NCBI RefSeq assembly: GCF_015841355.1
Contig: NZ_CP064908.1
Location: forward strand, 3,100,001 to 3,164,000
DNA length: 64,000 nucleotides
Source: Synechococcus sp. CBW1107
Lineage (GTDB): Bacteria; Cyanobacteriota; Cyanobacteriia; PCC-6307; Cyanobiaceae
Direction: 5' to 3'
Position numbers and translations under genes: made by a program. The notes beneath the pieces were generated by a model. That model worked only from the letters and a program-made list of their open reading frames with translations. It did not search any database and was not told the origin of the DNA. Position 1 is the first letter of the stretch. Each line of letters starts with the position of its first letter. Below are positions 1 to 64,000 of this stretch, in pieces.

Positions 1-149
1 TCCGTGCCCCACTCGCAGGCGGTGTACTGGGTCCATCCGTTACGGCGCCGCCAGTTAAGCAGCATCTTCCCGAAGGATCTGCGGGACTCGTCCTGCCAGT
101 CCAGGACGGCCTGGTAGGTGCGCTTGACGGGCTTTTTTGCTTGTGCCAT
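1..149 (-). CDS. Partial HTH (XRE-like) regulator, N-terminal 49 residues
   Basis: The reading frame opens with ATG at 149 (minus) and runs off the left edge without a stop. The visible part begins MAQAKKPVKRTYQAVLDW. It continues into a segment ending FGKMLLNWRRRNGWTQYTAC, which resembles the first helices of a Cro/CI-type helix-turn-helix domain. This suggests a phage or island regulator. The assignment rests on about 20 residues and is an inference. The rest of the gene is needed to confirm it. Confidence 0.55.
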   Translation of the reverse strand, partial: MAQAKKPVKRTYQAVLDWQDESRRSFGKMLLNWRRRNGWTQYTACEWGT

Positions 150-192
150 AGCCCAATCCTAAGCGTTCCTTGGCACTGCAAGCCAGAGCTTG

Positions 193-372
193 TTACAGCT
201 TGGCAGGCTGCTTTCGGTGGTTCCCTGGCTCGGCTAAGAGCTGTTTGACCTGTTGGCCGGTGAGAATCCGGCCCGTCTGGGCCTGGAAGCGCAGGGCCAG
301 CGTGTAGGGGTGGATGCCTGGATGGCGGCGGGCCAGGGCCTGCAGCTGCCTGCGGAGTTCGGGCCTGTTCAT
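193..372 (-). CDS. Small hypothetical protein (59 aa) coupled to VRR-NUC gene
   Basis: The frame starts MNRPELRRQLQALARRHPGI and ends in TAA after 59 codons. Its ATG overlaps the TGA of the upstream VRR-NUC gene as ATGA, a typical sign of translational coupling in one transcript. It is basic and probably helical, with Arg/Gln-rich N-terminal and Gln-rich C-terminal parts. I do not recognise a family. It may serve the nuclease it is coupled to. Base use matches its neighbours. Confidence 0.55.
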   Translation of the reverse strand: MNRPELRRQLQALARRHPGIHPYTLALRFQAQTGRILTGQQVKQLLAEPGNHRKQPAKL

Positions 373-746
373 TGGCCCGACCAGTCCATGGGATCCAGGG
401 CCAGGACCGCCTGGGCCTGTGCAATCGAGCGGCAGACCGCCCCCACCCCGCCCAGCTGCTGCACCAGTCGCAGATAGGCCCGCTGCTCAGGGCTGACTGT
501 TCCGGAGCCCGTCTTGATTTCCAGGGCAACGAACTGGGCGAGCCGCTGGCCGACCAGCTCTGGCGTGATCTCCAGCGAGCGCAGACCGATCAGGTCGCTG
601 CTGCCCTTGCAAAGCCCAAAGCGCACGAAGCGCCCCTGCTGGTCGACCAGGGCGCCGGTGTTGTTTCGCCAGAGCCGCACCGGCCCACGGCCACAGGCCA
701 GGCGGATGCTCTGCTGGATCTCATGTTCGCTGGGGGAGGAGGCCAT
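369..746 (-). CDS. VRR-NUC domain nuclease
   Basis: A 125-residue stand-alone VRR-NUC protein of the PD-(D/E)XK superfamily. It has N-terminal SEHEIQQSIRLACG and WRNNTG segments, an Asp in GSSDLIGL (about residue 51), and the EIKT catalytic strand (about 75-78) followed by the SPEQ...YLRLV helix. Phage proteins of this family are structure-selective DNA nucleases, proposed to act on branched DNA during replication or recombination. It lies upstream of a 59-residue ORF with an ATGA overlap and downstream (on the minus strand) of a superfamily 2 helicase. That fits a replication and recombination module. The family call is firm; the substrate is inferred from family knowledge. Confidence 0.85.
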   Translation of the reverse strand: MASSPSEHEIQQSIRLACGRGPVRLWRNNTGALVDQQGRFVRFGLCKGSSDLIGLRSLEITPELVGQRLAQFVALEIKTGSGTVSPEQRAYLRLVQQLGGVGAVCRSIAQAQAVLALDPMDWSGQ

Positions 747-828
747 GCCTCCTCTTGCCTGACGCGGCCTGAGAGGGCCTCTTCATTCAGTCCAGCGGGA
801 CGCTGGTGATTCCCTGTTGACCAGCTCT

Positions 829-1128
829 TCACTCAGGCCTAAGACCTTGGCGGATCTGACGTTTAGCTTCTTCCAGCGAAATGGGCCGGTGGTGAACAAA
901 GCTGACCAGAGCACGCCGCCCCACTTCTCGTCTGACATCGCATCCAATGGATGGATCTTCGCTTGCGGCCGAGGACCTGATTCCGTACTCACCAACCATC
1001 CATAGCAGCGCCAAGAGCTCATCAGCACTAAGGTCTGCTGCCCAGGATGTGTATTTGCCCAGCCTCAGTCGCTCACGCTCAACACTCAGAGAACCGTCAG
1101 ATTCCATTGTTGTAATTGTTTCGCCCAT
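829..1128 (-). CDS. Hypothetical protein
   Basis: About 99 residues if translation starts at the MGETITTMESD methionine. An ATG 24 bp upstream and one 21 bp downstream are alternatives. The middle contains LSADELLALLWMVGEYGIRSS and a C-terminal basic helix, with no motif I can place. It sits on the minus strand between the helicase and the VRR-NUC gene, with the same GC-rich codon use, so it is probably part of that early phage transcript. Function unknown. Confidence 0.5.
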   Translation of the reverse strand: MGETITTMESDGSLSVERERLRLGKYTSWAADLSADELLALLWMVGEYGIRSSAASEDPSIGCDVRREVGRRALVSFVHHRPISLEEAKRQIRQGLRPE

Positions 1129-1188
1129 ACAGGCTAATCGTCGCCAGATCAATGGCCGTCATCCTTCGTGCGAATAACGGAGTCATGG

Positions 1189-2616
1189 CTAGCCAGCCCG
1201 TTGCCGAGCAGTCCAGACGTGCCTGGCCCAGCCCGGCTTATATCCGCGCTCCTGCTCGCGCTGCAGCAGCTGCTCGAAGGTGCGGCAGCCAGCTGCTGGG
1301 TGTCTGCGCTGGGGCCGCTGCTGCTTGGCCCTGGGCCGGTGGTGCGCCGAGCCGCTGATCTCAACCAGCTCGCCATCAAGCTGCTGGAGCCCGCGCCGCT
1401 GTTCATCGCGCTCGTCGGCCAGAAACAGATGGCCGCAGTCCGGGCAGACCTGTGCAGCGCTGGGGCAGCTGCAGAAGCAGACCGGGCAGTCTTTGATCGG
1501 GATCGAGACTCCTTCGCGGCGCCTGCGGCCGGCCAGGTTCCACTCGCGCTCATCGGTGGGCAGGCCATGGCGATGGGCATTGCCGACGTGATCAAGGATC
1601 ACCGCCTCGCTCTTCCCTGGCGCGGGACGCAAGGCCCGGCCAACCATCTGCAGATAGAGGCCCAAGGAAGCGGTGGGCCGCATCAGGATTGCGCCGCCGA
1701 CTGAGGGGATGTCAGTGCCCTCGGAAATGATCATGCAACTGGTGAGCACCTCCACCTTGCCGGTGCCGAGCCCGGTGATCAGGCGTTTGCGCTCCTCGGC
1801 CGGCGTGCCGCCGCTCACCGACGCGGCCCGGATTCCCGCAGCGCGGAAGGCATCGGCCATCTGCTCGGCGTGCTCGATGGTGCAGCAGAAGCAGATCGCC
1901 GTACCCTGGTGCAGTCGACGGCGGTAGTGGGATACCGCATCGCCGATGGAGGCACGATCGCCAAAGGCCTGGGCCGCCTGCTCCAGGTCGAACTCGCCCA
2001 TGCGGCGCCTGAGTTTGCTGTTCCTGGCTCCAGGCCAGGAGAAGACCCGCGGCCTGGCCAGCCAGCCCTGCTCCACCAGCCAGGCCGCTGAGGGACCCAG
2101 CACCAGGGCCTCGAAGTAGCCGCCCGCTTCCACGCCCAGCCCCTTGCCGTCGAGACGCTCCGGGGTGGCGGTTTTGCCGATCAGGTGGGCGCCTGGCCAG
2201 GCCTCGATGATCCGGCCCCAGACGTTGCCGGCCACCAGGTGGTGGGCCTCGTCCTGAATGATCAGATCCGGCGGCGGCAGCTGCTCCAGCCGCCGGGCCA
2301 CGGTCTGCACCGAGCCCACCGCCACCTGGCGGCCCTGTAGCCGCATGCCGGGGGAGACCACGTCGGGCTCCAGCCCCCAGGCCCGCACAGTGCCGGTGAG
2401 CTGCTCGATCAGCTCGGCCCGGTGGGCCAGCACCAGCACCCGCCGGCCCTTGCTGGCAGCGCCCTGGACGATGGCGCCGATGGTCTGGCCCTTGCCGGCA
2501 CCGGTGGGCATCACGGCGCAGACCCGCCGGTGGACTTTGAGGGCGGCGCGGAGGTCGGCCAGCAGCTGCTGCTGGTAGTCGCGCAGGACGATCGGAGCCA
2601 CAAGGTTCACAGGCAA
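1189..2616 (-). CDS. Superfamily 2 DEAD/DEAH helicase with C-terminal zinc ribbon
   Basis: 475 residues with a complete helicase core: Q-motif-like LRDYQQ (11-16), Walker A PTGAGKG (37-43), motif Ia LAHRAELIEQL (63-73), DEAH box (122-125), KTATPER as motif III, and a C-terminal RecA lobe ending in QMVGRALRP (motif VI). After the core comes a Cys-rich CPVCFCSCP...CPDCG ribbon. Phage helicases of this type remodel replication or recombination intermediates. It is divergent from the RHH gene at 2708, with about 90 bp between them that must hold both promoters. The last 40 residues are basic and probably disordered. Confidence 0.9.
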   Translation of the reverse strand: MPVNLVAPIVLRDYQQQLLADLRAALKVHRRVCAVMPTGAGKGQTIGAIVQGAASKGRRVLVLAHRAELIEQLTGTVRAWGLEPDVVSPGMRLQGRQVAVGSVQTVARRLEQLPPPDLIIQDEAHHLVAGNVWGRIIEAWPGAHLIGKTATPERLDGKGLGVEAGGYFEALVLGPSAAWLVEQGWLARPRVFSWPGARNSKLRRRMGEFDLEQAAQAFGDRASIGDAVSHYRRRLHQGTAICFCCTIEHAEQMADAFRAAGIRAASVSGGTPAEERKRLITGLGTGKVEVLTSCMIISEGTDIPSVGGAILMRPTASLGLYLQMVGRALRPAPGKSEAVILDHVGNAHRHGLPTDEREWNLAGRRRREGVSIPIKDCPVCFCSCPSAAQVCPDCGHLFLADERDEQRRGLQQLDGELVEISGSAHHRPRAKQQRPQRRHPAAGCRTFEQLLQREQERGYKPGWARHVWTARQRAG

Positions 2617-2707
2617 TCAGGACAGTCGCTAGCCACTGGCCCTCTGTGGCTCAGCCTAGCGAGAGCTGGCCCAAGGTATTAGGCTGTAGTTCACGAGCAG
2701 AGACCCC

Positions 2708-2911
2708 ATGTCCGACTACGCCCTGCCGGTGAGTGTCTCGATCACCCAAGAGCAACTGGCCTGGCTTGATGCACGCCGTCGGCACGGCTCCCTCAGCCGC
2801 TCAGCCGCCCTGCGGCAGGTGCTCGACGCTGTGATCCACCGTGAGACCCTGGTGCCCGCGCCTGATCGCGGGTCTACGGGGAACCAGGCGGTTTTCAGCC
2901 AGGGATGGTGA
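2708..2911 (+). CDS. Ribbon-helix-helix (CopG/Arc-like) DNA-binding protein
   Basis: 67 residues. A short beta strand (PVSVSITQEQLAWLDARR) precedes the SLSRSAALRQVLDAVI helix pair, the standard layout of an RHH transcription factor. The gene begins the rightward early operon and stops 10 bp before the primase-helicase start, so it may autoregulate that operon or the divergent helicase gene. The C-terminal 20 residues look disordered. RHH proteins bind short palindromes; several palindromes lie at 5535-5821. Confidence 0.75.
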   Translation: MSDYALPVSVSITQEQLAWLDARRRHGSLSRSAALRQVLDAVIHRETLVPAPDRGSTGNQAVFSQGW

Positions 2912-2921
2912 GCCACATCCC

Positions 2922-5534
2922 ATGGCCGATGCCATTGCTGCGGCCCGGGGCCGCTGGCCGGAGATCCTTGCTGCCCTGGCCGGGCTGAGCGAAGCGGAGC
3001 TAAGGGATCGCCATCAGCCCTGTCCACTTTGCGGCGGGACGGATCGCTACCGCTTTGACGACAAGGACGGCAGCGGCTCCTGGTTCTGCAACCAATGCGG
3101 CGGCAAGGACCAGCGCGGTGGCGCCGGCTCCGGCATGGACCTGCTGATGCGCCGGCAGGGCTGGAGCTTTGTGGAGGCCGCCCGGCAGGTGGAGGCCTTC
3201 CTTGGCCTGGTGCCTGATGGGCAGAACACTGGTTGCGGCCAGGGCTCCGGCCGCAATGGCAAGCCCTGGCGCATGCCCGAGAAGCCCCCTGCCGATGCGC
3301 CGCCGCCGCCGATGAACCGCGGGGCCACCGCCCAGTGGGCCTACCGGAACGCGGCTGGTGAGGTGCTGTTTTGGATCCAGCGGATCCGGCTGCGCAGCGG
3401 CGGCAAGGCCTTCCTGCATCGTGTCTGGCTGGATGGCGACTGGCATCGCCCAAGCCGCCGCGACGCCTTCACCTGCGACTGGCCGGCACCGCGTCCGCTC
3501 TACGGCCTGCCGGGCCTGGGCCAACGACCAGAAGCGCCGGTGCTGGTGGTGGAGGGGGAGGGCACGGCCGATGCGGCCGCTCGGCTGTTCCCCCAGCACG
3601 TGGTGCTGAGCTGGGCCAATGGCTCCAAGGCGATCGCCAAGGCGGACTGGACGCCGTTGGCTGGCCGTTCGGTGACGCTCTGGCCCGATGCCGATGCTGC
3701 CGGGGTGGCGGCCATGGAGAGCCTGGCCGCCCTGCTGCATCCCCTCGACTGCCAGCTGCAACTGGTGGCCCTGCCGGCGGATCTGCCCCAGGGCTGGGAC
3801 CTGGCTGATGCCGACTGGACGCCCCGGCAGGCCGCGCGGCAGCTGGCGAAAGCAGCCCAGCCATGGACGCCCCCACCCACCGCTACCGATGGCAGCGACC
3901 ACGCCCCGGCAGCGGCGGCGGCACCCAGGCCGGCAGCGCCCTTCCTCTGCCTGGGCTTCGATGCGGATGCGAACTTCTACCAACCCGCCAGCACCGGTCA
4001 GGTGATCCGCCTGCCCCGCGGCTGCCACACCGCCACCCATCTGGTGGCCCTGGCACCACTGGAGTACTGGGAGACCCTCTACCCCAGCCGCACCGGTGTG
4101 AACTGGCCGGCCGCGGCCAGCGATCTGCACAAGAGCTGCGCCGCGATGGGGATCTTTGCGGTGGAGCGCATTCGCGGCCGCGGCGCCTGGTGGGATGAGG
4201 GCCGCACCGTGCTGCACCTCGGCGATCGTCTGATCACCCCCGAGGGGGAGCACCCGATCACCAAACCGTTCAGCTCGCGGCACATCTACCAGCGCCTCGA
4301 ACGCCAGGAGGGGCCCTGCGGCGTCAAGCCCCTAACCGTGGAGGAGGCGGCGGTGATCGTCAGCATCGCCAACCGCTTCCGCTGGGAGGTGCCCGCCTCC
4401 GGCACCCTCCTGCAGGGCTGGGTGGTGCTGGCTCCGATCTGCGGTGCCCTGCGCTGGCGGCCCCACCTCTGGCTCACCGCCGGTGCCGGCTCGGGCAAGA
4501 GCCAGATTCTCGATCGCTTCGTGGTGCCGCTGCTCGGCGACCTGCGCCTGCCGGTGTCGGGCGCCACGACAGAGGCCGGCTTGCGCCAGACCATCTGCTC
4601 GGACGCCGTGCCGGTGGTCTTTGATGAGGCGGAGAGCAACGAGAGGGGCGACCAGCAGCGGATGCAGGCGATCCTCTCTCTGGCGCGGGTGGCCAGCAGC
4701 GAGAGCAGCGCCGAGATGCTCAAGGGTTCCCCCAGCGGCGATGTCAGCCGCTACCGGGTGCGCTCGATGTTCCTGATGTCCTCGATCGCCACCGCCCTCA
4801 AACAGGGAGCCGACAAGAGCCGCTTTGCCCAGCTCACCCTGCGCAGCCCCACCGAGATGGGCCAGGAGGAGCGCGAGGCCCACTGGCAGAGCCTCGATCG
4901 GGATCTTGAGCGCTACATCACCCCGCAGTTGGCGCGGCGCTTGATCGCCCGCACCGTGACGCTGATCCCGGTGATCCGCCAGTCGGTCGTGGTCTTCTCC
5001 GCGGCTGCCGCCCGCCACTTCGATTCCCAGCGCCTGGGCGATCAGTACGGCACCTTGATGGCCGGCGCCTGGTCGCTACTCAGCGATGCAGTTCCCAGCC
5101 AGAAGGAGGCCGAGGAGTGCATTGAGGTCCACAACTGGGACAGCTACAGCCAGAGCACCGAAATCCCCGACGAGGCCCGCTGCATCCAGACGATCCTGCA
5201 GCGGCAGGTGCGGGTGGAGACCGACGACAAGCCCGTCACCCGCACCATCGGTGAACTGGTGGAGCTGGCCGCCTGCCACAGCAGCTGCATCGACGTGAGC
5301 CCTGGCCTGGCAGCCCAGACCCTGGGGCGCCATGGCCTGCGGGTGGATCAGGAGCGCCTGCTGGTGAGCAACACCGCCAAGGCGATCGAGCAGTTCCTCG
5401 CCGATACCGCCTGGCAGAACAGCTGGTCGGTGGTGCTGCTGCGCCTGAGCGGTGCGCAACGGGCCGGACCGGTGCGCTTCTGTGGCGCCGGCATGGTCAG
5501 CCGTTCGGTCGCCATTCCCCTGAGCGTGCTGTAA
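2922..5534 (+). CDS. Bifunctional primase-helicase (zinc ribbon, TOPRIM, DUF927-type AAA+)
   Basis: 870 residues from the ATG at 2922; an in-frame upstream ATG (2841) overlaps the RHH gene and is unlikely. An N-terminal CHC2-like zinc ribbon uses C34, C37, C56 and C59. The TOPRIM domain shows VLVVEGEG (E211) and the WPDADAAG acid pair (255-258). A C-terminal DUF927-like helicase has Walker A GAGSGKS (521-527) and Walker B VVFDEAE (566-571). Such fusions prime and unwind phage or plasmid DNA. It is followed by a repeat-rich spacer that may be the origin it works on. Confidence 0.9.
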   Translation: MADAIAAARGRWPEILAALAGLSEAELRDRHQPCPLCGGTDRYRFDDKDGSGSWFCNQCGGKDQRGGAGSGMDLLMRRQGWSFVEAARQVEAFLGLVPDGQNTGCGQGSGRNGKPWRMPEKPPADAPPPPMNRGATAQWAYRNAAGEVLFWIQRIRLRSGGKAFLHRVWLDGDWHRPSRRDAFTCDWPAPRPLYGLPGLGQRPEAPVLVVEGEGTADAAARLFPQHVVLSWANGSKAIAKADWTPLAGRSVTLWPDADAAGVAAMESLAALLHPLDCQLQLVALPADLPQGWDLADADWTPRQAARQLAKAAQPWTPPPTATDGSDHAPAAAAAPRPAAPFLCLGFDADANFYQPASTGQVIRLPRGCHTATHLVALAPLEYWETLYPSRTGVNWPAAASDLHKSCAAMGIFAVERIRGRGAWWDEGRTVLHLGDRLITPEGEHPITKPFSSRHIYQRLERQEGPCGVKPLTVEEAAVIVSIANRFRWEVPASGTLLQGWVVLAPICGALRWRPHLWLTAGAGSGKSQILDRFVVPLLGDLRLPVSGATTEAGLRQTICSDAVPVVFDEAESNERGDQQRMQAILSLARVASSESSAEMLKGSPSGDVSRYRVRSMFLMSSIATALKQGADKSRFAQLTLRSPTEMGQEEREAHWQSLDRDLERYITPQLARRLIARTVTLIPVIRQSVVVFSAAAARHFDSQRLGDQYGTLMAGAWSLLSDAVPSQKEAEECIEVHNWDSYSQSTEIPDEARCIQTILQRQVRVETDDKPVTRTIGELVELAACHSSCIDVSPGLAAQTLGRHGLRVDQERLLVSNTAKAIEQFLADTAWQNSWSVVLLRLSGAQRAGPVRFCGAGMVSRSVAIPLSVL

Positions 5535-5821
5535 CCAGCAGCCGTCACAAAACGGCCAGACATAACAGCAGCGGTAACGTCCAGATCGCCTGCCCCGCAA
5601 GCGATCTGGGTCTCCGTAACGATGTAACGCTCCAGGGAGCATAGAGAGCCCCTTATGAATTCAAAGACAAATGCACACCTGCTCAACCAGACACGGCTGC
5701 TTGCTAATGCTTCTATATCTGAAAAAGGGTTACATCGTTACAGGCGCCGCCAGAAGCCTCTGCCAGCAACCGATCTCGGCTGTGACGCCCTCCGTCACAG
5801 CGCGTCACACCTGAAACGGCC
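5535..5821. promoter_or_regulatory. Repeat-rich spacer: candidate replication origin or operator array
   Basis: No convincing gene fits here; the plus-strand frame at 5655-5951 is unsupported and overlaps the exonuclease. The spacer holds a perfect 13-bp inverted repeat, GTAACGATGTAAC at 5616-5628 and its complement at 5729-5741, about 100 bp apart. There is a 9-bp-stem hairpin (CCAGATCGC at 5581-5589 with 5601-5609). CGTCACA occurs at 5543, 5793 and 5803, the second pairing with TGTGACG at 5781-5787. The part between the long repeats (5650-5730) is AT-rich against GC-rich neighbours, as in many origins. Repressor binding is the alternative. Confidence 0.5.
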
Positions 5822-6514
5822 ATGCAGACCACCACATCGACCTGGCTGGAGCCCATCCCCGGTCTCTGGAGGGATGAGGAAGCCCACCGCTACTGGCTGG
5901 GCGAGCACCTGTTCCCGGTGTCAATCACCGGCGTGCTGGCCCATGGCCTGAGCGACACCGCCAAGCGATCGATCGAAGCCAAGCGACCGATCTGGGAGCC
6001 GCGCGGCACCACGGTGCATGCCGCCCTGGAGCGCTACAGCCAAGCCCGCTTCCTGGTGGGCAAGAACGCCAGCGAAGCCCTGCTGGAAGCCGAGACCCTG
6101 AGCGGCCATCACCAGTACCGGGACTGGATCCTGCCGCTGCTGCAGCTGCCGCTCTGGGATGAGGTGCAGGTGATCGCCAGCGAGCGGCTCACCTGCTGCC
6201 TGGCCCGCAACGTGGCCGGGGCCTTCGATGGCGCCTACGTCTCACCGGCACTGAGCGAGCGGCGGGGACGCGAGGTGCGGGTGCTCTACGACCTCAAGAC
6301 CCTCTCGGCCCACGGCCGGCCCTATTCCACTGCCGCCCAGCTCGGCGGCTACATGGTGCTGGAGGCGGCCCAGGGGAACCACTACGAGCTGGGCCAGACG
6401 ATCTGGAGCAAACCCGGTGCAGCCTCCTGCAGCACCTTCTACAGCCGTGAGCAGTGCCTGGCGGCCTGGGCCGCGGCCTGGAGCAGCTACTGCGTGGCTC
6501 GGAGACCCTTCTGA
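5822..6514 (+). CDS. RecB/Cas4-like PD-(D/E)XK exonuclease
   Basis: 230 residues. The nuclease core is visible as RGTTVHAALE (61-70, H66), AGAFDGAY (D136), YDLKT (D157, K159) and the AAQLGGY motif (Q173), the RecB-family arrangement also found in phage exonucleases. Such enzymes resect double-stranded ends to give 3' single strands for an annealing protein. A Rad52-like annealase is encoded at 51952-52800, so the two could form a Red-like pair although 45 kb apart. It begins right after the putative origin spacer. Confidence 0.75.
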   Translation: MQTTTSTWLEPIPGLWRDEEAHRYWLGEHLFPVSITGVLAHGLSDTAKRSIEAKRPIWEPRGTTVHAALERYSQARFLVGKNASEALLEAETLSGHHQYRDWILPLLQLPLWDEVQVIASERLTCCLARNVAGAFDGAYVSPALSERRGREVRVLYDLKTLSAHGRPYSTAAQLGGYMVLEAAQGNHYELGQTIWSKPGAASCSTFYSREQCLAAWAAAWSSYCVARRPF

Positions 6515-6618
6515 GCGCCAGGATCGATGCAAGCCGACTAAGCACATTGGCTAGCAGATGCTGGCCGCTAGATTGAGCGGGCTCGGAATCGTCCGGGCAA
6601 GTGTTCTGGTGCTCCTCG

Positions 6619-6999
6619 ATGGCGGACCTCCTGCTTGCTGCTCCCCCGGCGCCAGCCGCTGATGCGGCTGCTGACGCTGATCTCGACGCCCTGCTGGACG
6701 CGGTCACCGCGCTCAAGGCCCAGCAGAAGGAACTGGAGCAGCAGCTTGAGCCGCTGTTGGAGGCCCTCAACACGGCGATGGCCAGCGGCCACTTGGATCC
6801 GTCCTTCTCCCACAACGACTGGTCCTTCTCCCACAGCCCGGGCCGGTTGACCTACGACTTCCCGGCGGCGGTGCAGCAGATCGAGAAACAGCTCAAGGCC
6901 GCCAAGGAAGCAGCGATTCAGCAGGGCAGTGCCACCGAGAAGCGCGGCAACCCCTTCTGGACGATCCGCCCCCCGAAGACCCAGCCCCTGCCGTTCTGA
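6619..6999 (+). CDS. Hypothetical coiled-coil phage protein
   Basis: About 126 residues from the ATG at 6619; an upstream ATG/GTG adds six or more residues. After an Ala-rich start there is a long heptad-like helix (ALLDAVTALKAQQKELEQQL), then a compact part with WSFSHSPGRLTYDFP and NPFWTIRPP. It lies between the exonuclease and terminase genes in the same direction and is likely co-transcribed. It may be a small DNA-metabolism accessory protein. I recognise no family with certainty. Confidence 0.65.
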   Translation: MADLLLAAPPAPAADAAADADLDALLDAVTALKAQQKELEQQLEPLLEALNTAMASGHLDPSFSHNDWSFSHSPGRLTYDFPAAVQQIEKQLKAAKEAAIQQGSATEKRGNPFWTIRPPKTQPLPF

Positions 7000-7003
7000 G
7001 CTG

Positions 7004-7525
7004 ATGCCGTTGCGCGCTGCCAACCAGGCCGCAGCTGATCCGGTGGAGGAGCTGCGATCAGCGCCCGATCAGCAGGACGCCGATGGTGAGTCGCTGTGGG
7101 CGCCGGTAGCGGTGGATCCGAGCCGCCCGATCAGTCAGACCAATCCGCCGCGGCGGGCGCCCCATCACGCCCAGACCCCCAGGGCCACTGCCGGGGAGGT
7201 GGAACGGCGGATTGCAGAGGCCCAGCTGTGGATTGCACAACGGTTGCCGCTGCTGGAGATCAGGGCAAAAGCGGGCGAAAGCTGGGGGGTGAGCAACGTC
7301 AAGACGGTCAATCGCTATCTCGACCTGGCACGGATGCGCATGGTGGAGGAGCTGATCTCCGACCGGCGCCGGCACCAGGCCGAACAGATTTTCGCGCTGA
7401 ATGACTGCGCCCGCCGGGCGATGGATGCCGAGCAGTTTTCTGCTGCCGTCGGTGCCTTCCGTGTGATCGCGGAGATCGGCGGGCTGCTGCGGGCGCCGAT
7501 CAAGCCACCCGAGGCGAAAAGCTGA
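7004..7525 (+). CDS. Probable terminase small subunit
   Basis: 173 residues if it starts at the ATG at 7004, four bp after the previous stop; an earlier start overlaps that gene in another frame. The middle has RRIAEAQLWIAQRL...AGESWGVSNVKTVNRYLDLA, which looks like a helix-turn-helix DNA-binding part. A helical oligomerisation region follows. The stop overlaps the large-subunit start as TGATG, the classical small-large terminase pairing. The assignment relies on position plus the HTH. It would recognise the pac or cos site. Confidence 0.7.
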   Translation: MPLRAANQAAADPVEELRSAPDQQDADGESLWAPVAVDPSRPISQTNPPRRAPHHAQTPRATAGEVERRIAEAQLWIAQRLPLLEIRAKAGESWGVSNVKTVNRYLDLARMRMVEELISDRRRHQAEQIFALNDCARRAMDAEQFSAAVGAFRVIAEIGGLLRAPIKPPEAKS

Positions 7526-9225
7526 TGGGCCGCATCGCCTCCATTGGCAGGCCCATGGCCATCGTCCCCAGCGACGGTGGCCTGCTGCTGGACCCCGTCA
7601 CCGACCGCTGGGCGGACTGGGGTCTGCTCGGTGCTCCCGATCCCGACCGGGCGACAACGACCGCCGCTGAGCTGTCGTTCGATGGATTCATCGGACGTGC
7701 CTTTCCGAGCTTCCAGCGCTCGCGCTTCTCGGAGGTACTGATCGAACTGCTCCAGCAGGTGGCCGATGGTGCTCTGACCCGGCTGATCGTCTGCTGTCCG
7801 CCACGGGCAGGTAAATCCGTGCTGGTTTCGCGGCTGTTCCCCGCCTACTGGGTGAGCCGCCACCCGGAGCTGTTCTGCGCCATCGCCAGCTACTCCGGTG
7901 AGCTGGCCTATGCCCACTCCAGGGAAGCTCGCCACTACTACCGAATCACTGGCCACGCCCTCTCCAAGGATTCCGCTGCCGTGGGCAACTGGCTCACGCC
8001 CCAGCGGGGCGGCTGCATCGCCGCCGGCGTGAGGGGGCCGTTCACGGGCAAGGGCTACAACCTCGGGATCATCGATGACCCCTACAAGGGGCCAGAGGAC
8101 GCCAAGTCGGCCCTGCAGCGCGAACGGCTGATCGACTGGCTCAAGAGTGTCTGGTTCACACGGGCCGAACCGGGCCTGACGGCAGAAGGCGCTCTGCTCC
8201 CGGCGGCGCAGGTGGTGGTGCAGACCCGCTGGGACCATCACGACATGACCGCCTGGCTGCTCGAGCAGGAGAGCCAGGAAAACCCGGAGCACTGGACGGT
8301 GCTTAACCTGCCGGCGTTCGCTGAGCCGGAGGCGATTTCGATGCAGATTCCGCATACCTGCACGAAAGTCCCCGACTGGCGCCAGCCGGGCGAACCGCTC
8401 TGCCCCGAGCGGGTGCCGCTGGCAGTCCTCCAGCGCATCCGCACCCGCCTGGGGTCCTACTGGTGGAACGCCCTCTACCAGCAACGGCCAAGCCCGGCGG
8501 AGGGCCTGCTGTTCCGCAAGGGCTGGATTCAGCCACCGCTGCCAATCGCCCCGGGTCACCCCCGCCGCTTTGCGCCGCTGGTGCTGAGCTGTGACCTGAG
8601 CTTCAAGGACGGCAAGGAGAACGACGCTTGCGGCTTTGCCCTGCTCGGCCTGCTGGAACCGCAGCGGCATCCGGCGTTGGATGCGCGGCGACAGGGACTG
8701 GCTCTGGCTGCCAATGCCGCCGGAGCTCATGGGGCCTCCAGGGGTGTGAATACCACTCACCCCCCTGCGTGCAGCCCAGACCCATGGGCGGAACTGCAGA
8801 TCGAGGCGCTTTGGGCCCACCGGCAGCGGCTCGATCTGCCGGGGGTGATCAAGTTCCTACTGGCCTCACTCGCGTCGCTGGAGCGTCAGGGCCTGCGGCC
8901 CAATGCCGTGCTGATCGAGGACGCGGCGAACGGCCCGGCGGTCTGCCAGCTGCTCAAACGCCAGCTGCCGGGCTTGATCGCCATCCCGCCCAGGGGCAGC
9001 AAGGCCTCCCGTGCCCATGCCGTGGCCCCCTTGGTGGAGGCGGGCCAGGTGCGCTTTGCCCGCAAGGCCGACTCCCTGGTGGAAGAGCTGCTGGCCTTCT
9101 CGCCCCGGGGCGGGGTGGATGACCAGGTGGATGCCTTCTGCCAGGGGGTGCTCTGGATCGAGGCCCAGTTCTGGCGGGGTCGGGGCTACGGCAGCTCGCC
9201 GGTGCCGATGGTGTTCAGCCGCTGA
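7525..9225 (+). CDS. terL: Terminase large subunit
   Basis: 566 residues. The ATPase domain shows Walker A CCPPRAGKS (90-98) and Walker B LGIIDDP (180-186). The RNase H-like nuclease has LSCDLSF (D357), LIEDAANG (E465, D466) and DDQVDAF (532-538). It packages DNA into proheads and cuts the concatemer. The segment around 376-425 in the nuclease domain is Ala/Pro-rich and looks like an insertion between strands. The start overlaps the small-subunit stop by one base. Confidence 0.93.
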   Translation: MGRIASIGRPMAIVPSDGGLLLDPVTDRWADWGLLGAPDPDRATTTAAELSFDGFIGRAFPSFQRSRFSEVLIELLQQVADGALTRLIVCCPPRAGKSVLVSRLFPAYWVSRHPELFCAIASYSGELAYAHSREARHYYRITGHALSKDSAAVGNWLTPQRGGCIAAGVRGPFTGKGYNLGIIDDPYKGPEDAKSALQRERLIDWLKSVWFTRAEPGLTAEGALLPAAQVVVQTRWDHHDMTAWLLEQESQENPEHWTVLNLPAFAEPEAISMQIPHTCTKVPDWRQPGEPLCPERVPLAVLQRIRTRLGSYWWNALYQQRPSPAEGLLFRKGWIQPPLPIAPGHPRRFAPLVLSCDLSFKDGKENDACGFALLGLLEPQRHPALDARRQGLALAANAAGAHGASRGVNTTHPPACSPDPWAELQIEALWAHRQRLDLPGVIKFLLASLASLERQGLRPNAVLIEDAANGPAVCQLLKRQLPGLIAIPPRGSKASRAHAVAPLVEAGQVRFARKADSLVEELLAFSPRGGVDDQVDAFCQGVLWIEAQFWRGRGYGSSPVPMVFSR

Positions 9226-9228
9226 GCC

Positions 9229-9885
9229 ATGACCGACGCCATCGCCCGACCCCTGCGAACGCCCTCCTGCCGCGGAACGGTCGGCCAGCTGGATCTGCCA
9301 CTGCGGCCGCCGGTGGTGGCGACGTGTCTGCCGCGGCCCAGCAGTACCCAGCGCGTTCGGATCGGTCCTCGACCGCGGCCGCGCCCCCAGCACCAGGGCG
9401 ATGCCGTTCAGCTGGTGATCGCCTTCCCGGCCAAGCCGCGGCGCCATCGGCCTGTGAATCCTCACGCCAAGGCCAACGCTCTGGCGCTTCAGCACCGCGA
9501 CATAGCCGCCACCGTGGCCGGCAACATCTCCCGCCGCACCGGCCACCCGAAAGAAGACCTGGAGCAGATTGCCATGCTCGGCATCATTCAGGCTGCCCGT
9601 CGCTATTCACCAGAGCGGGGAGCCTTTCGGCCCTATGCCCGCACCTATGCCAATGGGGAGGTGTATCACTACCTCAGGGACAAGGGCTTCTTGATCAAGG
9701 TGCCGGCCTCCTGGCGGGAGCTGTATGCCAGGGGGCAGAAGCTGATGCGACTGGGGGCCGATGAAGACCACATTCCCGAGCTCATAGCAATCAGCATGTC
9801 TCGGTGGAGAGAAATAAAAACAGCATGCAACCAGAGAGTCTTGGCTTTCGATGTATTCGACGGCAACTCAGGCGACTGTGAATAA
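9229..9885 (+). CDS. Phage sigma-70-like factor (region 2)
   Basis: 218 residues. The first 85 are Pro/Arg-rich and probably disordered. A region-2-like core follows: a helix ending ISRRTGHPKEDLEQIAMLG, then AARRYSPERGAFRPYAR and NGEVYHYLRDKGFLIKVPAS, with a further helical part. No clear region 4 is seen, unlike the sigma encoded at 31918-32550. It may direct late transcription, alone or with a partner. It follows terL by three bases. Confidence 0.75.
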   Translation: MTDAIARPLRTPSCRGTVGQLDLPLRPPVVATCLPRPSSTQRVRIGPRPRPRPQHQGDAVQLVIAFPAKPRRHRPVNPHAKANALALQHRDIAATVAGNISRRTGHPKEDLEQIAMLGIIQAARRYSPERGAFRPYARTYANGEVYHYLRDKGFLIKVPASWRELYARGQKLMRLGADEDHIPELIAISMSRWREIKTACNQRVLAFDVFDGNSGDCE

Positions 9886-10032
9886 AAGCATCGCACGAAT
9901 CAAGCAAGATGGCAAAGGGCGGCCCTTCGCAAAAGTTCCAATGCTGACAGCATTAAACAAAGAAAGTTAGAACATGGATCGCCACTGCACAAGCCATAGA
10001 GCAATCCGACGCGGAGCAAGAGGACTAAAGGA

Positions 10033-10848
10033 CTATAGAGACTTAGGCCTGAAATGTCTTTGCGCGCCGCTAAGTGGCTTCAGTGTTGTGAAGTCGCATC
10101 GCTCAAAAAGCTCATTCATCCACTCGCTTTCAGAGCCATCTCCCATTTGACTTGGCAGTCTAAGACCAAGCTGGTGAAGCGATTCATTCCAGATAACTCC
10201 ATAGTGCGCAGCCGCAAAAGACCTCTTAATGCCTACAAGCTGAGGCGCCCCTCCTGACAATGGGTCACCAGATGAGCGCAGCGAATCGCAAAATCCGCTG
10301 AAAATCGCTCTGCTTGTTCCACCTTGCTCAGACTTTTTCCAGCGTTCAATATGTTCGCGGACTGTGTTGGCTCCCGATCCCTCGGCATGAATTAGGCCCG
10401 AAACGCTGGGAAGCGGTAACTCTTGTGAAGTCCAGCAAGAGGTCGCTGAGTCATAAGCAATCAGATATGCATAAAAGCGCGAGTCCATATTCATGCCGAC
10501 TCGACAGCAGTACAGAATATTGAACGATCGTCTATCGGGGACTTCTCCAGGAAAAGAGTCGTGGCTGCTCCTTGCACAATCCAGGATCTGACAAACCCTC
10601 GACGCGGGGTCGCGCAGATTCCCAAGAGCTTTGCTGGAGATAATTTCTGTTAGCTGCGATAAAAATATTGAAGGAAAAAGCGCAACGCCTGCATACCCAA
10701 AAATCTCTGGAGTTGAGTTGCAGGCAAAAACCTTGCGACCATGATCCCAGGTAGCGGCTTCTCCCCAAGAAATACGACTATCGCTCGCTATATAAATGGA
10801 GGCAGGGCCTCTTGAGTCAACCCCGACCCATGAGACAACTGAAGTCAC
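10033..10848 (-). CDS. HslV/proteasome-like Ntn-hydrolase
   Basis: 271 residues from a GTG (TSVVSWVGVDSRG after the start). If the initiator Met is removed, Thr becomes residue 1, as in HslV and proteasome beta subunits. IASDSRISWG places an Asp near residue 22, and HGRKVF places a Lys near 38, matching the Thr1/Asp17/Lys33 pattern. The rest has no recognised unfoldase. The gene is on the opposite strand to the head genes and much less GC-rich, so it is probably acquired cargo. A fold-level match is likely; activity and target are unknown. Confidence 0.6.
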   Translation of the reverse strand: MTSVVSWVGVDSRGPASIYIASDSRISWGEAATWDHGRKVFACNSTPEIFGYAGVALFPSIFLSQLTEIISSKALGNLRDPASRVCQILDCARSSHDSFPGEVPDRRSFNILYCCRVGMNMDSRFYAYLIAYDSATSCWTSQELPLPSVSGLIHAEGSGANTVREHIERWKKSEQGGTSRAIFSGFCDSLRSSGDPLSGGAPQLVGIKRSFAAAHYGVIWNESLHQLGLRLPSQMGDGSESEWMNELFERCDFTTLKPLSGAQRHFRPKSL

Positions 10849-10894
10849 TTCCTGGGACCTGGATGGTTGGAGGAGGAAAGCCTAGGGCTACGAG

Positions 10895-10981
10895 GCGACA
10901 CCCAGCCACCACCCGGAGGGTTGCCCCAGGTGGTAGGTCCTCCGACCTCGCCTCCCGCGTGGTGGAAGGCCTGGGAGTCGC
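10895..10981. ncRNA. Candidate structured RNA, long imperfect hairpin
   Basis: An outer stem pairs GCGACACCCAG (10895-10905) with CTGGGAGTCGC (10971-10981), ten of eleven bases. A second tract pairs CCACCAC(C) (10906-10913) with GTGGTGG (about 10959-10965). Inside, AGGTC-CTCC-GACCT (10935-10948) forms a perfect 5-bp tetraloop hairpin. No gene is convincing here. The remaining spacer to the portal start (11253) holds no supported gene; an upstream in-frame ATG at 11163 is the only alternative. A conserved RNA or an att-like dyad is possible. Confidence 0.4.
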
Positions 10982-11252
10982 TCTGTGGCTGGTGCCGTCA
11001 ATTGGCCAGCCAAATCAAACTTAATGCATCGGGCGCGCTTGGGATGCCAGCGAAGAGCCTCGCAAGAATTGAGTTCATCTAATCAGCAACCTCTGGAGAC
11101 TTTTCTTGTAGTCTTCTTGCCTCGGAGAAACTATACAAACGCAACCTGCGTTTTGTGTCGCATTGGTCATGGCCAAGGTTTTGGCAATAGAGGCAAGTGG
11201 CTTAATGACTTCTGTGGCCATCGTCGAGAACAGCTTTCTCTTTGCGGGATTC

Positions 11253-12809
11253 ATGCCATGGCGACAGCACCCCACCCTGACCGCCCTGCAGCCCTCCCTG
11301 CAGATCACCGCCGACTGCTGGGCCCTGCTCGCCGCCCCTGACGGCAGCAGCCGCAAGGAGCACTACCTCCCCAAGGGCGAGCGTGAACCGGACACCGCTT
11401 ACCGCAAGCGTCTCGATGCCGCCCGTCCCTCGGGCTTCTTCCGCGACGCCCTGCGCACGTATGCCGGCATGCTCAGCCGGGGCAGCTGGATCAGCCTTCC
11501 GGCAAGCCTGACCTCAGTGCTAACTGACGTGGATGGTCGGGGCACGGACCTGGGTGTGTTCCTGGCGGCGGCCGACCTGCTGGTGCTGCGGGACGGCGCC
11601 GCTCTGGTGCTGGTGCTGCCACCCGAGCACAGCTGGCCCAGCGAGGGGGACCGTCAGGAGGCCCTGCGCCGCGGTGATCGCCTCTCCCTGCCCCGGCTGC
11701 AGCTGGTTCCCCGCTCGAACTGCCTGAACTGGGAGCTGCCTGTCTCCTATGGCCTGCCGGGCCGGATCATCTGGCGCGAGCCGGTGAATCGGCCAATCAG
11801 CGCCGAGCCCCCTGACAGCGAAGGGGCTGTGACGGAGCAGATCAACGCCCTGCTGGGCGATGCCGACGCCCCCGACCGCTGGCACTACCGCAGCCTCTCG
11901 CTGCTCACCCCCGGTGATGCCGTGACCGGCCTGCAACTAGCCCACCACCCGGTCTGCGCCGACCCCCAGGCCACCAGCGGCTGGCGCTGTGATGAGCCGG
12001 TGGTCACCACCTATGAGGGCATCCACCGCCTGCCGGCCTGCTGGTACACCTCCGATGGCTCGGCCTTCGGGGAGGGAGACCTGCCGCACCTGGGCCTTGC
12101 CCACCAGTACCTCAACCACTTCCGCTGCAAGAGCGAATACGAGGAGCTGCTCTCCAGGACTGCTCTCCCCGTTGGCGTCCGTAAGGGAATGGTCGATGCC
12201 ATGGGCAACAGTCAGGCCGGCCCCGTCGTGCTGGGCCCGAACACCTGCATGGACTTGCCCTCGGACGCCTCCTTTGAGTTCGTGGAGATCCGGGCCCGCT
12301 CCTTGGCGGAGCACCGGGCCTGGCTGCAGATCCTTGACGACACCATGCGCCGCGATGCCCTCATTCCCAGCCAAAACCGGGGCGCCGCCCGCACCGAGAT
12401 GGAGATCAGCCTCACCGCCAGCCAGAGCTATGCCCTGCTGCAGGCGATGGCGATCCAGAAGGCGTCGCTGTTCTCCACGCTCCTGCAGCACTGGTGTGCC
12501 CTCACCGGTGAACCCCTGGATCCGGGCGCCGGCTTGCAGGTGACCGTCAGCCCGCTCACCCCACCGATCCAGCCGCAGCCCCAGGTGAAGGAATGGATTG
12601 AGCTCTTCGACAAGGGGGTGATCAGCCGGGAGGAGCTCCGGCACCAGCTGGCCCTGGCGACGGCCAATGCAATCAGCAGCCCGACCCTCGATGACAGCCC
12701 TGCCACGAGGGCTGGGGAGGGGCGCCAAGCCCCGGAACCCAGGGCTGCTGAGAGCTCAGCGCCGGTGCATCGCAGGCAAGAGGAGTCAGCCGCACCTGCA
12801 GCCGCATGA
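11253..12809 (+). CDS. Phage portal protein (DUF4055-like)
   Basis: 518 residues from the ATG at 11253, chosen because the conserved part begins MPWRQHPTLTALQPSLQ; an in-frame ATG at 11163 would add 30 residues. Portal-like elements include LPKGEREPDTAYRKRLDAAR, FFRDALRTYAGMLSR, then ADLLVLRDG and a long C-terminal helical part. The last 50 residues are Ala/Pro-rich. It sits where a portal is expected, between terminase/sigma and scaffold/capsid. The next gene overlaps its stop as ATGA. Confidence 0.7.
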   Translation: MPWRQHPTLTALQPSLQITADCWALLAAPDGSSRKEHYLPKGEREPDTAYRKRLDAARPSGFFRDALRTYAGMLSRGSWISLPASLTSVLTDVDGRGTDLGVFLAAADLLVLRDGAALVLVLPPEHSWPSEGDRQEALRRGDRLSLPRLQLVPRSNCLNWELPVSYGLPGRIIWREPVNRPISAEPPDSEGAVTEQINALLGDADAPDRWHYRSLSLLTPGDAVTGLQLAHHPVCADPQATSGWRCDEPVVTTYEGIHRLPACWYTSDGSAFGEGDLPHLGLAHQYLNHFRCKSEYEELLSRTALPVGVRKGMVDAMGNSQAGPVVLGPNTCMDLPSDASFEFVEIRARSLAEHRAWLQILDDTMRRDALIPSQNRGAARTEMEISLTASQSYALLQAMAIQKASLFSTLLQHWCALTGEPLDPGAGLQVTVSPLTPPIQPQPQVKEWIELFDKGVISREELRHQLALATANAISSPTLDDSPATRAGEGRQAPEPRAAESSAPVHRRQEESAAPAAA

Positions 12810-13324
12810 GCCAGACCCCGACCGACTCGCCCTACCGCTGGCGGGCCGCTGACCTGGAGGGGATTCGCGTTGCCCTCTCGATCCCAACCCAGATGGCCGC
12901 AATCCGCGCCATCAACGACGCCATGGCGGATCTCGAGCAGCTCTACCCCGATGCCATCCTCACAGCCCGCCGCGAGCTCGATGCCATCGCCGCCATCGAC
13001 ACCGAGCTGGCGGGGCTGAGCCCTGAGCAGCTGCAGGCGCCGATCGAGACCCGCCGAAAGGCCGTCGGCCCCGATGCCCTGCCGGAGGACGGCACCCTGC
13101 CGGTCAAAAAGGCGGACGTGATCGAGTACGACACCGAGCTGCTGCGGGAGGAGACCATCACCCGCTACGGCGAGGGACTCTCAATCGAGCAGGCATTGCG
13201 GCGCCAACGGGGCAGCCATGCCCAGGCCCTGCTGCTGATGCTCCCCACCCTGGCGAACTGGAGCCGCGACCCGCAGCTGAGCGCCCAGGGCGGCGCGTTC
13301 ACCACTGCACTGGCGCGGGGCTGA
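12806..13324 (+). CDS. Head-region structural or accessory protein
   Basis: 172 residues, translationally coupled to the portal by an ATGA overlap. The helical body has SIPTQMAAIRAINDAMADLEQLYP and later LLREETITRYGEGLSIEQALRRQRG. No family is recognised. Position between portal and scaffold suggests a head-tail connector or a decoration/assembly factor. That is positional inference only. Confidence 0.65.
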   Translation: MSQTPTDSPYRWRAADLEGIRVALSIPTQMAAIRAINDAMADLEQLYPDAILTARRELDAIAAIDTELAGLSPEQLQAPIETRRKAVGPDALPEDGTLPVKKADVIEYDTELLREETITRYGEGLSIEQALRRQRGSHAQALLLMLPTLANWSRDPQLSAQGGAFTTALARG

Positions 13325-13327
13325 GCC

Positions 13328-13851
13328 ATGACGACTACACCCGCATCGGGGGAGCAGTCGCCTGCTGCCCTGCCTCCATCGGCGCTGCAGCCCTACGCCA
13401 ATGCCCGCATCCTGCTGTTCTCCAATGCGCTGCCGGGGGTGCTGGATTCCGAGCGCACCGGCCGCTTCCTGTTCGAGGGATTCCTCAAGCGCCTGCGGGG
13501 GATCTCCAGCAAGGAAAACGCTCCAGGCCTCGACACCGGCGACTTCACCTACGAGGGCTACCTCACCCGCGGCGCCGTGCTGCCGCTGACACCGTCCCAG
13601 CCCTGGGACTGGTTAGCCACGGACATCGCCTGGAGCACCAGTGGCATCCGGCCGGTGTCTGCCACGACCCCGGCGCTGCTCACCCCATGCTTCGGGGCCG
13701 TTTGGCTGGGGCCGCTGACTGAGCTGCGCACCCACGGCCTGCTCCCCTCCCCCAGCCGGGGGCAGTTGGCCGCCTTCTCGGTCTCGTTCGCTACACCTAC
13801 GAGGACGTGGAGCTGTGGCTGGCGCGGCAGCTGGAACTGTCGCGGGGCTGA
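13328..13851 (+). CDS. Phage head-tail connector-like protein, frameshifted near the C-terminus
   Basis: The frame from 13328 gives about 150 protein-like residues (LQPYANARILLFSNALPGVL, FTYEGYLTRGAVLPLTPSQPW) then becomes an Arg/Trp/Cys-rich unlikely tail up to 14032. Between about 13760 and 13790 another frame carries VRYTYEDVELWLARQLELSRG, ending with TGA at 13849-13851. This reads like the true C-terminus. A one-base shift must join the two. It may be a mutation, a sequencing error or a programmed shift. Function unknown. Confidence 0.6.
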
Positions 13852-13877
13852 CTCAACTGCTCAGAACGAAAGAGGCC

Positions 13878-14009
13878 CTACTTCTTGGCGCCTTCGGTGT
13901 TGGTGTCGCTGCTGTTCTGGTGGCCGTTCAGGTGCTTCTCACAGGCCATGGCACCGCTGCCTCCCAACACCGCTGCGGCGAGTAACGCAATCGAGAGCAG
14001 GCGCTTCAC
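13878..14009 (-). CDS. Short secreted peptide with signal sequence (43 aa)
   Basis: GTG start, then KRLLSIALLAAAVLGGSGA, a clean signal peptide or lipoprotein-type N-terminus. The mature part begins near MACEKHLNGHQNSSDT and is polar. It contains a single Cys in the mature part. I remember very similar short proteins (ACEKHLNGH) from marine picocyanobacteria, so it may be a host-type gene. It lies in the gap between the frameshifted gene and the scaffold gene, on the opposite strand. No strong Shine-Dalgarno is seen. Confidence 0.55.
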   Translation of the reverse strand: MKRLLSIALLAAAVLGGSGAMACEKHLNGHQNSSDTNTEGAKK

Positions 14010-14154
14010 GGGGGGCAGGCATCTGCGGTTGACCGTAGGCAGCTCGGGCTCCTTCGGCTGTGCTCCACTGCGTTCTCCTCACAGATCGATGGCTGGCAAT
14101 AGCTGAGGAGCACAGCCCGGACGGGGTGCTCCTCCACGACAGCCGCGATGGGTC

Positions 14155-15051
14155 ATGGCCACTGCCACTGCTTCTTCCACCTCCAGCACCACCGCCTCCA
14201 GCGGCCAGGGCGCTGACGACAATTACGCCGCCACCGGCCAGCCCGGTGAGACCACGACCACTGGTGGTCCCTCGGGCGACTCCAACGGCGCCGGCGGCCA
14301 GGGCGGCACTGCTGCCAGCGGCGGCGACAGCTCCGGCGCTGCTCAATCCGAGGCCGGTGCTCCACCTGCGGACGACAGCCGCCTCACCGAGCCCCTGCGG
14401 GCCGAACGGCGCAAGAGCAACCAGCTTGAAAAAGAAATCCGCACCCTGCGGCAGCAGCTGAACCGCTTCTCGGAGATCAACCCCGAGGAGTACGCCCGCC
14501 TGCAGGAGGCCGAACGGCAGAAGCAGATCCTCGAGCAGCAGATGGAGCTGCGCGAACGGCAGATGGAAGAAGCTTCCGCCCAGAAGGTGGCCGCCGTCGC
14601 CGCTGAGCGCGACGAGGCCAAGCAGCAGATCCTGCAGCTGCGCAAGGACCGCCTGCTGGAGCGTGCTTTCTCCCAGGCCGAGGGCCGCACGGGTGGCGAT
14701 GCCAGGGGCACGTTCTTCGACATCTTCAAAGGCCAGCTGGGCACCTGCTTCCGCCTGACCACTGGCGGTGACTGCAAGGACGTGCTCGAACCGCTCGACT
14801 CCCAGGGCAAGCCGCTGCTGGGTGATGACGGCCGTCCGATGACCACCACCGAGTTCCTCGATCAGATGCGGGTGCACCCCGTCTACGGCTTCCTGTTCCA
14901 GCAGCGGGGCCCGGCCGGGATGCAGGCCGCCGGAGGCCTGACGGTGTCGGGCATCGGCAGCAACGGCGAGCCGATCAACCCTCAGGCGATGTCGGCCTCT
15001 GAGCTCTATCGGGCGTCCTTCGCGGTGAATGGCCGCGGGGCTCGGCGCTGA
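14155..15051 (+). CDS. Capsid scaffolding protein
   Basis: 298 residues: an N-terminal Ser/Thr/Gly/Ala-rich disordered part (about 1-75), then a long charged coiled coil (LRAERRKSNQLEKEIRTLRQ to AERDEAKQQILQLRKDRLLE), then a globular C-terminal region with TFFDIFKGQLGTC and FLDQMRVHPVYGFLFQQRG. This layout plus the place just before the major capsid gene is typical of scaffolds that assemble the prohead. Confidence is moderate because sequence signatures are weak in this class. Confidence 0.75.
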   Translation: MATATASSTSSTTASSGQGADDNYAATGQPGETTTTGGPSGDSNGAGGQGGTAASGGDSSGAAQSEAGAPPADDSRLTEPLRAERRKSNQLEKEIRTLRQQLNRFSEINPEEYARLQEAERQKQILEQQMELRERQMEEASAQKVAAVAAERDEAKQQILQLRKDRLLERAFSQAEGRTGGDARGTFFDIFKGQLGTCFRLTTGGDCKDVLEPLDSQGKPLLGDDGRPMTTTEFLDQMRVHPVYGFLFQQRGPAGMQAAGGLTVSGIGSNGEPINPQAMSASELYRASFAVNGRGARR

Positions 15052-15060
15052 GACCAGTCG

Positions 15061-15447
15061 ATGGCAAGGCGACCCCACAGCTTCTACGCCGGCCTCTCCT
15101 TCCGACCGCCGGAGCTCGTGGCTGCTGCCGCCCGCCGTGCCCTGGAGCGCCGGGCCCAGCAGCCGCCCTCCAACCGGGGCATGACGCCGGTGGGGCTGGC
15201 GCGAGCCCGGCAGCTGCTCCATCGCCAGGAGCTCTCTCCCCAGACGATTGATCGGATGGTGAGCTACTTCGCTCGCCACGAAGTCGACAAGCAGGGCTCC
15301 AGCTGGGAGAGCTACGGCAAGGGCCGGCAGGCCTGGGATGGCTGGGGCGGTGATCCCGGCCGCCGCTGGGCCAGTGCTGTCGCGCGGCGGATGGATGCGG
15401 CGGAGCAAGCAGCTCAGCGCTCAACCAAACAACCCCGCCTCCGCTGA
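15061..15447 (+). CDS. Phage head-region protein with conserved TPVGLARARQL...MVSYF motif
   Basis: 128 residues. The C-terminal half has TPVGLARARQLLHRQELSP, TIDRMVSYFARHEVDKQG and AWDGWGGDPGRRWA. From memory this arrangement recurs in many tailed-phage proteins of unknown function near capsid genes, sometimes as part of protease or head proteins. The N-terminus is Arg-rich and helical. It follows the scaffold by nine bases and is likely co-transcribed. No catalytic motif is visible. Confidence 0.65.
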   Translation: MARRPHSFYAGLSFRPPELVAAAARRALERRAQQPPSNRGMTPVGLARARQLLHRQELSPQTIDRMVSYFARHEVDKQGSSWESYGKGRQAWDGWGGDPGRRWASAVARRMDAAEQAAQRSTKQPRLR

Positions 15448-15794
15448 CGCGCGAGCCGATCAACCCCGTCACTGCCCGGAGCCCGGAAAACACAGCCGGC
15501 CAAACGATCAACACCTCAAAAGGGGAGAAACTGACGCGAAAAAAATCGCGAATTCTCCTCATAATTTGCGTTTCAAAATCAGCTTCCTGCAACTCCTTGG
15601 AGAGCCCCGTAGCTCCTCATAGAAGAACGCAGGCTCGGGGGGGGGTATTCCCCCTGTTTCCAGGAGCGGCGCAGGGTGCCTCGGAAATTTTTCAGGTTCT
15701 GGGAAATCCCCCCTCCCTCTGGCCCTGCTGTCTTGATCGGGTCTCGTGGCAGCATCCCGATCTGCCCGCCACCAGTGGTGGAGATAGGGAGCTC
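15448..15794. other. Intergenic stretch with G-run hairpin; no gene supported
   Basis: Candidate frames here are out of pattern and carry no recognisable domain. A nine-base G run (15637-15645) followed by TATT and five C (15650-15654) can form a hairpin. CGCGA-AAAAAA-TCGCG lies near 15536-15551. The central portion (about 15530-15600) is AT-rich compared with its surroundings. The stretch separates the scaffold group from two small genes and could contain a promoter or a packaging-related site, though neither is shown. Confidence 0.45.
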
Positions 15795-15830
15795 ATGCCA
15801 CCATCGGTGGTGGCAGCGGACCCTGCGCTG

Positions 15831-16124
15831 ATGACGGCTACCACCTTCAACGTCCAGAACCTGCGGGGGCAATCCCTGCTGTTTCGCTGTCTGGAGACGG
15901 GCTTCGTGACCACGGCACCAGCCCTCACCCGCTACCAGCAGGGCAGGGGCATCGACCCCAGCCGCCGCGAGCTGGTGGGTGAGCGACCCGAGCAGTGGTG
16001 CAGAAGTCGGCCGGTGACGATCTGCGAGCACTGCGGTGTGGCGATCAAGGGCAACCAGTGGACCGTCCGCCAACACCAGCAGAGCAAACGCTGTACGAAG
16101 GCCAGGACGCCGCTGCCGGTCTGA
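15831..16124 (+). CDS. Small protein with C2HC-like zinc-binding segment
   Basis: 97 residues from the ATG at 15831 (15795 is an alternative). The C-terminal third contains CEHCGVAIKGNQWTVRQH followed by Cys, spacing that resembles a C2H(H)C zinc finger. Its stop overlaps the next gene's ATG as TGATG. I infer a nucleic-acid-binding role, not a proven one. Confidence 0.6.
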   Translation: MTATTFNVQNLRGQSLLFRCLETGFVTTAPALTRYQQGRGIDPSRRELVGERPEQWCRSRPVTICEHCGVAIKGNQWTVRQHQQSKRCTKARTPLPV

Positions 16125-16300
16125 TGGACCATCCGTTCTGGCTCCTGGTGCCCTGGCTGGTGTTCGCTGGCGGCATGGGGCTCAAGGCCTGGAAGGTGAC
16201 TCGGCTGATCAACCGTCAGATGCGTCGCAGCGCCTGGGGAATCGAGCGCTATCGGGCGGAGCTGGAGCGCAGCTGGCAGCGGAGTGAGTCGGTGCGCTGA
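16124..16300 (+). CDS. Small single-pass membrane protein (58 aa)
   Basis: The frame begins MDHPFWLLVPWLVFAGGMGL, one transmembrane helix near the N-terminus, then a basic, helical cytoplasmic tail (RLINRQMRRSAWGIERYR). It overlaps the previous gene by one base. Single-pass proteins of this size in prophages can be holin-like or immunity-related; here the lysis-type cassette at 30844-31856 is a better holin candidate. Function unknown. Confidence 0.6.
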   Translation: MDHPFWLLVPWLVFAGGMGLKAWKVTRLINRQMRRSAWGIERYRAELERSWQRSESVR

Positions 16301-16362
16301 GTCAGCTGAAAGCCCCGGGGGCCGGCAGGCCCACCGGGACAAGGGGCCGCAGCCCAGGCGGC

Positions 16363-16575
16363 TCACAGCACCGCCACGGTGCCGAGCCGCTTGGCCTGGA
16401 GCTTGCGGGCCAGCTGATGGGCCAGCTGCGCCGGAATGAAGCGGGGCTTTTTGACCGGCAGGCCGCGGCGGCCATAGAAGACCGTGATGCGCTCGGCATC
16501 ATGCGCCTTGATTCCGCCGGGATACACGAACACCGCCAGCTGGCGGATCTCGCAGCGGGGGAAAGAGGAGGCCAT
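16363..16575 (-). CDS. Small hypothetical protein (70 aa), leader-associated
   Basis: Starts MASSFPRCEIRQLAVFVYPGG and runs through AERITVFYGRRGLPVKKPRF to a basic C-terminus. It is compact and plausible as a small DNA- or RNA-binding protein, but no family is recognised. Upstream on the minus strand, 47 bases from the ATG, is a nested hairpin of the family described at 16622-16668. The start is ATGGCC, shared with other genes of that group. Confidence 0.6.
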   Translation of the reverse strand: MASSFPRCEIRQLAVFVYPGGIKAHDAERITVFYGRRGLPVKKPRFIPAQLAHQLARKLQAKRLGTVAVL

Positions 16576-16621
16576 CACGAAGGAGGCGAGGGACACCCGC
16601 GTCAGGCCCCGGCTGTAGCGA

Positions 16622-16668
16622 CCTGGCAAGGACGCCACACAGTGGCGCCTGGCCCGATCCTTGCCAGG
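16622..16668. repeat. Nested-hairpin element 1 (CAAGG/CCTTG family)
   Basis: Perfect 11-bp outer stem CCTGGCAAGGA (16622-16632) with TCCTTGCCAGG (16658-16668). Inside is a 6-bp inner hairpin CGCCAC-ACA-GTGGCG (16633-16647). It lies in the 5' leader of the minus-strand gene starting at 16575. Seven similar elements occur in the window. Confidence 0.75.
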
Positions 16669-16914
16669 GCGAGACGGCTGGGGCAGCGGTGCCCCCTTTC
16701 TCCCCCTCGCCGACCGTGAGGCCTCCGGCCCCGCGCGTGCTGAACCCCCGCCAGCTCGGTCGTTGGGTCGGCATACGGTGGATCGGTGGCCTGCCAAGTC
16801 CGCTGGGCCTCCTGGGCTGCCAGGTCCACTGGGCCTCTTGCGGTGTCTGCTGGTGTTCGCGACCAGCAGGAAGGCAGGGCCCTGGGGAGCCCCGCCGGCT
16901 GCTGGCCCTGGCCC

Positions 16915-17100
16915 TCAGAAGGGCAGCAGTGCTTCCAGCTCTGGATCGACCGACATGGCCGGGGCGGCTGCTTGCTGCTCGAACAGCACCTGTGAGGCCA
17001 GCTCAGCCAGCCGTGGCCAGCGCCCGCTGCAGAAAGCCAGATCTTCCAGCACCTGCCAGGAGAACTGCTGCAGCTGAGCTTTGCGGGACAGAGGGGCCAT
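16915..17100 (-). CDS. Small hypothetical protein (61 aa), leader-associated
   Basis: Begins MAPLSRKAQLQQFSWQVLED and continues with LAELASQVLFEQQ, mostly helical with an acidic C-terminus. No family recognised. The ATG is ATGGCC and is preceded, 33 bases upstream, by the nested hairpin at 17133-17228. That is the same arrangement as at 16363-16575 and others. Confidence 0.55.
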   Translation of the reverse strand: MAPLSRKAQLQQFSWQVLEDLAFCSGRWPRLAELASQVLFEQQAAAPAMSVDPELEALLPF

Positions 17101-17132
17101 GGGAGGGCTCCGCGTAGGACCCCTCAGCCGGC

Positions 17133-17228
17133 GGGGGGCGGGTCAAGGGCCCGTCCACCACAACGAAGCGGAGCGCAGCGCAGCCAACGACCCAGCGGCG
17201 GGCTCGTATCACCCTTGACGCGCCCCCC
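17133..17228. repeat. Nested-hairpin element 2 (CAAGG/CCTTG family)
   Basis: A 17-bp outer stem, GGGGGGCGGGTCAAGGG (17133-17149) with 17212-17228, has one mismatch. The inner part pairs GCCCG with CGGGC. The region 17229-17491 beyond it has no supported gene. It lies immediately 5' of the minus-strand gene starting at 17100. Confidence 0.7.
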
Positions 17229-17491
17229 GACCATGAGGAGGGCCGGAGCGGAGCCCGTTCAGGAGCTGGTGGACGTTCCTTGTTCGGAGACGCCGTTGCA
17301 TCAGTAGCCCTCACGACACGCAGGCCCCCAGATCGACGGCGATTCGATCTGCAGCCCAATCGGGCACGGTCAGGCAAATGCAAACCAGCCACCTCGTCTG
17401 ATCAGGACTTCCTGGCCTGGCGCCTGCTGGTCTGCCGATCGCCGTCTTATTCGAACAGCATCAAGACAGCTCTCATGCCACCCTCGCCCCC

Positions 17492-18364
17492 GTGCATCTG
17501 AGCATCGGTTGCAAGCTCGACCTGCGTTGTGAGCCCGCCACACCCCTGCTGACGCTGGTGCATGTCCACAGCAGCCTGGCGCCAGACCTCGTCGCGGCGG
17601 AACAGCTGCAGGTGCTGCCCGATCGCAGCTACGAGGTGCTTGCCGATCAGGTAGGCAACCGCTGGTGTCGTCTTCTGGCCCCCTCAGGAAGCACCAGCCT
17701 GAGCTATAGCGCCACGATCGAGGTTCCGGACTGCACCGATCCGGTGCTCCCCCATGTGCGTCAGTGTCCGATTCAGGCCCTGCCGATCGACGCCTATCGC
17801 TTCCTCAACGCCAGCACCTACTGCGACACCGCGGCGCTGATGGAGCTGGCCTGGAGCACCTTCGCGGGGATCACACCTGGCTGGCCGCTGGTGCAGGCCA
17901 TCTGCGACTGGGTGCATGAGCGCATCCGCTTTGATTACTCCGCCTCGCAGCTGCATCAGAGCGCCAGCCAGTCCGTTGCCTCTGGTGCTGGGGTCTGCCG
18001 TGACTACGCCCATCTGGCCATCACCCTTTGCCGCTGCCTCAACATCCCCGCCCGTTACTGCACGGGCTATCTCGGCTACACCGGCATCGCCCGCGGAGAG
18101 GCACCGGTGGATTTCTCCGCCTGGTTCGAGGTGTTCCTGCAGGATCGCTGGTACGTCTTTGATGCCCGCCACAACTTTCCTCGGTGCGGGAGGGTGTTGA
18201 TCGGCCGTGGCCGCGATGCTGCCGATGTGCCCTTCCTGCGGTCCTTCGGGGCGCATGAGCCGACGGGTTTCCAGGTCATCACCGAGGAGGTCGGCGCATT
18301 TGCCGCAGGTGGCCCCACTGGTGATGGGTGCGCGCCCGCGCTGGCCGGGACACTGCAGGCCTGA
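17492..18364 (+). CDS. Transglutaminase-like cysteine-protease-fold protein
   Basis: 290 residues from GTG. The core motif ASGAGVCRDYAHLAITLC holds the catalytic Cys. RYCTGYLGY follows, then FSAWFEVFLQDRWYVFDARHN, which carries the Asp. The usual His position of the family is Ser in this subfamily (FSAWFE), as I recall from many bacterial homologues. An N-terminal beta domain precedes it. Such proteins are often cytosolic peptidases or amide-processing enzymes. It sits between scaffold-side genes and the capsid gene, an odd place for an enzyme, so it is likely cargo. Confidence 0.8.
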   Translation: MHLSIGCKLDLRCEPATPLLTLVHVHSSLAPDLVAAEQLQVLPDRSYEVLADQVGNRWCRLLAPSGSTSLSYSATIEVPDCTDPVLPHVRQCPIQALPIDAYRFLNASTYCDTAALMELAWSTFAGITPGWPLVQAICDWVHERIRFDYSASQLHQSASQSVASGAGVCRDYAHLAITLCRCLNIPARYCTGYLGYTGIARGEAPVDFSAWFEVFLQDRWYVFDARHNFPRCGRVLIGRGRDAADVPFLRSFGAHEPTGFQVITEEVGAFAAGGPTGDGCAPALAGTLQA

Positions 18365-18496
18365 GCAAACGCCACCGGACCAAGCGGCCCGAAACGAGGC
18401 TCGGAGCAGATCAACTCTGCTTGACACCCCAAGGATCTGGTCCATGGCAATAGCCGGTGACGTGATCTGGGGCCGGACCCCGGGAGTGCAGCACCG

Positions 18497-19414
18497 ATGG
18501 GCCTCACCCTGATCGAGGCAGCCAAGTACGAGACCCGCCTGGAGCACCTGGCGGTGATCAAGACCTTCGCTGAGGGCGAACTGCTCAGCTGGCTGCCGTT
18601 CATGAACATCGCCGGCGGCGGCCTCTTCTATTCCGTCGAGAAGGAGCTCCCCTCAGTGGGTTTCCGGGCGGTGAACGAGGGCTACAAGCAGAGCTACGGG
18701 GTCGTTGATCCCCAATCCGAGGCCGTGCACCTCTTTGGGGGTGACGTGGATGTGGACCGCTCGATCGTTGACCTGCAGGGCCCCGAGGCCCGGGCGGCTC
18801 AGACCGAGATGAAGGTCCGCTCGATGCGGCTCACCCTGGAGGCTGCCTTGATCAACGGTGATGCCACCGCCAGCCAGGGCCGAGGCTTTGACGGGCTGGC
18901 CAAGCGCCTTTCCCCAGGCACCGAGATGGCGCTGAACAACGGTGGCGGGGCGCTCGATTTCGACAAGCTCGATGAGCTGATCGATTCGGTGAACTCCTAC
19001 GGCGGCCGGAAGTACCTGGTGATGAGCAAGGCGATGCGCCGCCAGCTCAACGCCCTCGCCCGCCAGACCGTTGGCCAGGGCGTTTACAACGTCTCGACCA
19101 ACAACCTGGGGGTGATGGTGCATCACTACCAGGAGTGCCAGATCCTCACCGTCGACCGTGACGCCCAGGGCCTGGAGGTGCTGGGTTACGGCGAGGCGGG
19201 CGGCACCAGTTCGATCTACTGCTGCACCTTTGGCGACCAGGCGGTGACCGGCCTGCAGGGGCCGTTCCAGGGCCGCTATGGGATTTCGGTGCGGGACCTG
19301 GGTGAGGTGCCGGATGCGCCTGTGTTCCGCACCCGGATCGATTGGTACGTGGGCTTTGGCGTCATGCACCCCCGCGCTGCAGGCCGCCTGCACAGCATCG
19401 CCCCCATTTCCTGA
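18497..19414 (+). CDS. Major capsid protein
   Basis: 305 residues. The sequence has features of HK97-fold capsids: VKRTM-like RSMRLTLEAALINGD, GFDGLAKRLSPG, LDELIDSVNSYGG, then YLVMSKAMRRQLNALARQ and a C-terminal FRTRIDWYVGFGVMHPRAA. Location after scaffold, and followed by small structural genes, supports it. No N-terminal delta domain is evident. It forms the shell together with the scaffold. Confidence is moderate to high by context and pattern. Confidence 0.75.
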   Translation: MGLTLIEAAKYETRLEHLAVIKTFAEGELLSWLPFMNIAGGGLFYSVEKELPSVGFRAVNEGYKQSYGVVDPQSEAVHLFGGDVDVDRSIVDLQGPEARAAQTEMKVRSMRLTLEAALINGDATASQGRGFDGLAKRLSPGTEMALNNGGGALDFDKLDELIDSVNSYGGRKYLVMSKAMRRQLNALARQTVGQGVYNVSTNNLGVMVHHYQECQILTVDRDAQGLEVLGYGEAGGTSSIYCCTFGDQAVTGLQGPFQGRYGISVRDLGEVPDAPVFRTRIDWYVGFGVMHPRAAGRLHSIAPIS

Positions 19415-19515
19415 GAGGCCAGGGGCCCCTTTGTGACTGGGCTGGGGCTGCGTTAGTTGGCCCTTCGGACCTCGACCACTGCTGTTTCTGCTCCTTCCGT
19501 ACTGGAGATCGACCG

Positions 19516-19953
19516 ATGACACGCCTCAAAGCCAACGCCCTGCTGGATGCCGCCACGGTGCTGGTGGGCTGGACCAACCGCTCCGCCACCCGCGACACCG
19601 AGAAGGTGTTCACCAGCGGTGAGGTGGTCAAGCTCAACACCAAGCTCGATGCCGCCTCCCAGTTCTCCCTGCTGGTCTCTCACCCGGGCCACAGCGATGC
19701 GGTGACGGTGGTGCTGCACCTGGCGCCCGAACTCCGCGACGGAACGATGGGCACCTTTGTCCCTGTCGCCACCGTCGCGGTGCCTGCCGAGGGCGGCCGG
19801 GTGGAGGCCTACATCAGCGGCCACGACATCCTGCTGGACACAGCCGATGTGGATAACGCCGACCTGCCGGCGCTCTGCTTTGCCAAGGCCGTCGTCACCC
19901 CCTCCACCCCTGAGGGGATGGTCGTCGGCCTGACCGCCACCCTGCCGGCCTGA
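19516..19953 (+). CDS. Small structural protein (decoration or head-tail type)
   Basis: 145 residues from the ATG at 19516. It is a likely beta-rich protein with LDAATVLVGWTNRSATRDTE and AVTVVLHLAPELRDGTMG. It follows the capsid gene and is likely co-transcribed. Possible roles are decoration, stabilisation or tail completion. I recognise no family. Confidence 0.6.
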   Translation: MTRLKANALLDAATVLVGWTNRSATRDTEKVFTSGEVVKLNTKLDAASQFSLLVSHPGHSDAVTVVLHLAPELRDGTMGTFVPVATVAVPAEGGRVEAYISGHDILLDTADVDNADLPALCFAKAVVTPSTPEGMVVGLTATLPA

Positions 19954-19955
19954 CC

Positions 19956-20477
19956 ATGACAGGACCGCAGATGACGGGAATGGCCGCTCAGGGTCCGCTT
20001 CCCGCTGGGATGCTGCGCATCCGCCTGGGCAACCAGGAGCGCTATGTCTGGCCGGTGCACCTGCCCGGCTGGCTGGGGCTCGGCTGGCGGGTTGCCGGGG
20101 CCGAGGCCACAGCCGGAGCGTCATCGGCTGGGGGCGCCGCAGCAGAGCCGCCAGCACCCATCGCCGCGGCTGCATCCGAGCTGCTGGAGCTGGATGATGC
20201 AAAACCTGCATCAACCCGCGGTCGCCGAGGCCGGCGCCGCAAGGACGAGGCCCTGCCCGTGGAACCGGCTGACACCGGCGCCGGCACCGTCAGCGATAAC
20301 AGCGACAGCGATGCAAGCGGCAAAGAGCTCAGCAAACAGGAGCAGGACGCTGAACCCCCTGCTGCTGGCGGCTCAGAGCCGGATCCAGATCCCGACCTCG
20401 CTGTTGATCCATCGCCCGATGCAGAACTCGCTCTCACCGCCCTGCCGGATGACCTCTTCGACGACCCGCTGATCTGA
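19956..20477 (+). CDS. Phage protein with N-terminal RYVWPVHLPGWLGLGW domain and disordered tail
   Basis: 173 residues. A short ordered N-terminus (LRIRLGNQERYVWPVHLPGW) is followed by about 130 residues of Ala/Asp/Glu/Pro-rich, low-complexity sequence with an Arg cluster (RGRRGRRRK). It could be a head-tail or assembly factor. Its GC-rich low complexity means that the tail length should be read with caution. Function not known. Confidence 0.6.
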   Translation: MTGPQMTGMAAQGPLPAGMLRIRLGNQERYVWPVHLPGWLGLGWRVAGAEATAGASSAGGAAAEPPAPIAAAASELLELDDAKPASTRGRRGRRRKDEALPVEPADTGAGTVSDNSDSDASGKELSKQEQDAEPPAAGGSEPDPDPDLAVDPSPDAELALTALPDDLFDDPLI

Positions 20478-20490
20478 TCCCCTGCTGGCC

Positions 20491-21267
20491 ATGCCCTACC
20501 CCCTGCCCCAGCAACCCAGCACCGTGGGCGGTCAACGGGTACGGCTGCTTCCACCCGTCGGCTGCCCAGGGTTAGAGCAGTGGGTGCTGCCGATGGAGTT
20601 CAGCCGCTGGGCCGAGCTGGGCTACCGCAAGGGCCCCATCCCTGCCGATGACCTCGAACTCTTCTGGCTGCCGGCCGACAGCCGCTGGAACGAACCCATC
20701 GGCTCGGCTGCCATCGAGCTGCTGATCAACCCCCGCTACACGGTGCCCACACCGATCTCGGTGACCTGGGGCGACGGCAGCAGCAACGTGGTGCCCTGGC
20801 CCGCGGTCTCCAGGCAGGCGCCGCGGCTGCGGCACGTCTACGCCCAGCGGGCCGATGTGACCGTGCAGGTGCAGCTGGGGATGCTGATCGCCACCCTCCG
20901 CGTCGCCCTGGTGGGTTGCCCGGTGCCACCCCAGCAACTGCTGAAAAACCGCGACGGCGGCGGCGGCACCGGTGGTGTGATCCAGCCGTTGATCCCCAGC
21001 GGCGGCATCACCGGTGAGCCCTACGACGGCCGCCATGCCGTGGTCTGGCGCCTACGGATCCACCCGAATGGTGGCTTGGGTTTCCTGCCGGACCCCAGCA
21101 GCGGTGAGCCGGCCCTGGCGGTGGTGCAGGAATCAGGCGTCGGCAGTAGGGCCACCCGCTGGTATTCCGGCGACGGCCCACCACCAACCACCCTGCAGCC
21201 GCCACCGGCCGTGGGCGACTTCTACCTGGACCGGCTGAGCGGGCAGGTCTACGAACTTTCCGCTTGA
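20491..21267 (+). CDS. Structural protein with PKD-like domain and fibre-type C-terminal motif
   Basis: 258 residues. The centre holds ISVTWGDGSSNVVPW and LRHVYAQRADVTVQV, the signature layout of a PKD-like beta-sandwich. The C-terminus WYSGDGPPP...GDFYLDRLSGQVYEL repeats a motif that also occurs in the collagen-like protein at 22695-23939 ([10 protein letters not shown]...[15 protein letters not shown]). It therefore probably belongs to the tail or fibre group, perhaps a virion adhesin. Confidence 0.65.
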   Translation: MPYPLPQQPSTVGGQRVRLLPPVGCPGLEQWVLPMEFSRWAELGYRKGPIPADDLELFWLPADSRWNEPIGSAAIELLINPRYTVPTPISVTWGDGSSNVVPWPAVSRQAPRLRHVYAQRADVTVQVQLGMLIATLRVALVGCPVPPQQLLKNRDGGGGTGGVIQPLIPSGGITGEPYDGRHAVVWRLRIHPNGGLGFLPDPSSGEPALAVVQESGVGSRATRWYSGDGPPPTTLQPPPAVGDFYLDRLSGQVYELSA

Positions 21268-21272
21268 TCGCC

Positions 21273-21971
21273 GTGCCCGATACGAACAAGGGCTTGGCGG
21301 AACGGGTGGAGGTGTTCACCCGTGCCACCAGCGATGCCCTGCAGAAGGCTGTGGGCGAGGTGCTCGATGCCAAGGGTCCCTGGCAGCTGCTTTATCGCCT
21401 CTCGCGCATCGTGCTGCTCGGCCTGGTGCTCTACACCGCCTGGCTGCTGATCACCCTGCAGCCGGAGCTGGCCAAACGCATGGCCACTCCGCAGGCCCAG
21501 AGCCTGCAGGAGCAGGTGCGTGCCCGCCAGGGCCAGGTGCAGACGCTGCTCCGCACTGCGATTGAAACCAACCGCTCGGGCCTGCACACCCTGGCCCTCT
21601 TGCAGTGGAACGGCGGCAGCAGCGTGACCGTGCTGGCAGCCGATGGCCGCAGCAACCAGCTGGGGATGAGGCCGGGTCAAGAACCGCTGCTCGGCGTCGA
21701 GATGGCCGAGGCCCTGGGTCACGCTGCCCTGGGCCTGTGCGCCAGCGACGAATCCGGCGCTCTGCCGATGGCGGTGCGTTCCGTGGCCACGGGCAACGGC
21801 ATGCTGCTGCTCTGCCCGGTGGGTTGCAGCAGCACAGAGCGCAGCAAGGGACTGCTGCTGGCGCTCTACGACCAAGAGCGGCCAGAGTCCCCTGGTGGCT
21901 TGCACGAGCGTCAGCAGAAGCAGTTGCAGCTGATTTCCCAGCGACTCGGCCAGCTCCTGGAGCAGCGCTGA
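21273..21971 (+). CDS. Single-pass membrane or tail-associated protein
   Basis: 232 residues from GTG at 21273; a TTG at 21264 overlaps the previous stop. One transmembrane helix is clear, SRIVLLGLVLYTAWLLITL, followed by a long helix (QSLQEQVRARQGQVQTLLR) and a globular C-terminal domain with GNGMLLLCPVGCSS. It is between two structural genes. It may act in lysis, DNA injection or as a chaperone; none is demonstrated. Confidence 0.55.
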   Translation: MPDTNKGLAERVEVFTRATSDALQKAVGEVLDAKGPWQLLYRLSRIVLLGLVLYTAWLLITLQPELAKRMATPQAQSLQEQVRARQGQVQTLLRTAIETNRSGLHTLALLQWNGGSSVTVLAADGRSNQLGMRPGQEPLLGVEMAEALGHAALGLCASDESGALPMAVRSVATGNGMLLLCPVGCSSTERSKGLLLALYDQERPESPGGLHERQQKQLQLISQRLGQLLEQR

Positions 21972-22073
21972 GCGCAACTCCAAATTTGGCGTCGATTAGG
22001 AGTTCGCTCGGAGTTGGGGGAGCCCAGCCCCTGGGCAACTGGCAAAAGCCAGTGACGTCGCCGCCTTTGCTCC

Positions 22074-22460
22074 GTGCCCCTCTCCTGGCGTCAGCTCGCC
22101 TCACTGCTCGGACCGCCAGGGCCGATGACACCGCTGGTGCTCTCGATGCCCAGCCCCCAGGCCAATGACCGGCGCATCCTGCTGCGGGCACCGCAGGCCC
22201 AGACCATCAGCCGCGTTGATGCCGTACTCAGCGGCGGCACCAGCCCCAGCGTCTCCTTCTCGCTGCGCCATGGCGCCGACGTTTCCGCTGCTGGCACAGT
22301 CGCCACGACGGATCCGATCACCGTCACCAGCACCACCACCGGCAGCGCGAGCACCAGCTTTCAGAGCCCCATCTTTCCCGCTGGTCACTGGCTATGGCTG
22401 CAGGTCACGGCGGCCTCCGGCAACCCTCTGGGCCTGACGGTTTCGATCGAGCTGCAGTAA
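22074..22460 (+). CDS. Beta-rich structural protein
   Basis: 128 residues from GTG at 22074. ILLRAPQAQTISRVDAVLSGG is followed by PSVSFSLRHGADVSAAGTV and FPAGHWLWLQVTAASGNPLG. This looks like a small all-beta tail or decoration protein. The 230 bp that follow (22461-22694) contain no supported gene. It is transcribed with the other structural genes. Confidence 0.6.
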   Translation: MPLSWRQLASLLGPPGPMTPLVLSMPSPQANDRRILLRAPQAQTISRVDAVLSGGTSPSVSFSLRHGADVSAAGTVATTDPITVTSTTTGSASTSFQSPIFPAGHWLWLQVTAASGNPLGLTVSIELQ

Positions 22461-22694
22461 GGCCCCTGCCTTCCGGAAGGGAAGACAGGAGGCTGGGGCC
22501 GGGCTTGGAGAAGCTGGGGCGCGGGACTGCACGCGCCCAGCGTCGCCGGTCTGGATCAGCAGGTGGCTGGGGAGGCGCTGCCTGCCTCGGCAACACTCCA
22601 CCTCTATTCGGACCCTGCCAGCCCTGGCCGTCCCCCGATGGGGACAATCCCGCTCCCTGGCAATAGCCGATGACGCAACACCCGTCTGGCTGCC

Positions 22695-23939
22695 ATGGGG
22701 TCCTGGAATTCCACCGGTTCAATCCGCGGTCCTGAGGGCCCCGCCGGCCCGCAGGGCTCTCCCGGCGTTCAGGGCAACCAGGGGCCTGCTGGCCCCCAGG
22801 GACCCCAGGGCCCGGCCGGTCTGCAGGGCCCCGAGGGTCCCGCTGGCCCTTCTGGTCCGGCTGGTCCGACCGGATCGCAGGGCATCCAAGGTCCAGCCGG
22901 CATCGGCATCAACTTCAAGGGCTCGGTGGCGGCGATCGCCAACCTGCCCGCCAATGCCGCACAGGGCGATGCCTACCTGGTGCAGGCCGACGACTCGCTG
23001 CGGGTGTGGGACAGCGGCACCAACAGCTGGGTGAATGGCGGCTCGATCCAGGGCCCGCAAGGCCCTGCGGGTGTGGCGGGCCCTGCTGGGGCGACAGGGC
23101 CTCAGGGCCCGGCTGGGCCGCAAGGGCCCCAGGGCATTCAGGGACCTGCCGGCATCGATGGCCTGATCGGTCCTCGCGGTACGGGCTGGTTCACCGGCAG
23201 CGGTGCTCCACCGCTGAACATCCCTGGTGCCGTCGATGGCGACCTCTACCTCGACCTGCTCACCGGCACCGTCTATCAGCTCGGCCCGATCCGCGTGGCC
23301 GATCTGCCCGCCATCGGCAGCTCCTTCCAGGGCGGCTACTACGCCGGCCTGATCAGCCACACCGCCAATGGCGTGGCCACCCATGCGCTGATCATTTCGC
23401 CCAAGGCCGCCGGCTCGCTGCTGAACGTGGCCTGGAAGACCGCCAACACCGCCAGCACCGGCACCACGAGCGTGTTCGACGGTTGGGCGAACAGCGAGGC
23501 GATGAACAACGCCAGCCATCCGGCCGCGCAGTTCTGCCGCTCGCTCAACATCGGCGGCTACGACGACTGGTACCTGCCCGCCACCCAGGAGTGGGATGTG
23601 CTGTATCGGTCCTTCAAACCGGAGGCGACGGCCAACGGCACCTATTCGGGGGCGGGCTATGGCGCCAACCCCTATGCGGTGCCGGCGGGCGGCAACTACA
23701 CCGACAGCAATCCCGCCCTCACCTCCGTGCTCGCCTTCCGCGCTGGTGGCGCCGAGACGCTCAAGCACTTCGACGAGAACGTCGGCGACGATCCCTTCTT
23801 CCACTGGACCTCCACCCAGGCCGCCAGCGGCACCGCCTACCTGCGGATGACCTACCTGGGTGATCAGTTCGCCGAGAGCAAGACGATCGCCTCAGGCACC
23901 CAGGTGCGGGCCATCCGCCGCATCCAGGTGCTGCCCTGA
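22695..23939 (+). CDS. Collagen-like tail fibre protein with DUF1566-type C-terminal domain
   Basis: 414 residues. Two blocks of G-X-Y collagen triplets (about residues 12-73 and 118-158) flank a short globular domain ([15 protein letters not shown] to [12 protein letters not shown]). After the fibre motif [12 protein letters not shown] and [15 protein letters not shown] comes a C-terminal domain with [15 protein letters not shown] and [13 protein letters not shown], typical of DUF1566 proteins with a C-type-lectin-like fold. It probably is a trimeric adhesin. No reverse transcriptase for diversification is present in the window. Confidence 0.8.
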
Positions 23940-23978
23940 TGCTCTGCCCCACCCTCTGCTGCTGATGGGAACCGGCTG

Positions 23979-24398
23979 ATGGCCAACTGGCTGCCGCGTA
24001 CCCAAGTTCCCGGCCAGCGGCTGAGCGTGAGCGCCACCACCACGCCCCTGCTGCCAGGTGCCAGTGCCCTGCTCGATCTGCCGGGCCTGGGGCGGTTGGG
24101 GCATTTCCTGGCCGTCAGCACCGATGCGCCGGGCTGGGTGAGCTTTTACAGCTCAGCTAGCGCACGCGAGGCCGATGGCAGCCGCCCCATCACCCAGGAC
24201 CCGACTCCGGGGAGCGGGGTGCTGCTCGATCTGGTGACCACTAGCGCATCCCTCACGGTTGCTGCTCCGCCGGGCGGCACCTACTTCTCAACCGAAAGTC
24301 CTGCGGCGGCGCCACTGCTGCGGGCGGTGGTGCGCAACACCGGCACCGCCCAGGCCGCCATTGCTCTGACCGTCACCGCCGTGGTGCTTGCGCCATGA
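23979..24398 (+). CDS. Beta-rich structural protein downstream of the fibre gene
   Basis: 139 residues. It begins NWLPRTQVPGQRLSVSATTT and contains RLGHFLAVSTDAPGWVSFYS. The sequence looks beta-sheet-rich, like fibre or baseplate proteins. The next gene starts inside its end with ATGA overlap, indicating coupled translation. Likely a tail or fibre assembly component. Confidence 0.6.
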   Translation: MANWLPRTQVPGQRLSVSATTTPLLPGASALLDLPGLGRLGHFLAVSTDAPGWVSFYSSASAREADGSRPITQDPTPGSGVLLDLVTTSASLTVAAPPGGTYFSTESPAAAPLLRAVVRNTGTAQAAIALTVTAVVLAP

Positions 24399-25270
24399 GC
24401 CGCACCCTGATCGACATCAGCCGCCTCGGCACCGACACCACCTGGCCCTCTGTCGCCACCGAGGTGAACGGGTATCTGCAGAGCTGGCTCAGCGCGGCCA
24501 ATGCCCAGGTGAGTCAGCACCAGCTGCGCATCGTCACGGCCCCCAACCCCGAGGCCACCGCCACGGACCCTTGCGGCTGGCGCCTGGAAGCGACCTTGTC
24601 GCAGCTCACCCCAGGCGGGGATCCGGCGGTGCTGCTGCTGGAGGTGTTCCTCACCGGCACCACCCTTCAGATTCGCCCGGGCATCGGCAACACCGAGCCC
24701 TACGTGGGCGCCGACACCGAACAGGGCTGGGTGTACCCCGCTGGAGACGTGGGCTACACCAGCGGCACCTGGAGCACCACGCCGCTGCCCTTCAACGCGC
24801 AGGTGGGCTGGTCGCTGGCACCTGGCGCTGAATACTTCGTCTTTGCCTACAGCCAGCACCGCTACACCAACCGCCAGGCGGTGCCACTGCTGATTGCCCG
24901 CGATCAGGTGTCCGGGCACTGGATCCTGGCGGCTTCTCCGCCCTCGACCAGCGATGGGCTGCGGGCGGTGAGCTGGAACGTCCGCTCCGGCCAGCCCTCA
25001 GGCTCCCGCACCCTGCTGCGCGACAGCTTTACGACACCAGTGATGATCCGCCAGCCCGCCGAGCTGGTGATCGCCACCACTGACTGGAGCTACTACGAGA
25101 GCGCCAACGAACCGGCCCAGTTCTGGGAGCCGCTGCTGTTGCCGCCCGACTTCGCGGCGGTGAATCTGAGTAGCGCAGCGATGAGCTACTTCAAGCCACC
25201 CGATGGCAGCGAGTGGCTGGCGATCGGCGGCCATGGCCTGCTGCTGCGCACCAAGGAGACACCCCCATGA
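24395..25270 (+). CDS. Tail-module structural protein
   Basis: 291 residues, coupled to both neighbours by ATGA overlaps. N-terminal DISRLGTDTTWPSVATEV and GYLQSWLSAANAQVSQ are followed by a beta-rich body with ATLSQLTPGGDPAVLLLEV and YSQHRYTNRQAVPLLIARD. This three-gene coupled run (23979-26493) is probably a tail-tip or fibre assembly set. I recognise no specific family. Confidence 0.6.
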   Translation: MSRTLIDISRLGTDTTWPSVATEVNGYLQSWLSAANAQVSQHQLRIVTAPNPEATATDPCGWRLEATLSQLTPGGDPAVLLLEVFLTGTTLQIRPGIGNTEPYVGADTEQGWVYPAGDVGYTSGTWSTTPLPFNAQVGWSLAPGAEYFVFAYSQHRYTNRQAVPLLIARDQVSGHWILAASPPSTSDGLRAVSWNVRSGQPSGSRTLLRDSFTTPVMIRQPAELVIATTDWSYYESANEPAQFWEPLLLPPDFAAVNLSSAAMSYFKPPDGSEWLAIGGHGLLLRTKETPP

Positions 25271-26493
25271 CCTATCAGGTGTTCTGCCAGAGCTTTGCGC
25301 CCGGCAGCTGGAAGTGGACCAGCAAGGACCCCGCCGGGGTGGGCCTGCAGCTCGATGCCGCTTTACGGGCCTTCGCCGCCGTGGTGAACGACCACCCTGA
25401 TAACGCCAGCACCCCCCTCTCGGTCATCCGCTCCCATGCCGATGCCACCGCCAACCGCTGGGGTTACACCTGGCAGCTGGGGCACCCCGTTGAACCGGCG
25501 CACCTCTGGTTCCTCACCGAGAGCACCACAGCGCAAGGGGAGTCGCAGAGCAGCAGCAGTGCGGTCTTCGGGAACGCGCTGGCGAGCACCTTCACCAACA
25601 ACACCAGCAACGGCGGCTACGGCTCCTACAACAATTCCTCCATCAACAGCACCGCTCTGGCGTATGTCGACAGCACCCTCACCGGGGCCACCGCCATCGG
25701 CGCGATCCTGCTGATCGCACGCGACACCACCCCCGGCAAGGAGTTCTTCTGCTGGGCCCTCAAGACCCATGGCGGCAACGATGACCTGCATCGCGACAGC
25801 TGCCATGCCCTCTACAAAAGCCCCGGCACCACGGGCTGGAACTCGATCGCCGTCTTCCCCCGCACCAGCAAGCAGTTCTACGGGCAGGTGGTGCTGCACG
25901 GCTATTCGGGCAATCGCTTTGCCGGCCTTCCCTCGGCGATCGGCGCGAGCATCACCGCCAACGGCCACCAGCTGCGCAGCGGCATCGCCCTGGGCCACTA
26001 CGACTTCACTCTCCAGGCCCAAGGGCTCTTTGATTCACCGCCACCGCTGATCCAGCTGCCGGCGCCGCTGTTCATCGGCTCCACCACCATCCGAGGCGCC
26101 AGCACCCATTTCGGTAAGGTGACCAGGCCCGATGGGGTGATGCTGCAGCTGGGGCAGCGCTCCAGCGAGCGGGATGTGTGGCTGTGGCTGCCCACCGGCA
26201 CCAGCCACAACGAGGTCAACCCCTGGAGTTCCGCCCTGGCCCTGAGCCACTGGCGGGAATGCAACGAGCTGCACTTCATCAGCAGCCTTCCCCCTCAGGG
26301 TCTGCAGCTGATCACCGGCACGGCGGACTTCATCCGCCACTTCCCGCCGATGAGTGCCGCCGGCACCAAGCAGCATCCGCAGCAGGGGCCCCTGCTCTCC
26401 AGCTCCGGTGGTGGGGGAGATGGGGATGATGGCAGCGGCGCCCTGGCCAGGCCGACCACAGGGTTGCTCTGGCCTCGGGGGGGCGTGAGGTGA
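25267..26493 (+). CDS. Large structural (minor tail or fibre) protein
   Basis: 408 residues from the ATG at 25267 that overlaps the previous stop; an earlier ATG in the same frame would overlap that gene. A beta-rich, Ser/Thr-rich central part (TESTTAQGESQSSSSAVFGN) and ALKTHGGNDDLHRDSC follow. The last 40 residues are Gly/Ser/Asp-rich. It closes the rightward structural block before a run of minus-strand genes begins. Function unspecific beyond virion structure. Confidence 0.6.
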   Translation: MTYQVFCQSFAPGSWKWTSKDPAGVGLQLDAALRAFAAVVNDHPDNASTPLSVIRSHADATANRWGYTWQLGHPVEPAHLWFLTESTTAQGESQSSSSAVFGNALASTFTNNTSNGGYGSYNNSSINSTALAYVDSTLTGATAIGAILLIARDTTPGKEFFCWALKTHGGNDDLHRDSCHALYKSPGTTGWNSIAVFPRTSKQFYGQVVLHGYSGNRFAGLPSAIGASITANGHQLRSGIALGHYDFTLQAQGLFDSPPPLIQLPAPLFIGSTTIRGASTHFGKVTRPDGVMLQLGQRSSERDVWLWLPTGTSHNEVNPWSSALALSHWRECNELHFISSLPPQGLQLITGTADFIRHFPPMSAAGTKQHPQQGPLLSSSGGGGDGDDGSGALARPTTGLLWPRGGVR

Positions 26494-26560
26494 GCGTTGT
26501 CCGCCCCTGGGGGAGAACCAATCAACACCGATATGCAGCTGCCGGTTCATCTTCAGGGCA

Positions 26561-27046
26561 TCAGCGGAACCCTTTGGCGTCACCCTTGCGCGGCTGGCGT
26601 TTCAGCAGCTGGCGCGGGTCGTAAGGCTCATGACTGCCAAGGCGCCGGAAGGCGGGCTGGAATCCTTCTGCACTCAGGCGGCGCCAATTCAGATCAACAT
26701 CACCTTCCACCTCCAAGGTCACGCTGCAGGCCTGCACTGTCAGCAGAATGTCCCCCAACGCCGCCAACGGATCTGCACCACCAGCAAGCCAGGGCTCAAT
26801 CGCAGCAAACAGTCGATCCAGAAGGCGAGCACCGGTGCTTTTGACAAGGACAACCGGATCGACCACTTCGGCAAGCAAATAGCCCTGTTCATGGCCAAGG
26901 CCCTGCCACACATGAGCAAAGGCTATGTTCACCTCCCTCAGTGTTGGTAATCGATCGGCAATGAACAGCGATCGCCTCCCACCAGGGCTGATCAGCATGG
27001 CGTACAACGCATAATCCCGCTCACCGCCTGGGCCGCGTGTTGCCAT
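26561..27046 (-). CDS. Hypothetical protein of the minus-strand accessory block
   Basis: 161 residues from the ATG at 27046 (an upstream ATG at 27127 is possible). It includes SLFIADRLPTLREVNIAFAH, HVWQGLGHEQGYLLAEV and a long C-terminal helix-rich part. No family recognised. It is the first gene after the tail block and on the opposite strand. Confidence 0.6.
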   Translation of the reverse strand: MATRGPGGERDYALYAMLISPGGRRSLFIADRLPTLREVNIAFAHVWQGLGHEQGYLLAEVVDPVVLVKSTGARLLDRLFAAIEPWLAGGADPLAALGDILLTVQACSVTLEVEGDVDLNWRRLSAEGFQPAFRRLGSHEPYDPRQLLKRQPRKGDAKGFR

Positions 27047-27187
27047 GACCTGATCGGGCTGGACCACTGCACACCCTCCAAGAGCTGGAGATCCTATGGG
27101 CCCTGATCGCCGCAGCCTGTCGCGCACGGCCTGGATGAAAGGCCGAGTGACGGACAGGCGGGGATCTGCAGCTCACCCGGCAGGCCC

Positions 27188-27508
27188 CTACCGGGCTCGC
27201 ACCAACCTCCCACGCACCTGCTCCCGCTCAGCTCGCCTGGCCGGCAGGGGCGCCCCCCGCAGGATGGCTTCAATGCGCTCCACCAGATACTTGGGCACCA
27301 TCCCGCCCGCTACCCGCTCGCGGGGCAGCAGGAAGCCCCCAGCCAGCCGATTCCACTGGGCAGATTCCTGATGCAACAGCCGCCCGCCCTTGCCGCTTTT
27401 CTCAAAGCGCACCAAGGAGCCCCCATCAGCGGAGGCATGGAGGGTGACGCGCCAGCGGATCCCGCTCTGGAGGACATCGTGGAGAACCTGGACCTGGGCC
27501 ATGGCCAT
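27188..27508 (-). CDS. Hypothetical protein (106 aa), leader-associated
   Basis: Starts MAMAQVQVLHDVLQSGIRWR and contains VTLHASADGGSLVRFEKSGKG and PKYLVERIEAILRGAP. It may be a small nucleic-acid-binding protein, but the family is unknown. A nested hairpin (27533-27633) lies 25 bases before the ATGGCC start, matching the other genes of the set. Confidence 0.6.
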   Translation of the reverse strand: MAMAQVQVLHDVLQSGIRWRVTLHASADGGSLVRFEKSGKGGRLLHQESAQWNRLAGGFLLPRERVAGGMVPKYLVERIEAILRGAPLPARRAEREQVRGRLVRAR

Positions 27509-27532
27509 AACGGCGGAGGACCCGACCCAGAG

Positions 27533-27633
27533 GCGGCGCCGCGCAAGGGCTGGCCAGGACCCGATGCAGTCGCGTCCCAAGGGCAATCGGGTCCTGTGGC
27601 GGCCAGCTCGTGGAACCCTTGCGCGAGCGCCGC
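27533..27633. repeat. Nested-hairpin element 3 (CAAGG/CCTTG family)
   Basis: Outer stem GCGGCGCCGCGCAAGGG (27533-27549) pairs with 27616-27633 with a one-base bulge. Inner stems are CTGGCC with GGCCAG and AGGACCCGAT (27556-27565) with ATCGGGTCCT (27586-27595). It sits 25 bases 5' of the gene starting at 27508. Confidence 0.75.
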
Positions 27634-27678
27634 AGCATGGGAAGGGCCGCCGACGTCTTGATCGGCTACCACCAGACC

Positions 27679-27879
27679 ATGGCAACGTTCCTGCGCCCAC
27701 CGGACATGCTCGTGAGCCTGGCGTACGACATCGGCCCTGATGCGACACCCGAACAGGCCGAGCGACTGTTTGATGCCTTGGTCAGGAGGGGCCTTCTGAG
27801 GCCGTGGGAGCACGGCTTCTGGGAGTTGGCGACGCTCACGAAGGACGAACTCCGCGCAATTATTGAGGTGACGATCTGA
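27679..27879 (+). CDS. Small hypothetical protein (66 aa)
   Basis: Starts MATFLRPPDMLVSLAYDIGP and carries DATPEQAERLFDALVRRGLL then WEHGFWELATLTKDELRAII, a compact helical fold. It resembles small acidic phage accessory proteins, possibly inhibitory, but no family is known. It runs against the minus-strand set and overlaps none. Confidence 0.5.
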   Translation: MATFLRPPDMLVSLAYDIGPDATPEQAERLFDALVRRGLLRPWEHGFWELATLTKDELRAIIEVTI

Positions 27880-28055
27880 GATTGGCGACAGCCGACCATC
27901 CCAGACCGCCGCGGACAGCCCACTAGCTATCCCGTCCATCGACCACGAATCACGGCTGAGGTGAGTCGGCATCTGGGCCGTGGTGCAATGTGCTCCGCGG
28001 AACATGGTTCCAGCCCCCTTCTCACGCCATCGTGCGGGTAACTGGAGCCAAGGGC

Positions 28056-28304
28056 ATGAGCTGGCCTGAACTGGAACGGTTGGTGGCTGATGCGGAAGCC
28101 AGTCAAGAGATGCGGCAGACCTTGCGCCAATGCCGCAGCCCCCAGGACCTGCTGCTGGCTGCCCGCCGGCAGGGTTACCGGGTAACGCGCATCGACCTGC
28201 AGAACGCCTGGCTTGAGCATCAGCAGTGCCCGGAAGCAGCGATTCACCATGCTTTGGCAGGCATCGCTGCTGGAGCTGAGATTCAGATGCTGATCGCCGA
28301 CTGA
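28056..28304 (+). CDS. Nif11-domain protein (82 aa)
   Basis: The N-terminal part SWPELERLVADAEASQEM followed by LRQCRSPQDLLLAARRQGYR and DLQNAWLEHQ fits the Nif11 domain, best known in leaders of cyanobacterial peptide natural products. No clear double-Gly cleavage site followed by a Cys-rich core is seen; the C-terminus LAGIAAGAEIQ is Ala/Gly-rich. No modification enzyme is nearby. It may be a stand-alone Nif11 protein. An upstream in-frame ATG (27990) is less likely. Confidence 0.75.
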   Translation: MSWPELERLVADAEASQEMRQTLRQCRSPQDLLLAARRQGYRVTRIDLQNAWLEHQQCPEAAIHHALAGIAAGAEIQMLIAD

Positions 28305-28312
28305 CGGGATCC

Positions 28313-28594
28313 TCAGGAGGTGACCGGCGGATCAGGAAGAAGCACGTGCTCGCACACCGCCTGCACGGCGGAAACTTCCGCCTCATCGGCGATGCTCTCC
28401 AGGGCGGCCGCCAGCTGAGCCAGCCTGGCTTCTGTGCCCTCATCGGGGAACTCGACGCTCAGGTCGTGACGTAGCACCTGCTCGTCGGTGCCCATGCCGG
28501 CCGCCATGCAGTAGCCGATCTTGGCCAGTACCTCCCTGAGCTTGAGCCGCAGCTCCTGGAGTTCGAGCGGGGGATTGGGGATGTCGCTGAACAC
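28313..28594 (-). CDS. Hypothetical helical protein (93 aa)
   Basis: GTG start preceded by AGGAG two bases away, which supports it over any internal ATG. The sequence has LELQELRLKLREVLAKIGYC and TEARLAQLAAALESIADEAE, largely helical. It is only nine bases from the end of the Nif11 gene, convergent with it. Family unknown. Confidence 0.6.
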   Translation of the reverse strand: MFSDIPNPPLELQELRLKLREVLAKIGYCMAAGMGTDEQVLRHDLSVEFPDEGTEARLAQLAAALESIADEAEVSAVQAVCEHVLLPDPPVTS

Positions 28595-28782
28595 GGCTCC
28601 TGACGCTGTCTGACTCCCCCCACGATGCCGGCTGATCGCTGCATCAGTCCTCCCCCTACAGGAAGCCCAGGCGGACTTTGATGGTTGTGGCGATGTACGC
28701 AGGCTCCGCCAGATCCCTGAGCAATCGGCATGGAGAGCCCAAGCGCTCCACTGCTGGACCTCCATCCAGCCGGCCCGAGAGC

Positions 28783-29508
28783 TCAGCTGCAGTGGTGGGC
28801 CGCAGCCGCCGCCAGCGCCCCATGGGCCGGAAAGGTGATCACGAACGAGCGAGCGGCCACGGCGCAGAGGGGCAAGCCCCAGCGGCCGCCGCAGCTGATG
28901 CACTGGATCTTGCGCCCGCCTCTCCCCCGGCGACTGGCGGGGCAGGCCACGAACCGCACGCCCTGATGGCGAAAGACTGCGGGCGCATCGGGCGGCACGA
29001 CGCAGACCACCGGGATGCCCTGCCGCTGCAGCCCCGCTGCCACGGAGCGGGACTCGGTGGAGGCATTGATCACCAGGCCCTGGGCCGCCGCCAGACGGAG
29101 GGTGGCTTGATTGGCGGGGCCCATGGGGAAGTGGGTGTAGGACCACGCCGCCCGCAGGTGGCGTGTGGCCTTGGCCAGCTGGAGCAGCAGGCCCTGATCG
29201 ATGCGCAGCGGATTGGCCGGCTCGGGCCATTGATCGCCCGCCACGCAATGGCGGAACAGGATCCCGGCCGGCAGCGCCAGCACCTGCTTGATGAAAGCCG
29301 CCGCCGGCAGGCCGCTCTCGCCCCGGCTGAGCCGATCCCACTGCAGGCGGGTGCGGAAGCCAGCCTCGGCGTAGCAGCCCTGATCCCCGGCGAGGGGGCA
29401 GGAGGAGGGGCAGGTGAGCCGGCTGGTGCTGGAGACGGCGATCGGCCCTGTTTTGGCATTGCTGCTCGGGAAGCTGAGGGCAGCGCGATGGGACTCGGCA
29501 GGGGCCAC
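28783..29508 (-). CDS. DUF7227-like Cys-rich phage protein
   Basis: About 241 residues from GTG at 29508 (an ATG at 29538 adds ten). Conserved parts are PSSNAKTGPIAVSSTSRLTC, SCPLAGDQGCYAE, HCVAGDQWPEPANPLRID and, near the end, CISCGGRWGLPLCA then VITFPAHG. This is, from memory, a widespread phage and cyanophage family of unknown function with paired CxxC motifs, numbered DUF7227. The GTG choice is supported by a GTCC-type box like that of other leader-associated genes. Confidence 0.6.
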   Translation of the reverse strand: MAPAESHRAALSFPSSNAKTGPIAVSSTSRLTCPSSCPLAGDQGCYAEAGFRTRLQWDRLSRGESGLPAAAFIKQVLALPAGILFRHCVAGDQWPEPANPLRIDQGLLLQLAKATRHLRAAWSYTHFPMGPANQATLRLAAAQGLVINASTESRSVAAGLQRQGIPVVCVVPPDAPAVFRHQGVRFVACPASRRGRGGRKIQCISCGGRWGLPLCAVAARSFVITFPAHGALAAAAAHHCS

Positions 29509-29536
29509 GGCTGAGGGGACGCAGGACCCCGCCCCC

Positions 29537-29635
29537 ATCCGCGCCGCCGGTCAAGGGCTCGCCACATCCCGATGGCGCGACAGCGCCCATTACGACAAAC
29601 GGCGAGCCAGGCCTGACCCTTGCCGCGGCGCGGAT
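29537..29635. repeat. Nested-hairpin element 4 (CAAGG/CCTTG family)
   Basis: The outer arm ATCCGCGCCGCCGGTCAAGGG begins at 29537. It pairs with 29617-29635 (CCCTTGCCGCGGCGCGGAT) with two extra bases in the left arm. CTCGCC (29558-29563) pairs with GGCGAG (29601-29606) and CGCCA with TGGCG inside. It lies just 5' of the gene that starts at 29508. Confidence 0.75.
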
Positions 29636-29873
29636 CCTGGGGCGGCCTGCGGACTCGGCCGGGCACCCCGAGGACCATCGAGTCGGAGCCATCCGCTGCC
29701 AGGCCAATGGCCAGAGAAAATCCGGCTTCGCTGCAGTCGCATACCCTCAGCGATGCGCCCTGTCCATGGGGTCAACCGCCGGGTGGCTCAGTTTTCGATG
29801 TCGCCTCGCTGCCGATGCAGCAAACCCCTGCGAGCCAGGCCCCGAGAGGCCTGAGCCGCAGGGGCATGGGGCC

Positions 29874-30089
29874 TCAGAGCACCCGCACCTGGGCCTGGGT
29901 CCCGAGCACGATCTGCTGATTCGAGGCCAGGATCAGCGCCTCGGTGCGGGGCACGTAGTGCGGCTGGGGGCTGATGTGACCCTCGCGATCGAGGAACAGC
30001 ACCCGCAGCAGCTGGCCGGCGGCATCAAGCAAATGCACCGAGACGATGCGGATGGGGCAGCAGGGCCAGCAGGGGGAGAGGGAGGCCAT
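29874..30089 (-). CDS. Small protein, paralogue A of the 71-residue pair
   Basis: 71 residues: a short variable start (MASLSPCWPCC) and a nearly invariant body, PIRIVSVHLLDAAGQLLRVL, then FLDREGHISPQPHYVPR and ALILASNQQ. It is compact, perhaps beta-rich. A second copy lies at 49204-49416 with about 83 per cent identical residues in the body. Both copies have a nested hairpin about 31 bases 5' of ATGGCC. The stretch 29636-29873 between it and element 4 contains no convincing gene. Confidence 0.65.
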   Translation of the reverse strand: MASLSPCWPCCPIRIVSVHLLDAAGQLLRVLFLDREGHISPQPHYVPRTEALILASNQQIVLGTQAQVRVL

Positions 30090-30119
30090 GGCCGGGAAGG
30101 CGAACGACCGGGCCGAATC

Positions 30120-30202
30120 GCACCGGCAAGGAGACGGCCGGCAAGGGGCCCGAGCCTGCGAGGGATTCACGTCAGCCCTTGCCGGCCGGCCCGCGCCGGT
30201 GC
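30120..30202. repeat. Nested-hairpin element 5 (CAAGG/CCTTG family)
   Basis: GCACCGG (30120-30126) pairs with CCGGTGC (30196-30202). GGCCGGCAAGGG (30136-30147) pairs with CCCTTGCCGGCC (30176-30187). The apical part is weaker here. It is 31 bases 5' of the paralogue A start at 30089. Confidence 0.7.
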
Positions 30203-30387
30203 AGGCCCAGGCGGCGTTCGCCGGCCCGGCCGGCCAGCACCTACCGGGGCCTTCAACCAGACCGTCACCGGATTTGCCTGCGTCCTGAGCGCACCAGCCG
30301 CTGCCGGGGGGGGGCACTGGTCGCGTCCCACCTGACCCTCGATGCAGGAAAGAAGCCGGGATCAGGGCTCCCGGCAGGCCCTGGCGA

Positions 30388-30663
30388 TCACAGCGGCATC
30401 GCCATCCGCGCCTCCTGCTCCCCCTGCAGGGCGGCATCGATTTCATCGACCCGCTGCAGACACTGCTGGATCGCGGGGAGCACCTCCTCTTCCAGCAGGG
30501 TGATCTCCTCCTCCCCATAGGGGAACTCAATCCAGGTGCGGCGCAACGGCCGGCCGGCGGAGCGCTGCAGGATCCGCTCCACGCAGCGGAGGGTGGACTG
30601 CAGCAGCAGGAACGGATCCTCCTCAGGCGAGCAGAACGGGGAGGGAGCGGCCGTGACAACCAT
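30388..30663 (-). CDS. Hypothetical protein (91 aa)
   Basis: Starts MVVTAAPSPFCSPEEDPFLL and carries LRCVERILQRSAG, WIEFPYGEEEITLLEEEVLP and a helical tail, acidic overall. A longer in-frame start exists, but it would translate 15-base tandem repeats (30756-30800) as an APLG-type tail, which looks spurious. Function unknown. Confidence 0.55.
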   Translation of the reverse strand: MVVTAAPSPFCSPEEDPFLLLQSTLRCVERILQRSAGRPLRRTWIEFPYGEEEITLLEEEVLPAIQQCLQRVDEIDAALQGEQEARMAMPL

Positions 30664-30755
30664 GGATGTAGGGCGCCAGGGGGCGCAGCGACGGGACCGA
30701 TCCCAGCCATGGCCCGACATCAGGAGGGCCATAGCGTGGAGAGGCCCGGCGCAAG

Positions 30756-30800
30756 ACCCCAGAGGAGCGGACCCCAGAGGGGCGAACCCCAGAGGGGCCA
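30756..30800. repeat. Three tandem copies of a 15-bp unit
   Basis: ACCCCAGAGGAGCGG, ACCCCAGAGGGGCGA and ACCCCAGAGGGGCCA lie head to tail at 30756, 30771 and 30786. They differ at one to three positions. They precede the small gene at 30388-30663 on the minus strand and follow the C39-like gene end. Confidence 0.8.
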
Positions 30801-30843
30801 CCAGCCGCAGATCCCCCGACCCAGGCGCTGCGCGGCACCCGCC

Positions 30844-31608
30844 TCAGCCCTCCGCCAGCACCGCCCAGCCCGTGCCCTCTCCTTCCACCATCCAGCGCCG
30901 CCCGAAGTTCCGGCGGCTGTAGCGACAGAAGCGCGCCTTCCCGCCCAGGGTGGTGCCGTCTACCAGATCCGCCTCCCCCAACGGGTCGTGCACGATTAGT
31001 TGGGATGGCCTGATGCCGACGACGATCAGCCAGTGGCCGCCGCCGGCCGGGCTGCTGACCGGGCCGCGGTGCAGGTAGCCGCAGGGCACGGGAATGCCGG
31101 CGGCGATCTGTTGCTCGAGGGTGGAGAAGCTGGCCTGCTTGCTGAACCTGGCCGTGATGCCGTAGCTGGCGAGGGCCTTGATCTGGGCCGCCGGATCGGT
31201 GGTGTCGCCGAACTGGTGGACCCGGGCCAGGTACTGGTCGTCGCCATTCGGCCCGGTGAGCAAGCCGGGCCTGAGGAAGGCCAGGAGCATGGCGCAGCTG
31301 GAGGAGAAGCACATGCGCCGGCCCTGATCGGTGGCGGAATCGAGCTGGGCAAACCAGGGCACCGGCAGTGGGTTGGTTCGGCTGGGAGGCCTTGGCGACG
31401 GTGATCGGACCGGAAGTGATGGCGCCGGGGACGCAGCAACCCCGAGCTGATGGGAAGTCCAGAGGCGCCTCAGGGTGCCGCCTTCCTCCAGGGCCTGGGG
31501 CTCATGGGACACCAGCTGCTCCAGCACCGCCAGCAACCAGGCCCGGTGGTGCGGAAGCGCGGGATCGAAATGTTTGACGTAGTCGCCAGCAGGGATGGGA
31601 CAGCTCAT
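30844..31608 (-). CDS. C39-like cysteine peptidase, candidate endolysin
   Basis: 254 residues. N-terminal DYVKHFDPALPHHRAWLLAV, a Pro-rich linker, then a papain-fold C39 domain. RRMCFSSSCAMLLAFL provides the catalytic Cys. GYLHRGPVSSPAGGGHWLIV provides the His. LIVHDPLG carries the Asp. The start overlaps the end of the membrane-protein gene as ATGA, so a holin-endolysin style unit is possible, but no cell-wall-binding domain is obvious. Peptidoglycan amide hydrolysis is one option; protein processing is another. Confidence 0.7.
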   Translation of the reverse strand: MSCPIPAGDYVKHFDPALPHHRAWLLAVLEQLVSHEPQALEEGGTLRRLWTSHQLGVAASPAPSLPVRSPSPRPPSRTNPLPVPWFAQLDSATDQGRRMCFSSSCAMLLAFLRPGLLTGPNGDDQYLARVHQFGDTTDPAAQIKALASYGITARFSKQASFSTLEQQIAAGIPVPCGYLHRGPVSSPAGGGHWLIVVGIRPSQLIVHDPLGEADLVDGTTLGGKARFCRYSRRNFGRRWMVEGEGTGWAVLAEG

Positions 31609-31856
31609 CGGAACACCCCCCGTCGGCCGGGAGCCAGAGCTGTCTGGTTGTTGGCGGCCGCGGTCTGCATGCCGGAGGGGAAGAACAGGGCGCTGACCGT
31701 CATCCAGCGCTCCAGGCAGGCATTCACCTGGCGGGGGGCCTGGATCCAGTTGGGAAGCTCGCAGGCACCGACGAACGCGGTTGAGAAGACGAGCTGGCCG
31801 GTGAGCAGGCCATGGGAAGCGGCTGCTCCGAGCAGCCGCAGCAGGGGGTTCATCAA
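31605..31856 (-). CDS. Small hydrophobic protein, possible holin partner
   Basis: 83 residues beginning MMNPLLRLLGAAASHGLLTG, followed by LVFSTAFVGACELPNW and a polar tail. One or two hydrophobic segments are plausible. It ends inside the start of the C39-like gene (ATGA overlap), so the two are co-translated. Lysis proteins often have this layout. The holin call is positional inference; a signal-peptide protein is an alternative. Confidence 0.5.
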   Translation of the reverse strand: MMNPLLRLLGAAASHGLLTGQLVFSTAFVGACELPNWIQAPRQVNACLERWMTVSALFFPSGMQTAAANNQTALAPGRRGVFR

Positions 31857-31917
31857 GCCAGAGGGCGGCGGGTCCTCTGGCTCTTGCCACGGGCCTGGCG
31901 GGAACCCCGTGGGGGCC

Positions 31918-32550
31918 TCAGCCCGCCCCCACCAGCTGCTGGCGGAGAGCAGCGAGGGCCTTCTTTTGAGCCCGCTGAACGGCCATCGGGCTGATCTGCA
32001 GCTGCGCCGCGGCGGCTCGCAGGGAGAGCCCCTCGAGGATGGTGAGCCTCAGGGCCGTGGCCTGCGCCGCCGGCAGCTGCTCCACCAGCTGCTCCAAGGC
32101 GTGCCCAGCGAGGGAAGGATCCAGCGACGGCTCAGCGGCGGGAGCCGCCAGCTGCTCCAGCAGGCATTGCTCGCCATCGGCTGTGGCATCGAGGCTGCTG
32201 TGCCCCAGCGGGCAGGTGCCCTTCTCGTGCTCCCGGCGGGAGATGCGCACCAGGCGGACGCGATCGCGCAGGTGGTGCTGCAGGGCCCCGGCGATGCAGC
32301 GGCGTAGATAGGGCCAAGCAGGCTCGCCTGCTCTGCAGCAGGGAGCGGAGCGCACCAAGGCCTCGCGGGCCACCTGGATCAGATCCTCCCGCTCCACCAG
32401 CGGGAACAGGCGCCGGGCGGTGGCGGAGGCAATGGCATCGGCCAGGGGCAGGTGCTCCAGCACCAGGGCATTACGGGCACGCAGGTCAGAACGGCTGAGA
32501 GCTGGGGACTGCTGCTTGTGCCCAGAGGGGGAAGAAGAGAGGGAAGCCAT
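31918..32550 (-). CDS. Phage sigma-70 family factor (regions 2 and 4)
   Basis: 210 residues from ATGGCT at 32550; an upstream ATG exists. The middle has EHLPLADAIASATARRLFPL followed by EREDLIQVAREALVRSA, resembling region 2. The C-terminal AALRLTILEGLSLRAAAAQL and ISPMAVQRAQKKALAAL form a region-4 helix-turn-helix. It is distinct from the sigma-like protein encoded at 9229-9885. It may drive minus-strand leader genes. It belongs to the leader group, having element 6 upstream. Confidence 0.75.
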   Translation of the reverse strand: MASLSSSPSGHKQQSPALSRSDLRARNALVLEHLPLADAIASATARRLFPLVEREDLIQVAREALVRSAPCCRAGEPAWPYLRRCIAGALQHHLRDRVRLVRISRREHEKGTCPLGHSSLDATADGEQCLLEQLAAPAAEPSLDPSLAGHALEQLVEQLPAAQATALRLTILEGLSLRAAAAQLQISPMAVQRAQKKALAALRQQLVGAG

Positions 32551-32593
32551 CTGGAGGACGGCGGAGAACCCCACCCCCAACGGCCTGCCGCAG

Positions 32594-32648
32594 CGCCGCG
32601 GCAAGGACGCCCCGCAGGGGCGCATGGCCTGATCCTTGACGCAGCGCG
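32594..32648. repeat. Nested-hairpin element 6 (CAAGG/CCTTG family)
   Basis: GCGCCGCGGCAAGGA (32593-32607) pairs with TCCTTGACGCAGCGCG (32633-32648) with a few mismatches. CGCCCC-GCA-GGGGCG (32608-32622) is the inner hairpin. It is 44 bases 5' of the sigma gene start at 32550. Beyond it, 32649-32823 has no supported gene. Confidence 0.7.
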
Positions 32649-32823
32649 AGGACTGGACGAGGGATTTAGGTGGGTGTTTGACGGCCTGGTGGCGACCCAC
32701 TTCGCGACATCACTTGCATCAGGATTTCCAGGCCTGGTCGACTATGCAGACAGGTCAGTGGTTCAACGGTGACGTCGTCTGGAAAAGCCGTGATCAGGGC
32801 AAAGACAACCCTCAAACATTGCG

Positions 32824-33543
32824 TCAACCATCAAGGAGAGGGAGATCGTTAAGCAGTCGCCGCCGCTCTTCCCAGTCCGGCTGCAAGGAATCGAGCAATG
32901 CAACGAATTCCTCTCCGTGGGTGGGAACACTCAGGTGGGCCAGCTCATGCAGAACGATGTAGTCGAGGCATGACCGGGGCTTCTGGGCCAGCTGGGTATT
33001 CAGGCGGATGTTCCTTGTGGATGGATTACAGCTGCCCCACTGGCGGCTCATTGCTTGAACGAAGAGCTTGTTCATCTGTACACCCAGCCGCTGCTGCCAG
33101 TGATCAATCAGGCCTGTTGCCTCCTTGCGCAGCTCGTTGCGGTACCAGGCTGCAAGGATGCGCTGACGTTTCTCAAGGGTGGATCCAGGCCGGAGGAACA
33201 TGATCAAATTTCGGGGGTGAACCTCAACCCTGGGTGCGGTATTCACCTCCTCGATATGCAGCAGCAGCCTGCGACCCCACAGGGCATGGGACTCACGCTC
33301 CACCACCAGCCTGGGACTCTCGCGTTGCTGACCTGAAAGTCGAGCTTGCTGTTTCCGGATCCATCCCAGTTTGCCGATCGCGTAGGCGCGCACATGATCG
33401 GGGCTCATGCTCTGCGGCGCTGAAATCCTCACAGCCCCATTTGGTGGAACTACTGAAAGGTGAAGGTGCTTGATTGGCTTGATTGTGACCTCTACGGGCA
33501 CAACACCGATCAGCAACTGATGACTGGGGTAAGACTGCGTCAT
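32824..33543 (-). CDS. M48/YgjP-like metallopeptidase of a type I restriction locus
   Basis: 239 residues. The zinc site HELAH is in YIVLHELAHLSVPTHGEEF, and the substrate-binding element RQWGSCNPSTRNIRLN precedes it. The N-terminus is a DUF45-type beta domain. It starts one base within the hsdR stop (TGATG), so it is part of the same operon. Such peptidases often accompany type I restriction genes, with an unsettled role. Confidence 0.8.
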   Translation of the reverse strand: MTQSYPSHQLLIGVVPVEVTIKPIKHLHLSVVPPNGAVRISAPQSMSPDHVRAYAIGKLGWIRKQQARLSGQQRESPRLVVERESHALWGRRLLLHIEEVNTAPRVEVHPRNLIMFLRPGSTLEKRQRILAAWYRNELRKEATGLIDHWQQRLGVQMNKLFVQAMSRQWGSCNPSTRNIRLNTQLAQKPRSCLDYIVLHELAHLSVPTHGEEFVALLDSLQPDWEERRRLLNDLPLLDG

Positions 33544-36500
33544 CAGTACTCGGGTTGCGCTACAAGCACCTCAAACAGCCGTTCAACCTCCGCAGCGTCC
33601 TGAAGAAGGCCGTACAGCGCAGCCTTGATCACTTGCTCTTTGGCCTGGACGCCGCGCCAACCGTCAGGCCTGACCTGCCGCACAGTGCTATCAACTCGGA
33701 GTGCCAGATCGAGGTCGCCATTTAGGTTGTTCCACATGGCACGTTTTCCAGCGGTATCTAATTGAGCCGGAGTGCTATCAGCAGTTTGCTGGTGCAGTTG
33801 GCGGGCTAGTTCAGCGACCCTCCGTAGGTACTCTTCGTAAACATCAGCCTGTTGCCTGCGGAACCGGATGATCTCATCAAGTACCTGCGACATCCGATCA
33901 TAGAAAGCGGGATCATGGGCCCGCTCGCTGATGATTGTGCGGCGCATGTTGTTCTCAATGGTCTCCTGGACCGCTTTCTTGTTGCTGCTCGACTTACCAA
34001 AGCTTTGGTTGATGGCCTGAGCTACTCCCGTCTTGACGATCAGTTCCAGTAGGCCGATGTCGTCGAAAGCAGAGATCTTGCGTGGCTGATCGGCTTCAAT
34101 ATAGGCATCGATTAGGAAGCGCATGTCGGCTTCGTAGGCCTTGAGGTCGAGATTTTCACCCGCTGCCAAGCGGATCACTTGACGCCAGTCGAGTGCCTTA
34201 TCTCGTTGTTGGGTGATGCGTGTGGCCTCGCTGGCGGTATATCCAGCATCTGTTAATTCATTGGCCAAAGCGGCATGTGCCCTGGTCAGCTCGGCAACAG
34301 TCTTGTAGTACGCTATGCGTAGAGGCTCTCGCTCCTCTAGATCCGAGGAGTTCTCGGTGTTGCCACAAAAGTGGTGGAGGATTGCGAGTTCATCCATGGG
34401 TGGCGCAACGGGCTCGGCGAGCAGTGCCTCCTGCTCGAGAGCGTCGTCCAGGCGTTCCTTTGCTTTCTCGAGACGATCCTGTAGGAGCACTTCGGGATCG
34501 GAATCACCAGACGAATGATCGAGATCATCGTTGGAGTAGACAGCAATGGCATTTTCGACCTTCCTGAAAAGATCCTTGTAGTCCACAATCAGCCCATAGG
34601 GTTTGTCGTCTCCATCTAGACGATTGGTGCGGCAGATCGCCTGGAATAGGCCATGGTCCTGCATCGACTTGTCGATGTAGAGGACACTGCAGGACGGGGC
34701 ATCAAACCCCGTTAGCAGTTTGTCAACCACAATCAGCAGCTTCATCTGCGCCGGTTGGTTGATAAACAGATCCTTTGCACTCTCTTCATAGGCCTCGGTG
34801 CGGCTCATGCCCGGCCGTAGGGCAATGGAAATGAGCAGTCGGTTATAGGTGTTGTAGATGAATTGCTTGTCGGTTTCGGTGTTGGCGCCCACCTCCTCTT
34901 TGCTCACATCAGCAGCTTTGGGGTCATAGGAGGTGACCACGGCGCACTTGTTCTTGAGCTCCGTGCCATTGAACAGCTCGAAATAGCGACAAGCCTCATA
35001 GATGCTGGAAGCTACGAGGATGACGTTGCCGCGCTGGCTGACTAGACGCGGATTCAGAGAAAAGTCGAAGATAATGTCACTGACGATCCGGTTCATCCGC
35101 GCTTTGGAGCTGAGGATGTTCTGGAGCGTTCCCCACTGGCGCTTCAGTTCTCGTTGCTGCCAGGAGTTGAGATTGGCTGTTTTGGTCTCAAACCACTGAT
35201 CGACTCGTTCCTGGGCGCTGAGGCGTTGATCGATATCACGGGCTTCATACACCAAATCAAGAACGACCTTGTCTTCGACGCCTTCACTGAACTTGTAGGT
35301 GTGGATGTAGCCACCAAAAACCTCCAGGCTGGTGGCCTTGTCCTTCTTGAGCAGAGGGGTACCGGTGAAACCAATGAAGACGGCATCGGGCAGCAAGGCC
35401 TTCATCACACGGTGCAGCTTGCCGTTTTGGCTGCGGTGGCATTCATCCACGAAAACAAAGAGTTCACCTACCGCTGGGCTTGGCTGAGCATGAAGTTCTT
35501 CGAGATAGGCCTCAAAGTCATCGACCTCGCGCACGCCGAACTTGTGCACCAAAGAGCAGAGCAGCCTGGGTGTGGGCTGACCTAGGGCCTGCATTAGATC
35601 CTTGCCGCTGCTACTGCGTTGGATGGTTTCACCGGCACCACCAAAGACACCTTCAATCTGCTTGTCCAGCTCATCGCGATCAGTGACGATGACCACACGG
35701 GCATTGGGGTTGTTGGCCAGGATCCAGCGGGCCAGCAGCACCATCACAATGCTCTTGCCGCTGCCTTGGGTGTGCCAGATAATCCCGCCGTGACGTTCCT
35801 GAACATGCTTTTGGGCAGCCTTGATGCCGAAGTACTGATGGACCCGTGGCAGTTTCTTGATGCCGCCATCAAACAGAACAAAGTCGCGCAGTAACTCGAT
35901 CAGCCTGTTCTTGCGGCAGATCTTGAGCAGGTACTTGTCGAGCTTCAGGTGGCTGTTGTCGGCTTCGTCTTCCTTCCAGCTGAGAAAATATTTCTCTGGC
36001 GTCTCGATGGCACCGTAGCGAAGACCTTCAGAGTCATTGCCGGCGAACACAAGCTGGTTGGTGGCAAAGAACCAGGCGTTGAACTCTGGCCTTTGATTGG
36101 AAAGATTCTGGCGGATGCCATCGCCAATGCTGACACGGCTGCGCTTGAGCTCGATCACGCCGATGGCAATGCCATTGATATAGATAACGAGGTCTGGACG
36201 CCGCTCCTGTGGCCCTCTGAGAGTTACTTCCTCGGCTATGGCAAAATCATTGGCCTCTGGGTTATGCCAATCGATCAGGGAAACTGTTGTGGTGGGCTGA
36301 TCGGCGGCAGCTTTGACCTGAACTCCGTAGCGCAGCAGCGAGTAGACCTGCCGATTGGCTTCATAGAGGCCCTTCTGGCTTACATCCGCCGCCCCTCTGA
36401 GCTGATATAAGGCGCCACTGATCTCGGCTGGGCTAAAGCCGCGACGCTGGAGAACGCCGGTGAGGATGTCTTCCTCGATGTTGCTGTTCCCAGTGCGGTC

Positions 36501-36593
36501 TTTCCAGTCACCGAGATATCGGTAGCTGAGCTTTTCATCGAAAAGCTTGATCACCCGGTTTTGGGTGGCGCGCTCAAAACCCAGCCCGCTCAT
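33543..36593 (-). CDS. hsdR: Type I restriction endonuclease subunit R
   Basis: 1016 residues. The PD-(D/E)XK domain shows RRPDLVIYI and IGVIELKRS (D134, E148, K150). The translocase has TQGSGKS (275-281), a DECH box (383-386) and GFTGTPLL. The rest carries the helical domain and C-terminal HsdM-binding region. It cuts unmodified DNA after ATP-driven translocation. Its ATG overlaps the end of the GmrSD-like gene (ATGA). hsdM and hsdS are in the same operon but separated by three foreign-type genes. Confidence 0.92.
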   Translation of the reverse strand: MSGLGFERATQNRVIKLFDEKLSYRYLGDWKDRTGNSNIEEDILTGVLQRRGFSPAEISGALYQLRGAADVSQKGLYEANRQVYSLLRYGVQVKAAADQPTTTVSLIDWHNPEANDFAIAEEVTLRGPQERRPDLVIYINGIAIGVIELKRSRVSIGDGIRQNLSNQRPEFNAWFFATNQLVFAGNDSEGLRYGAIETPEKYFLSWKEDEADNSHLKLDKYLLKICRKNRLIELLRDFVLFDGGIKKLPRVHQYFGIKAAQKHVQERHGGIIWHTQGSGKSIVMVLLARWILANNPNARVVIVTDRDELDKQIEGVFGGAGETIQRSSSGKDLMQALGQPTPRLLCSLVHKFGVREVDDFEAYLEELHAQPSPAVGELFVFVDECHRSQNGKLHRVMKALLPDAVFIGFTGTPLLKKDKATSLEVFGGYIHTYKFSEGVEDKVVLDLVYEARDIDQRLSAQERVDQWFETKTANLNSWQQRELKRQWGTLQNILSSKARMNRIVSDIIFDFSLNPRLVSQRGNVILVASSIYEACRYFELFNGTELKNKCAVVTSYDPKAADVSKEEVGANTETDKQFIYNTYNRLLISIALRPGMSRTEAYEESAKDLFINQPAQMKLLIVVDKLLTGFDAPSCSVLYIDKSMQDHGLFQAICRTNRLDGDDKPYGLIVDYKDLFRKVENAIAVYSNDDLDHSSGDSDPEVLLQDRLEKAKERLDDALEQEALLAEPVAPPMDELAILHHFCGNTENSSDLEEREPLRIAYYKTVAELTRAHAALANELTDAGYTASEATRITQQRDKALDWRQVIRLAAGENLDLKAYEADMRFLIDAYIEADQPRKISAFDDIGLLELIVKTGVAQAINQSFGKSSSNKKAVQETIENNMRRTIISERAHDPAFYDRMSQVLDEIIRFRRQQADVYEEYLRRVAELARQLHQQTADSTPAQLDTAGKRAMWNNLNGDLDLALRVDSTVRQVRPDGWRGVQAKEQVIKAALYGLLQDAAEVERLFEVLVAQPEY

Positions 36594-38545
36594 GGCACCG
36601 CCTCCAGGCTGAGGATCTCTCGCTCCACATAGGTCCGGAAGGCGACAGGGGAGGTGAAGCAGCGGAACCCGGCGGCGCTGGCCAGGGCCAGGGTGGCGGG
36701 CTCCTCGTTGAGCAGCACGACCACGGGCTGGCTGAGCTCCTCCTGGATTCCTGCGGGCCAGGCCAGGTCGAACACGGCGCGCTGCTCGCCGGTGGCTGGG
36801 TCGGCGAAGTCGTAGGCGAGGGTGCCGAGGGGCAGGGATTGGTTACCCATCCAGGTATTGAGACGGATCAGCTCGGCTTCTTCTTCCTCGCTGGTGATGC
36901 CACCGAGTGTCTCGGCGCCTGGAGCAGGCACGGCGGCCGCGGGGCCGGACAGCCAGCGGGTGTCTCCATGCAGCAGCTCCTCCAGCCGGGCGTTCACTTC
37001 GGCTGCTAGCAACGCCTTGCGGGCCTCCAGGAAGGAGCGGAAGTTCTCGAGCTTCCAGAGTTCTGGATCGGGGGGGATCCACTGGGAGGCCAGGGCACCT
37101 GGATGGGCTGCCTCGATCTCGGGGAAGTACACCTCCGGCAGGCGATCGGTGATCTTGATATTGGTGTCTTTGGTGAGGAAGCAGAAGTTGGCCAGGGCGT
37201 TGACCTCTGGTCTGCGGTAGGCGGCCTTGTAGAGCTGCGCCTTGGGGAAGATGTGATGCACCTCCAGGCGGCTCATCTTGCCGAGCATGCCGGCCTTGAG
37301 CGGCAGTCCAGTGCCCCAGTCCCGGGCCTCGCCCATGCGGGTAAGCAGGTAGAGCACGGGGTAGAAACGGGCTCCGAGGCTCCAGCCAGTGAAGTGCCCG
37401 GGTTCGACCCGTAGCCCGCCATGCCAGAGGCGCAGCTGCTCCAGCAGGCGCTCCAGCCCGGCGTCTTCGGCTTCGAGGGCGGCGAGATCCTGATCGATGA
37501 ACGATTCCGTGGAACCCGAGAAGCGACCCCACATACCGGACTGCACGAACCAGAACAGCAGCCGGTCGCGCTCCACCTCATCCATGGGGCCGCTGCGCTG
37601 ATCGAGGTAGCGCACCATCACGGGGATGCCGAACCGCCCGAAGAACACCTGGTCGTGATCGAGGCCGAGACGGCCGGCGATCAGGTTGAGGCAAGTGTCG
37701 ATGTGTCTGGTGGCGCGCTTGAGGGCGTCCTGGATTTCGGGGGTGCTCTTGTCGTGCAAGTAGAGGAACTTGGCCTCACCGGTGAGCACCGTGTTCACCG
37801 AGCGCAGCAGCCAGTCGAGGTTGAAGCTGTAACCGTGGTCGCTCCACTCCTTGAGCTTGGCCTTCATCGCATCACGACCCTCCGGCCAGTCGGCGCAGAT
37901 CTTGGCGAGGGCCAGGTCGCCTTTGGAGAGCTTGGTGCCGCCACTGTTGACGCGATTGAAGATGTCCACCACCACGTCGAGTGTCTTGTCGGCGCCGGTG
38001 ACCTCTTCGATGTGGAGGTCGATTTCGGTGATTCCCAGAAGCTGGCTGAGACGGCCGATGAATTCGCCGACCCTGGGAGACAACTCGGGGTTCTGGCCGA
38101 ACTCGGCTGCCAACTGGCCGAGGCCGGCGCTGCCCATGCCGAGCAGGTTGGTGACATCAATCCAGAGCGGATCGTCCTTCATCTTCACCGGCTGGTAGAA
38201 GGCAAACACTTCCTCCCCGAGATGGAAGCGGAGCCCAGTGAAGGCCTGGGCGTTGCCATCGAAGAACTTGGGAGGCTTGCCGCGCACCACGCCATAGAGG
38301 GACGTCATACGCTGCTGGCCATCGAGCAGAAGCTTCACCACACCAGCCGCCAGCGGGCCATCACCGCGATGGGTGGCGGTCCGAGACTCCGTGGCCCATA
38401 CCAGCAAGCCGCCGACGGGATGGCGTTTGTAGAGGGAGTCGAACAACCCGCGCACTTGGTCACGATTCCACACGTAGCCCCGCTGGAACTCGGGCAGGGC
38501 CATGTGGCCGCTGTCGATGTGATCGAGAATAGTGGAGATCTTCAT
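36590..38545 (-). CDS. GmrSD-like DUF262/HNH nuclease
   Basis: 651 residues from the ATG at 38545. The N-terminal DUF262 ParB/sulfiredoxin-like fold shows ALPEFQRGYVWNRDQVRGL and the LLLDGQQRMTSL motif (73-84). The C-terminal part has LEVHHIFPKAQLYK (427-440) and LANFCFLTKDTN, an HNH nuclease. The pairing resembles GmrS-GmrD fusions that cut glucosylated or otherwise modified DNA using NTP. It sits between the TOPRIM-like gene and hsdR, so it may protect against phages that evade type I restriction by modification. Confidence 0.8.
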   Translation of the reverse strand: MKISTILDHIDSGHMALPEFQRGYVWNRDQVRGLFDSLYKRHPVGGLLVWATESRTATHRGDGPLAAGVVKLLLDGQQRMTSLYGVVRGKPPKFFDGNAQAFTGLRFHLGEEVFAFYQPVKMKDDPLWIDVTNLLGMGSAGLGQLAAEFGQNPELSPRVGEFIGRLSQLLGITEIDLHIEEVTGADKTLDVVVDIFNRVNSGGTKLSKGDLALAKICADWPEGRDAMKAKLKEWSDHGYSFNLDWLLRSVNTVLTGEAKFLYLHDKSTPEIQDALKRATRHIDTCLNLIAGRLGLDHDQVFFGRFGIPVMVRYLDQRSGPMDEVERDRLLFWFVQSGMWGRFSGSTESFIDQDLAALEAEDAGLERLLEQLRLWHGGLRVEPGHFTGWSLGARFYPVLYLLTRMGEARDWGTGLPLKAGMLGKMSRLEVHHIFPKAQLYKAAYRRPEVNALANFCFLTKDTNIKITDRLPEVYFPEIEAAHPGALASQWIPPDPELWKLENFRSFLEARKALLAAEVNARLEELLHGDTRWLSGPAAAVPAPGAETLGGITSEEEEAELIRLNTWMGNQSLPLGTLAYDFADPATGEQRAVFDLAWPAGIQEELSQPVVVLLNEEPATLALASAAGFRCFTSPVAFRTYVEREILSLEAVP

Positions 38546-38561
38546 GGGGGTTGTTTCTCTG

Positions 38562-39287
38562 TCAAGTGATAGGAAGCGCTTGCGAGAGATTGTGCTGAAG
38601 ACGTGCTGCTGTCCACAGATTTGCAACTAAGTCTGGCCAAGCTTGGGAGATTGATCCACCGATGGCTTTGTATGAAGAGGTGATTGGTTTGATTTCGGTG
38701 ATACGCTTGCCGTTCTTCGTCCGATTCCTGCGCTGCACAAGCTTCGGTCTTTTCCCAAGCAGGGCCGCCTTGGGGTCGCTGATGCATTCGACGCAGGTTG
38801 AGCTGGCTGACGGATTAAGGCAAGACGACGATTCAGGAAGGGAAGGAAATAATACACGCAAAATCCAAGCCTCAGTCATCATGCTAGGCGCCCAGATCAC
38901 CACGTTTGGGGGAAGTTGTTGTAGTCCCAGCCAGCTTATGACAATGCTCTCAGCCTTGATCACATTATGTTCGGGCGGCGGGCAAGGCTGGCCTGCGTTG
39001 ATCTCGGCTTCAAAGACAATTTCTCCGTCAACATGGATGATGAGAAGATCCACCTCTGATGCCAGTGCCCGGACTTCTTCAAGGCCACCTGCGGCTTGAA
39101 TCATTTGACACCAATTACGCACGCCCTTCCAGCCAGTGCCATGCTCAGCGGGCACGCCCTGAATCTCCGAAGATTCCGGCTGGATGCAGTTGACAGTAAA
39201 CTTATCGCTTTGCAGATAAGCAAAAAGAACAGCCTCCAGAATGATCTTGTCTGTTATTCCTTCGCAGACAAGCTTGACATTAAACAT
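38562..39287 (-). CDS. TOPRIM-like protein, partner of an AAA ATPase
   Basis: 241 residues. The N-terminus VKLVCEGITDKIILEAVLF (E9, D13) and LLIIHVDGEI (D87, E89) form the TOPRIM acid set. Several positions look like DUF4276-type proteins. It overlaps the end of the ATPase gene by eight bases. Such ATPase-TOPRIM gene pairs resemble PARIS (AriA-AriB), Gabija and OLD-type systems, where the TOPRIM subunit is a nuclease released on infection. The exact family is uncertain. Confidence 0.65.
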   Translation of the reverse strand: MFNVKLVCEGITDKIILEAVLFAYLQSDKFTVNCIQPESSEIQGVPAEHGTGWKGVRNWCQMIQAAGGLEEVRALASEVDLLIIHVDGEIVFEAEINAGQPCPPPEHNVIKAESIVISWLGLQQLPPNVVIWAPSMMTEAWILRVLFPSLPESSSCLNPSASSTCVECISDPKAALLGKRPKLVQRRNRTKNGKRITEIKPITSSYKAIGGSISQAWPDLVANLWTAARLQHNLSQALPIT

Positions 39288-40458
39288 TTGGCACGCCCCC
39301 TAGATGCCCCAGAATCCATAGGCGAGACAAGGGCCAACCTTCCTTGGCCATGAGCGCTTCATCAACAGCAACGCGCCTGATGACGGTCATGCCCCCGTAA
39401 GATCGATCCACGGCAAACAGGCGCACCCTGTCGTCCTGCAGTGGAAGCCCGTCAAGCACGAGAGGATTATGACAAGTCAGGAGCACTTGGCGCCCACTCT
39501 CCAAGACCCAATCGACCATCTTGGCAGTCAGAGAGCGAAGCAGCCGCGGGTTGAGGGTGGCATCAAAGTTATCGATAGCAAACAGCTTTGGGCTATCTGG
39601 ATGAGTTGCAAGGATGGCTGCAAACAACACGTACAATGCTCCTTCGCTGGCATCAAAGCCACTCAGGATATTCCGACCTTCTGCCATAAAGCGATCACGA
39701 AAGTATAAAACTTGTGCCGGTCTTGGGATTGAAGGAGACAAGGGCACACCGGAAGCGGGGCGCGCTCCAAAGTTGTCGACCCAATCGATCAGCTCCAGGA
39801 CACCTTCGATCACGTCTTCGAAGACTTCATCATTGCGAGCCAGGCGTCGAAGCGCCTCAGATGCCTCCGCCAAACGGCCACCAGCAAGACCTACAGGGCT
39901 TCTGCCATGCAAGTCGGGCTCTATTCCTCTGAGCTTAAAAGTATTCGGGGCATAGATTGAAAAGTTTTGCAGTGCCGTTAGCATCCGAATGCCTTCAGTA
40001 CCTGCCATCTCAACCGCCTTCAAGGCTGCCAGTCCACGCTGGGTATCTAACGCACTGATTTCTGAGGAAGCAGGAGAGCGACCAACAATCTTTTCCCCGG
40101 CACTGATCCACTTTTCGTTCTTGTATGCCCATGCCGTGGACTGGTCACTAGGATTATTGAGATCGACCTCGTAACTGCTCGTGCCACTATAGGCCCCGAA
40201 GCGAATGGCATTGCGGCGTTTATGACCCCGAAATGATGTCTTGTAGAGATCTGGTAGTCCAGGGCGTACGCCCCTGTGCCATAGAGATTCATCATTCACG
40301 CGACCAGAAGCAGCAGCACCCAGTACGCCAATCGCTTCAAGGATGTTCGACTTGCCACTACCGTTGGCTCCGACAAACACGTTAAAAGCACCCAACTCCA
40401 GGCTGGCTTCCTGGATGGACTTGAAGGCATGGATGTCGATGCGCTCGATCAGCGTCAT
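39280..40458 (-). CDS. AAA_15/21 (SMC-like ABC) ATPase of a candidate defence pair
   Basis: 392 residues. Walker A VGANGSGKSN (29-38), signature SEGALYVLFAAIL (271-283), Walker B KLFAIDNFDATLNP (291-304) and TCHNPL (328-333). The layout is that of RecF/OLD-like single-protein ATPases. In PARIS-like systems the ATPase senses a phage factor. Here it is embedded between hsdS and the TOPRIM gene and shares their strand. Base composition is lower in GC than hsdM. Confidence 0.75.
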   Translation of the reverse strand: MTLIERIDIHAFKSIQEASLELGAFNVFVGANGSGKSNILEAIGVLGAAASGRVNDESLWHRGVRPGLPDLYKTSFRGHKRRNAIRFGAYSGTSSYEVDLNNPSDQSTAWAYKNEKWISAGEKIVGRSPASSEISALDTQRGLAALKAVEMAGTEGIRMLTALQNFSIYAPNTFKLRGIEPDLHGRSPVGLAGGRLAEASEALRRLARNDEVFEDVIEGVLELIDWVDNFGARPASGVPLSPSIPRPAQVLYFRDRFMAEGRNILSGFDASEGALYVLFAAILATHPDSPKLFAIDNFDATLNPRLLRSLTAKMVDWVLESGRQVLLTCHNPLVLDGLPLQDDRVRLFAVDRSYGGMTVIRRVAVDEALMAKEGWPLSRLWILGHLGGVPNV

Positions 40459-40579
40459 GGCATGCAGACGTTCCCGTGGGGCTGGTTGCTGGATCTGGCT
40501 GGCCGCAGGGTAGCCAAACCCACCACGGCCATCAGCACTGCCGGCTGGGCTGATCGGGGCATGGGGATGCAGTGGTGTC

Positions 40580-41767
40580 TCATTGCAGGCGGATCTTGCC
40601 GGTGAGGAGCTGTTGCATCATTCCTTGCTTGAGGGCAATGGTCTTGGTATGTCGTTCTTCAAGCCGCCTTATCTCACTGTCCATAGTGTCGAGGATATCT
40701 GTGATCGCTTCTTGCTCTTCGAGCGATGGTAGATGAATTGGGAGCTCTCCAAGCGATGATTTGCTGATAGATGCAAGGTTTGTGGTTTGCTTGCCTGCGA
40801 TTAAAAAGTAATCTCTGGCAATCGAACTAGTTATCCATGAATTGAGATATGAGGAGGAGAGTGAGGGATCAGGACGCACTACAAAAACATGATTCTGATG
40901 GACGCAGGGCTCGCCCAGTCCCTGCCAGACTGCACCGCGACCAAGCTTATCCAGGTCGCCACCCTCATTCATAAGTACATCCCCGGCAAGTACGGAATAC
41001 TTGGCAACCTCATGACGGGGTATCTCAATCTTGCTAATTTCCGACAGGTCAAAAAAGCCGTCTTGCACATTGGCAACACGTAAATAGTTGACTTTGACCG
41101 GATTTTGAATCTTCGTGCCCGAGTTTTTGGTGATACCAGAGCGAATCATGGCCACTTGTCGCAATGTCTTCACCCCCCACTCCCCCTCAAACCCCGGCAG
41201 CCGCCGCTTGCCGGTGAGCAGCTCCTGCATGGCGGCCTGCTTGATGCCCCGCCTCTTGGCGATGAGATTTCCAAGTTCGCCCAGCAGCGCATCCATATTA
41301 CTCAAAGCCAAGGCTATTGAGCGTTGTTCGGCCTCTGAACGGGGTGCGGCGAGCGGTAACTTCAACAGCTTGGATACCGATAGTCCTGGCTGTGCCGATG
41401 ATTCCGAGTATCGGTTCAGGTGCATCTCGCCCAGAACGTATGTCAGGTAGTCAATGTCGTAGCTAGCTCGTGGTGTTACAACGACAGCATGCTCCGATGC
41501 GAAGAACTTGCTCTGAGCTGAAACCACGTTCCCACAGAGAGCGCCCTGCCGTCCGATTAGTGCAAACCTTCCGTCATGCGTAAATCGCTTCGTGTAGCCA
41601 CGAAGCCCGTTTCCCCCATAGCAGGGATACTCGGAGAAGTCATCAATGCTTGACGCAGTAATTCCTTCGCCGCTCTTCATCGTGCAAACGGCTTCAAGCT
41701 CCAAGGCATCCCAATCCTCCGGGATCATCCCCACCTCCGTCTGCTTGTAACCCGACTTCAGTTCCAT
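40580..41767 (-). CDS. hsdS: Type I restriction specificity subunit S
   Basis: 395 residues starting MELKSGYKQTEVGMIPEDWD, overlapping the end of hsdM by ten bases. Two target-recognition halves are separated by conserved helices: RSIALALSNMDALLGELGNL then KRRGIKQAAMQELLTGKRRL in the centre, and EEQEAITDILDTMDSEIRRL with LKQGMMQQLLTGKIRL at the end. The long upstream frame in the ORF is spurious. It gives the DNA sequence specificity; the two TRDs differ from each other. Confidence 0.9.
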   Translation of the reverse strand: MELKSGYKQTEVGMIPEDWDALELEAVCTMKSGEGITASSIDDFSEYPCYGGNGLRGYTKRFTHDGRFALIGRQGALCGNVVSAQSKFFASEHAVVVTPRASYDIDYLTYVLGEMHLNRYSESSAQPGLSVSKLLKLPLAAPRSEAEQRSIALALSNMDALLGELGNLIAKRRGIKQAAMQELLTGKRRLPGFEGEWGVKTLRQVAMIRSGITKNSGTKIQNPVKVNYLRVANVQDGFFDLSEISKIEIPRHEVAKYSVLAGDVLMNEGGDLDKLGRGAVWQGLGEPCVHQNHVFVVRPDPSLSSSYLNSWITSSIARDYFLIAGKQTTNLASISKSSLGELPIHLPSLEEQEAITDILDTMDSEIRRLEERHTKTIALKQGMMQQLLTGKIRLQ

Positions 41768-44166
41768 GCGAAACCCATCCGCTCCAGGTGGCCGGCCACT
41801 CGCGCTTCCAGTTCTTCCACCCGCTGGCTGATCGCCGGTAAGGCCTCGCCGTAGCGCTCGCCCAGCTCTTTGAGGCGGCTGGTGAGGGCCTGGCTGACCC
41901 GTTCCACCTCGGATGCGATGGCCTGCTCCATGGTGGTCAGCCATTTGCCCTGCACCACCAGCTCGCGCACCTCGGCGTCCGTGAGGCTGTCGTAGCGGCC
42001 ATAGGCCTGGTCGTCGAGCTCGGCTTCGGCGGCCCTGAGGGCCTTCTTGGTGGCGGCCTCCTCGTCGCTCAGTTCCAGCCATTCCCGCAGCACGGCCAGC
42101 TCCTCGGCGGCTTCGGGATCCTTGCGGATCTCCTTGATGCGGGTGTTCACGGCTGCCTTGTTGATCTTGTCCAGCTCGCTGAAGGCGCCCTCCTCGCCGC
42201 CGTGCTCCTCCTCCAGTTCCGCCAGGCGGCTGCTGGCCTCCTCCAGCTGGGCGCGGAGGGCTTCGATCAGCTCCAGATCACCGGCAAACAGCTGGCGCAC
42301 CAGCAGCTCCTTGGGCACCAGGTCGCAGGCCCAGCCCTTGTCTTTGGTCTTGCCCTTCTTGTCGGTCTCCAGCACCCGGTAGGGCTCGGCGCGCCAGCCC
42401 TCGGCGCTGATCGCATACACGTCGTCCTGCATCGTCTCGGCCCACTGGTCGAGCAGCAGCTGGTACACGGCGTAGGCATCGATTAGGGGCTGGCCCTGGT
42501 AGTGGGTCAGCAGGCCCTCGCTCAGCTCGCGAATCACCGCCTTGGGATGACAGCTCGCCTCCAGGGCCAACAGCTGGGCCGCCGCCTGTTGCCGCCAGGC
42601 CGCAAAGTGCTTGGCCATCCCCGCCAGGAAGCCGGCGAACTGGGGATGGGCGGTGATCGTGGCCTTCACTTCCGCCGGCGGCAGCGCCAGCTCCAGATAG
42701 CCAGGCCGCAGGGGCCTAAACAAGGCCTCGCGCAACTGGGGACACACCTCCCAATATGCCCCCAGGGCGTCGGTGTCGCGTTCGGGGATGCCGCCGCGCA
42801 GGTGGGCCTCGATGTCCTGCAGGTCTTCCGCTTCGGAGCTGTCGATGTAGCGGGGCAGGTTGAGGTTGTAGTCGTGCCCGGCGATCTCCTCGTTGGGAAC
42901 GAAGCGCGAATAGCCCGGCACCACCAGCTGGCGGGTGAACACATCCACGATCTTGTGGATGTCACGCTCGCGCAGACGGTTTTTGGGGCCGTCCTTGATG
43001 AAGCCCTTGCTGGCATCCACCAGAAAGATGCCCTCGCGGCTGCCGGCATCGCGCTTGTCGATCACCAGGATGCAGGCGGGGATGCCGGTGCCATAGAAGA
43101 GGTTGGCCGGCAGGCCGATGATGCCCTGGATCAATCCCCGCTGGATCAGGTTCTTGCGGATCTCGGCTTCGGCGTTGCCGCGGAACAGCACGCCGTGGGG
43201 AAGGATGCAGCTGCCCCGGCCCGTGCTCTTGAGCGTGCGCACGATGTGCAGGAGGTAGGCATAGTCGCCCTGCTTGGCCGGTGGGATGCCGAAGCCTTCG
43301 AAGCGGCTGTGGGGATCCTTCGCCGCATCAATCCCTGTGCTCCAGCGCTTGTCGGAGAACGGTGGATTGGCCACCACATAGTCGAACTGCTTGAGCTGTT
43401 CGCCCTCCTTGAGTTTCGGATCCGCCAGGGTGTTGCCCTGCCAGATGATCGCGGTGGGATTGCCGTGCAGGATCATGTTCATCCGCGCTAGGCCGCTGGT
43501 GGCCGCGTCTTTCTCCTGGCCGTAGAGCGTCACTGGCCGGCCCGCCTGGGCCGCCACCTTGAGCAGCAACGATCCTGAGCCGCAGAACGGATCGCACACG
43601 GTGGTGGAGGCCTTGAGGTCGTCGCTGTCGATCTGCAGCACCTGGGCCTTCACGCGGCTCACCTCGGCCGGCGTGAGGAATTGCCCTTTGCTCTTGCCGC
43701 TCTCTACGGCGAAGTGGCGCATTAGATATTCGTAGGCATCGCCAAGGATGTCGTCGTCGTCCGCCCGGTTGCGCGAGAAGTTGAGCGCCGGCGTCTCGAA
43801 GATCGCGATCAGATCGGTGAGGCGGTCCACCAGCTCCTTGCCGCTGCCCAGCTTGGCCTGGTCGTTGAAATCGGGAAAATCGCTCTGGCTCAGTTGCTGG
43901 TTGGCGGCCACCAACGGCGCAATGATCTGCTTGTTGATGCGATCGCCGATCTCCGCTTTGCCCTTGAGGGCAATCATGTCGGCAAAGCCGCTGCCATCAG
44001 GGATCACCAGCGGCGCATAGGGCTGGCCGGCGAACTTGTCGCTGATGTACTTGAGGAAGAGGAGCACCAGCACATAGTCCTTGTACTGGCTGGCATCCAT
44101 GCCGCCGCGCAGGGCGTCGCAGCTCGCCCAAAGGCTGGAGTAAAGCTCGGATTTGCGGATGGCCAT
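41758..44166 (-). CDS. hsdM: Type I restriction methyltransferase subunit M
   Basis: 802 residues. The N-terminal HsdM helical domain (KDYVLVLLFLKYISDKF), SAM-binding TVCDPFCGSGSLLL (189-202) and NPPF (267-270) identify an adenine methyltransferase. The C-terminal third is coiled-coil-rich (LDKINKAAVNTRIKEIRKD), longer than in typical HsdM, as in many marine cyanobacterial forms. It starts three bases after the BrxE-like gene. It methylates the site selected by HsdS. Confidence 0.92.
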   Translation of the reverse strand: MAIRKSELYSSLWASCDALRGGMDASQYKDYVLVLLFLKYISDKFAGQPYAPLVIPDGSGFADMIALKGKAEIGDRINKQIIAPLVAANQQLSQSDFPDFNDQAKLGSGKELVDRLTDLIAIFETPALNFSRNRADDDDILGDAYEYLMRHFAVESGKSKGQFLTPAEVSRVKAQVLQIDSDDLKASTTVCDPFCGSGSLLLKVAAQAGRPVTLYGQEKDAATSGLARMNMILHGNPTAIIWQGNTLADPKLKEGEQLKQFDYVVANPPFSDKRWSTGIDAAKDPHSRFEGFGIPPAKQGDYAYLLHIVRTLKSTGRGSCILPHGVLFRGNAEAEIRKNLIQRGLIQGIIGLPANLFYGTGIPACILVIDKRDAGSREGIFLVDASKGFIKDGPKNRLRERDIHKIVDVFTRQLVVPGYSRFVPNEEIAGHDYNLNLPRYIDSSEAEDLQDIEAHLRGGIPERDTDALGAYWEVCPQLREALFRPLRPGYLELALPPAEVKATITAHPQFAGFLAGMAKHFAAWRQQAAAQLLALEASCHPKAVIRELSEGLLTHYQGQPLIDAYAVYQLLLDQWAETMQDDVYAISAEGWRAEPYRVLETDKKGKTKDKGWACDLVPKELLVRQLFAGDLELIEALRAQLEEASSRLAELEEEHGGEEGAFSELDKINKAAVNTRIKEIRKDPEAAEELAVLREWLELSDEEAATKKALRAAEAELDDQAYGRYDSLTDAEVRELVVQGKWLTTMEQAIASEVERVSQALTSRLKELGERYGEALPAISQRVEELEARVAGHLERMGFAWN

Positions 44167-44169
44167 GGC

Positions 44170-44994
44170 TCAGGCTGCCTCCCCTTGATCACCCGCGAGG
44201 AGAGCTGTTGGTATGTCTTCCATCCAGCCTTGACGAGATAGACGTTCCAGCTTGCGGCTGAGTTCTTCGACCTCCCGGCTCAGGGCCACACTCTCCTGCT
44301 CCAGGGCCTCGGCCCGCTGGAGCTCGCTGTCGTGGGGAATCACCACGGGCAGGCTCTTCACCTCCCCCATCGGCACGAAGGCCACCGCGGTTCCCTGGTC
44401 GGCCTTGTCCAACAGGGGTTGCCCCACAGCACTACGGAGGTTCTTCATCAAAACTGCTGGGGTGAGGGGGGGCATCGGGTCACACACGAACCCTGCAGCC
44501 AGCCGCTCGATGTGCCCCTGGTTGATCTCGAAGGGAGCGTCCAGGCGCAGGGCCTTGGCGGTTTGTGGGGTCTGGTTTTGGGCCCAGTCGAGCGCCTCCG
44601 AATCCAGCTCGGCCAGCTCGACCAGCGCCTGGGGCCATTGCTCCGTACTCAGGGCCCAGGCCGCCTGGAAGCAGTCCGCCCACTCCTGGGGTGCATCCAG
44701 CCAGCGGTTGCGCTCGTTCTCATAGGCGTCTTCCAGCTGGGGCGTCAGCCGAAATAAATGACAGGTGATCGCTCCTCCCGGGCTGGGCTGAATCCCCAAG
44801 GCCTCGTCGCAGGCCAGCTGGGCCACCCGGAAGCCAGCCCTGGTCTGCGCGAAGGGCGAGGAGCGCGGAAAGCCCTGCTGGAACAGGAACTCCCCAGTTC
44901 CCGTCAGTACGCCGCTGTTCCACCAGCCCAGCCGCTGGGTCTCTCCCAGGGCCGCCACCACCAGGCGAAGCTTGAAGAGCTGGCGGAAGTCCAT
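44170..44994 (-). CDS. BrxE-like protein heading the defence operon
   Basis: 274 residues, MDFRQLFKLRLVVAALGETQ then LGWWNSGVL and GFPRSSPFAQTRAGFRVAQL. This matches, from memory, the BrxE family found in BREX type 6 loci and also beside restriction genes. The C-terminus is a coiled coil (LEQESVALSREVEELSRKLE). It is transcribed first, directly before hsdM. BrxE roles are not established. No other BREX core genes (pglX, brxC, brxL) are in the window. Confidence 0.6.
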   Translation of the reverse strand: MDFRQLFKLRLVVAALGETQRLGWWNSGVLTGTGEFLFQQGFPRSSPFAQTRAGFRVAQLACDEALGIQPSPGGAITCHLFRLTPQLEDAYENERNRWLDAPQEWADCFQAAWALSTEQWPQALVELAELDSEALDWAQNQTPQTAKALRLDAPFEINQGHIERLAAGFVCDPMPPLTPAVLMKNLRSAVGQPLLDKADQGTAVAFVPMGEVKSLPVVIPHDSELQRAEALEQESVALSREVEELSRKLERLSRQGWMEDIPTALLAGDQGEAA

Positions 44995-45113
44995 CCGGGT
45001 GGGGCAGGGTGCGGCTATCTCGCCCCAGGATGATGCCTTAATGGCGCAGCTGGCCAGTGATTGGCAAAACCCTGCGGTGGCTGGTGTTTAGGCAAAGAGA
45101 CCGAAAGACCAAG

Positions 45114-45136
45114 AACTATGCGCTGGGTGCATAGTT
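45114..45136. promoter_or_regulatory. Perfect dyad AACTATGC-N7-GCATAGTT, operator candidate
   Basis: Eight-bp arms at 45114-45121 and 45129-45136 are perfect complements. It lies 120 bp upstream of the BrxE-like start and divergent from the plus gene at 45264. The location is right for an operator controlling the minus-strand restriction operon. No dedicated controller gene is seen nearby. A palindromic binding site is inferred, not demonstrated. Confidence 0.5.
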
Positions 45137-45263
45137 TCCTCTTCAGTTGACCCGATCGCCATGCAATCGCATCGCCTCCTCGGACTACGCCCCGATCCCC
45201 AGCCCTGAATCTTCATCGGGTGTCAGCCGCTACCGCTGCGCGGGCCTTCGGCTACATGCCCAC

Positions 45264-45542
45264 ATGGATCAGGCAGGCCAGGGCAAGGTCGCTCCAGCTG
45301 CCAGGCAGGGTCTTGAGGCTGCGGGAGGTGCCCGGCTCCTTGATCTGCAGACCGCCCTGGCCGACGGCCGCCACCTCGCTGAGCACCGCCAGGAAGCGCT
45401 GCTGATCCATTACCTCGAACAGCTGCAGGGCCTGGAGGCAGTAGCTAACGGCGTCCTGCCTGAGCCCAACGGGCTAATCGGCCACCAGAAGGGAACAAAA
45501 CCTTTGCGGCGACAAGCCCGCAGCACCCAAGTCAGGGCTTAA
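45264..45542 (+). CDS. Small helical hypothetical protein (92 aa)
   Basis: From the ATG at 45264 (MDQAGQGKVAPAARQGLEAA). It contains LLDLQTALADGRHLAEHRQE and LLIHYLEQLQGLEAVANGVL, helical, then a basic tail. It lies 270 bp right of the defence operon start, in the opposite direction. Family unknown. Confidence 0.5.
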   Translation: MDQAGQGKVAPAARQGLEAAGGARLLDLQTALADGRHLAEHRQEALLIHYLEQLQGLEAVANGVLPEPNGLIGHQKGTKPLRRQARSTQVRA

Positions 45543-45557
45543 GCATTTATACTCATT

Positions 45558-45794
45558 TTGCTCTGTGGCTGCGGTTGCATTGGGGGGTGCCTTTCTCGGC
45601 CAACAACCCTGCAGCTCCAACCCGGCCTTCTGGTGAGCTACAGCTCCAGCCCCGACGCCACCTATCAGGTGGTCAGCGTGGATGACTTCAGCGACTGCGT
45701 TTGGCTGCGCCGCTTTCCCCTCAGCCCGGTCCGCCTGCCCACCTTCAGTGTTGCGGCCGACCAGGTGCAGCCCATCGCCAGCGAGATGCGCTGA
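45558..45794 (+). CDS. Small hypothetical protein (78 aa, start uncertain)
   Basis: Protein-like sequence PGLLVSYSSSPDATYQVVSV then DDFSDCVWLRRFPLSPVRLP and FSVAADQVQPIASEMR. It looks like a small beta domain. No ATG is convenient; the frame opens with TTG after the previous stop, and the start is doubtful. It overlaps the next gene by one base (TGATG). Confidence 0.5.
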   Translation: MLCGCGCIGGCLSRPTTLQLQPGLLVSYSSSPDATYQVVSVDDFSDCVWLRRFPLSPVRLPTFSVAADQVQPIASEMR

Positions 45795-45925
45795 TGATTC
45801 CCCCTCTGTTCATGGTTTTTCACCGCCTGATGCGCTCGGCCTGGAGCATCGGCTCAGTAGCCATGCCTCTGGTCATGGCAGCCCTGGGTCTCGACCTGCT
45901 GCTGCACACGGCTGGACTGGCCTGA
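45794..45925 (+). CDS. Small membrane protein (43 aa)
   Basis: MIPPLFMVFHRLMRSAWSIG followed by SVAMPLVMAALGLDLLLHTA, one transmembrane segment with short polar ends. Its start overlaps the previous stop as TGATG. A lysis, toxin or stress peptide is possible. No relatives recognised. Confidence 0.5.
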   Translation: MIPPLFMVFHRLMRSAWSIGSVAMPLVMAALGLDLLLHTAGLA

Positions 45926-45984
45926 TTCGACCTGGTGGCCGCGGGGGCGGTGCCTCCAGGGGCTGGGCCCAACAGCCTCTCTCC

Positions 45985-46215
45985 TCACCCAAATCCCCGC
46001 GCCGCTCCCTGGCTGCCCGGCGGCAGCAGCGGGATATCTATCTCCGCCCCCTGCTCCACCGGGTAGCCCTCCATTTCCAGATGCAGGTCACTGCACACCA
46101 AGGTCAGCGGCGGCTCCAGCCCCTGGGCCTCCATGAAGACCACCACCACGTCTTCCCCAGGGTATCCGTTCAGGGGGCGTGACAGCTCGCGGCGAACATC
46201 GGCCCTGCTGAACCC
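45985..46215 (-). pseudogene. C-terminal fragment of a gene apparently split by IS66
   Basis: About 77 residues, from GFSRADVRRELSRPLNGYPG through EDVVVVFMEAQGLEPPLTLV to LHLEMEGYPVEQGAEI. It lacks an own start: the frame upstream leads into the IS66 region. The 5' part may be the fragment at 47811-48093. Both are on the minus strand in the order expected for one gene of about 170 codons interrupted by the transposon. Confidence 0.45.
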
Positions 46216-47810
46216 TTGACGACAGCTTGATTTCCGGTTGCATCTCAGGTAGAGACCCGCCTGTGATGACCGCACATCCGGCTGGAATTCCAGAAGCCGA
46301 CTGGCTGGAAACTCCCGCCAGCGTCAGAGCGCTGATCAACGCCCAGCAGCAGGAGATCGAGCTGTTGCGCGGCCAACTCACCTCCTTGGCCACCGAGTTG
46401 GCAAACCTGCGTGAGCGGATCGGACGCAGCTCTCGCAACTCATCCAAACCTCCCTCCAGTGATGGTCTGGGTTTTAAGCCGCCAGAACGGCGCAAGGGCA
46501 GTGGCCGCAAGCGGGGCGGCCAGCAGGGCCATCCCGGATCCGGACCAGAGCTGCTGTCGATCGAGCGGGTGGATCAGGTGGTGGATCACCACCCTGATGC
46601 CTGCCGCCGCTGTGGCACCTTGCTCCAGGGAGAGGATCTCGATCCCCTGCGCCATCAGGTGATCGAGATCCCGCCGATTACCCCGCTGGTGATCGAGCAC
46701 CGGCTGCATCGCCTGGTCTGCCCCTGCTGTTCCACCAGCACCTGCGCCTCGTTGCCGGCGGATGTGGAGGCCAGTCACTACGGCCCAAGGCTCAGTGCAC
46801 TGGTGGGCCTGCTGGGCAGTGCCTTTCCGTTGAGTTTCAGCAAGACCCAGGCCCTGCTCCAGCAGCTGGTAGGAGTGGAGATGAGCCGCGGCGCGATTGG
46901 ACGGGTCCGCCAGCGCTTGAGTGCAGCACTGGAGCAGCCCATGCAGGAGGCCCTTGCTTTTGCCCGCGTGCAGCCGGTGGCCTACGTAGATGAAACTGGC
47001 GCCCCCACCGGCAATGCCGACGGCAACAATCCCACTGGAAAGCGGGGCTGGCAGTGGGTCATGGTCACCGCCGTGGTGACGGTATTTGTGCAAGGGCTGA
47101 GTCGATCGACGACCGCTGCCATCGAGCTGCTGGGGAACGCCTTTGGCGGGATTGTGGTGAGCGATCGCTTCTCGGCCTACAACCACCTGCCCACCAAGCA
47201 GCGCCAGCTGTGCTGGGCGCACCTGATCCGCGACCTGACGGCCATCGCCGAACGCCCGGGCGCCAGCGCTGAATTCGGAGCCCAGCTGCTGGGCCTGCAG
47301 CAGCAGCTGTTTGGCCACTGGCACCGCTACAAGGAGGGAAAGATTGACTGGCCCGCCTTGCAGCAAAGCTGCCGGCCGATCCGCCAGACCTTTGAGACCA
47401 CGCTGCAGCGGGTAGTAGAGCTCGGCTACCAGCGCGGCGAGCGAACGCCTTGGGCCAGCACAGTGCGCACGTGCCAGCAGCTCCAGAAGGTGACAGGTGG
47501 GTTGTGGACCTTCCTGGAGAACGAGGGAATAGAGCCCACCAACAACGCCGCAGAACGTGCCCTGCGCCAATCGGTGATTCAGCGCAAGATCAGTCAAGGA
47601 GTCCAATCCCGCCAAGGTGCGATCTGCCGGAGCCGCCTGCTCACGGTCACCACTACCCTCAGGCAACAGGGGCGGGATGTCTGGGAGTTCCTGGAGCAGG
47701 CCTGGATCGCCCATCACCGCGATGGGGTGATGCCGTCACTGCTGAGCGATCCCTGAAGGCAGAAGAAAGGACAAGGAAGAGTCTCTGATCGCTCAGCGGT
47801 GAGCGATCAG
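46216..47810 (+). mobile_element. IS66-family insertion sequence
   Basis: Only a transposase gene of TnpC type is present; no separate tnpA/tnpB genes are seen. Exact boundaries are not found: terminal inverted repeats and the usual 8-bp duplication could not be picked out by eye. A perfect 10-bp stem hairpin (TGATCGCTCA-GCGG-TGAGCGATCA, 47786-47809) lies near the right end. Edges given are where the flanking gene fragments begin. Confidence 0.6.
46266..47756 (+). CDS. IS66-family transposase
   Basis: 496 residues from the ATG at 46266. An N-terminal leucine-zipper-like coiled coil (ALINAQQQEIELLRGQLTSL) precedes a zinc-type segment (CRRCGTLLQGEDLDPLRHQV and CPCCSTSTC). The DDE core has AYVDETGAP, VVSDRFSAYNHLP and PTNNAAERALRQ (final Glu). 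The length fits full IS66 transposases. It is probably intact. No overlapping accessory frame is evident. Confidence 0.9.
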   Translation: MTAHPAGIPEADWLETPASVRALINAQQQEIELLRGQLTSLATELANLRERIGRSSRNSSKPPSSDGLGFKPPERRKGSGRKRGGQQGHPGSGPELLSIERVDQVVDHHPDACRRCGTLLQGEDLDPLRHQVIEIPPITPLVIEHRLHRLVCPCCSTSTCASLPADVEASHYGPRLSALVGLLGSAFPLSFSKTQALLQQLVGVEMSRGAIGRVRQRLSAALEQPMQEALAFARVQPVAYVDETGAPTGNADGNNPTGKRGWQWVMVTAVVTVFVQGLSRSTTAAIELLGNAFGGIVVSDRFSAYNHLPTKQRQLCWAHLIRDLTAIAERPGASAEFGAQLLGLQQQLFGHWHRYKEGKIDWPALQQSCRPIRQTFETTLQRVVELGYQRGERTPWASTVRTCQQLQKVTGGLWTFLENEGIEPTNNAAERALRQSVIQRKISQGVQSRQGAICRSRLLTVTTTLRQQGRDVWEFLEQAWIAHHRDGVMPSLLSDP

Positions 47811-48093
47811 GCTTGCATTCGTGCGGTGGGGCGTCCCGACCCCTGAACGCATACTCCCCAGGCGCGATGGCATCGGCATGGCGCTTGACCTCCTGCCGAA
47901 AACGCAGCGCCGTGTACTTCTTGAGGTCAGGCCGGGCCGAGAGCACGTTGGTGCGCAGGAAGCGGGCGTTGCCGTACTCGGTTTGGTTTACAAATAGCGT
48001 GTAGGGCTCATCCCCATCCGGTCCGGGTAGATCGTCTTGGGTGGTGATGTGGAATCCAGGCAAGGCAGCGCTTCTCCCTGGGCAGTGCATCAA
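47811..48093 (-). pseudogene. N-terminal fragment of a gene apparently split by IS66
   Basis: About 94 residues from MMHCPGRSAALPGFHITTQD through LFVNQTEYGNARFLRTNVLS to GEYAFRGRDAPPHE. The frame then enters the IS66 region without a natural end. The body from FHITTQDDLPG on is protein-like; the first residues may be frameshifted. It lies upstream on the minus strand of the fragment at 45985-46215 and would form one protein with it. Function unknown. Confidence 0.4.
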
Positions 48094-48152
48094 TCATCCG
48101 CCATCCGGCCAGGATGGTGAGGATCTGCCAGCGGCTCTGCTGATCTGCGCCG

Positions 48153-49130
48153 ATGACACCGCTGACGCCTGAATCGATCCGTGCCAGCAAGGCCGAGCTA
48201 CCGCCGATCGGCCCGGTGATTACAAAACTGCGCCGCCAGGACCCCTACATCCAGCAGGAGCAGCACCGCTACCGCTCCCCGCGGGGCTTCCAGCACTGGG
48301 CCAATCACCTGGCCTTTGCAGCAATGATCGAGGCGACCCTGCAGTTCATCGATGAGCTGGAAGATCCGATCGGCTTCTGGGCTGCTACCACCTGCCGCTG
48401 GGCCCGGATCGTGGAGGCGCCGCCCCGCTTCCTGGCGCCAGAGCTGATAGAGGCCTTTCGCCGCACCCCTTCTCCCTACCTCGATGAGGAGCTGCCGCAG
48501 GTGCTGCCCTGCTTCCGGTTGATGCTCCCCGATGGGGCCCTATTCACAGAAGACGGGGTGCCAATACCGGTGGTGATTGTGGCTGACCTGCGGGTGATGG
48601 CCAACTGGCTGCCGCCTATGGCCCATCGCATCAGCGGCATCAGCTGCGTGGGCTTGGCCCTCGATGGCAGCACATACCTCACTCGCCACTCCTTTGCCCA
48701 AATCGGCGAGCGCCAACCCACCGAGGAAGACATGAGCCATCCGGCCTGGCAGTGGGATGAGCAGGCGGTGCATAGCACCAACCAGCGCATGGAGGGGCTG
48801 GCGATCAACGCCCTGCTGGTGCAGCTCTACCAGCCGGAACTGCTGACCACCGGCCCGGCCGCCAGGGTGCGCAGCGGCAAGGGTTTCTCGGCTGGGACCG
48901 CCGATGACTCCGGCACCGTGACGCCCCAGGGCCCGGTGTGGATCGGCAAGGACTTCCGGTTCGATCGCACCCCCAGGCCCCCGTCAGAAGGGACCGCGGC
49001 TGGCAGCAGCAGCAGCGTCTCGCGTCGGCCCCACTGGCGCCGGGGCCATTGGCACACCGTGCTGCATGGCGAGAAGCGTCAGAGCCGCCGGATGCAGTGG
49101 TTCCAGCCGGTGTACGTGGGGCTGAGTTGA
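48153..49130 (+). CDS. AcrVA2-like protein, candidate anti-CRISPR or RNA-targeting factor
   Basis: 325 residues. The body contains LPQVLPCFRLMLPDGALFTE and DLRVMANWLPPM. The C-terminus SRRPHWRRGHWHTVLHGEKR resembles the conserved C-terminal motif RPHxRRGHWH of AcrVA2, recalled from Moraxella anti-CRISPRs that block Cas12a. A Ser-rich linker (SSSSVSRRP) precedes it. Similar proteins occur on many mobile elements, so anti-CRISPR activity is a hypothesis only. No Cas genes are seen in this window. Confidence 0.6.
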   Translation: MTPLTPESIRASKAELPPIGPVITKLRRQDPYIQQEQHRYRSPRGFQHWANHLAFAAMIEATLQFIDELEDPIGFWAATTCRWARIVEAPPRFLAPELIEAFRRTPSPYLDEELPQVLPCFRLMLPDGALFTEDGVPIPVVIVADLRVMANWLPPMAHRISGISCVGLALDGSTYLTRHSFAQIGERQPTEEDMSHPAWQWDEQAVHSTNQRMEGLAINALLVQLYQPELLTTGPAARVRSGKGFSAGTADDSGTVTPQGPVWIGKDFRFDRTPRPPSEGTAAGSSSSVSRRPHWRRGHWHTVLHGEKRQSRRMQWFQPVYVGLS

Positions 49131-49170
49131 GCACATCGACCCGGACGCGACCCACCCCCCCCCGAAGGAG

Positions 49171-49195
49171 AAAACCCGGCGGGGACACCGCCGGG
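49171..49195 (-). terminator. Rho-independent terminator on the minus strand
   Basis: CCCGGCGG (49175-49182) pairs with CCGCCGGG (49188-49195), loop GGACA. On the minus strand four T residues follow the stem (plus AAAA at 49171-49174). It lies just past the stop of the 71-residue paralogue at 49204-49416. Confidence 0.7.
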
Positions 49196-49203
49196 CAAGC
49201 ACC

Positions 49204-49416
49204 TCAGAGCACCTGCACCCTGGCCTGGGGCCCGAGCACCCGCTGCTGATTGGAGGCCAGGATCAGCGCCTCTTCTCGGGGCACGAAGTGCGGCTCTGCT
49301 GAGATGTGCCCCTCGCGATCGAGGAAGAGCACCCTGAGAAGCCGGCCCGCGGCATCAAGCAGATGCACCGAGACGATGCGGATCGGGCAGGTGCGGGAGA
49401 GGGGAGTGGCGGCCAT
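49204..49416 (-). CDS. Small protein, paralogue B of the 71-residue pair
   Basis: 70 residues from the ATG at 49416. MAATPLSRTCPIRIVSVHLL is followed by RLLRVLFLDREGHISAEPHF and ALILASNQQRVLGPQARVQV. It matches the gene at 29874-30089 closely in protein and DNA over most of its length. It has its own terminator at 49171-49195 and a nested hairpin upstream (49447-49532). The two modules lie about 19 kb apart and are separated by the defence operon. Confidence 0.7.
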   Translation of the reverse strand: MAATPLSRTCPIRIVSVHLLDAAGRLLRVLFLDREGHISAEPHFVPREEALILASNQQRVLGPQARVQVL

Positions 49417-49446
49417 GGCTGGGCTGGCGAACGACACCGCCGTTCA

Positions 49447-49532
49447 GCCCCGGCACCGCCTGCGCCGTGCAAGGGGCACGGAGCGCAGCGCAGCGACTCG
49501 CGTCAGCCCTTGCGCGGTGCGCAAGCCGGGGC
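49447..49532. repeat. Nested-hairpin element 7 (CAAGG/CCTTG family)
   Basis: GCCCCGGC (49447-49454) pairs with GCCGGGGC (49525-49532). CGTGCAAGG (49466-49474) faces CCTTGCGCG (49508-49516), and the CACCGC/GGTGCG tract lies between. It is 31 bases 5' of the paralogue B start. The 355 bp beyond 49533 to 49890 hold no supported gene. Confidence 0.7.
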
Positions 49533-49890
49533 AGGCCGGGTGGCGTGATCGCCAGGCACCCAGCAGTGCCACCCTTCCGCCCCTCCCGCGCAAGTAGTCG
49601 GAGCAGCAGGGTGCCCATGTCGGTTCTATCCCTGGAGGCCAAAAGCGGGCTCTATTAGTCGCAGCCGAGCACAACAGCTGCAGCGCGAATAGCCGAAGGC
49701 CAGCGATTGCCACTCAAACAGAAGGGGGGCTCAAGGCCCCAAGCCAACCCAAGGCCGTACGGATGGCAGGCCATGTCAGCACGCGCTGACACACAAGCGG
49801 AGACCCCAACTCCTGAGATCGCTTGCAACGCAGGGCTTCCTGATTTGGAAACCTTAAGAAATCTGGAAGCCTGTTTGACAGGGTCGTAGC

Positions 49891-49944
49891 TTACAAGCCC
49901 CCCGTGCATCATGCGGCCACGCAGGAAGCACGGGGGGCTTGTAA
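49891..49944. repeat. Perfect 17-bp inverted repeat with 20-nt loop
   Basis: TTACAAGCCCCCCGTGC at 49891-49907 and its exact complement at 49928-49944. No T run follows either way, so a terminator is unlikely. It could be a binding site, a transposon relic or an RNA hairpin. A plus-strand frame near 49707-49889 is unsupported. Confidence 0.75.
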
Positions 49945-50087
49945 AGGTCAACGCCTTCCCGGGATTTCTTCACCGACCGTGCTGGTCACTTCGTGGCGGG
50001 GCAGTTAATTTGTTCCCATCGGCCGTGACGCCATCTGTGGTGTCTGCGTAGGGGGAGACCCCCAGATGCAGCGCACCCAGGGGTCAA

Positions 50088-51284
50088 ATGGTCGACGTGC
50101 TGCTGGAACAGCACGCCACTGACAACCCGGAGGAGGTCATCTTGACCGAAACTACCGCGCCACAGGGCGCGCAGCCAGATTGCGCGCGTCTTGTTTACGA
50201 GGCTGAACAGGCCCCGCTTCCAGTCCACTGCAGCTCCAAAAAGCCCAGGGGACTGGATCGCCTCAAGGAGGTTCAGCCCCCGGCTGAAGCCAACGCCTAC
50301 ACGGCACAGCTGCGCAAGGTCCGCTACGGGCCAGCGACACTGGACGCCTTCCTGATGCCGGATGGCAGCTTCCGCTTCTCGATGCGGAGTGCCGCGGCCT
50401 CGGTGCACATGCTCTCCAATTCCCAGGCTCAGCGCACGATCGAGCGCGTTGTTGAGGGAATCACGCCCGAACCCAAGCCAGGGCCAGGCGAAATCTCAGT
50501 GATCGCAGTCAGTCCAGCCCAGGACAGGTCCATTTCAGGGCCTCCGCTGATGGATGTGCCCTACCCAGGGCCCACTGGCTATGCCACGACCCTGTCCCAC
50601 CAAGCGCTGATCCGGTTCTGGGGTGAGCTCAGCCGGACCTCGCCGACCTACGGCCCTGCGGCGGTGCGCATGCTGGAGATCGGCGCTGAGGTTTCACTGA
50701 TCGCGCTGTGCCAGCAGGCCTTCGGGATCGTGGACCACCGCTCGGTGGAAGAGCGGCTGCTGGAAGCCTGGATCGACCTGGGTACAGAGCGCCCTGAACC
50801 GCTGTTTGATGCCCAGTTCCGGCAGTTCTACGAATCGGTCGTTGGTCATCGCTGGGGGTCTCCCGCTACCGCCAGCTGCCTCGCTGATCTCGTGTATCAC
50901 CGCATCCCGCCTCAGGTCTATCAGGCCCTGAAGGACATCAACCCGGTGACGCGGCCGATCCTGATCAACAGCAAAGGCGAGCAGGTCGGCTTCCGCGAGC
51001 GGCCCATGCACACCCTGATCAGTGACCCTGCGTTTGCTCGGGCGATCAAGCCGATCGTGGAGGCTGCAAAGGTGCTGCTGGCCATCACGCCAAAGGGGCA
51101 GTTCCGGGAAGTGTTGAGGGTCTTGGACTCGACAAATCCGCGGTACAAATGCCGCGGTCGGAAAGCTCTCTGCGGCGCGAGCAACCAGCCCCGACTGGCT
51201 CCTGCCCCCGCGAAGTGGCCCCATCAGCGTGGTGGGGACCGCGCCAAGCAGATGCCGTTGCTTGGTGATCAGTCATGTGCCTAA
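50088..51284 (+). CDS. P63C-like domain protein
   Basis: 398 residues. The segment from GYATTLSHQALIRFWGELSR through QQAFGIVDHRSVEERLLEAW and LVYHRIPPQVYQALKDINPV to RERPMHTLISDPAF and ITPKGQFREVL has the general layout of P63C-type phage proteins, which often act as antirepressor-like regulators. The N-terminal 150 residues are divergent. The last 45 residues are basic and may be disordered. The assignment is tentative. Confidence 0.5.
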   Translation: MVDVLLEQHATDNPEEVILTETTAPQGAQPDCARLVYEAEQAPLPVHCSSKKPRGLDRLKEVQPPAEANAYTAQLRKVRYGPATLDAFLMPDGSFRFSMRSAAASVHMLSNSQAQRTIERVVEGITPEPKPGPGEISVIAVSPAQDRSISGPPLMDVPYPGPTGYATTLSHQALIRFWGELSRTSPTYGPAAVRMLEIGAEVSLIALCQQAFGIVDHRSVEERLLEAWIDLGTERPEPLFDAQFRQFYESVVGHRWGSPATASCLADLVYHRIPPQVYQALKDINPVTRPILINSKGEQVGFRERPMHTLISDPAFARAIKPIVEAAKVLLAITPKGQFREVLRVLDSTNPRYKCRGRKALCGASNQPRLAPAPAKWPHQRGGDRAKQMPLLGDQSCA

Positions 51285-51401
51285 AAGCCGCATCTGCGGT
51301 GACTGGAAAGCTGCAACTCCATCGGTTCCCTGCTGGAGATCAGTGCTCAGCTCCTGCTGCCCCTGCGATTGCAATGACCACAGTTCACGCCCACGTTCGT
51401 A

Positions 51402-51872
51402 ATGACCAAGTCCCTGCCCTTGACGGGCATCCTGCATCAGATCAACTGGTATGGAACATCCCCGTACGGGGTTCCATTCGCTGTCGTCAGCATTATCGAC
51501 GCAGCCAACAACCTCCACCGGGCGCTGGTCTGCAGCCGGCGCTTTGGTGACCTGTCACGCCTCTCTGAGTTTGAGGGCTTACGCGTGAATCTGGTGGCAA
51601 CTCCAAATGGGCTACAGCTCAAGTCGATTGCCGAGCAGATCCCGCCTGAGCAGCAACTGGAAGAGGATGGGCACCTGGAGGCGATGCACGAACACGGTGA
51701 TGCACCGGTTGATGCAGCCAACCAGATCTATGTTTTGGGAACTTCGCTCGATGCTGTCGATCCGACAGCGGAGGCGATCCCCCTGAACAAGCTGCAGGAG
51801 GTGGCAGCGACCGTGGCCAAGCTGGCCCGCGATCTGCGGCTTCCTACCTGCGTGTGGATCCACCTTCCGTAG
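51402..51872 (+). CDS. Hypothetical protein (156 aa) before a terminator
   Basis: Begins MTKSLPLTGILHQINWYGTS and contains PFAVVSIIDAANNLHRALVC and AIPLNKLQEVAATVAKLARD. No family known. A strong rho-independent terminator follows at 51901-51926, so it ends a transcript that probably starts before 50088. Confidence 0.6.
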   Translation: MTKSLPLTGILHQINWYGTSPYGVPFAVVSIIDAANNLHRALVCSRRFGDLSRLSEFEGLRVNLVATPNGLQLKSIAEQIPPEQQLEEDGHLEAMHEHGDAPVDAANQIYVLGTSLDAVDPTAEAIPLNKLQEVAATVAKLARDLRLPTCVWIHLP

Positions 51873-51900
51873 GGCCAGCTGATCCAGCCCATCGCGTCTG

Positions 51901-51926
51901 CCCCCGCCTTCTGGCGGGGGTTTTTT
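51901..51926 (+). terminator. Rho-independent terminator
   Basis: CCCCCGCC (51901-51908), loop TTCT, GGCGGGGG (51913-51920), then six T (51921-51926). It ends the plus-strand transcript containing the genes at 50088-51872 and lies 25 bp from the convergent Rad52-like gene. Confidence 0.9.
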
Positions 51927-51951
51927 GATGTCGTGGGCCGGCCTGCGAATC

Positions 51952-52800
51952 TCAGGCCGCCTCAGCAGGCACCAGCTGAACCCTGCTGGGCTGGTGCTGC
52001 ACCAGGAAGGCTTCGATCCAGTCGTGATGACACCGCTGGCAGATCCGATCTGCAATCGACGGGGCATCGGGCGGCACCTGGAAGCGCTTGCGGAACGCCT
52101 TGGTGAAGCCCTCCAGGGCGGGCCGGGGCAGAGAACGGATGGTGCTGTGGAGCTGGTGAATCGTGGCGCTATCCAGCGGTGCCAGGGCTGGATCGTCCGG
52201 CTCAGCATCACGGGATTCAACTACCCGTCCCCGCTGTGGCTGGCTGGGCTGCTGGTGGCCATGCCCCGTCCCTGGGCTGTGGACAGGAGCGAGATCCCGA
52301 TGCCCAGGGCGGACCTGCTCCTCGCCGCCGGCTGACGATGTCACACCACGCTGGAGACGGTCATAGAGGGCCAGGCCAAACGGATTCCCGAAGGTCATCA
52401 GGGCTCGCTTCATGGCGTCCGTCTCGGCTTCCTTGATGGCCGATTCATGGGCCTGGCCCAGGTCGATGTCGATGCCGTGGCCGGCTCCGCTTCCCTCACG
52501 GATCAGAGGCCCCGCATCGGTGGCGCCCACCGTGATGCGGACGCGGGCGGTGTAGGTGACGCCCCAGCCAGAGCGACCATCACGGCCGATCGAGCGCTCG
52601 CTCTGGTTGACGCACTCCACGGCGATGGTTTCGCGCTGCCAGCCGTCAAAGCCAAAGATGCGGTTGGCTTCGGCGATGGCTTGCCAGCCCTCCAGGTAGC
52701 TGACCTTGGCGCGGCCCTGGTCGCGCTGCTTGACCTTGGAGCGATCGAGCGGGGCCGAGAGAGCGGCGATCTGCTCAGGCGAGAAGACGGCGGTTGCCAT
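51952..52800 (-). CDS. Rad52/22-family single-strand annealing protein
   Basis: 282 residues. The core SYLEGWQAIAEANRIFGFDG followed by WQRETIAVECVNQSERSIGR, VTYTARVRITVG and AIKEAETDAMKRALMTFGNP with FGLALYDRL is the phage-type Rad52 fold. The C-terminal part is disordered and then ends in a helical domain. It pairs complementary single strands, probably after the exonuclease at 5822-6514. It lies with Gp157-like and SLOG genes on the minus strand. Confidence is high. Confidence 0.88.
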   Translation of the reverse strand: MATAVFSPEQIAALSAPLDRSKVKQRDQGRAKVSYLEGWQAIAEANRIFGFDGWQRETIAVECVNQSERSIGRDGRSGWGVTYTARVRITVGATDAGPLIREGSGAGHGIDIDLGQAHESAIKEAETDAMKRALMTFGNPFGLALYDRLQRGVTSSAGGEEQVRPGHRDLAPVHSPGTGHGHQQPSQPQRGRVVESRDAEPDDPALAPLDSATIHQLHSTIRSLPRPALEGFTKAFRKRFQVPPDAPSIADRICQRCHHDWIEAFLVQHQPSRVQLVPAEAA

Positions 52801-52904
52801 GGCTGGTTCCGGGGGTGAGGAAGGTTGGAGTTCGGGATGGGAGGACAGGGGCCCGCTGCAGGAGCGGACCCATTGAGGAGGGACGAGACCTCCTCTGGCT
52901 GCCG

Positions 52905-53528
52905 TCAGTGGATGCGCCAGGAACGGCGGGAAAGGAGCTGAGCACCACTGATTTGGCGGCCCGCCTTCAGGGCTTCTTTGATGGCGGCTCTATCGGGCTT
53001 CCTGGTGGTCGTGACCATGAGCCACTCAGGATCGAGGGCCTCCTCGTCGTCGATCACGACGGCCGAGGATTTACGGCTGCTGAGCTCGTGATTGGGGAAC
53101 GAGAAGCGGGTAGCCGCCGGCTGCAGCTGGGTGAGGACAAAGATCAGCGACTCCTCAAGGGCATCGGCCCGGCTGGCATCGGAGCGGGCCAGATCGCTGA
53201 GCCGCTTGGCCTGCTGCTGGCGGTAGGCGGCCTGGCCGCGCAGGTGCTCGATCACCCAGCAGGTGGCATCAGCCTTGGTAGCGAGGGCCTGCTTGTTGCC
53301 TTCTTCTGCAAGGAGTGCCGCCTCCAGCTCGGCGAGGGCTGAGGCGCGCTGCTCGGGATCATCCGCTTCCAACTGCTCAGCCAGCTGGCCGATGGCGCTG
53401 GTGAGCTCCTGGGCCTCGATGCCCAGCTGCCAGAGCGATCCGGAGCGCTGGAGGGAACAGGAAGGACCAGAGGCTTCCGGAGCCGAAGCAGGGGCGACAG
53501 CGGAGGGGATGGGAGTGAGAACGGCCAT
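52905..53528 (-). CDS. Siphovirus Gp157-like protein
   Basis: 207 residues from the ATG at 53528. Helical central part (LEADDPEQRASALAELEAAL and LATKADATCWVIEHLRGQAA) and a C-terminal DPEWLMVTTTRKPDRAAIKE followed by ALKAGRQISGAQLL fit the Gp157 family of phage early proteins. It is upstream of the Rad52-like gene in the same transcript. Roles in phage recombination or resistance are suggested for the family. Confidence 0.7.
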   Translation of the reverse strand: MAVLTPIPSAVAPASAPEASGPSCSLQRSGSLWQLGIEAQELTSAIGQLAEQLEADDPEQRASALAELEAALLAEEGNKQALATKADATCWVIEHLRGQAAYRQQQAKRLSDLARSDASRADALEESLIFVLTQLQPAATRFSFPNHELSSRKSSAVVIDDEEALDPEWLMVTTTRKPDRAAIKEALKAGRQISGAQLLSRRSWRIH

Positions 53529-53596
53529 GACGGTGAGAGGAGAGACAGGGAATGGAGAGGAGGCGCGACAGAACGCCAAAGGCTTGTGGTGACTGA

Positions 53597-54094
53597 TCAG
53601 GAGCGGGGAACACCAGCCGGAACAGCCCAGAGCCCGGCCGACGTGCTGACCTCGGCCACCGAGATCGGCACCGGCGAACTGGAGGCCATGCGGCGGGCCT
53701 GTTGCACGAGCGAGGCGGTGCCAAGGCCACCGGGGAACGCCACCACCAGCACCGAGGCGATCGAAACCGGGGAGGTGTGGGCCACGGCCCGGGCAATGGC
53801 CTGCTCGAGCAGCTCCCGATTGCGGATCGGCCCAGCTGCCCTGCCGTGCCGCTCCCACCGGGCTGGCAGCACAACTGAAGGCCAGCCCAGCTGATGGGCA
53901 GCGCGGCCAATGGCGGCATCGGCACCACGGGCCCCGCCATGGAGCAGCAGATGCACCAGCCGGCCGCCACTGCGGGCCAGCAGCTCAGCGGCCACGCGCT
54001 GATGGGGCCAGGCCAGATCACGGCCGCCACCGGCGGCGATCACCAGAGAGCGAGCCGGGACAATCTCCGGCCGCGATGGAATACATAAAGCCAT
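53597..54094 (-). CDS. SLOG/YspA-like nucleotide-binding protein (DUF2493)
   Basis: 165 residues from the ATG at 54094 (54118 alternative). The Rossmannoid motifs VIAAGGGRDLAWPHQRV and LLHGGARGADAAIGRAAHQL then VLPARWERHGRAAGPIRN and VVAFPGGLGTASL are those of the cpYpsA-related SLOG family. Such proteins bind nucleotide-derived ligands. It opens the minus-strand early set downstream of a LexA-like box at 54230-54243. Confidence 0.8.
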   Translation of the reverse strand: MALCIPSRPEIVPARSLVIAAGGGRDLAWPHQRVAAELLARSGGRLVHLLLHGGARGADAAIGRAAHQLGWPSVVLPARWERHGRAAGPIRNRELLEQAIARAVAHTSPVSIASVLVVAFPGGLGTASLVQQARRMASSSPVPISVAEVSTSAGLWAVPAGVPRS

Positions 54095-54229
54095 GGATTC
54101 AGTTGCCAGAAAGGACAACTGATCGGGGCATCACAACCGCTTATGTGTACGCAACTGTGATGGCGAGACCAGGGATTAGGTTGCCGCCGGCGATGGGCTC
54201 TGGGCCTTTGGCGCAGCCCTTATTCTACC

Positions 54230-54243
54230 AGTACAAACGTACT
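54230..54243 (-). promoter_or_regulatory. LexA-type (SOS) box
   Basis: AGTACAAACGTACT is a palindrome with 5-bp arms and a four-base spacer. Read on the minus strand it fits RGTACNNNDGTWCB, the cyanobacterial LexA motif as I remember it. It is 136 bp upstream of the SLOG gene start on the minus strand. Damage-induced expression of the SLOG/Gp157/Rad52 set follows if it is functional. The rest of 54095-55192 contains no supported gene. Confidence 0.55.
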
Positions 54244-54354
54244 CTGTGGCGGGCAGAGCGACTGCGGGGTAATGGATCTGCACCAAGCAAGACCATCCAC
54301 AGGTGGGTTTGAAAGCTGAAAAGCAAGACCGCCAGATTCGGCACTGAACGACGA

Positions 54355-54446
54355 GCTGGCCGCGCAGCCGCGCGAGGAGGCTTGGGGCATCACCCCCAGC
54401 CCCATCAACGCGGGCGAATGCCCGGCCACCGCAGCCGCGGGAGAGG
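54355..54446. repeat. Type 2 repeat, copy A
   Basis: About 92 bp with strong similarity to 58437-58527: both contain GCTGGCCGCGCAGCCGCGCG, then a variable middle, then GAATGCCCGGCCACCGCAGC and CGCGGGAGAGG. The ends carry related direct repeats (CGCAGCCGCG). No open frame is credible. Confidence 0.75.
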
Positions 54447-54931
54447 AGCCCTGCCCACCACCCCAACACCGGCTCCCAGAGCGGAGGGCGGCGGCGGCTG
54501 GCCGATGCACGCCACGGCGCAGCCGTGGCACGCTGAAGGACGGCCGTCGCCGACCGAAGCCCTGCGGTGTTTGCAGTGCCTTGCGGCATGGTCGACTTCA
54601 TGGCCGAGCACGTGGATCAGAACAACCAGAGCGGATTGGCGCCCTGGCGCCGCACTTGCATGCGGGCACTTCTGTTCGAACCTTTATTCCGCTTGCGCCT
54701 AATTCAAAGAAGCGCCACTTCCCCTGAATGAGGCACCTGCCGGCCAGCGAGGCATCTCGCATGTCCCGCGACGGCGGTCTGAGTCGCTATTTGTTCGACG
54801 GGCCGGCTTCTGGGCTCTCCGGCCGACAGGCGGTTGGCGGCCGCAAAACATCTCACCAAACATCTCACACGTGCGGCTCTGGCTGCCAGCATGCCTTGCG
54901 GCACAGTCGATCTTAGCGATTCCTAGTCGAG

Positions 54932-54973
54932 CTTGCCAAGCTGATGATGCGGGTTCGAGTCCGGTCACCCGCT
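54932..54973 (+). other. tRNA-Gly 3'-half remnant, candidate attR
   Basis: AAGCTGATGATGCGGGTTCG and the following acceptor end CACCCGC plus discriminator T have the layout of the 3' half of tRNA-Gly: anticodon loop (TTGCCAA), 3' anticodon stem, variable loop, T arm and acceptor strand. There is one T-stem mismatch. No 5' half precedes it. This is the usual product of integration into a tRNA gene. Orientation places the inserted element on the left. Confidence 0.7.
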
Positions 54974-55192
54974 TTTCACTTCTGGGCTAATCATTGTGTC
55001 GCTCGGGCGACAGTCTCGCTTGGCACGCGCTGACTGCATATGAGAAGCCAACTGGGCACGAAAGGTGAGAACAGCGATTGGTTCAACTTTCTTACAGGGC
55101 TTCTTGCTGTTCGGTCATGTCATGGCCCACTTAACCGACCTTGATCGTTCCGGGTCGCCGACATGGATCGGCAGAACCCGAGCCAAGTCGGC

Positions 55193-56029
55193 TCAGTCCT
55201 CGTGTGTCTGGAGGAATGCTTCTAGGTGAGCTCCATAGGCCTTAGGCCTCTCGAGCAGGGCATGGTGGGCCACTCCCGGAAGAACCACCAGGCGCTGATT
55301 CGCGAGTTGTTGCCATCCCTGCATCGAACGGGAGGTGACAAAGTCGTACTCCGCAGCGAGACGTAATACAGGTGTGGTGAAAGAAGCCAGGCTCGCCTCG
55401 GGCACACACCACTCCGCAATCACATCCACACCCCGCCAATGGCTCCCTGGGTGCCCTGGCGCATAGGCCGCCAGCAGTGCCGCTGGCCGGGGGTTCGCTC
55501 GACAGACGTGGGTCGCATCAAAGCGGGAGCCGTCGTCGCCAAGATCCGCCAGTAGGGCCACCACATCCTCAAGCAACACCGGCACCGAGCTCGGCACGTT
55601 GGACAGGCTCAACGAGCGCGGCGGCGGTGGACCACTGGCCGCATTGAGGGTCTCAAAGGCCAGGATGCCGCCGAAGGACTGGCCGTAGAGGTGATAGGCC
55701 GGGCGTCCATCACGGATCGGGATCCAGGCCTGAGCTACCAGTGCATCGATCACCGAAACGAGGTCCCGCACGGAAGCCGCAATCGAGTACTCCTGATCAG
55801 CGGGTTCAGGCCGGTCACTGCGCCCACATCCCAGTTGGTCGAAGAAAATCACCGGTCGCTGCAGCAGCTCCACCAAGGGAAACAAATAATCACTGGGGAC
55901 ACCTGGGCCGCCATGACACACGAGCAACGGCCATCCATCCGTAGAAGCTGCTGGCAGGTGCCGGCCAGCCCAGAGGCGGCAGGCGCCACCGCGCACCGGC
56001 AACATCAACGACATCAACTCAGGAGTCAT
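55193..56029 (-). CDS. Proline iminopeptidase-like alpha/beta hydrolase
   Basis: 278 residues. Oxyanion motif CHGGPGVPSDY (38-48), nucleophile GQSFGG (S118), FFDQLGCGRS, and later EYDFVTS (D229) and PGVAHHALLE (His). This is the S33 peptidase layout that removes N-terminal Pro. The gene starts downstream of a tRNA fragment and divergent from the antiporter gene, with a gap of about 165 bp. The long 830-codon frame that includes it is an artefact from antisense of the next gene. Confidence 0.85.
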   Translation of the reverse strand: MTPELMSLMLPVRGGACRLWAGRHLPAASTDGWPLLVCHGGPGVPSDYLFPLVELLQRPVIFFDQLGCGRSDRPEPADQEYSIAASVRDLVSVIDALVAQAWIPIRDGRPAYHLYGQSFGGILAFETLNAASGPPPPRSLSLSNVPSSVPVLLEDVVALLADLGDDGSRFDATHVCRANPRPAALLAAYAPGHPGSHWRGVDVIAEWCVPEASLASFTTPVLRLAAEYDFVTSRSMQGWQQLANQRLVVLPGVAHHALLERPKAYGAHLEAFLQTHED

Positions 56030-56194
56030 GACTGTCTTCTCAACGGCAGTTTTGTCGGTACGCGCGAGATCGGAACGGGTGAGCCCCGGCCCTGCCAGTA
56101 GGGAGCGCATGGGATCAAGGCAATGCACCAGGTCTGGCAGACAGCTGACAAACCGCTGTTGTAGAAAGGCCTTCAGCGGTTGCGGCTTCGGCGG

Positions 56195-57517
56195 ATGATG
56201 CCAGTATTGATAGCCGTGTCCCAGTCCAACGCTCACCTGGCAGGCACCCTGTTGCCACGTGGCTTCTTTCTGGGCTTGGGCCTGGTCTATCTGGTGGCAA
56301 TGGCGCTCGACCAGCTGGCTGCTCGCTGGCGGCTCCCGGGGACTGCGGCGATTCTGCTGCTTGGCTTTCTCATTCCGAGTGATCTCGGAGCAGTAGGCCA
56401 GAGTATCGGCCCGATGCAGGTGGAAACCCTGCACCGGGTGGCGCTGGCCCTGCTGATCTTCTACGCCGGTCTCAACACCGACCTGCGCCGCATCCGCGGC
56501 ATGACCGCGGCGGGCCTGAGGCTTGGCATCCTGGGGGTGCTGATCACCCTGGCGATCACGGGGCTGGCCCTGCTCGGGCTGACTCCGCTGATGGCCAGTG
56601 GCTTGCCGATCTCTGCCGCCTTTCTCACGGTGTGCTGTCTTGGGGCCACCGACAGCGGAGCCCTCGAAGATCTGCTGGCGGCGCTGCACCATGGCATCCG
56701 CGGAGGTCTCCGTCACCTGCTTGAGTTCGAAGCCGCGGTAAGCACCGTGATCACGCTGCTGGTCTTCGGATTGGTTGCCGGTGTGCTGCGAGAGCAACTC
56801 CATGGCGACCATCTGGCCGTGCAAGGGCTGTTGACGAGCCGTCTGCCAGATGAGCTGGGAGCGGTGGGGTTGCACGTGATCGCCGGCCTGCTGGCCGGTC
56901 TGGTTGTCGGGGCTGTGGCGCCGCGCCTGATCGATGCACTGGCGCGCTCCGAGCAGATGCTGCTGCTGGTGGCTGTGGCTCTGGCCTTTGTGACCTATGG
57001 CTTGGGCCAGCTGCTGGGGGGCGGTGGGCTGATCGCGGTGTTCGTGGCCGGGGTGCTGCTCTCGAATGGCCGCTACCGGATCGGCCGCTTTGAGCAGCAG
57101 GCCCTGGGCAGGGTGATGCACCCCTTGAACACCGCTGCCGAGATCACGGTTTTGCTCCTGCTTGGCGTGCTCGTGCAGCCCGCCGCACTGATCGCGGTGC
57201 TGCCGTTGGGGCTGCTGCTCGCGATCGTGCTGCCCCTGGCGCGCCTGCTCGCAGTGTCGGCAGTGCTGCCGGCCGCCCGCTTCCCGTGGCCAGAGCGCCT
57301 GATCGTCTCGGGCTGCGGCCTGCGGGCGGCGGTTCCCCTGGCCCTGGCCGTCTCGATGGCCGAGGAACTGCCCCACCTGCGCGGCATCACCCCGGAGCTG
57401 GCGGAACCCCTCGCAGCCCAGCTGCTGGCGCTGATTTTCGTGGTGGTGCTGGCCGACCTGCTGCTGCAATCGCTGCTGATGCGCCGCCTGCTGCCGATCA
57501 GGCTCGAGGGGGCGTGA
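56195..57517 (+). CDS. CPA1/NhaP-type Na+(K+)/H+ antiporter
   Basis: 440 residues, ATG at 56195 (TTG at 56180 and ATG at 56198 are alternatives). Around twelve hydrophobic segments are visible. Conserved parts include LIFYAGLNTDLRRIRG, LGATDSGALEDLLAA, HLLEFEAAVSTVITLLVFG and GGGGLIAVFVAGVLLSNGRY. Exports Na+ or K+ in exchange for H+ at the membrane. It is convergent with the Coq4-like gene and overlaps its end by about 20 bp. Confidence 0.85.
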   Translation: MMPVLIAVSQSNAHLAGTLLPRGFFLGLGLVYLVAMALDQLAARWRLPGTAAILLLGFLIPSDLGAVGQSIGPMQVETLHRVALALLIFYAGLNTDLRRIRGMTAAGLRLGILGVLITLAITGLALLGLTPLMASGLPISAAFLTVCCLGATDSGALEDLLAALHHGIRGGLRHLLEFEAAVSTVITLLVFGLVAGVLREQLHGDHLAVQGLLTSRLPDELGAVGLHVIAGLLAGLVVGAVAPRLIDALARSEQMLLLVAVALAFVTYGLGQLLGGGGLIAVFVAGVLLSNGRYRIGRFEQQALGRVMHPLNTAAEITVLLLLGVLVQPAALIAVLPLGLLLAIVLPLARLLAVSAVLPAARFPWPERLIVSGCGLRAAVPLALAVSMAEELPHLRGITPELAEPLAAQLLALIFVVVLADLLLQSLLMRRLLPIRLEGA

Positions 57518-58196
57518 TCTCCCGAAAGGGTGAACGTTCCACCAGCGCGGCAATGCCCAGTTGCTGCCGCCACTGGGCCAGCGGCCGCGCCCAGCCCTCC
57601 TCCCAGCGCTGCGCCAGCAACGGCGCGCAGACCCTGCCCAGCTCCAGGCCGTAGGCCACCGCTTGACCCACGTCAACCTCGCCACTGGCCGGCCCCTCCA
57701 GGCACCGGTGCAGCAGATCGGCCCCCAGCAGCATGGCGCTGCCCGGCCAACGCAGCTGCATCACGTTGACGGCACTCATCGCTGCCTCCCCAGCCGCTGT
57801 GGGCGGGCAGCCACACACCACATGCCAGAGGTCGTGGGTGTGGCGAACGCGCTGGTGCAACCAGATGTCGTCGACCTCACTGCCGGCCTGCAGCTCCGGA
57901 TCCGGCAGGGGCTGGCCGCCGGCCTGGGCGAACCAACTGGCGTAGGCATGGCCGAGGCTCTCCGTCGGCAGCGCCAGCAACTCGACCTGGCCTGGCCAGG
58001 GCCCCCAGTAACGCTCGGCGATCAGTGGTGCAATCGCCGGGTCGTGGCGCAGGGCAGCGCGGGCGGCATCGGCCACCGGGGTGGCGTAGCTGCGGGTGAG
58101 CAGATCGAAGCCGTGGCCCAGGTCGTCGGGGTTCGCCGTCAGGGCGGAGAGATCGGTGGCGAGGTGCAGCAGCTGGCGGCGCAGGGAGGAACGCAT
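57498..58196 (-). CDS. Coq4-like protein
   Basis: 232 residues. The zinc-type motif HTHDLWHVVCG is the Coq4 signature HDxxH, with a following region of AMSAVNVMQLRWPGSAMLLG. Coq4 family proteins act in ubiquinone formation; in cyanobacteria the substrate is not clear. Cyanobacterial versions are often annotated as ubiquinone-biosynthesis-like. Its stop lies inside the antiporter 3' end, convergently. Confidence 0.8.
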   Translation of the reverse strand: MRSSLRRQLLHLATDLSALTANPDDLGHGFDLLTRSYATPVADAARAALRHDPAIAPLIAERYWGPWPGQVELLALPTESLGHAYASWFAQAGGQPLPDPELQAGSEVDDIWLHQRVRHTHDLWHVVCGCPPTAAGEAAMSAVNVMQLRWPGSAMLLGADLLHRCLEGPASGEVDVGQAVAYGLELGRVCAPLLAQRWEEGWARPLAQWRQQLGIAALVERSPFREITPPRA

Positions 58197-58436
58197 GGGA
58201 GGGGAAGCCGCCTGGAGTGGGAGACGTTGCGGCGGTCAGGCTTGTGGAAGGTGCTCAGGATGAGGCCATCAGCAGCAAGCATTGCCGAAACCCAGATCGG
58301 ACCGGCCCGAAGAAGCCCTGGTGCCGGTCGAGCCCCATGCCTGGCCCCGGCAACCCCAGCGCTGGATCCGCCACAGGGCCTTGCCGATTTGAAGTTGGAT
58401 CGACACCCCCCGAAAACCAGTTCACCTGAATGCCCA

Positions 58437-58527
58437 GCTGGCCGCGCAGCCGCGCGAGGAGGCATGGGGCTCACCTCTGCCCGCATTGGTGCGGACGAAT
58501 GCCCGGCCACCGCAGCCGCGGGAGAGG
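58437..58527. repeat. Type 2 repeat, copy B
   Basis: Close relative of 54355-54446, with the same flanking motifs and a different middle. It lies between the Coq4-like gene and tRNA-Pro. The region 58197-58912 has no protein gene I can support: it holds this repeat, nested hairpin 8, TGCAAGAGA repeats and a terminator. Confidence 0.75.
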
Positions 58528-58584
58528 CGCCGGGCAGGCGTGACCTGAGCCACCCATCCCGGCGGCGGCGAGGGGAGATCAAAC

Positions 58585-58640
58585 TCACGCGAGCACAAGG
58601 GTCGGCGAAGCCGACCTGCCCCGCCCTTGCGCTCGCGTGA
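58585..58640. repeat. Nested-hairpin element 8 (CAAGG/CCTTG family)
   Basis: Perfect TCACGCGAG (58585-58593) with CTCGCGTGA (58632-58640), CAAGGG (58596-58601) with CCCTTG (58624-58629), and inner hairpin GTCGGC-GAA-GCCGAC (58601-58615). It lies outside the prophage, between Coq4 and tRNA-Pro, with no small gene right behind it. Confidence 0.75.
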
Positions 58641-58713
58641 CACCCTGCATCCCTGCCGCCGAGTGGTCTCCGTCCTTCTGCGCTTGAGGCGCCTTCTTCT
58701 TGAGCGACCAACC

Positions 58714-58862
58714 GCAAGAGATGCAAGAGAAAGTCTCGGGCTGCCTCAGGCAGATCAATGACCGGCTTCCGTCCCCAGCGACCACCCACGGGCTCCGCTG
58801 ACCGGCCCAGAACCATCGAAAGGCAAGGAGCAGGCGAGATTCTCTTGCACTTTCTCTTGCAA
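58714..58862. repeat. Direct and inverted copies of TGCAAGAGA near tRNA-Pro
   Basis: GCAAGAGA at 58714 and TGCAAGAGAAA at 58722-58732 face TCTCTTGCA (58841-58849) and TTTCTCTTGCAA (58851-58862). Four copies in two orientations about 120 bp apart next to the tRNA 3' end resemble recombinase arm sites. Not shown to be bound. Confidence 0.5.
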
Positions 58863-58864
58863 GT

Positions 58865-58899
58865 CAAAAAACAAGGGTTCCCGGTTTCGCCGAGAACCC
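58865..58899 (-). terminator. Terminator after tRNA-Pro
   Basis: Stem GGGTTCCCGG (58875-58884) with CCGAGAACCC (58890-58899), nine of ten pairs. On the minus strand a T-rich tract (TTGTTTTTT) follows. It ends the tRNA-Pro transcript. Confidence 0.8.
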
Positions 58900-58912
58900 T
58901 TATGGTGACTAG

Positions 58913-58986
58913 TCGGGGCGACAGGATTCGAACCTGCGACCTAGTGCTCCCAAAGCACCCGCGCTACCAAGCTGCGCCACGCCCCG
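58913..58986 (-). tRNA. tRNA-Pro (TGG)
   Basis: The minus strand gives acceptor CGGGGCG/CGCCCCG with discriminator A. The D arm is GCGCAGCTTGGTAGCGC, the anticodon loop CTTTGGGAG holds TGG, and the T arm is GCAGGTTCGAATCCTGT. CCA is not encoded. 74 bases. A terminator follows. A tyrosine recombinase gene starts 200 bp from its 5' end. Confidence 0.95.
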
Positions 58987-59185
58987 CCGAATCAACCTTA
59001 CCCCACGAATCCCCCACAGGGCTTGCGATACCTGGATTCTTGTGGCTGCAACTGATCTCGGCCGGTCGAGGGCGCTTGCACCCGCTTGTGTCAGGCAGTG
59101 GCAGTTGGTGCCATGCTGAGGCCCTCCAGCTCTCACCCAGCTCTCAACTGAGAGCTGCTGTTCCTGCCTCCCTTCGCTTCCAACC

Positions 59186-60418
59186 ATGGCCCGTAGCGCC
59201 ACTTCATCCAGCACTCCGGCATGGATCGAAGGCCTGCGGATGCAGCTCAGGCTTGCTGTCGGTACCTCGTGGAACGTCTCCCCCATGCGGGACAAAGCCA
59301 AGCTCTTCGCGCGATTTGACGACGGCAGTCGAAAGAGCATGGTTCTCCCCTGCCTGTGGCTGCCGGCGTCGTCGTCCGAGATCCTGCGGACGGCCGAGAC
59401 GATGCATCAATTGATTCAGAGCGGCCTCTCGTTCGACAAAGCGAAGGAGCACGTCCTGGGCCCGAGTGCTGCTTCCCTGCCCGGAGCCGCTTCTGAACAT
59501 GCCGTCGACCTGATCGACATCTGGGAGCGCTTCGGCGATTACAAGATCAGGGGCACCGGCCAGATCAAGCCCTCCACCTGGCAAAAGGACTACCGGATCA
59601 CCGGTGAGCGACTGCATGAAGTTCAGAGCCAAAGTCCAGCGTCAGCAAAGGACCTGCTTCGTGCGATTGCCGATCGCTGGGATCCAGGCTCACGACGCCG
59701 CGAAATCGCCGTGCAGCACATGGCGGCCATGCTTCGCTGGGCCATCGAGGAGGGGCATCTCACAGCAGAGCAATGGACCCCACCGCCAAGGATCAGCCGC
59801 ATCGTGGGCCTGAAACCTCAGAAGGAGTCATCGGTTCCCTTGAAGGATCAACAGATCCTCGAACTCTTCGATGCCCTCCCCAAGGATCCAGCGGGTCGTC
59901 GCTGGCTGTTCGCTCTCCAGCTGGTGGCCAGTTTTGGGCTGAGGCCGGTGGAATTGCTTCATCTCGACCTGTCTCCAGACGGAAAGCTTTGGTGCCGCTA
60001 CCAGAAGACCAGTGGTGGTGGAAGGACGAAACCCCGCGAACTCAGAGCACTCCATCCGGAATGGGGAGAGGAGTGGAAGCTGATTCAACGTGTGGCCGAC
60101 GGCGAGGTACTCCCCCCACTTGACGCCCCCTCCGGCCCAGCAGACAGCATGCGGAAGTACCTGATCCGTCAGGAGGCCTGGAAGCGGTTGAGGGCCACCG
60201 CTCCGATCACGCCCTACTCCTTCCGACATGGCTACGCCCTTCGTGCCCATGAGGACTATGGCCTGAGCCCTCGAGTGACAGCCGAACTGATGGGCCATTC
60301 GGTGGCAACCCACAACCAGCACTACAGCCAGTGGGCCGATGCGGCCACGATCGACGCGGCCATCGAGCGTGGCATGCGGCAGCGTGGTGAGATTGCCCGC
60401 CCAATGGGCTATTGTTGA
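59186..60418 (+). CDS. Tyrosine recombinase (integrase)
   Basis: 410 residues. An N-terminal DNA-binding (SAM-like) part (QIKPSTWQKDYRITGERLHE and IAVQHMAAMLRWAIEEGHL) precedes the catalytic domain. R253 lies in FGLRPVELL, R347 in YSFRHGYALR (Tyr where the first His of HxxR is common), H371 in MGHSVATHNQHY and Y380. It is likely to act at tRNA-Pro, 200 bp upstream. Similar recombinase-tRNA pairs mark marine picocyanobacterial islands. Confidence 0.88.
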   Translation: MARSATSSSTPAWIEGLRMQLRLAVGTSWNVSPMRDKAKLFARFDDGSRKSMVLPCLWLPASSSEILRTAETMHQLIQSGLSFDKAKEHVLGPSAASLPGAASEHAVDLIDIWERFGDYKIRGTGQIKPSTWQKDYRITGERLHEVQSQSPASAKDLLRAIADRWDPGSRRREIAVQHMAAMLRWAIEEGHLTAEQWTPPPRISRIVGLKPQKESSVPLKDQQILELFDALPKDPAGRRWLFALQLVASFGLRPVELLHLDLSPDGKLWCRYQKTSGGGRTKPRELRALHPEWGEEWKLIQRVADGEVLPPLDAPSGPADSMRKYLIRQEAWKRLRATAPITPYSFRHGYALRAHEDYGLSPRVTAELMGHSVATHNQHYSQWADAATIDAAIERGMRQRGEIARPMGYC

Positions 60419-60477
60419 AGGAGATGAGCTGATCAGTGGTCGAGGAGCAGAGGTGAGGGCCGGCCGCGTCCCTTTGC

Positions 60478-62121
60478 GTGGTGTAAAACCCGAGGCCCGA
60501 ATGCCCTAGTCAGAGGGTGAACAGGGTGGAATGACGGGCTGTCATTCCGGAGGTGCAGATGCGCCTCGTTCAATCACGATGAATCAGGACGAATGACTTG
60601 TCAAGTCTTTCGTCAGCTTGCGGATGTGTTGTGAGTTGGAGTGACTTCTGCGGCCTGGAGGTGGCAGCGGCCGGCCCCCGGGCTGCGATCAAGGCCGCTG
60701 CGCCCTCTGGGGGCGCTGCAGCCTCGATCACCTGGGGCCTGCGTCCTGCCTCTCTCAGGTGCTGAGGGCCTGGAGAGCAGGGATGGCATCCAGCTCCGGG
60801 ATGGTCGCCATGCTCTCGGCTGAGAACATGCGCCGGCCCTCCAGCTGCCAGTGCTCGTGCTGCTCCAGCAGTACCGCGCCCACCAGGCGGGTGATCGACG
60901 CGTCGTTGGGGAAGATGCCGACGACCCTGGTGCGGCGTTTGATTTCCTCGTTGACCCGCTCGAGCAGGTTGGTGCTCCAGATCTTGCGCCAGTGGTCCTT
61001 GGGGAAGTGGCGGAACGCCAGCACGTCCTCCTTGGCCTCATGCATCAGCGCAGCGGCCTTGGGGAAGCGCTCCGCCAGCGAGGCCGCCAGATCATCCCAG
61101 CGGGACTCGATCTCTTCCGCGCTCTCCTGAGCGAACACGCTGCGCAGGGCGGCGGTGACCATGCCCTGGTGAGCCTTGGGAACGCACTGCAGCAGGTTGC
61201 GGGCAAAGTGGACCCGGCAGCGCTGCCAGACGCTGCCCTGCAGCTGCCGTCGGATGGCCTTGGTGAGTCCGCTGTGGGCGTCAGAGATCACCAGCTTGAC
61301 GCCAGCGAGGCCTCGCTCCTTGAGGTGGGCGATGAACTCCGCCCAGAAGGGCTCGCTCTCGCTGTCGCCCACCTTGAGGCCCAGCAACTCCCGGCGCCCG
61401 TCCTCGTTCACCCCCATGGCGACGACGACGGCGCGGGAGCAGACCTGCTGAGCCTTGCCCAGCCGCCCCTTGAGGTAGGTGGCATCGAGGTAGACGTAGG
61501 CGTAGCCGCTGCTCTCCAGCGGCCGGCCCAGGAACGCCTGCACCTGCTGGTCGATCTCCTGACAGATGCGACTCACCTGCGACTTGGAGATGCCGCTCTG
61601 GGAGCCGAGCGCCGCCACCAGGGCATCGACCTTGCGGGTCGAGACCCCACCGATGTAAGCCTCCATGATCACCGCGTACAGGGCCTGATCAACCCGGCGG
61701 CGGGGTTCGAGGATCGAGGGGAGGAAGCTGCCCGCGCGCAGTTTCGGGATCTGCAGTGCCAGATCCCCCACCTGGGTGGTCAGGGTGCGAGGCCGGTAGC
61801 CGTTGCGGTGGCCGAGCCGCTCCTCGGTGCGCTCGTGCCAGTCCGCACCGAGGAAGGCAGCGAGCTCCAGCTCGATCAGCTGCTGCAGGCCGTGGCGTGC
61901 CAGTTCAGGGATCAGCTCCCCGGCACTGCTGCCATCGAGTAGCGAGGCCAGCTCAGGTACGGCAGCATGGGTCTTGGGCATGGTCTGTCTGGTTGAGGTG
62001 GTTCTCAAACCAGGGAAACGGGCCTGCCCACCCCTTGCAACGTCAGCCGTGGAGCCGATCGCCTGAGGTGCGGACGCTCAGCCCGGCTACGCCGGGCTGA
62101 GGCCCTGGGGATTTACACCAC
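60478..62121 (-). mobile_element. IS256-family insertion sequence, copy 1
   Basis: Terminal inverted repeats GTGGTGTAAAACCC (60478-60491) and GGGATTTACACCAC (62108-62121), 13 of 14 matching, enclose one transposase gene. A GTCCC-like tract lies six bases outside, so true ends may be about 11 bases further out. No target duplication was found. 60419-60754 contains only this left end. Confidence 0.75.
60755..61981 (-). CDS. IS256-family (Mutator-type) transposase
   Basis: 408 residues from the ATG at 61981 (62008 possible). N-terminal LIPELARHGLQQLIELELAA. The DDE residues lie in YVYLDATYLKG, VISDAHSGLTKAI and ERVNEEIKRRT, with WQRCRVHFARNLL between. It appears intact. It differs substantially from copy 2 so they are two distinct elements, not a recent duplication. 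Confidence 0.9.
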   Translation of the reverse strand: MPKTHAAVPELASLLDGSSAGELIPELARHGLQQLIELELAAFLGADWHERTEERLGHRNGYRPRTLTTQVGDLALQIPKLRAGSFLPSILEPRRRVDQALYAVIMEAYIGGVSTRKVDALVAALGSQSGISKSQVSRICQEIDQQVQAFLGRPLESSGYAYVYLDATYLKGRLGKAQQVCSRAVVVAMGVNEDGRRELLGLKVGDSESEPFWAEFIAHLKERGLAGVKLVISDAHSGLTKAIRRQLQGSVWQRCRVHFARNLLQCVPKAHQGMVTAALRSVFAQESAEEIESRWDDLAASLAERFPKAAALMHEAKEDVLAFRHFPKDHWRKIWSTNLLERVNEEIKRRTRVVGIFPNDASITRLVGAVLLEQHEHWQLEGRRMFSAESMATIPELDAIPALQALST

Positions 62122-62159
62122 TGCCGGGGACGCCAGCTGAGGGGGTAGCGCCCCTCCGA

Positions 62160-63727
62160 GTGGTGTAACTCAGGAGGTCCTGTGACCCTCTCCGGAGGGT
62201 GAACAGGAGCAGTCAGGGGATGACTGCTTGGAAGCTGATTGCGCAGCTCCATTGATCCATTATGAACCCTGATCGCTGAATTGGCAACTCAGCGATCGAT
62301 GTGTTCTGTGTAGATCGAGGTAGAAGCTGGTGCGCTTCAGCTGATGGTTGCAGCCGGCTGGGCGTTCGGATCTGCATCGGTGAGCTCCAAGGGCTCTTCT
62401 GGCTCTGGGATCTTGGCCATGGTGGCCTCAGAGAAGAAGCGGCGACGCTCCAGCTGCCATTCCTCCTGCTGCTCCAGCAGCTGGCTGCCCACCAGGCGCA
62501 CGATCGCTGGATCATTGGGGAAGATGCCGACCACGTTGGTGCGGCGTTTGATCTCCTTGTTGAGGCGCTCGAGCGGGTTGGTGCTCCAGACCTTGCGCCA
62601 GTGCTCCTGGGGGAAGTGCAGGAAGGCCAGCACGTCGTCCCGGGCGGCTTCCATCACGGGCACGGCGCCGGGGAACTGCTTGCGCAGCATCTCGGTGACC
62701 CGCTGCCAGTGGGCGCGCACCTGATCTGGAGCCTGGATCACGAACACCGCTTTCATGGCAGCGGCCACCATGTCCTGGCCGGCCTTGGGCACATGGCTCA
62801 GCAGGTTGCGCAGGAAGTGCACCCGGCACCTCTGCCAGCTACTGCCCTGGAACATCCGCTTGATCGCTGCCGTCAGGCCCAGGTGGGCATCCGAGATCAC
62901 CAGGCGGGTGCCGTCGAGGCCACGCTCCTTGAGTGAGCCCAGGAACTGACGCCAGAAGCCCTCCGCCTCGCTGTCGCCCACGGCAATGCCGAGAACTTCG
63001 CGGTAGCCGAGGGCATTGATGCCGATCGCCACCACCACCGCCCGCGACACCACCTGCATATTTCGGCCCAGGCGGCCGTGGAGGTAGGTGGCGTCGAGGT
63101 AGACGTAGGGAAAGCGGGCATGGTCAAGCGGCCGGCCCAGAAAGGCTTTCACCTGCTCATCGAGCCCCTGGCAGATGCGGCTCACCTCCGATTTGGAGAT
63201 GCCGCTGGCCCCGCCCAGCGCCTCCACCAGGGCGTCGACCTTGCGGGTGGAGATCCCGCCGGTGTAGGCCTCCATCACCACGGCGTAGAGCGCCTTGTCC
63301 ACCCGGCGGCGTGGCTCCAGCCAGCTGGGAAAGAAGCTGCCCTGCCGCAACCTGGGAATGGCCAGGCTGAGGTCGCCCACCTGGGTGGTGAGCAGCCGCT
63401 CCCGGTAGCCGTTGCGATGGGTGGAGCGCTGATCGGGGCAGCGCTCATGGAGTTGAGCGCCCGTGAGGGCAGAAACCTCGGCTTCCAGCAGGTCCTGGAA
63501 ACCCCGGCGCACGATCTCTGGGATCAGGGCGCCAGCGGTGGTGCCCTCCATGAGCTGGCTCAGCTCGGAGGCGCCACTATGGGTGAGGGTCATGGTCTGT
63601 GTTCGGTTTGGTGGTAGTTCTCCGAACAGGGTCACAGACCGGCCCACCCATTGCCACAGCTGAAATCTGAGGGAGGTGAGCCGTCAGCCCCGGCTACGCC
63701 GGGGCTGATCCTCCTGAGTTACACCAC
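62160..63727 (-). mobile_element. IS256-family insertion sequence, copy 2
   Basis: Perfect 18-bp terminal inverted repeats, GTGGTGTAACTCAGGAGG at 62160-62177 and its complement at 63710-63727. Length 1568 bp. It follows copy 1 by 38 bp in the same orientation. No target duplication recognised. The right flank repeats the GGGACGCC-like sequence seen right of copy 1. Confidence 0.85.
62337..63593 (-). CDS. IS256-family (Mutator-type) transposase, second type
   Basis: 418 residues from the ATG at 63593 (63647 possible). MTLTHSGASELSQLMEGTTA and LIPEIVRRGFQDLLEAEVSA begin it. YVYLDATYLHG, VISDAHLGLTAAI and ERLNKEIKRRT are the DDE parts. It is related to copy 1 but with different N- and C-terminal parts. 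Intact. Confidence 0.9.
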   Translation of the reverse strand: MTLTHSGASELSQLMEGTTAGALIPEIVRRGFQDLLEAEVSALTGAQLHERCPDQRSTHRNGYRERLLTTQVGDLSLAIPRLRQGSFFPSWLEPRRRVDKALYAVVMEAYTGGISTRKVDALVEALGGASGISKSEVSRICQGLDEQVKAFLGRPLDHARFPYVYLDATYLHGRLGRNMQVVSRAVVVAIGINALGYREVLGIAVGDSEAEGFWRQFLGSLKERGLDGTRLVISDAHLGLTAAIKRMFQGSSWQRCRVHFLRNLLSHVPKAGQDMVAAAMKAVFVIQAPDQVRAHWQRVTEMLRKQFPGAVPVMEAARDDVLAFLHFPQEHWRKVWSTNPLERLNKEIKRRTNVVGIFPNDPAIVRLVGSQLLEQQEEWQLERRRFFSEATMAKIPEPEEPLELTDADPNAQPAATIS

Positions 63728-63812
63728 TTGCTGGGACGCCGCTCTGACCGTCTGCTGGTCATCGCGAGCCTGCCCTTTTCAGTGCAGAGATGATCGGACA
63801 GCACGGACACCC

Positions 63813-63854
63813 CGGACAGGTCGGACAGGTCGGACAGGTCGGACAGGTCGGACA
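63813..63854. repeat. Tandem 9-bp repeat CGGACAGGT
   Basis: Four and a half copies of CGGACAGGT from 63813. On the minus strand they translate as repeated SDL in a short frame (63694-63897) that has no natural stop outside the IS256 end, so coding is doubtful. The rest of 63728-64000 holds no supported gene. Confidence 0.85.
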
Positions 63855-64000
63855 CCCAGATCATCCCGGACACGTCGATCAGCCGTTCTTCAACCATGTC
63901 CAGGGTGACGACCGCACCATTCAGTCCTGCAACAGCTTCGTTTTCCCATGCCTGCCTGTTTGATCAGACGCGTTCCCCCTCCTGGCACACCTGGAGCAGG

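Follow-up and report, generated by a model that had tools for sequence, protein, structure and literature searches.

A prophage-borne type I restriction-modification operon with a probable cargo slot between hsdS and hsdR in Synechococcus sp. CBW1107

Layout and gene content of the operon

Eight genes form one minus-strand block, running from 44994 to 32824, in the window (the whole 64,000-nucleotide stretch of the Synechococcus sp. CBW1107 genome analyzed here), and their order was confirmed from the sequence and a check of the open reading frames (Table 1). The tight single-strand packing described in a first-pass annotation is borne out, the junctions consisting of overlaps of 1, 4, 8, and 10 bp and gaps of 3, 16, and 121 bp. 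The identities proposed there also stand for hsdM, hsdS, the AAA ATPase, the TOPRIM-like gene, the DUF262/HNH gene, hsdR, and the metallopeptidase gene, but the "BrxE-like" first gene proved to be a chimera. Two gene starts differ from the longest reading frames: hsdS begins at the ATG at 41767, overlapping hsdM by 10 bp, so that the 500-aa frame is over-extended, and for the DUF262 gene the ATG at 38545 is the most probable start, in preference to an upstream TTG, because DNA homology with relatives begins there.

Table 1. The eight genes of the operon and the right border of its prophage, in window positions
Feature	Coordinates	Strand	Supporting matches and remarks
First gene, BrxE-family/methylase-like chimera	44170..44994	-	NF033447, 95.3 bits
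hsdM, type I DNA methyltransferase, 802 aa	41758..44166	-	HsdM_N, N6_Mtase; PADLOC MTase_I, E 0; NPPF at 267
hsdS, specificity subunit, 395 aa	40580..41767	-	Methylase_S, 2 stretches; corrected start
PDC-M31A, SMC/Rad50/PtuA-type ABC ATPase, 392 aa	39280..40458	-	PADLOC, 9.5e-151
PDC-M31B, TOPRIM-like putative nuclease, 241 aa	38562..39287	-	PADLOC, 5.1e-34; overlaps ATPase gene
DUF262 (GmrS) plus C-terminal HNH, GmrSD/BrxU-like, 651 aa	36590..38545	-	GmrSD_N, 8.3e-25; HEC-05, 4.7e-44
hsdR, restriction/translocase subunit, 1016 aa	33543..36593	-	HSDR_N, SWI2_SNF2, T1R_D3-like; PD-ExK, Walker A, DECH
YgjP/SprT/M48-like metallopeptidase, 239 aa	32824..33543	-	YgjP-like, 1.4e-53; HELAH at 199
Right att site, tRNA-Pro 3' half	58911..58956	-	Exact 46-bp copy at G000:C1:3088389-3088434

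The operon encodes the proteins of a type I restriction-modification system: HsdM, an HsdS containing target-recognition domains, and an HsdR in which both nuclease and translocase motifs are present. Read from the sequence, catalytic motifs are intact in HsdM, HsdR, the DUF262/HNH protein, the ATPase, and the YgjP-like protein; for the last, a sequence search against solved structures gave no useful match.

The operon is carried by a prophage, as the first-pass annotation had placed it; the prophage measures ~70.6 kb. Phage genes are present, the borders are formed by the exact 46-bp repeat of the 3' half of a tRNA-Pro gene, and an integrase gene lies just inside the end at the left copy (G000:C1:3088389-3088434).

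Three defense-type genes do lie between hsdS and hsdR, as had been noted, yet they form two units, an ATPase-TOPRIM pair and the DUF262 gene, given the gap in GC content at third codon positions (0.84 for DUF262 versus 0.55 for the ATPase and 0.54 for the TOPRIM gene) and the unlike distributions of the two units in relatives. Such differences in composition among the modules show separate histories, not function.

The two inserted units and the first gene

Both proteins of the pair, encoded by adjacent genes, match models of the PADLOC candidate system PDC-M31 in a search run without curated cut-offs. The predicted model of the ATPase (pLDDT of 89.5) lies near SMC, Rad50, and PtuA chains at Z scores of 17 to 20; AriA is absent among the 50 fold matches listed, which is uninformative either way. 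Its partner carries an EGxTD motif and a DxD-type motif, and the predicted model (pLDDT of 87.3) falls near PARIS AriB and the OLD Toprim domain at middling Z scores of 6.9 to 7.9, AriB being among the three best fold matches (Z of 7.2, 4.8 Å, 172 residues). A Foldseek search with this model returned no match at an E value of 0.001 or better, a profile-based sequence search against solved structures gave no useful match, and no Pfam family, AriB, or DUF4435 model matched at an E value of ≤0.1. The folds, which are predicted, and the motifs together suggest that the pair is a split OLD/PARIS-like ATPase-nuclease. The TOPRIM copy in the window might itself be weak or dead, since it carries E at residue 89, a position occupied by D in at least 90% of 25 aligned proteins.

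In its HNH part, the DUF262 protein carries an HHIFP motif and, downstream of it, an N-bearing motif; the Pfam GmrSD_C model does not match this part at an E value of ≤0.1. The only solved relative found was 7p9k, which we take to be BrxU. Its DUF262 part has the QR, DGQQR, and FxxxN motifs of GmrSD/BrxU proteins as listed in an excerpt of PMC11411939, where HEC-05 is equated with BrxU.

The first protein (274 aa) matches BrxE_fam (NF033447) over residues 4 to 137 only, well above the cut-off of 40 bits, and scores 31.7 bits against the BREX-6 BrxE equivalog, below the cut-off of 80. Residues 173 to 274 share 76% identity, across 102 aa, with the end of a gene in a relative (L143:2093-3997) that is methylase-like and has a Pfam N6_Mtase match. 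The gene thus joins a BrxE-family N terminus to a C-terminal fragment of a methylase- or specificity-like gene and may be a remnant. Its proposed role as a system component is not backed, since its BrxE part could be detected in not one of the 11 relatives. Profile searches named no BREX core genes among the eight. A BREX relationship through BrxE was rejected on the BREX-6 score and this absence from relatives.

Contents of the hsdS-hsdR interval in relatives

A search anchored on HsdM gave 12 of 399 genomes of the order, the window's own included, and ten hsdS-hsdR intervals could be read; two loci that end short of the interval (L141 and L150) were left out. Two of the ten carry the window's ATPase-TOPRIM pair together with DUF262, three carry Septu plus DUF262, two have DUF262 without a pair (one of them decayed), one has other cargo, and the remaining two are empty. 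Homology blocks end at or near gene edges: the hsdM start, the DUF262 ATG, a point just before the DUF262 stop, and the hsdR start. The slot without the pair is seen plainly in L143, where the DUF262 ATG overlaps the hsdS stop.

The order hsdM-hsdS-AAA-TOPRIM-DUF262-hsdR-YgjP recurs once, in another genus of the family (G403), and the possibility that it is unique to one assembly was rejected. The gene-order search suggested with the first-pass annotation therefore gave a mixed answer: the order is not unique, but of 39 other genomes or records with the pair's ATPase, just one has HsdS beside it, and close relatives have Septu or no pair. An unbroken homology block runs from the end of hsdS into the ATPase gene in both the window and G403, so the two may represent one old insertion seen twice through common descent.

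Selection for the combination would also explain why two genera share one order, a point against the reading favored below.

Judged by these sequence comparisons, the ATPase-TOPRIM pair is exchangeable, and close relatives regularly keep DUF262 in the slot. Because close relatives hold different genes in the same slot, the locus would seem to be of a cargo-carrying type rather than one eight-gene machine. A single composite system in which all eight proteins act jointly is highly improbable: it would account for the tight single-strand packing and for the arrangement of seven of the eight genes that is shared with G403, but individual parts are absent or replaced in relatives, the BrxE part among them, and codon-position composition is strongly unlike between modules.

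Each of the six close relatives has the DUF262 gene, though two of the copies are broken. At ≥94% identity, the gene occurs in 5 of 400 genomes of the family (own included), always inside this operon, and in the four relatives with an intact copy, it is 94 to 97% identical while HsdM is 88 to 94% identical. These values bear on whether the hsdS-hsdR junction just tolerates insertion, with cargo accumulating passively and decaying. Broken DUF262 and HsdR genes in G482 and G529, split cargo in G464, the E at TOPRIM residue 89, and the chimeric first gene would all fit such decay. We nevertheless regard passive accumulation as unlikely, for the hsd, DUF262, ATPase, and metallopeptidase frames of the window are open with their motifs kept, and this, together with the conservation of DUF262, suggests use.

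Distribution of the ATPase-TOPRIM pair

Of 106 relatives, the best 80 were taken, and contexts were read for 15 of these (L048 to L062); L028, whose TOPRIM match is short and which shows no ATPase, was left out of the count of pairs. Of the 39 genomes or records bearing the pair's ATPase, 35 also showed a TOPRIM partner, the exceptions being L056, L057, G195, and G255; in G066, the TOPRIM frame contains a stop. HsdS adjoins the ATPase in one of the 39, and none was seen there in the other 38, a count that covers HsdS only and that may miss neighbors in several records shorter than 5 kb. G195 has no HsdS, and the nearest one in G255 is about 550 kb from the ATPase. A local hsd scan, with single proteins of the window as queries (1e-3 or 1e-4), may let distant hsd genes escape. 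The one plasmid with a TOPRIM relative carries the pair without type I genes, next to a SAVED-domain gene, and no TOPRIM relative was found in named phages at 1e-5.

These contexts bear on a possible guard function, in which the pair, by analogy, would watch the restriction enzymes or phage anti-restriction proteins and kill the cell once restriction is disarmed. There are precedents in PARIS, which responds to Ocr in this way, and in PrrC inside EcoprrI. The nearness of the TOPRIM model to AriB, the position of the pair after hsdS in the window and G403, and its location in L049, where it sits between the hsdS and hsdM genes of another type I system, all agree with a guard. However, the failure to see HsdS beside the ATPase in 38 of the 39 other genomes or records and the occupation of the slot by Septu in sister operons argue against an obligate partnership of the pair with the restriction enzyme, and the TOPRIM protein lacks an AriB or DUF4435 family match. 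We therefore consider a guard improbable. Equally doubtful is a two-part trap in which base-modifying phages would meet the DUF262 nuclease while anti-restriction phages would trigger PDC-M31 or Septu, which would sense the inhibited restriction complex and abort infection.

A widespread backbone and a proposed mode of action

The hsdM-hsdS-[cargo]-hsdR-metallopeptidase backbone occurs well beyond the window's family. Among plasmid HsdM relatives (8 records read of the ten listed, from 3,349 matching; H16 and H21 were left out), operons from Cyanobacteriota and Pseudomonadota have the same backbone, one with DarT/DarG-type cargo, and seven of the eight include an SprT/M48 metallopeptidase gene, which would make the metallopeptidase the usual last gene of such operons. 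HsdM of an E. coli operon with DarT/DarG-type cargo is 54.5% identical to that of the window. Of 23 viral loci, 21 were read. One HsdM relative was found in viral contigs, 51% identical, on a contig that stops after hsdM.

We therefore favor, at a probability of roughly 80%, the reading that the locus is a prophage-borne type I restriction-modification operon belonging to a widespread lineage, in which the hsdS-hsdR interval serves as a cargo slot and the modules act as separate layers. Three layers, namely, the type I system, a GmrSD/BrxU-like type IV enzyme, and the PARIS-like pair, are probably co-transcribed. HsdM, HsdS, and HsdR would methylate the cell's own DNA and cleave incoming DNA that is unmodified, and the DUF262-HNH enzyme would cut phage DNA with modified cytosines, which lies beyond the reach of type I enzymes. 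The ATPase would keep the TOPRIM nuclease inactive, sense infection, and then release the nuclease, such that translation is stopped or nucleic acid is degraded. The modules would thus share a transcript but no mechanism, and the prophage would presumably gain by shutting out competing phages.

A near-constant type I backbone that holds PDC-M31, Septu, DUF262 alone, or nothing amounts to a natural set of cargo-swap operons, and it makes directly testable whether embedded modules are guards or only share a promoter. Our predicted models also put the candidate PDC-M31, which offers defined residues for mutation, next to split ATPase-TOPRIM pairs of an OLD/PARIS-like type.

Relation to described systems

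The first-pass annotation regarded the layout as abnormal, a view that is not supported: insertion of genes between hsdS and hsdR has been described before (PMC12255303, PMC4619093, and PMC11411939), and an earlier example of a gene inside a type I operon is PrrC within EcoprrI (PMC3874165). The kind of locus is thus already described, and PDC-M31 is already listed by PADLOC as a candidate. We found no paper on this exact operon, in a search of the literature outside preprints and most subscription journals, and none naming PDC-M31.

The closest parallel is the RRDM island of EPEC, whose order is RptR-HsdM-HsdS-DarTG2-HsdR-M48 in the excerpt of PMC12255303. Common to both are the backbone order, cargo between hsdS and hsdR, a final zinc metallopeptidase, and an extra first gene. 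They differ in cargo (PDC-M31 and the DUF262 nuclease here, DarTG2 there) and in the first gene (the BrxE chimera versus RptR), and the window operon is prophage-borne. As none of the eight genes has a DarTG match and the RptR/DarTG2 combination is lacking, the window operon is the same kind of locus as RRDM but not RRDM itself.

PARIS (AriA ATPase plus AriB TOPRIM) likewise encodes its ABC ATPase and its TOPRIM protein in two neighboring genes, with a TOPRIM fold similar at middling Z scores, whereas the window TOPRIM protein matches neither the AriB nor the DUF4435 model; membership in PARIS was rejected, the resemblance being one of fold only. Septu (PtuA/PtuB), which fills the same slot in three sister operons and has a related ATPase fold, differs in its HNH-type partner, PtuB, in place of the TOPRIM protein PDC-M31B. 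Its presence in the window was rejected on weak PtuA matches of the ATPase and no PtuB match. The two-gene order is that of PDC-M31 in PADLOC, with the pair here sharing its type I operon with a second insert.

A DUF262/GmrSD-type gene inside a type I operon is shared with two further loci, as far as the excerpts describe them. One is RloF of C. jejuni, an hsdS-hsdR insert cited in PMC4619093, and the other is TgvAB, embedded in the type I system of V. cholerae VPI-2, with activity against modified phages and a proposed complementary role (PMC11411939). Unlike TgvAB, a two-protein system, the window has a single DUF262-HNH protein and adds the ATPase-TOPRIM pair. That protein matches the HEC-05 model of BrxU, and it is embedded in a type I operon rather than in BREX.

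Operon and its prophage

Eight minus-strand genes are transcribed in the order listed in the table; neighbors overlap by 1, 4, 8, or 10 bp or are separated by 3, 16, or 121 bp. The tightly packed, one-strand order claimed in the first-pass annotation holds, and the gene names are backed by family searches with Pfam, PADLOC, and NCBIfam. The exception is the TOPRIM-like protein, which had no family match in the Pfam search and is identified by PADLOC candidate PDC-M31B, motifs, and fold. Sequence reading finds catalytic motifs in HsdM, HsdR, DUF262, the ATPase, and the metallopeptidase. The DUF262 start in the table is the most likely correction.

Features of the locus, with GC at third codon positions (GC3) and protein identity to the same-order operon of genome G403
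Feature	Coordinates	Strand	GC3	Identity (%)
Operon	44994 to 32824	-		
BrxE-family chimera (first gene)	44170-44994	-	0.80	
hsdM		-	0.87	88
hsdS	start corrected to 41767	-	0.58	38
ATPase (PDC-M31A)		-	0.55	76
TOPRIM-like (PDC-M31B)	38562-39287	-	0.54	52
DUF262-HNH	start corrected to 38545	-	0.84	94
hsdR		-	0.66	84
YgjP-like metallopeptidase		-	0.66	76
Sigma-70-like gene	31918-32700	-		
IS66-type transposase	46266-47756	+		
Major head protein	18497-19414	+		
tRNA-Pro 3' half	58911-58956			
Copy of 3' half (contig)	3088389-3088434			
Second integrase	59285-60418	+		
Copy of tRNA-Pro 5' half	G000:C1:3187648-3187692			
Mutator-family transposase	60755-62008	-		
HSDR_N matches	G000:C1:2742266-2742544; 813066-813332			
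Methylase/specificity-like gene	L143:2093-3997			
DUF4062/HATPase/winged-helix gene	L142:6118-7614			

We conclude that the locus is a prophage-borne type I operon with embedded defense cargo, an arrangement of a known sort. The three defense-type genes do lie between hsdS and hsdR, as previously proposed, but the surprise is smaller given the embedded cargo described in passages of PMC12255303 and PMC4619093. The former presents the hsdS-hsdR interval of the EPEC RRDM as a potential hotspot and records, in four genomes, an inserted pair that includes an AAA-like ATPase; the latter gives type I genes as the most frequent GmrSD neighbors, with RloF between hsdS and hsdR. TgvAB lies inside the VPI-2 type I operon (PMC11411939, PMC12409362), PrrC sits in EcoprrI (PMC3874165), and C. 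jejuni has DUF262 proteins (PMC8713573). What is new is DUF262 as a regular resident of this slot, the swapping of PDC-M31 and Septu within a single slot of a nearly constant backbone, and a model-based, tentative OLD/PARIS-like reading of PDC-M31.

The claimed prophage location is supported by PHROGs matches at 1.2-52.8 kb (helicase, primase, terminase, portal, scaffold, major head, tail fiber, endolysin, and Rad52-like) and by an exact 46-bp copy of the tRNA-Pro 3' half with an integrase just inside. These borders give a prophage, operon included, of ~70.6 kb in the 3.20-Mb, single-contig genome, where the window occupies G000:C1:3100001-3164000. Its major head protein is 46.6% identical to the cyanophage PSS2 counterpart, which hints at the prophage's host group. 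A second integrase lies just beyond the tRNA-Pro end of the prophage; some 28.7 kb past it, the 5' half of tRNA-Pro recurs as a 45-bp copy at 96% identity, and this tRNA may thus serve a second element as well. The sigma-70-like gene, adjoined by an endolysin-like gene, follows the metallopeptidase by 123 bp on the same strand; of the two transposase genes, the IS66-type one precedes the operon by about 1.3 kb and the Mutator-family one is close to the window's right edge. Two HSDR_N matches elsewhere indicate other type I-like genes in the host.

The operon's base composition is a mosaic, and given their contrast in GC3, DUF262 and the ATPase-TOPRIM pair probably differ in history. The first gene is BrxE-like only in part: it has a BrxE-family match (NCBIfam), and its relatives in sister operons are limited to the C-terminal end. 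In the operon of G336 (L143), a 634-aa methylase/specificity-like gene stands ahead of hsdM; mere scraps of its end remain at L141, L146, and L150, and in the window the BrxE domain replaces its front. This position before hsdM is held by RptR in the EPEC RRDM and by an annotated regulator or antitoxin (WYL, HTH, Phd, AbrB, or transcription factor) in five of eight plasmid records read.

Contents of the hsdS-hsdR slot

Of 399 genomes in the order, 12 (own included) have an HsdM match with an E-value of 1e-100 or lower; the 11 other neighborhoods, two of which stop at contig borders, bring the intervals read to ten with the window. The order hsdM-hsdS-AAA-TOPRIM-DUF262-hsdR recurs in G403 (2/10 intervals) and is thus not unique to this assembly. 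Septu PtuA/PtuB, DUF262, and a DUF4062/HATPase/HTH gene fill the slot in G464, G405, and G482 (the Septu assignment comes from models applied to the G464 pair and that of the last cargo gene from a Pfam scan in G405, the remaining members being assigned by homology); that last gene is split in G464, and G482 has broken copies of both DUF262 and hsdR. G336 has DUF262 and a zeta-toxin-like gene, its DUF262 ATG overlapping the hsdS stop, which marks a slot without the pair. G529 retains a decayed DUF262, with the pair absent and hsdM and hsdR broken too; G375 carries PDC-S06, two DUF262 proteins, and a Fic-like fragment; and the slot is empty in G422 and G597.

Homology blocks among relatives end at gene edges or close to them. 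Of the six close relatives (HsdM 83-94% identical), four have an intact DUF262 and two a broken one. Across 400 family genomes, DUF262 at 94% identity or more occurs in five, own included, always within this operon, and two matches of 30-32% are located elsewhere. Since a single block (70.8% over 1437 columns) joins the hsdS end to the ATPase gene in both G403 and the window, it is possible that their pair reflects one old insertion followed by divergence.

A second slot lies between DUF262 and hsdR. In the Septu-bearing operons it holds the DUF4062/HATPase/winged-helix gene (L142, with homologues at L140 and L145), which has weak PADLOC SIR2/pAgo and Csa3 matches; at L143 it holds the zeta-toxin-like gene.

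Beyond the family, we compared 8 of the 10 plasmid records listed for the window HsdM. The hsdS-hsdR interval holds DarT/DarG-type genes in E. coli and a hypothetical gene plus SLATT in Aeromonas, and is empty in Acaryochloris (where a PD-DEXK gene separates hsdM from hsdS), Sinorhizobium, and Rhizobium. Two small genes follow hsdS, in slot position, in Methylomagnum and Pseudomonas; hsdR is absent from the Pseudomonas table, though a 3.2-kb stretch is left where it would fit. The Deinococcus stretch runs from hsdS into DUF262, RelE/HigA, and Fic genes and stops before any hsdR. Seven of the eight records have a SprT/M48 metallopeptidase after these genes.

The ATPase-TOPRIM pair

A fixed tie between the pair and type I operons did not hold up: a Methylase_S search covered 39 genomes or records carrying the ATPase, 35 of which showed the TOPRIM partner, and placed hsdS beside it only at L049; none of 18 virus records had hsdS there. 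At L049, among the loci listed in the species-genome scan, the pair is flanked by the hsdS and hsdM genes of another type I system. Phylum sampling gave PDC-M31B matches in 9 of 292 genomes, own included, and PDC-M31A matches at 1e-20 in 13. The eight other PDC-M31B loci had no window-hsd-like protein within the 13-20 kb fetched, and ten neighbors from five of them had no type I domain, one being helicase-like. The single hsdS-adjoining case and the hsd-less loci argue that the pair is an autonomous two-gene module able to enter type I operons. At L025 (conjugative Enterobacter plasmid NZ_CP042572.1), a PDC-M31-like pair adjoins a SAVED-domain/ThiF gene set without type I genes.

In the TOPRIM alignment (n = 25), E9, D13, P37, D87, and W141 are invariant and at least 90% keep D89; residue 89 is E in the window copy (DGE) and D in its closest relative, G403 (DxD), so E89 may weaken the window copy. 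The predicted TOPRIM model (pLDDT 87.3, pTM 0.86) had no Foldseek match at E 0.001. In a Z-scored comparison its three best rows were PH0156 (Z 7.9, 4.1 A, 165 residues), PARIS AriB (7.2, 4.8 A, 172), and OLD Toprim (6.9, 4.2 A, 160), against retron Eco2 at Z 4.6 (155) and unrelated rows up to 5.0 on about 100 residues. The model is consistent with TOPRIM but does not prove it, since a Z under 8 can reflect a common arrangement. The predicted ATPase (pLDDT 89.5) falls among SMC, Rad50, and PtuA heads (Z 17-20).

In passages of PMC12988326, PDCs are found by guilt-by-embedding and mostly unvalidated, and M31 is not mentioned. Excerpts elsewhere describe AriB as a TOPRIM tRNA nuclease inactivated by E26A (PMC12409363), PARIS as a possible class 4 OLD (PMC10568477), and, in a BREX survey, OLD-ABC plus TOPRIM modules adjoining BREX as a countermeasure against anti-restriction proteins (PMC12839542). 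The PDC-M31 pair would be a nuclease restrained by its ATPase, with an abortive outcome.
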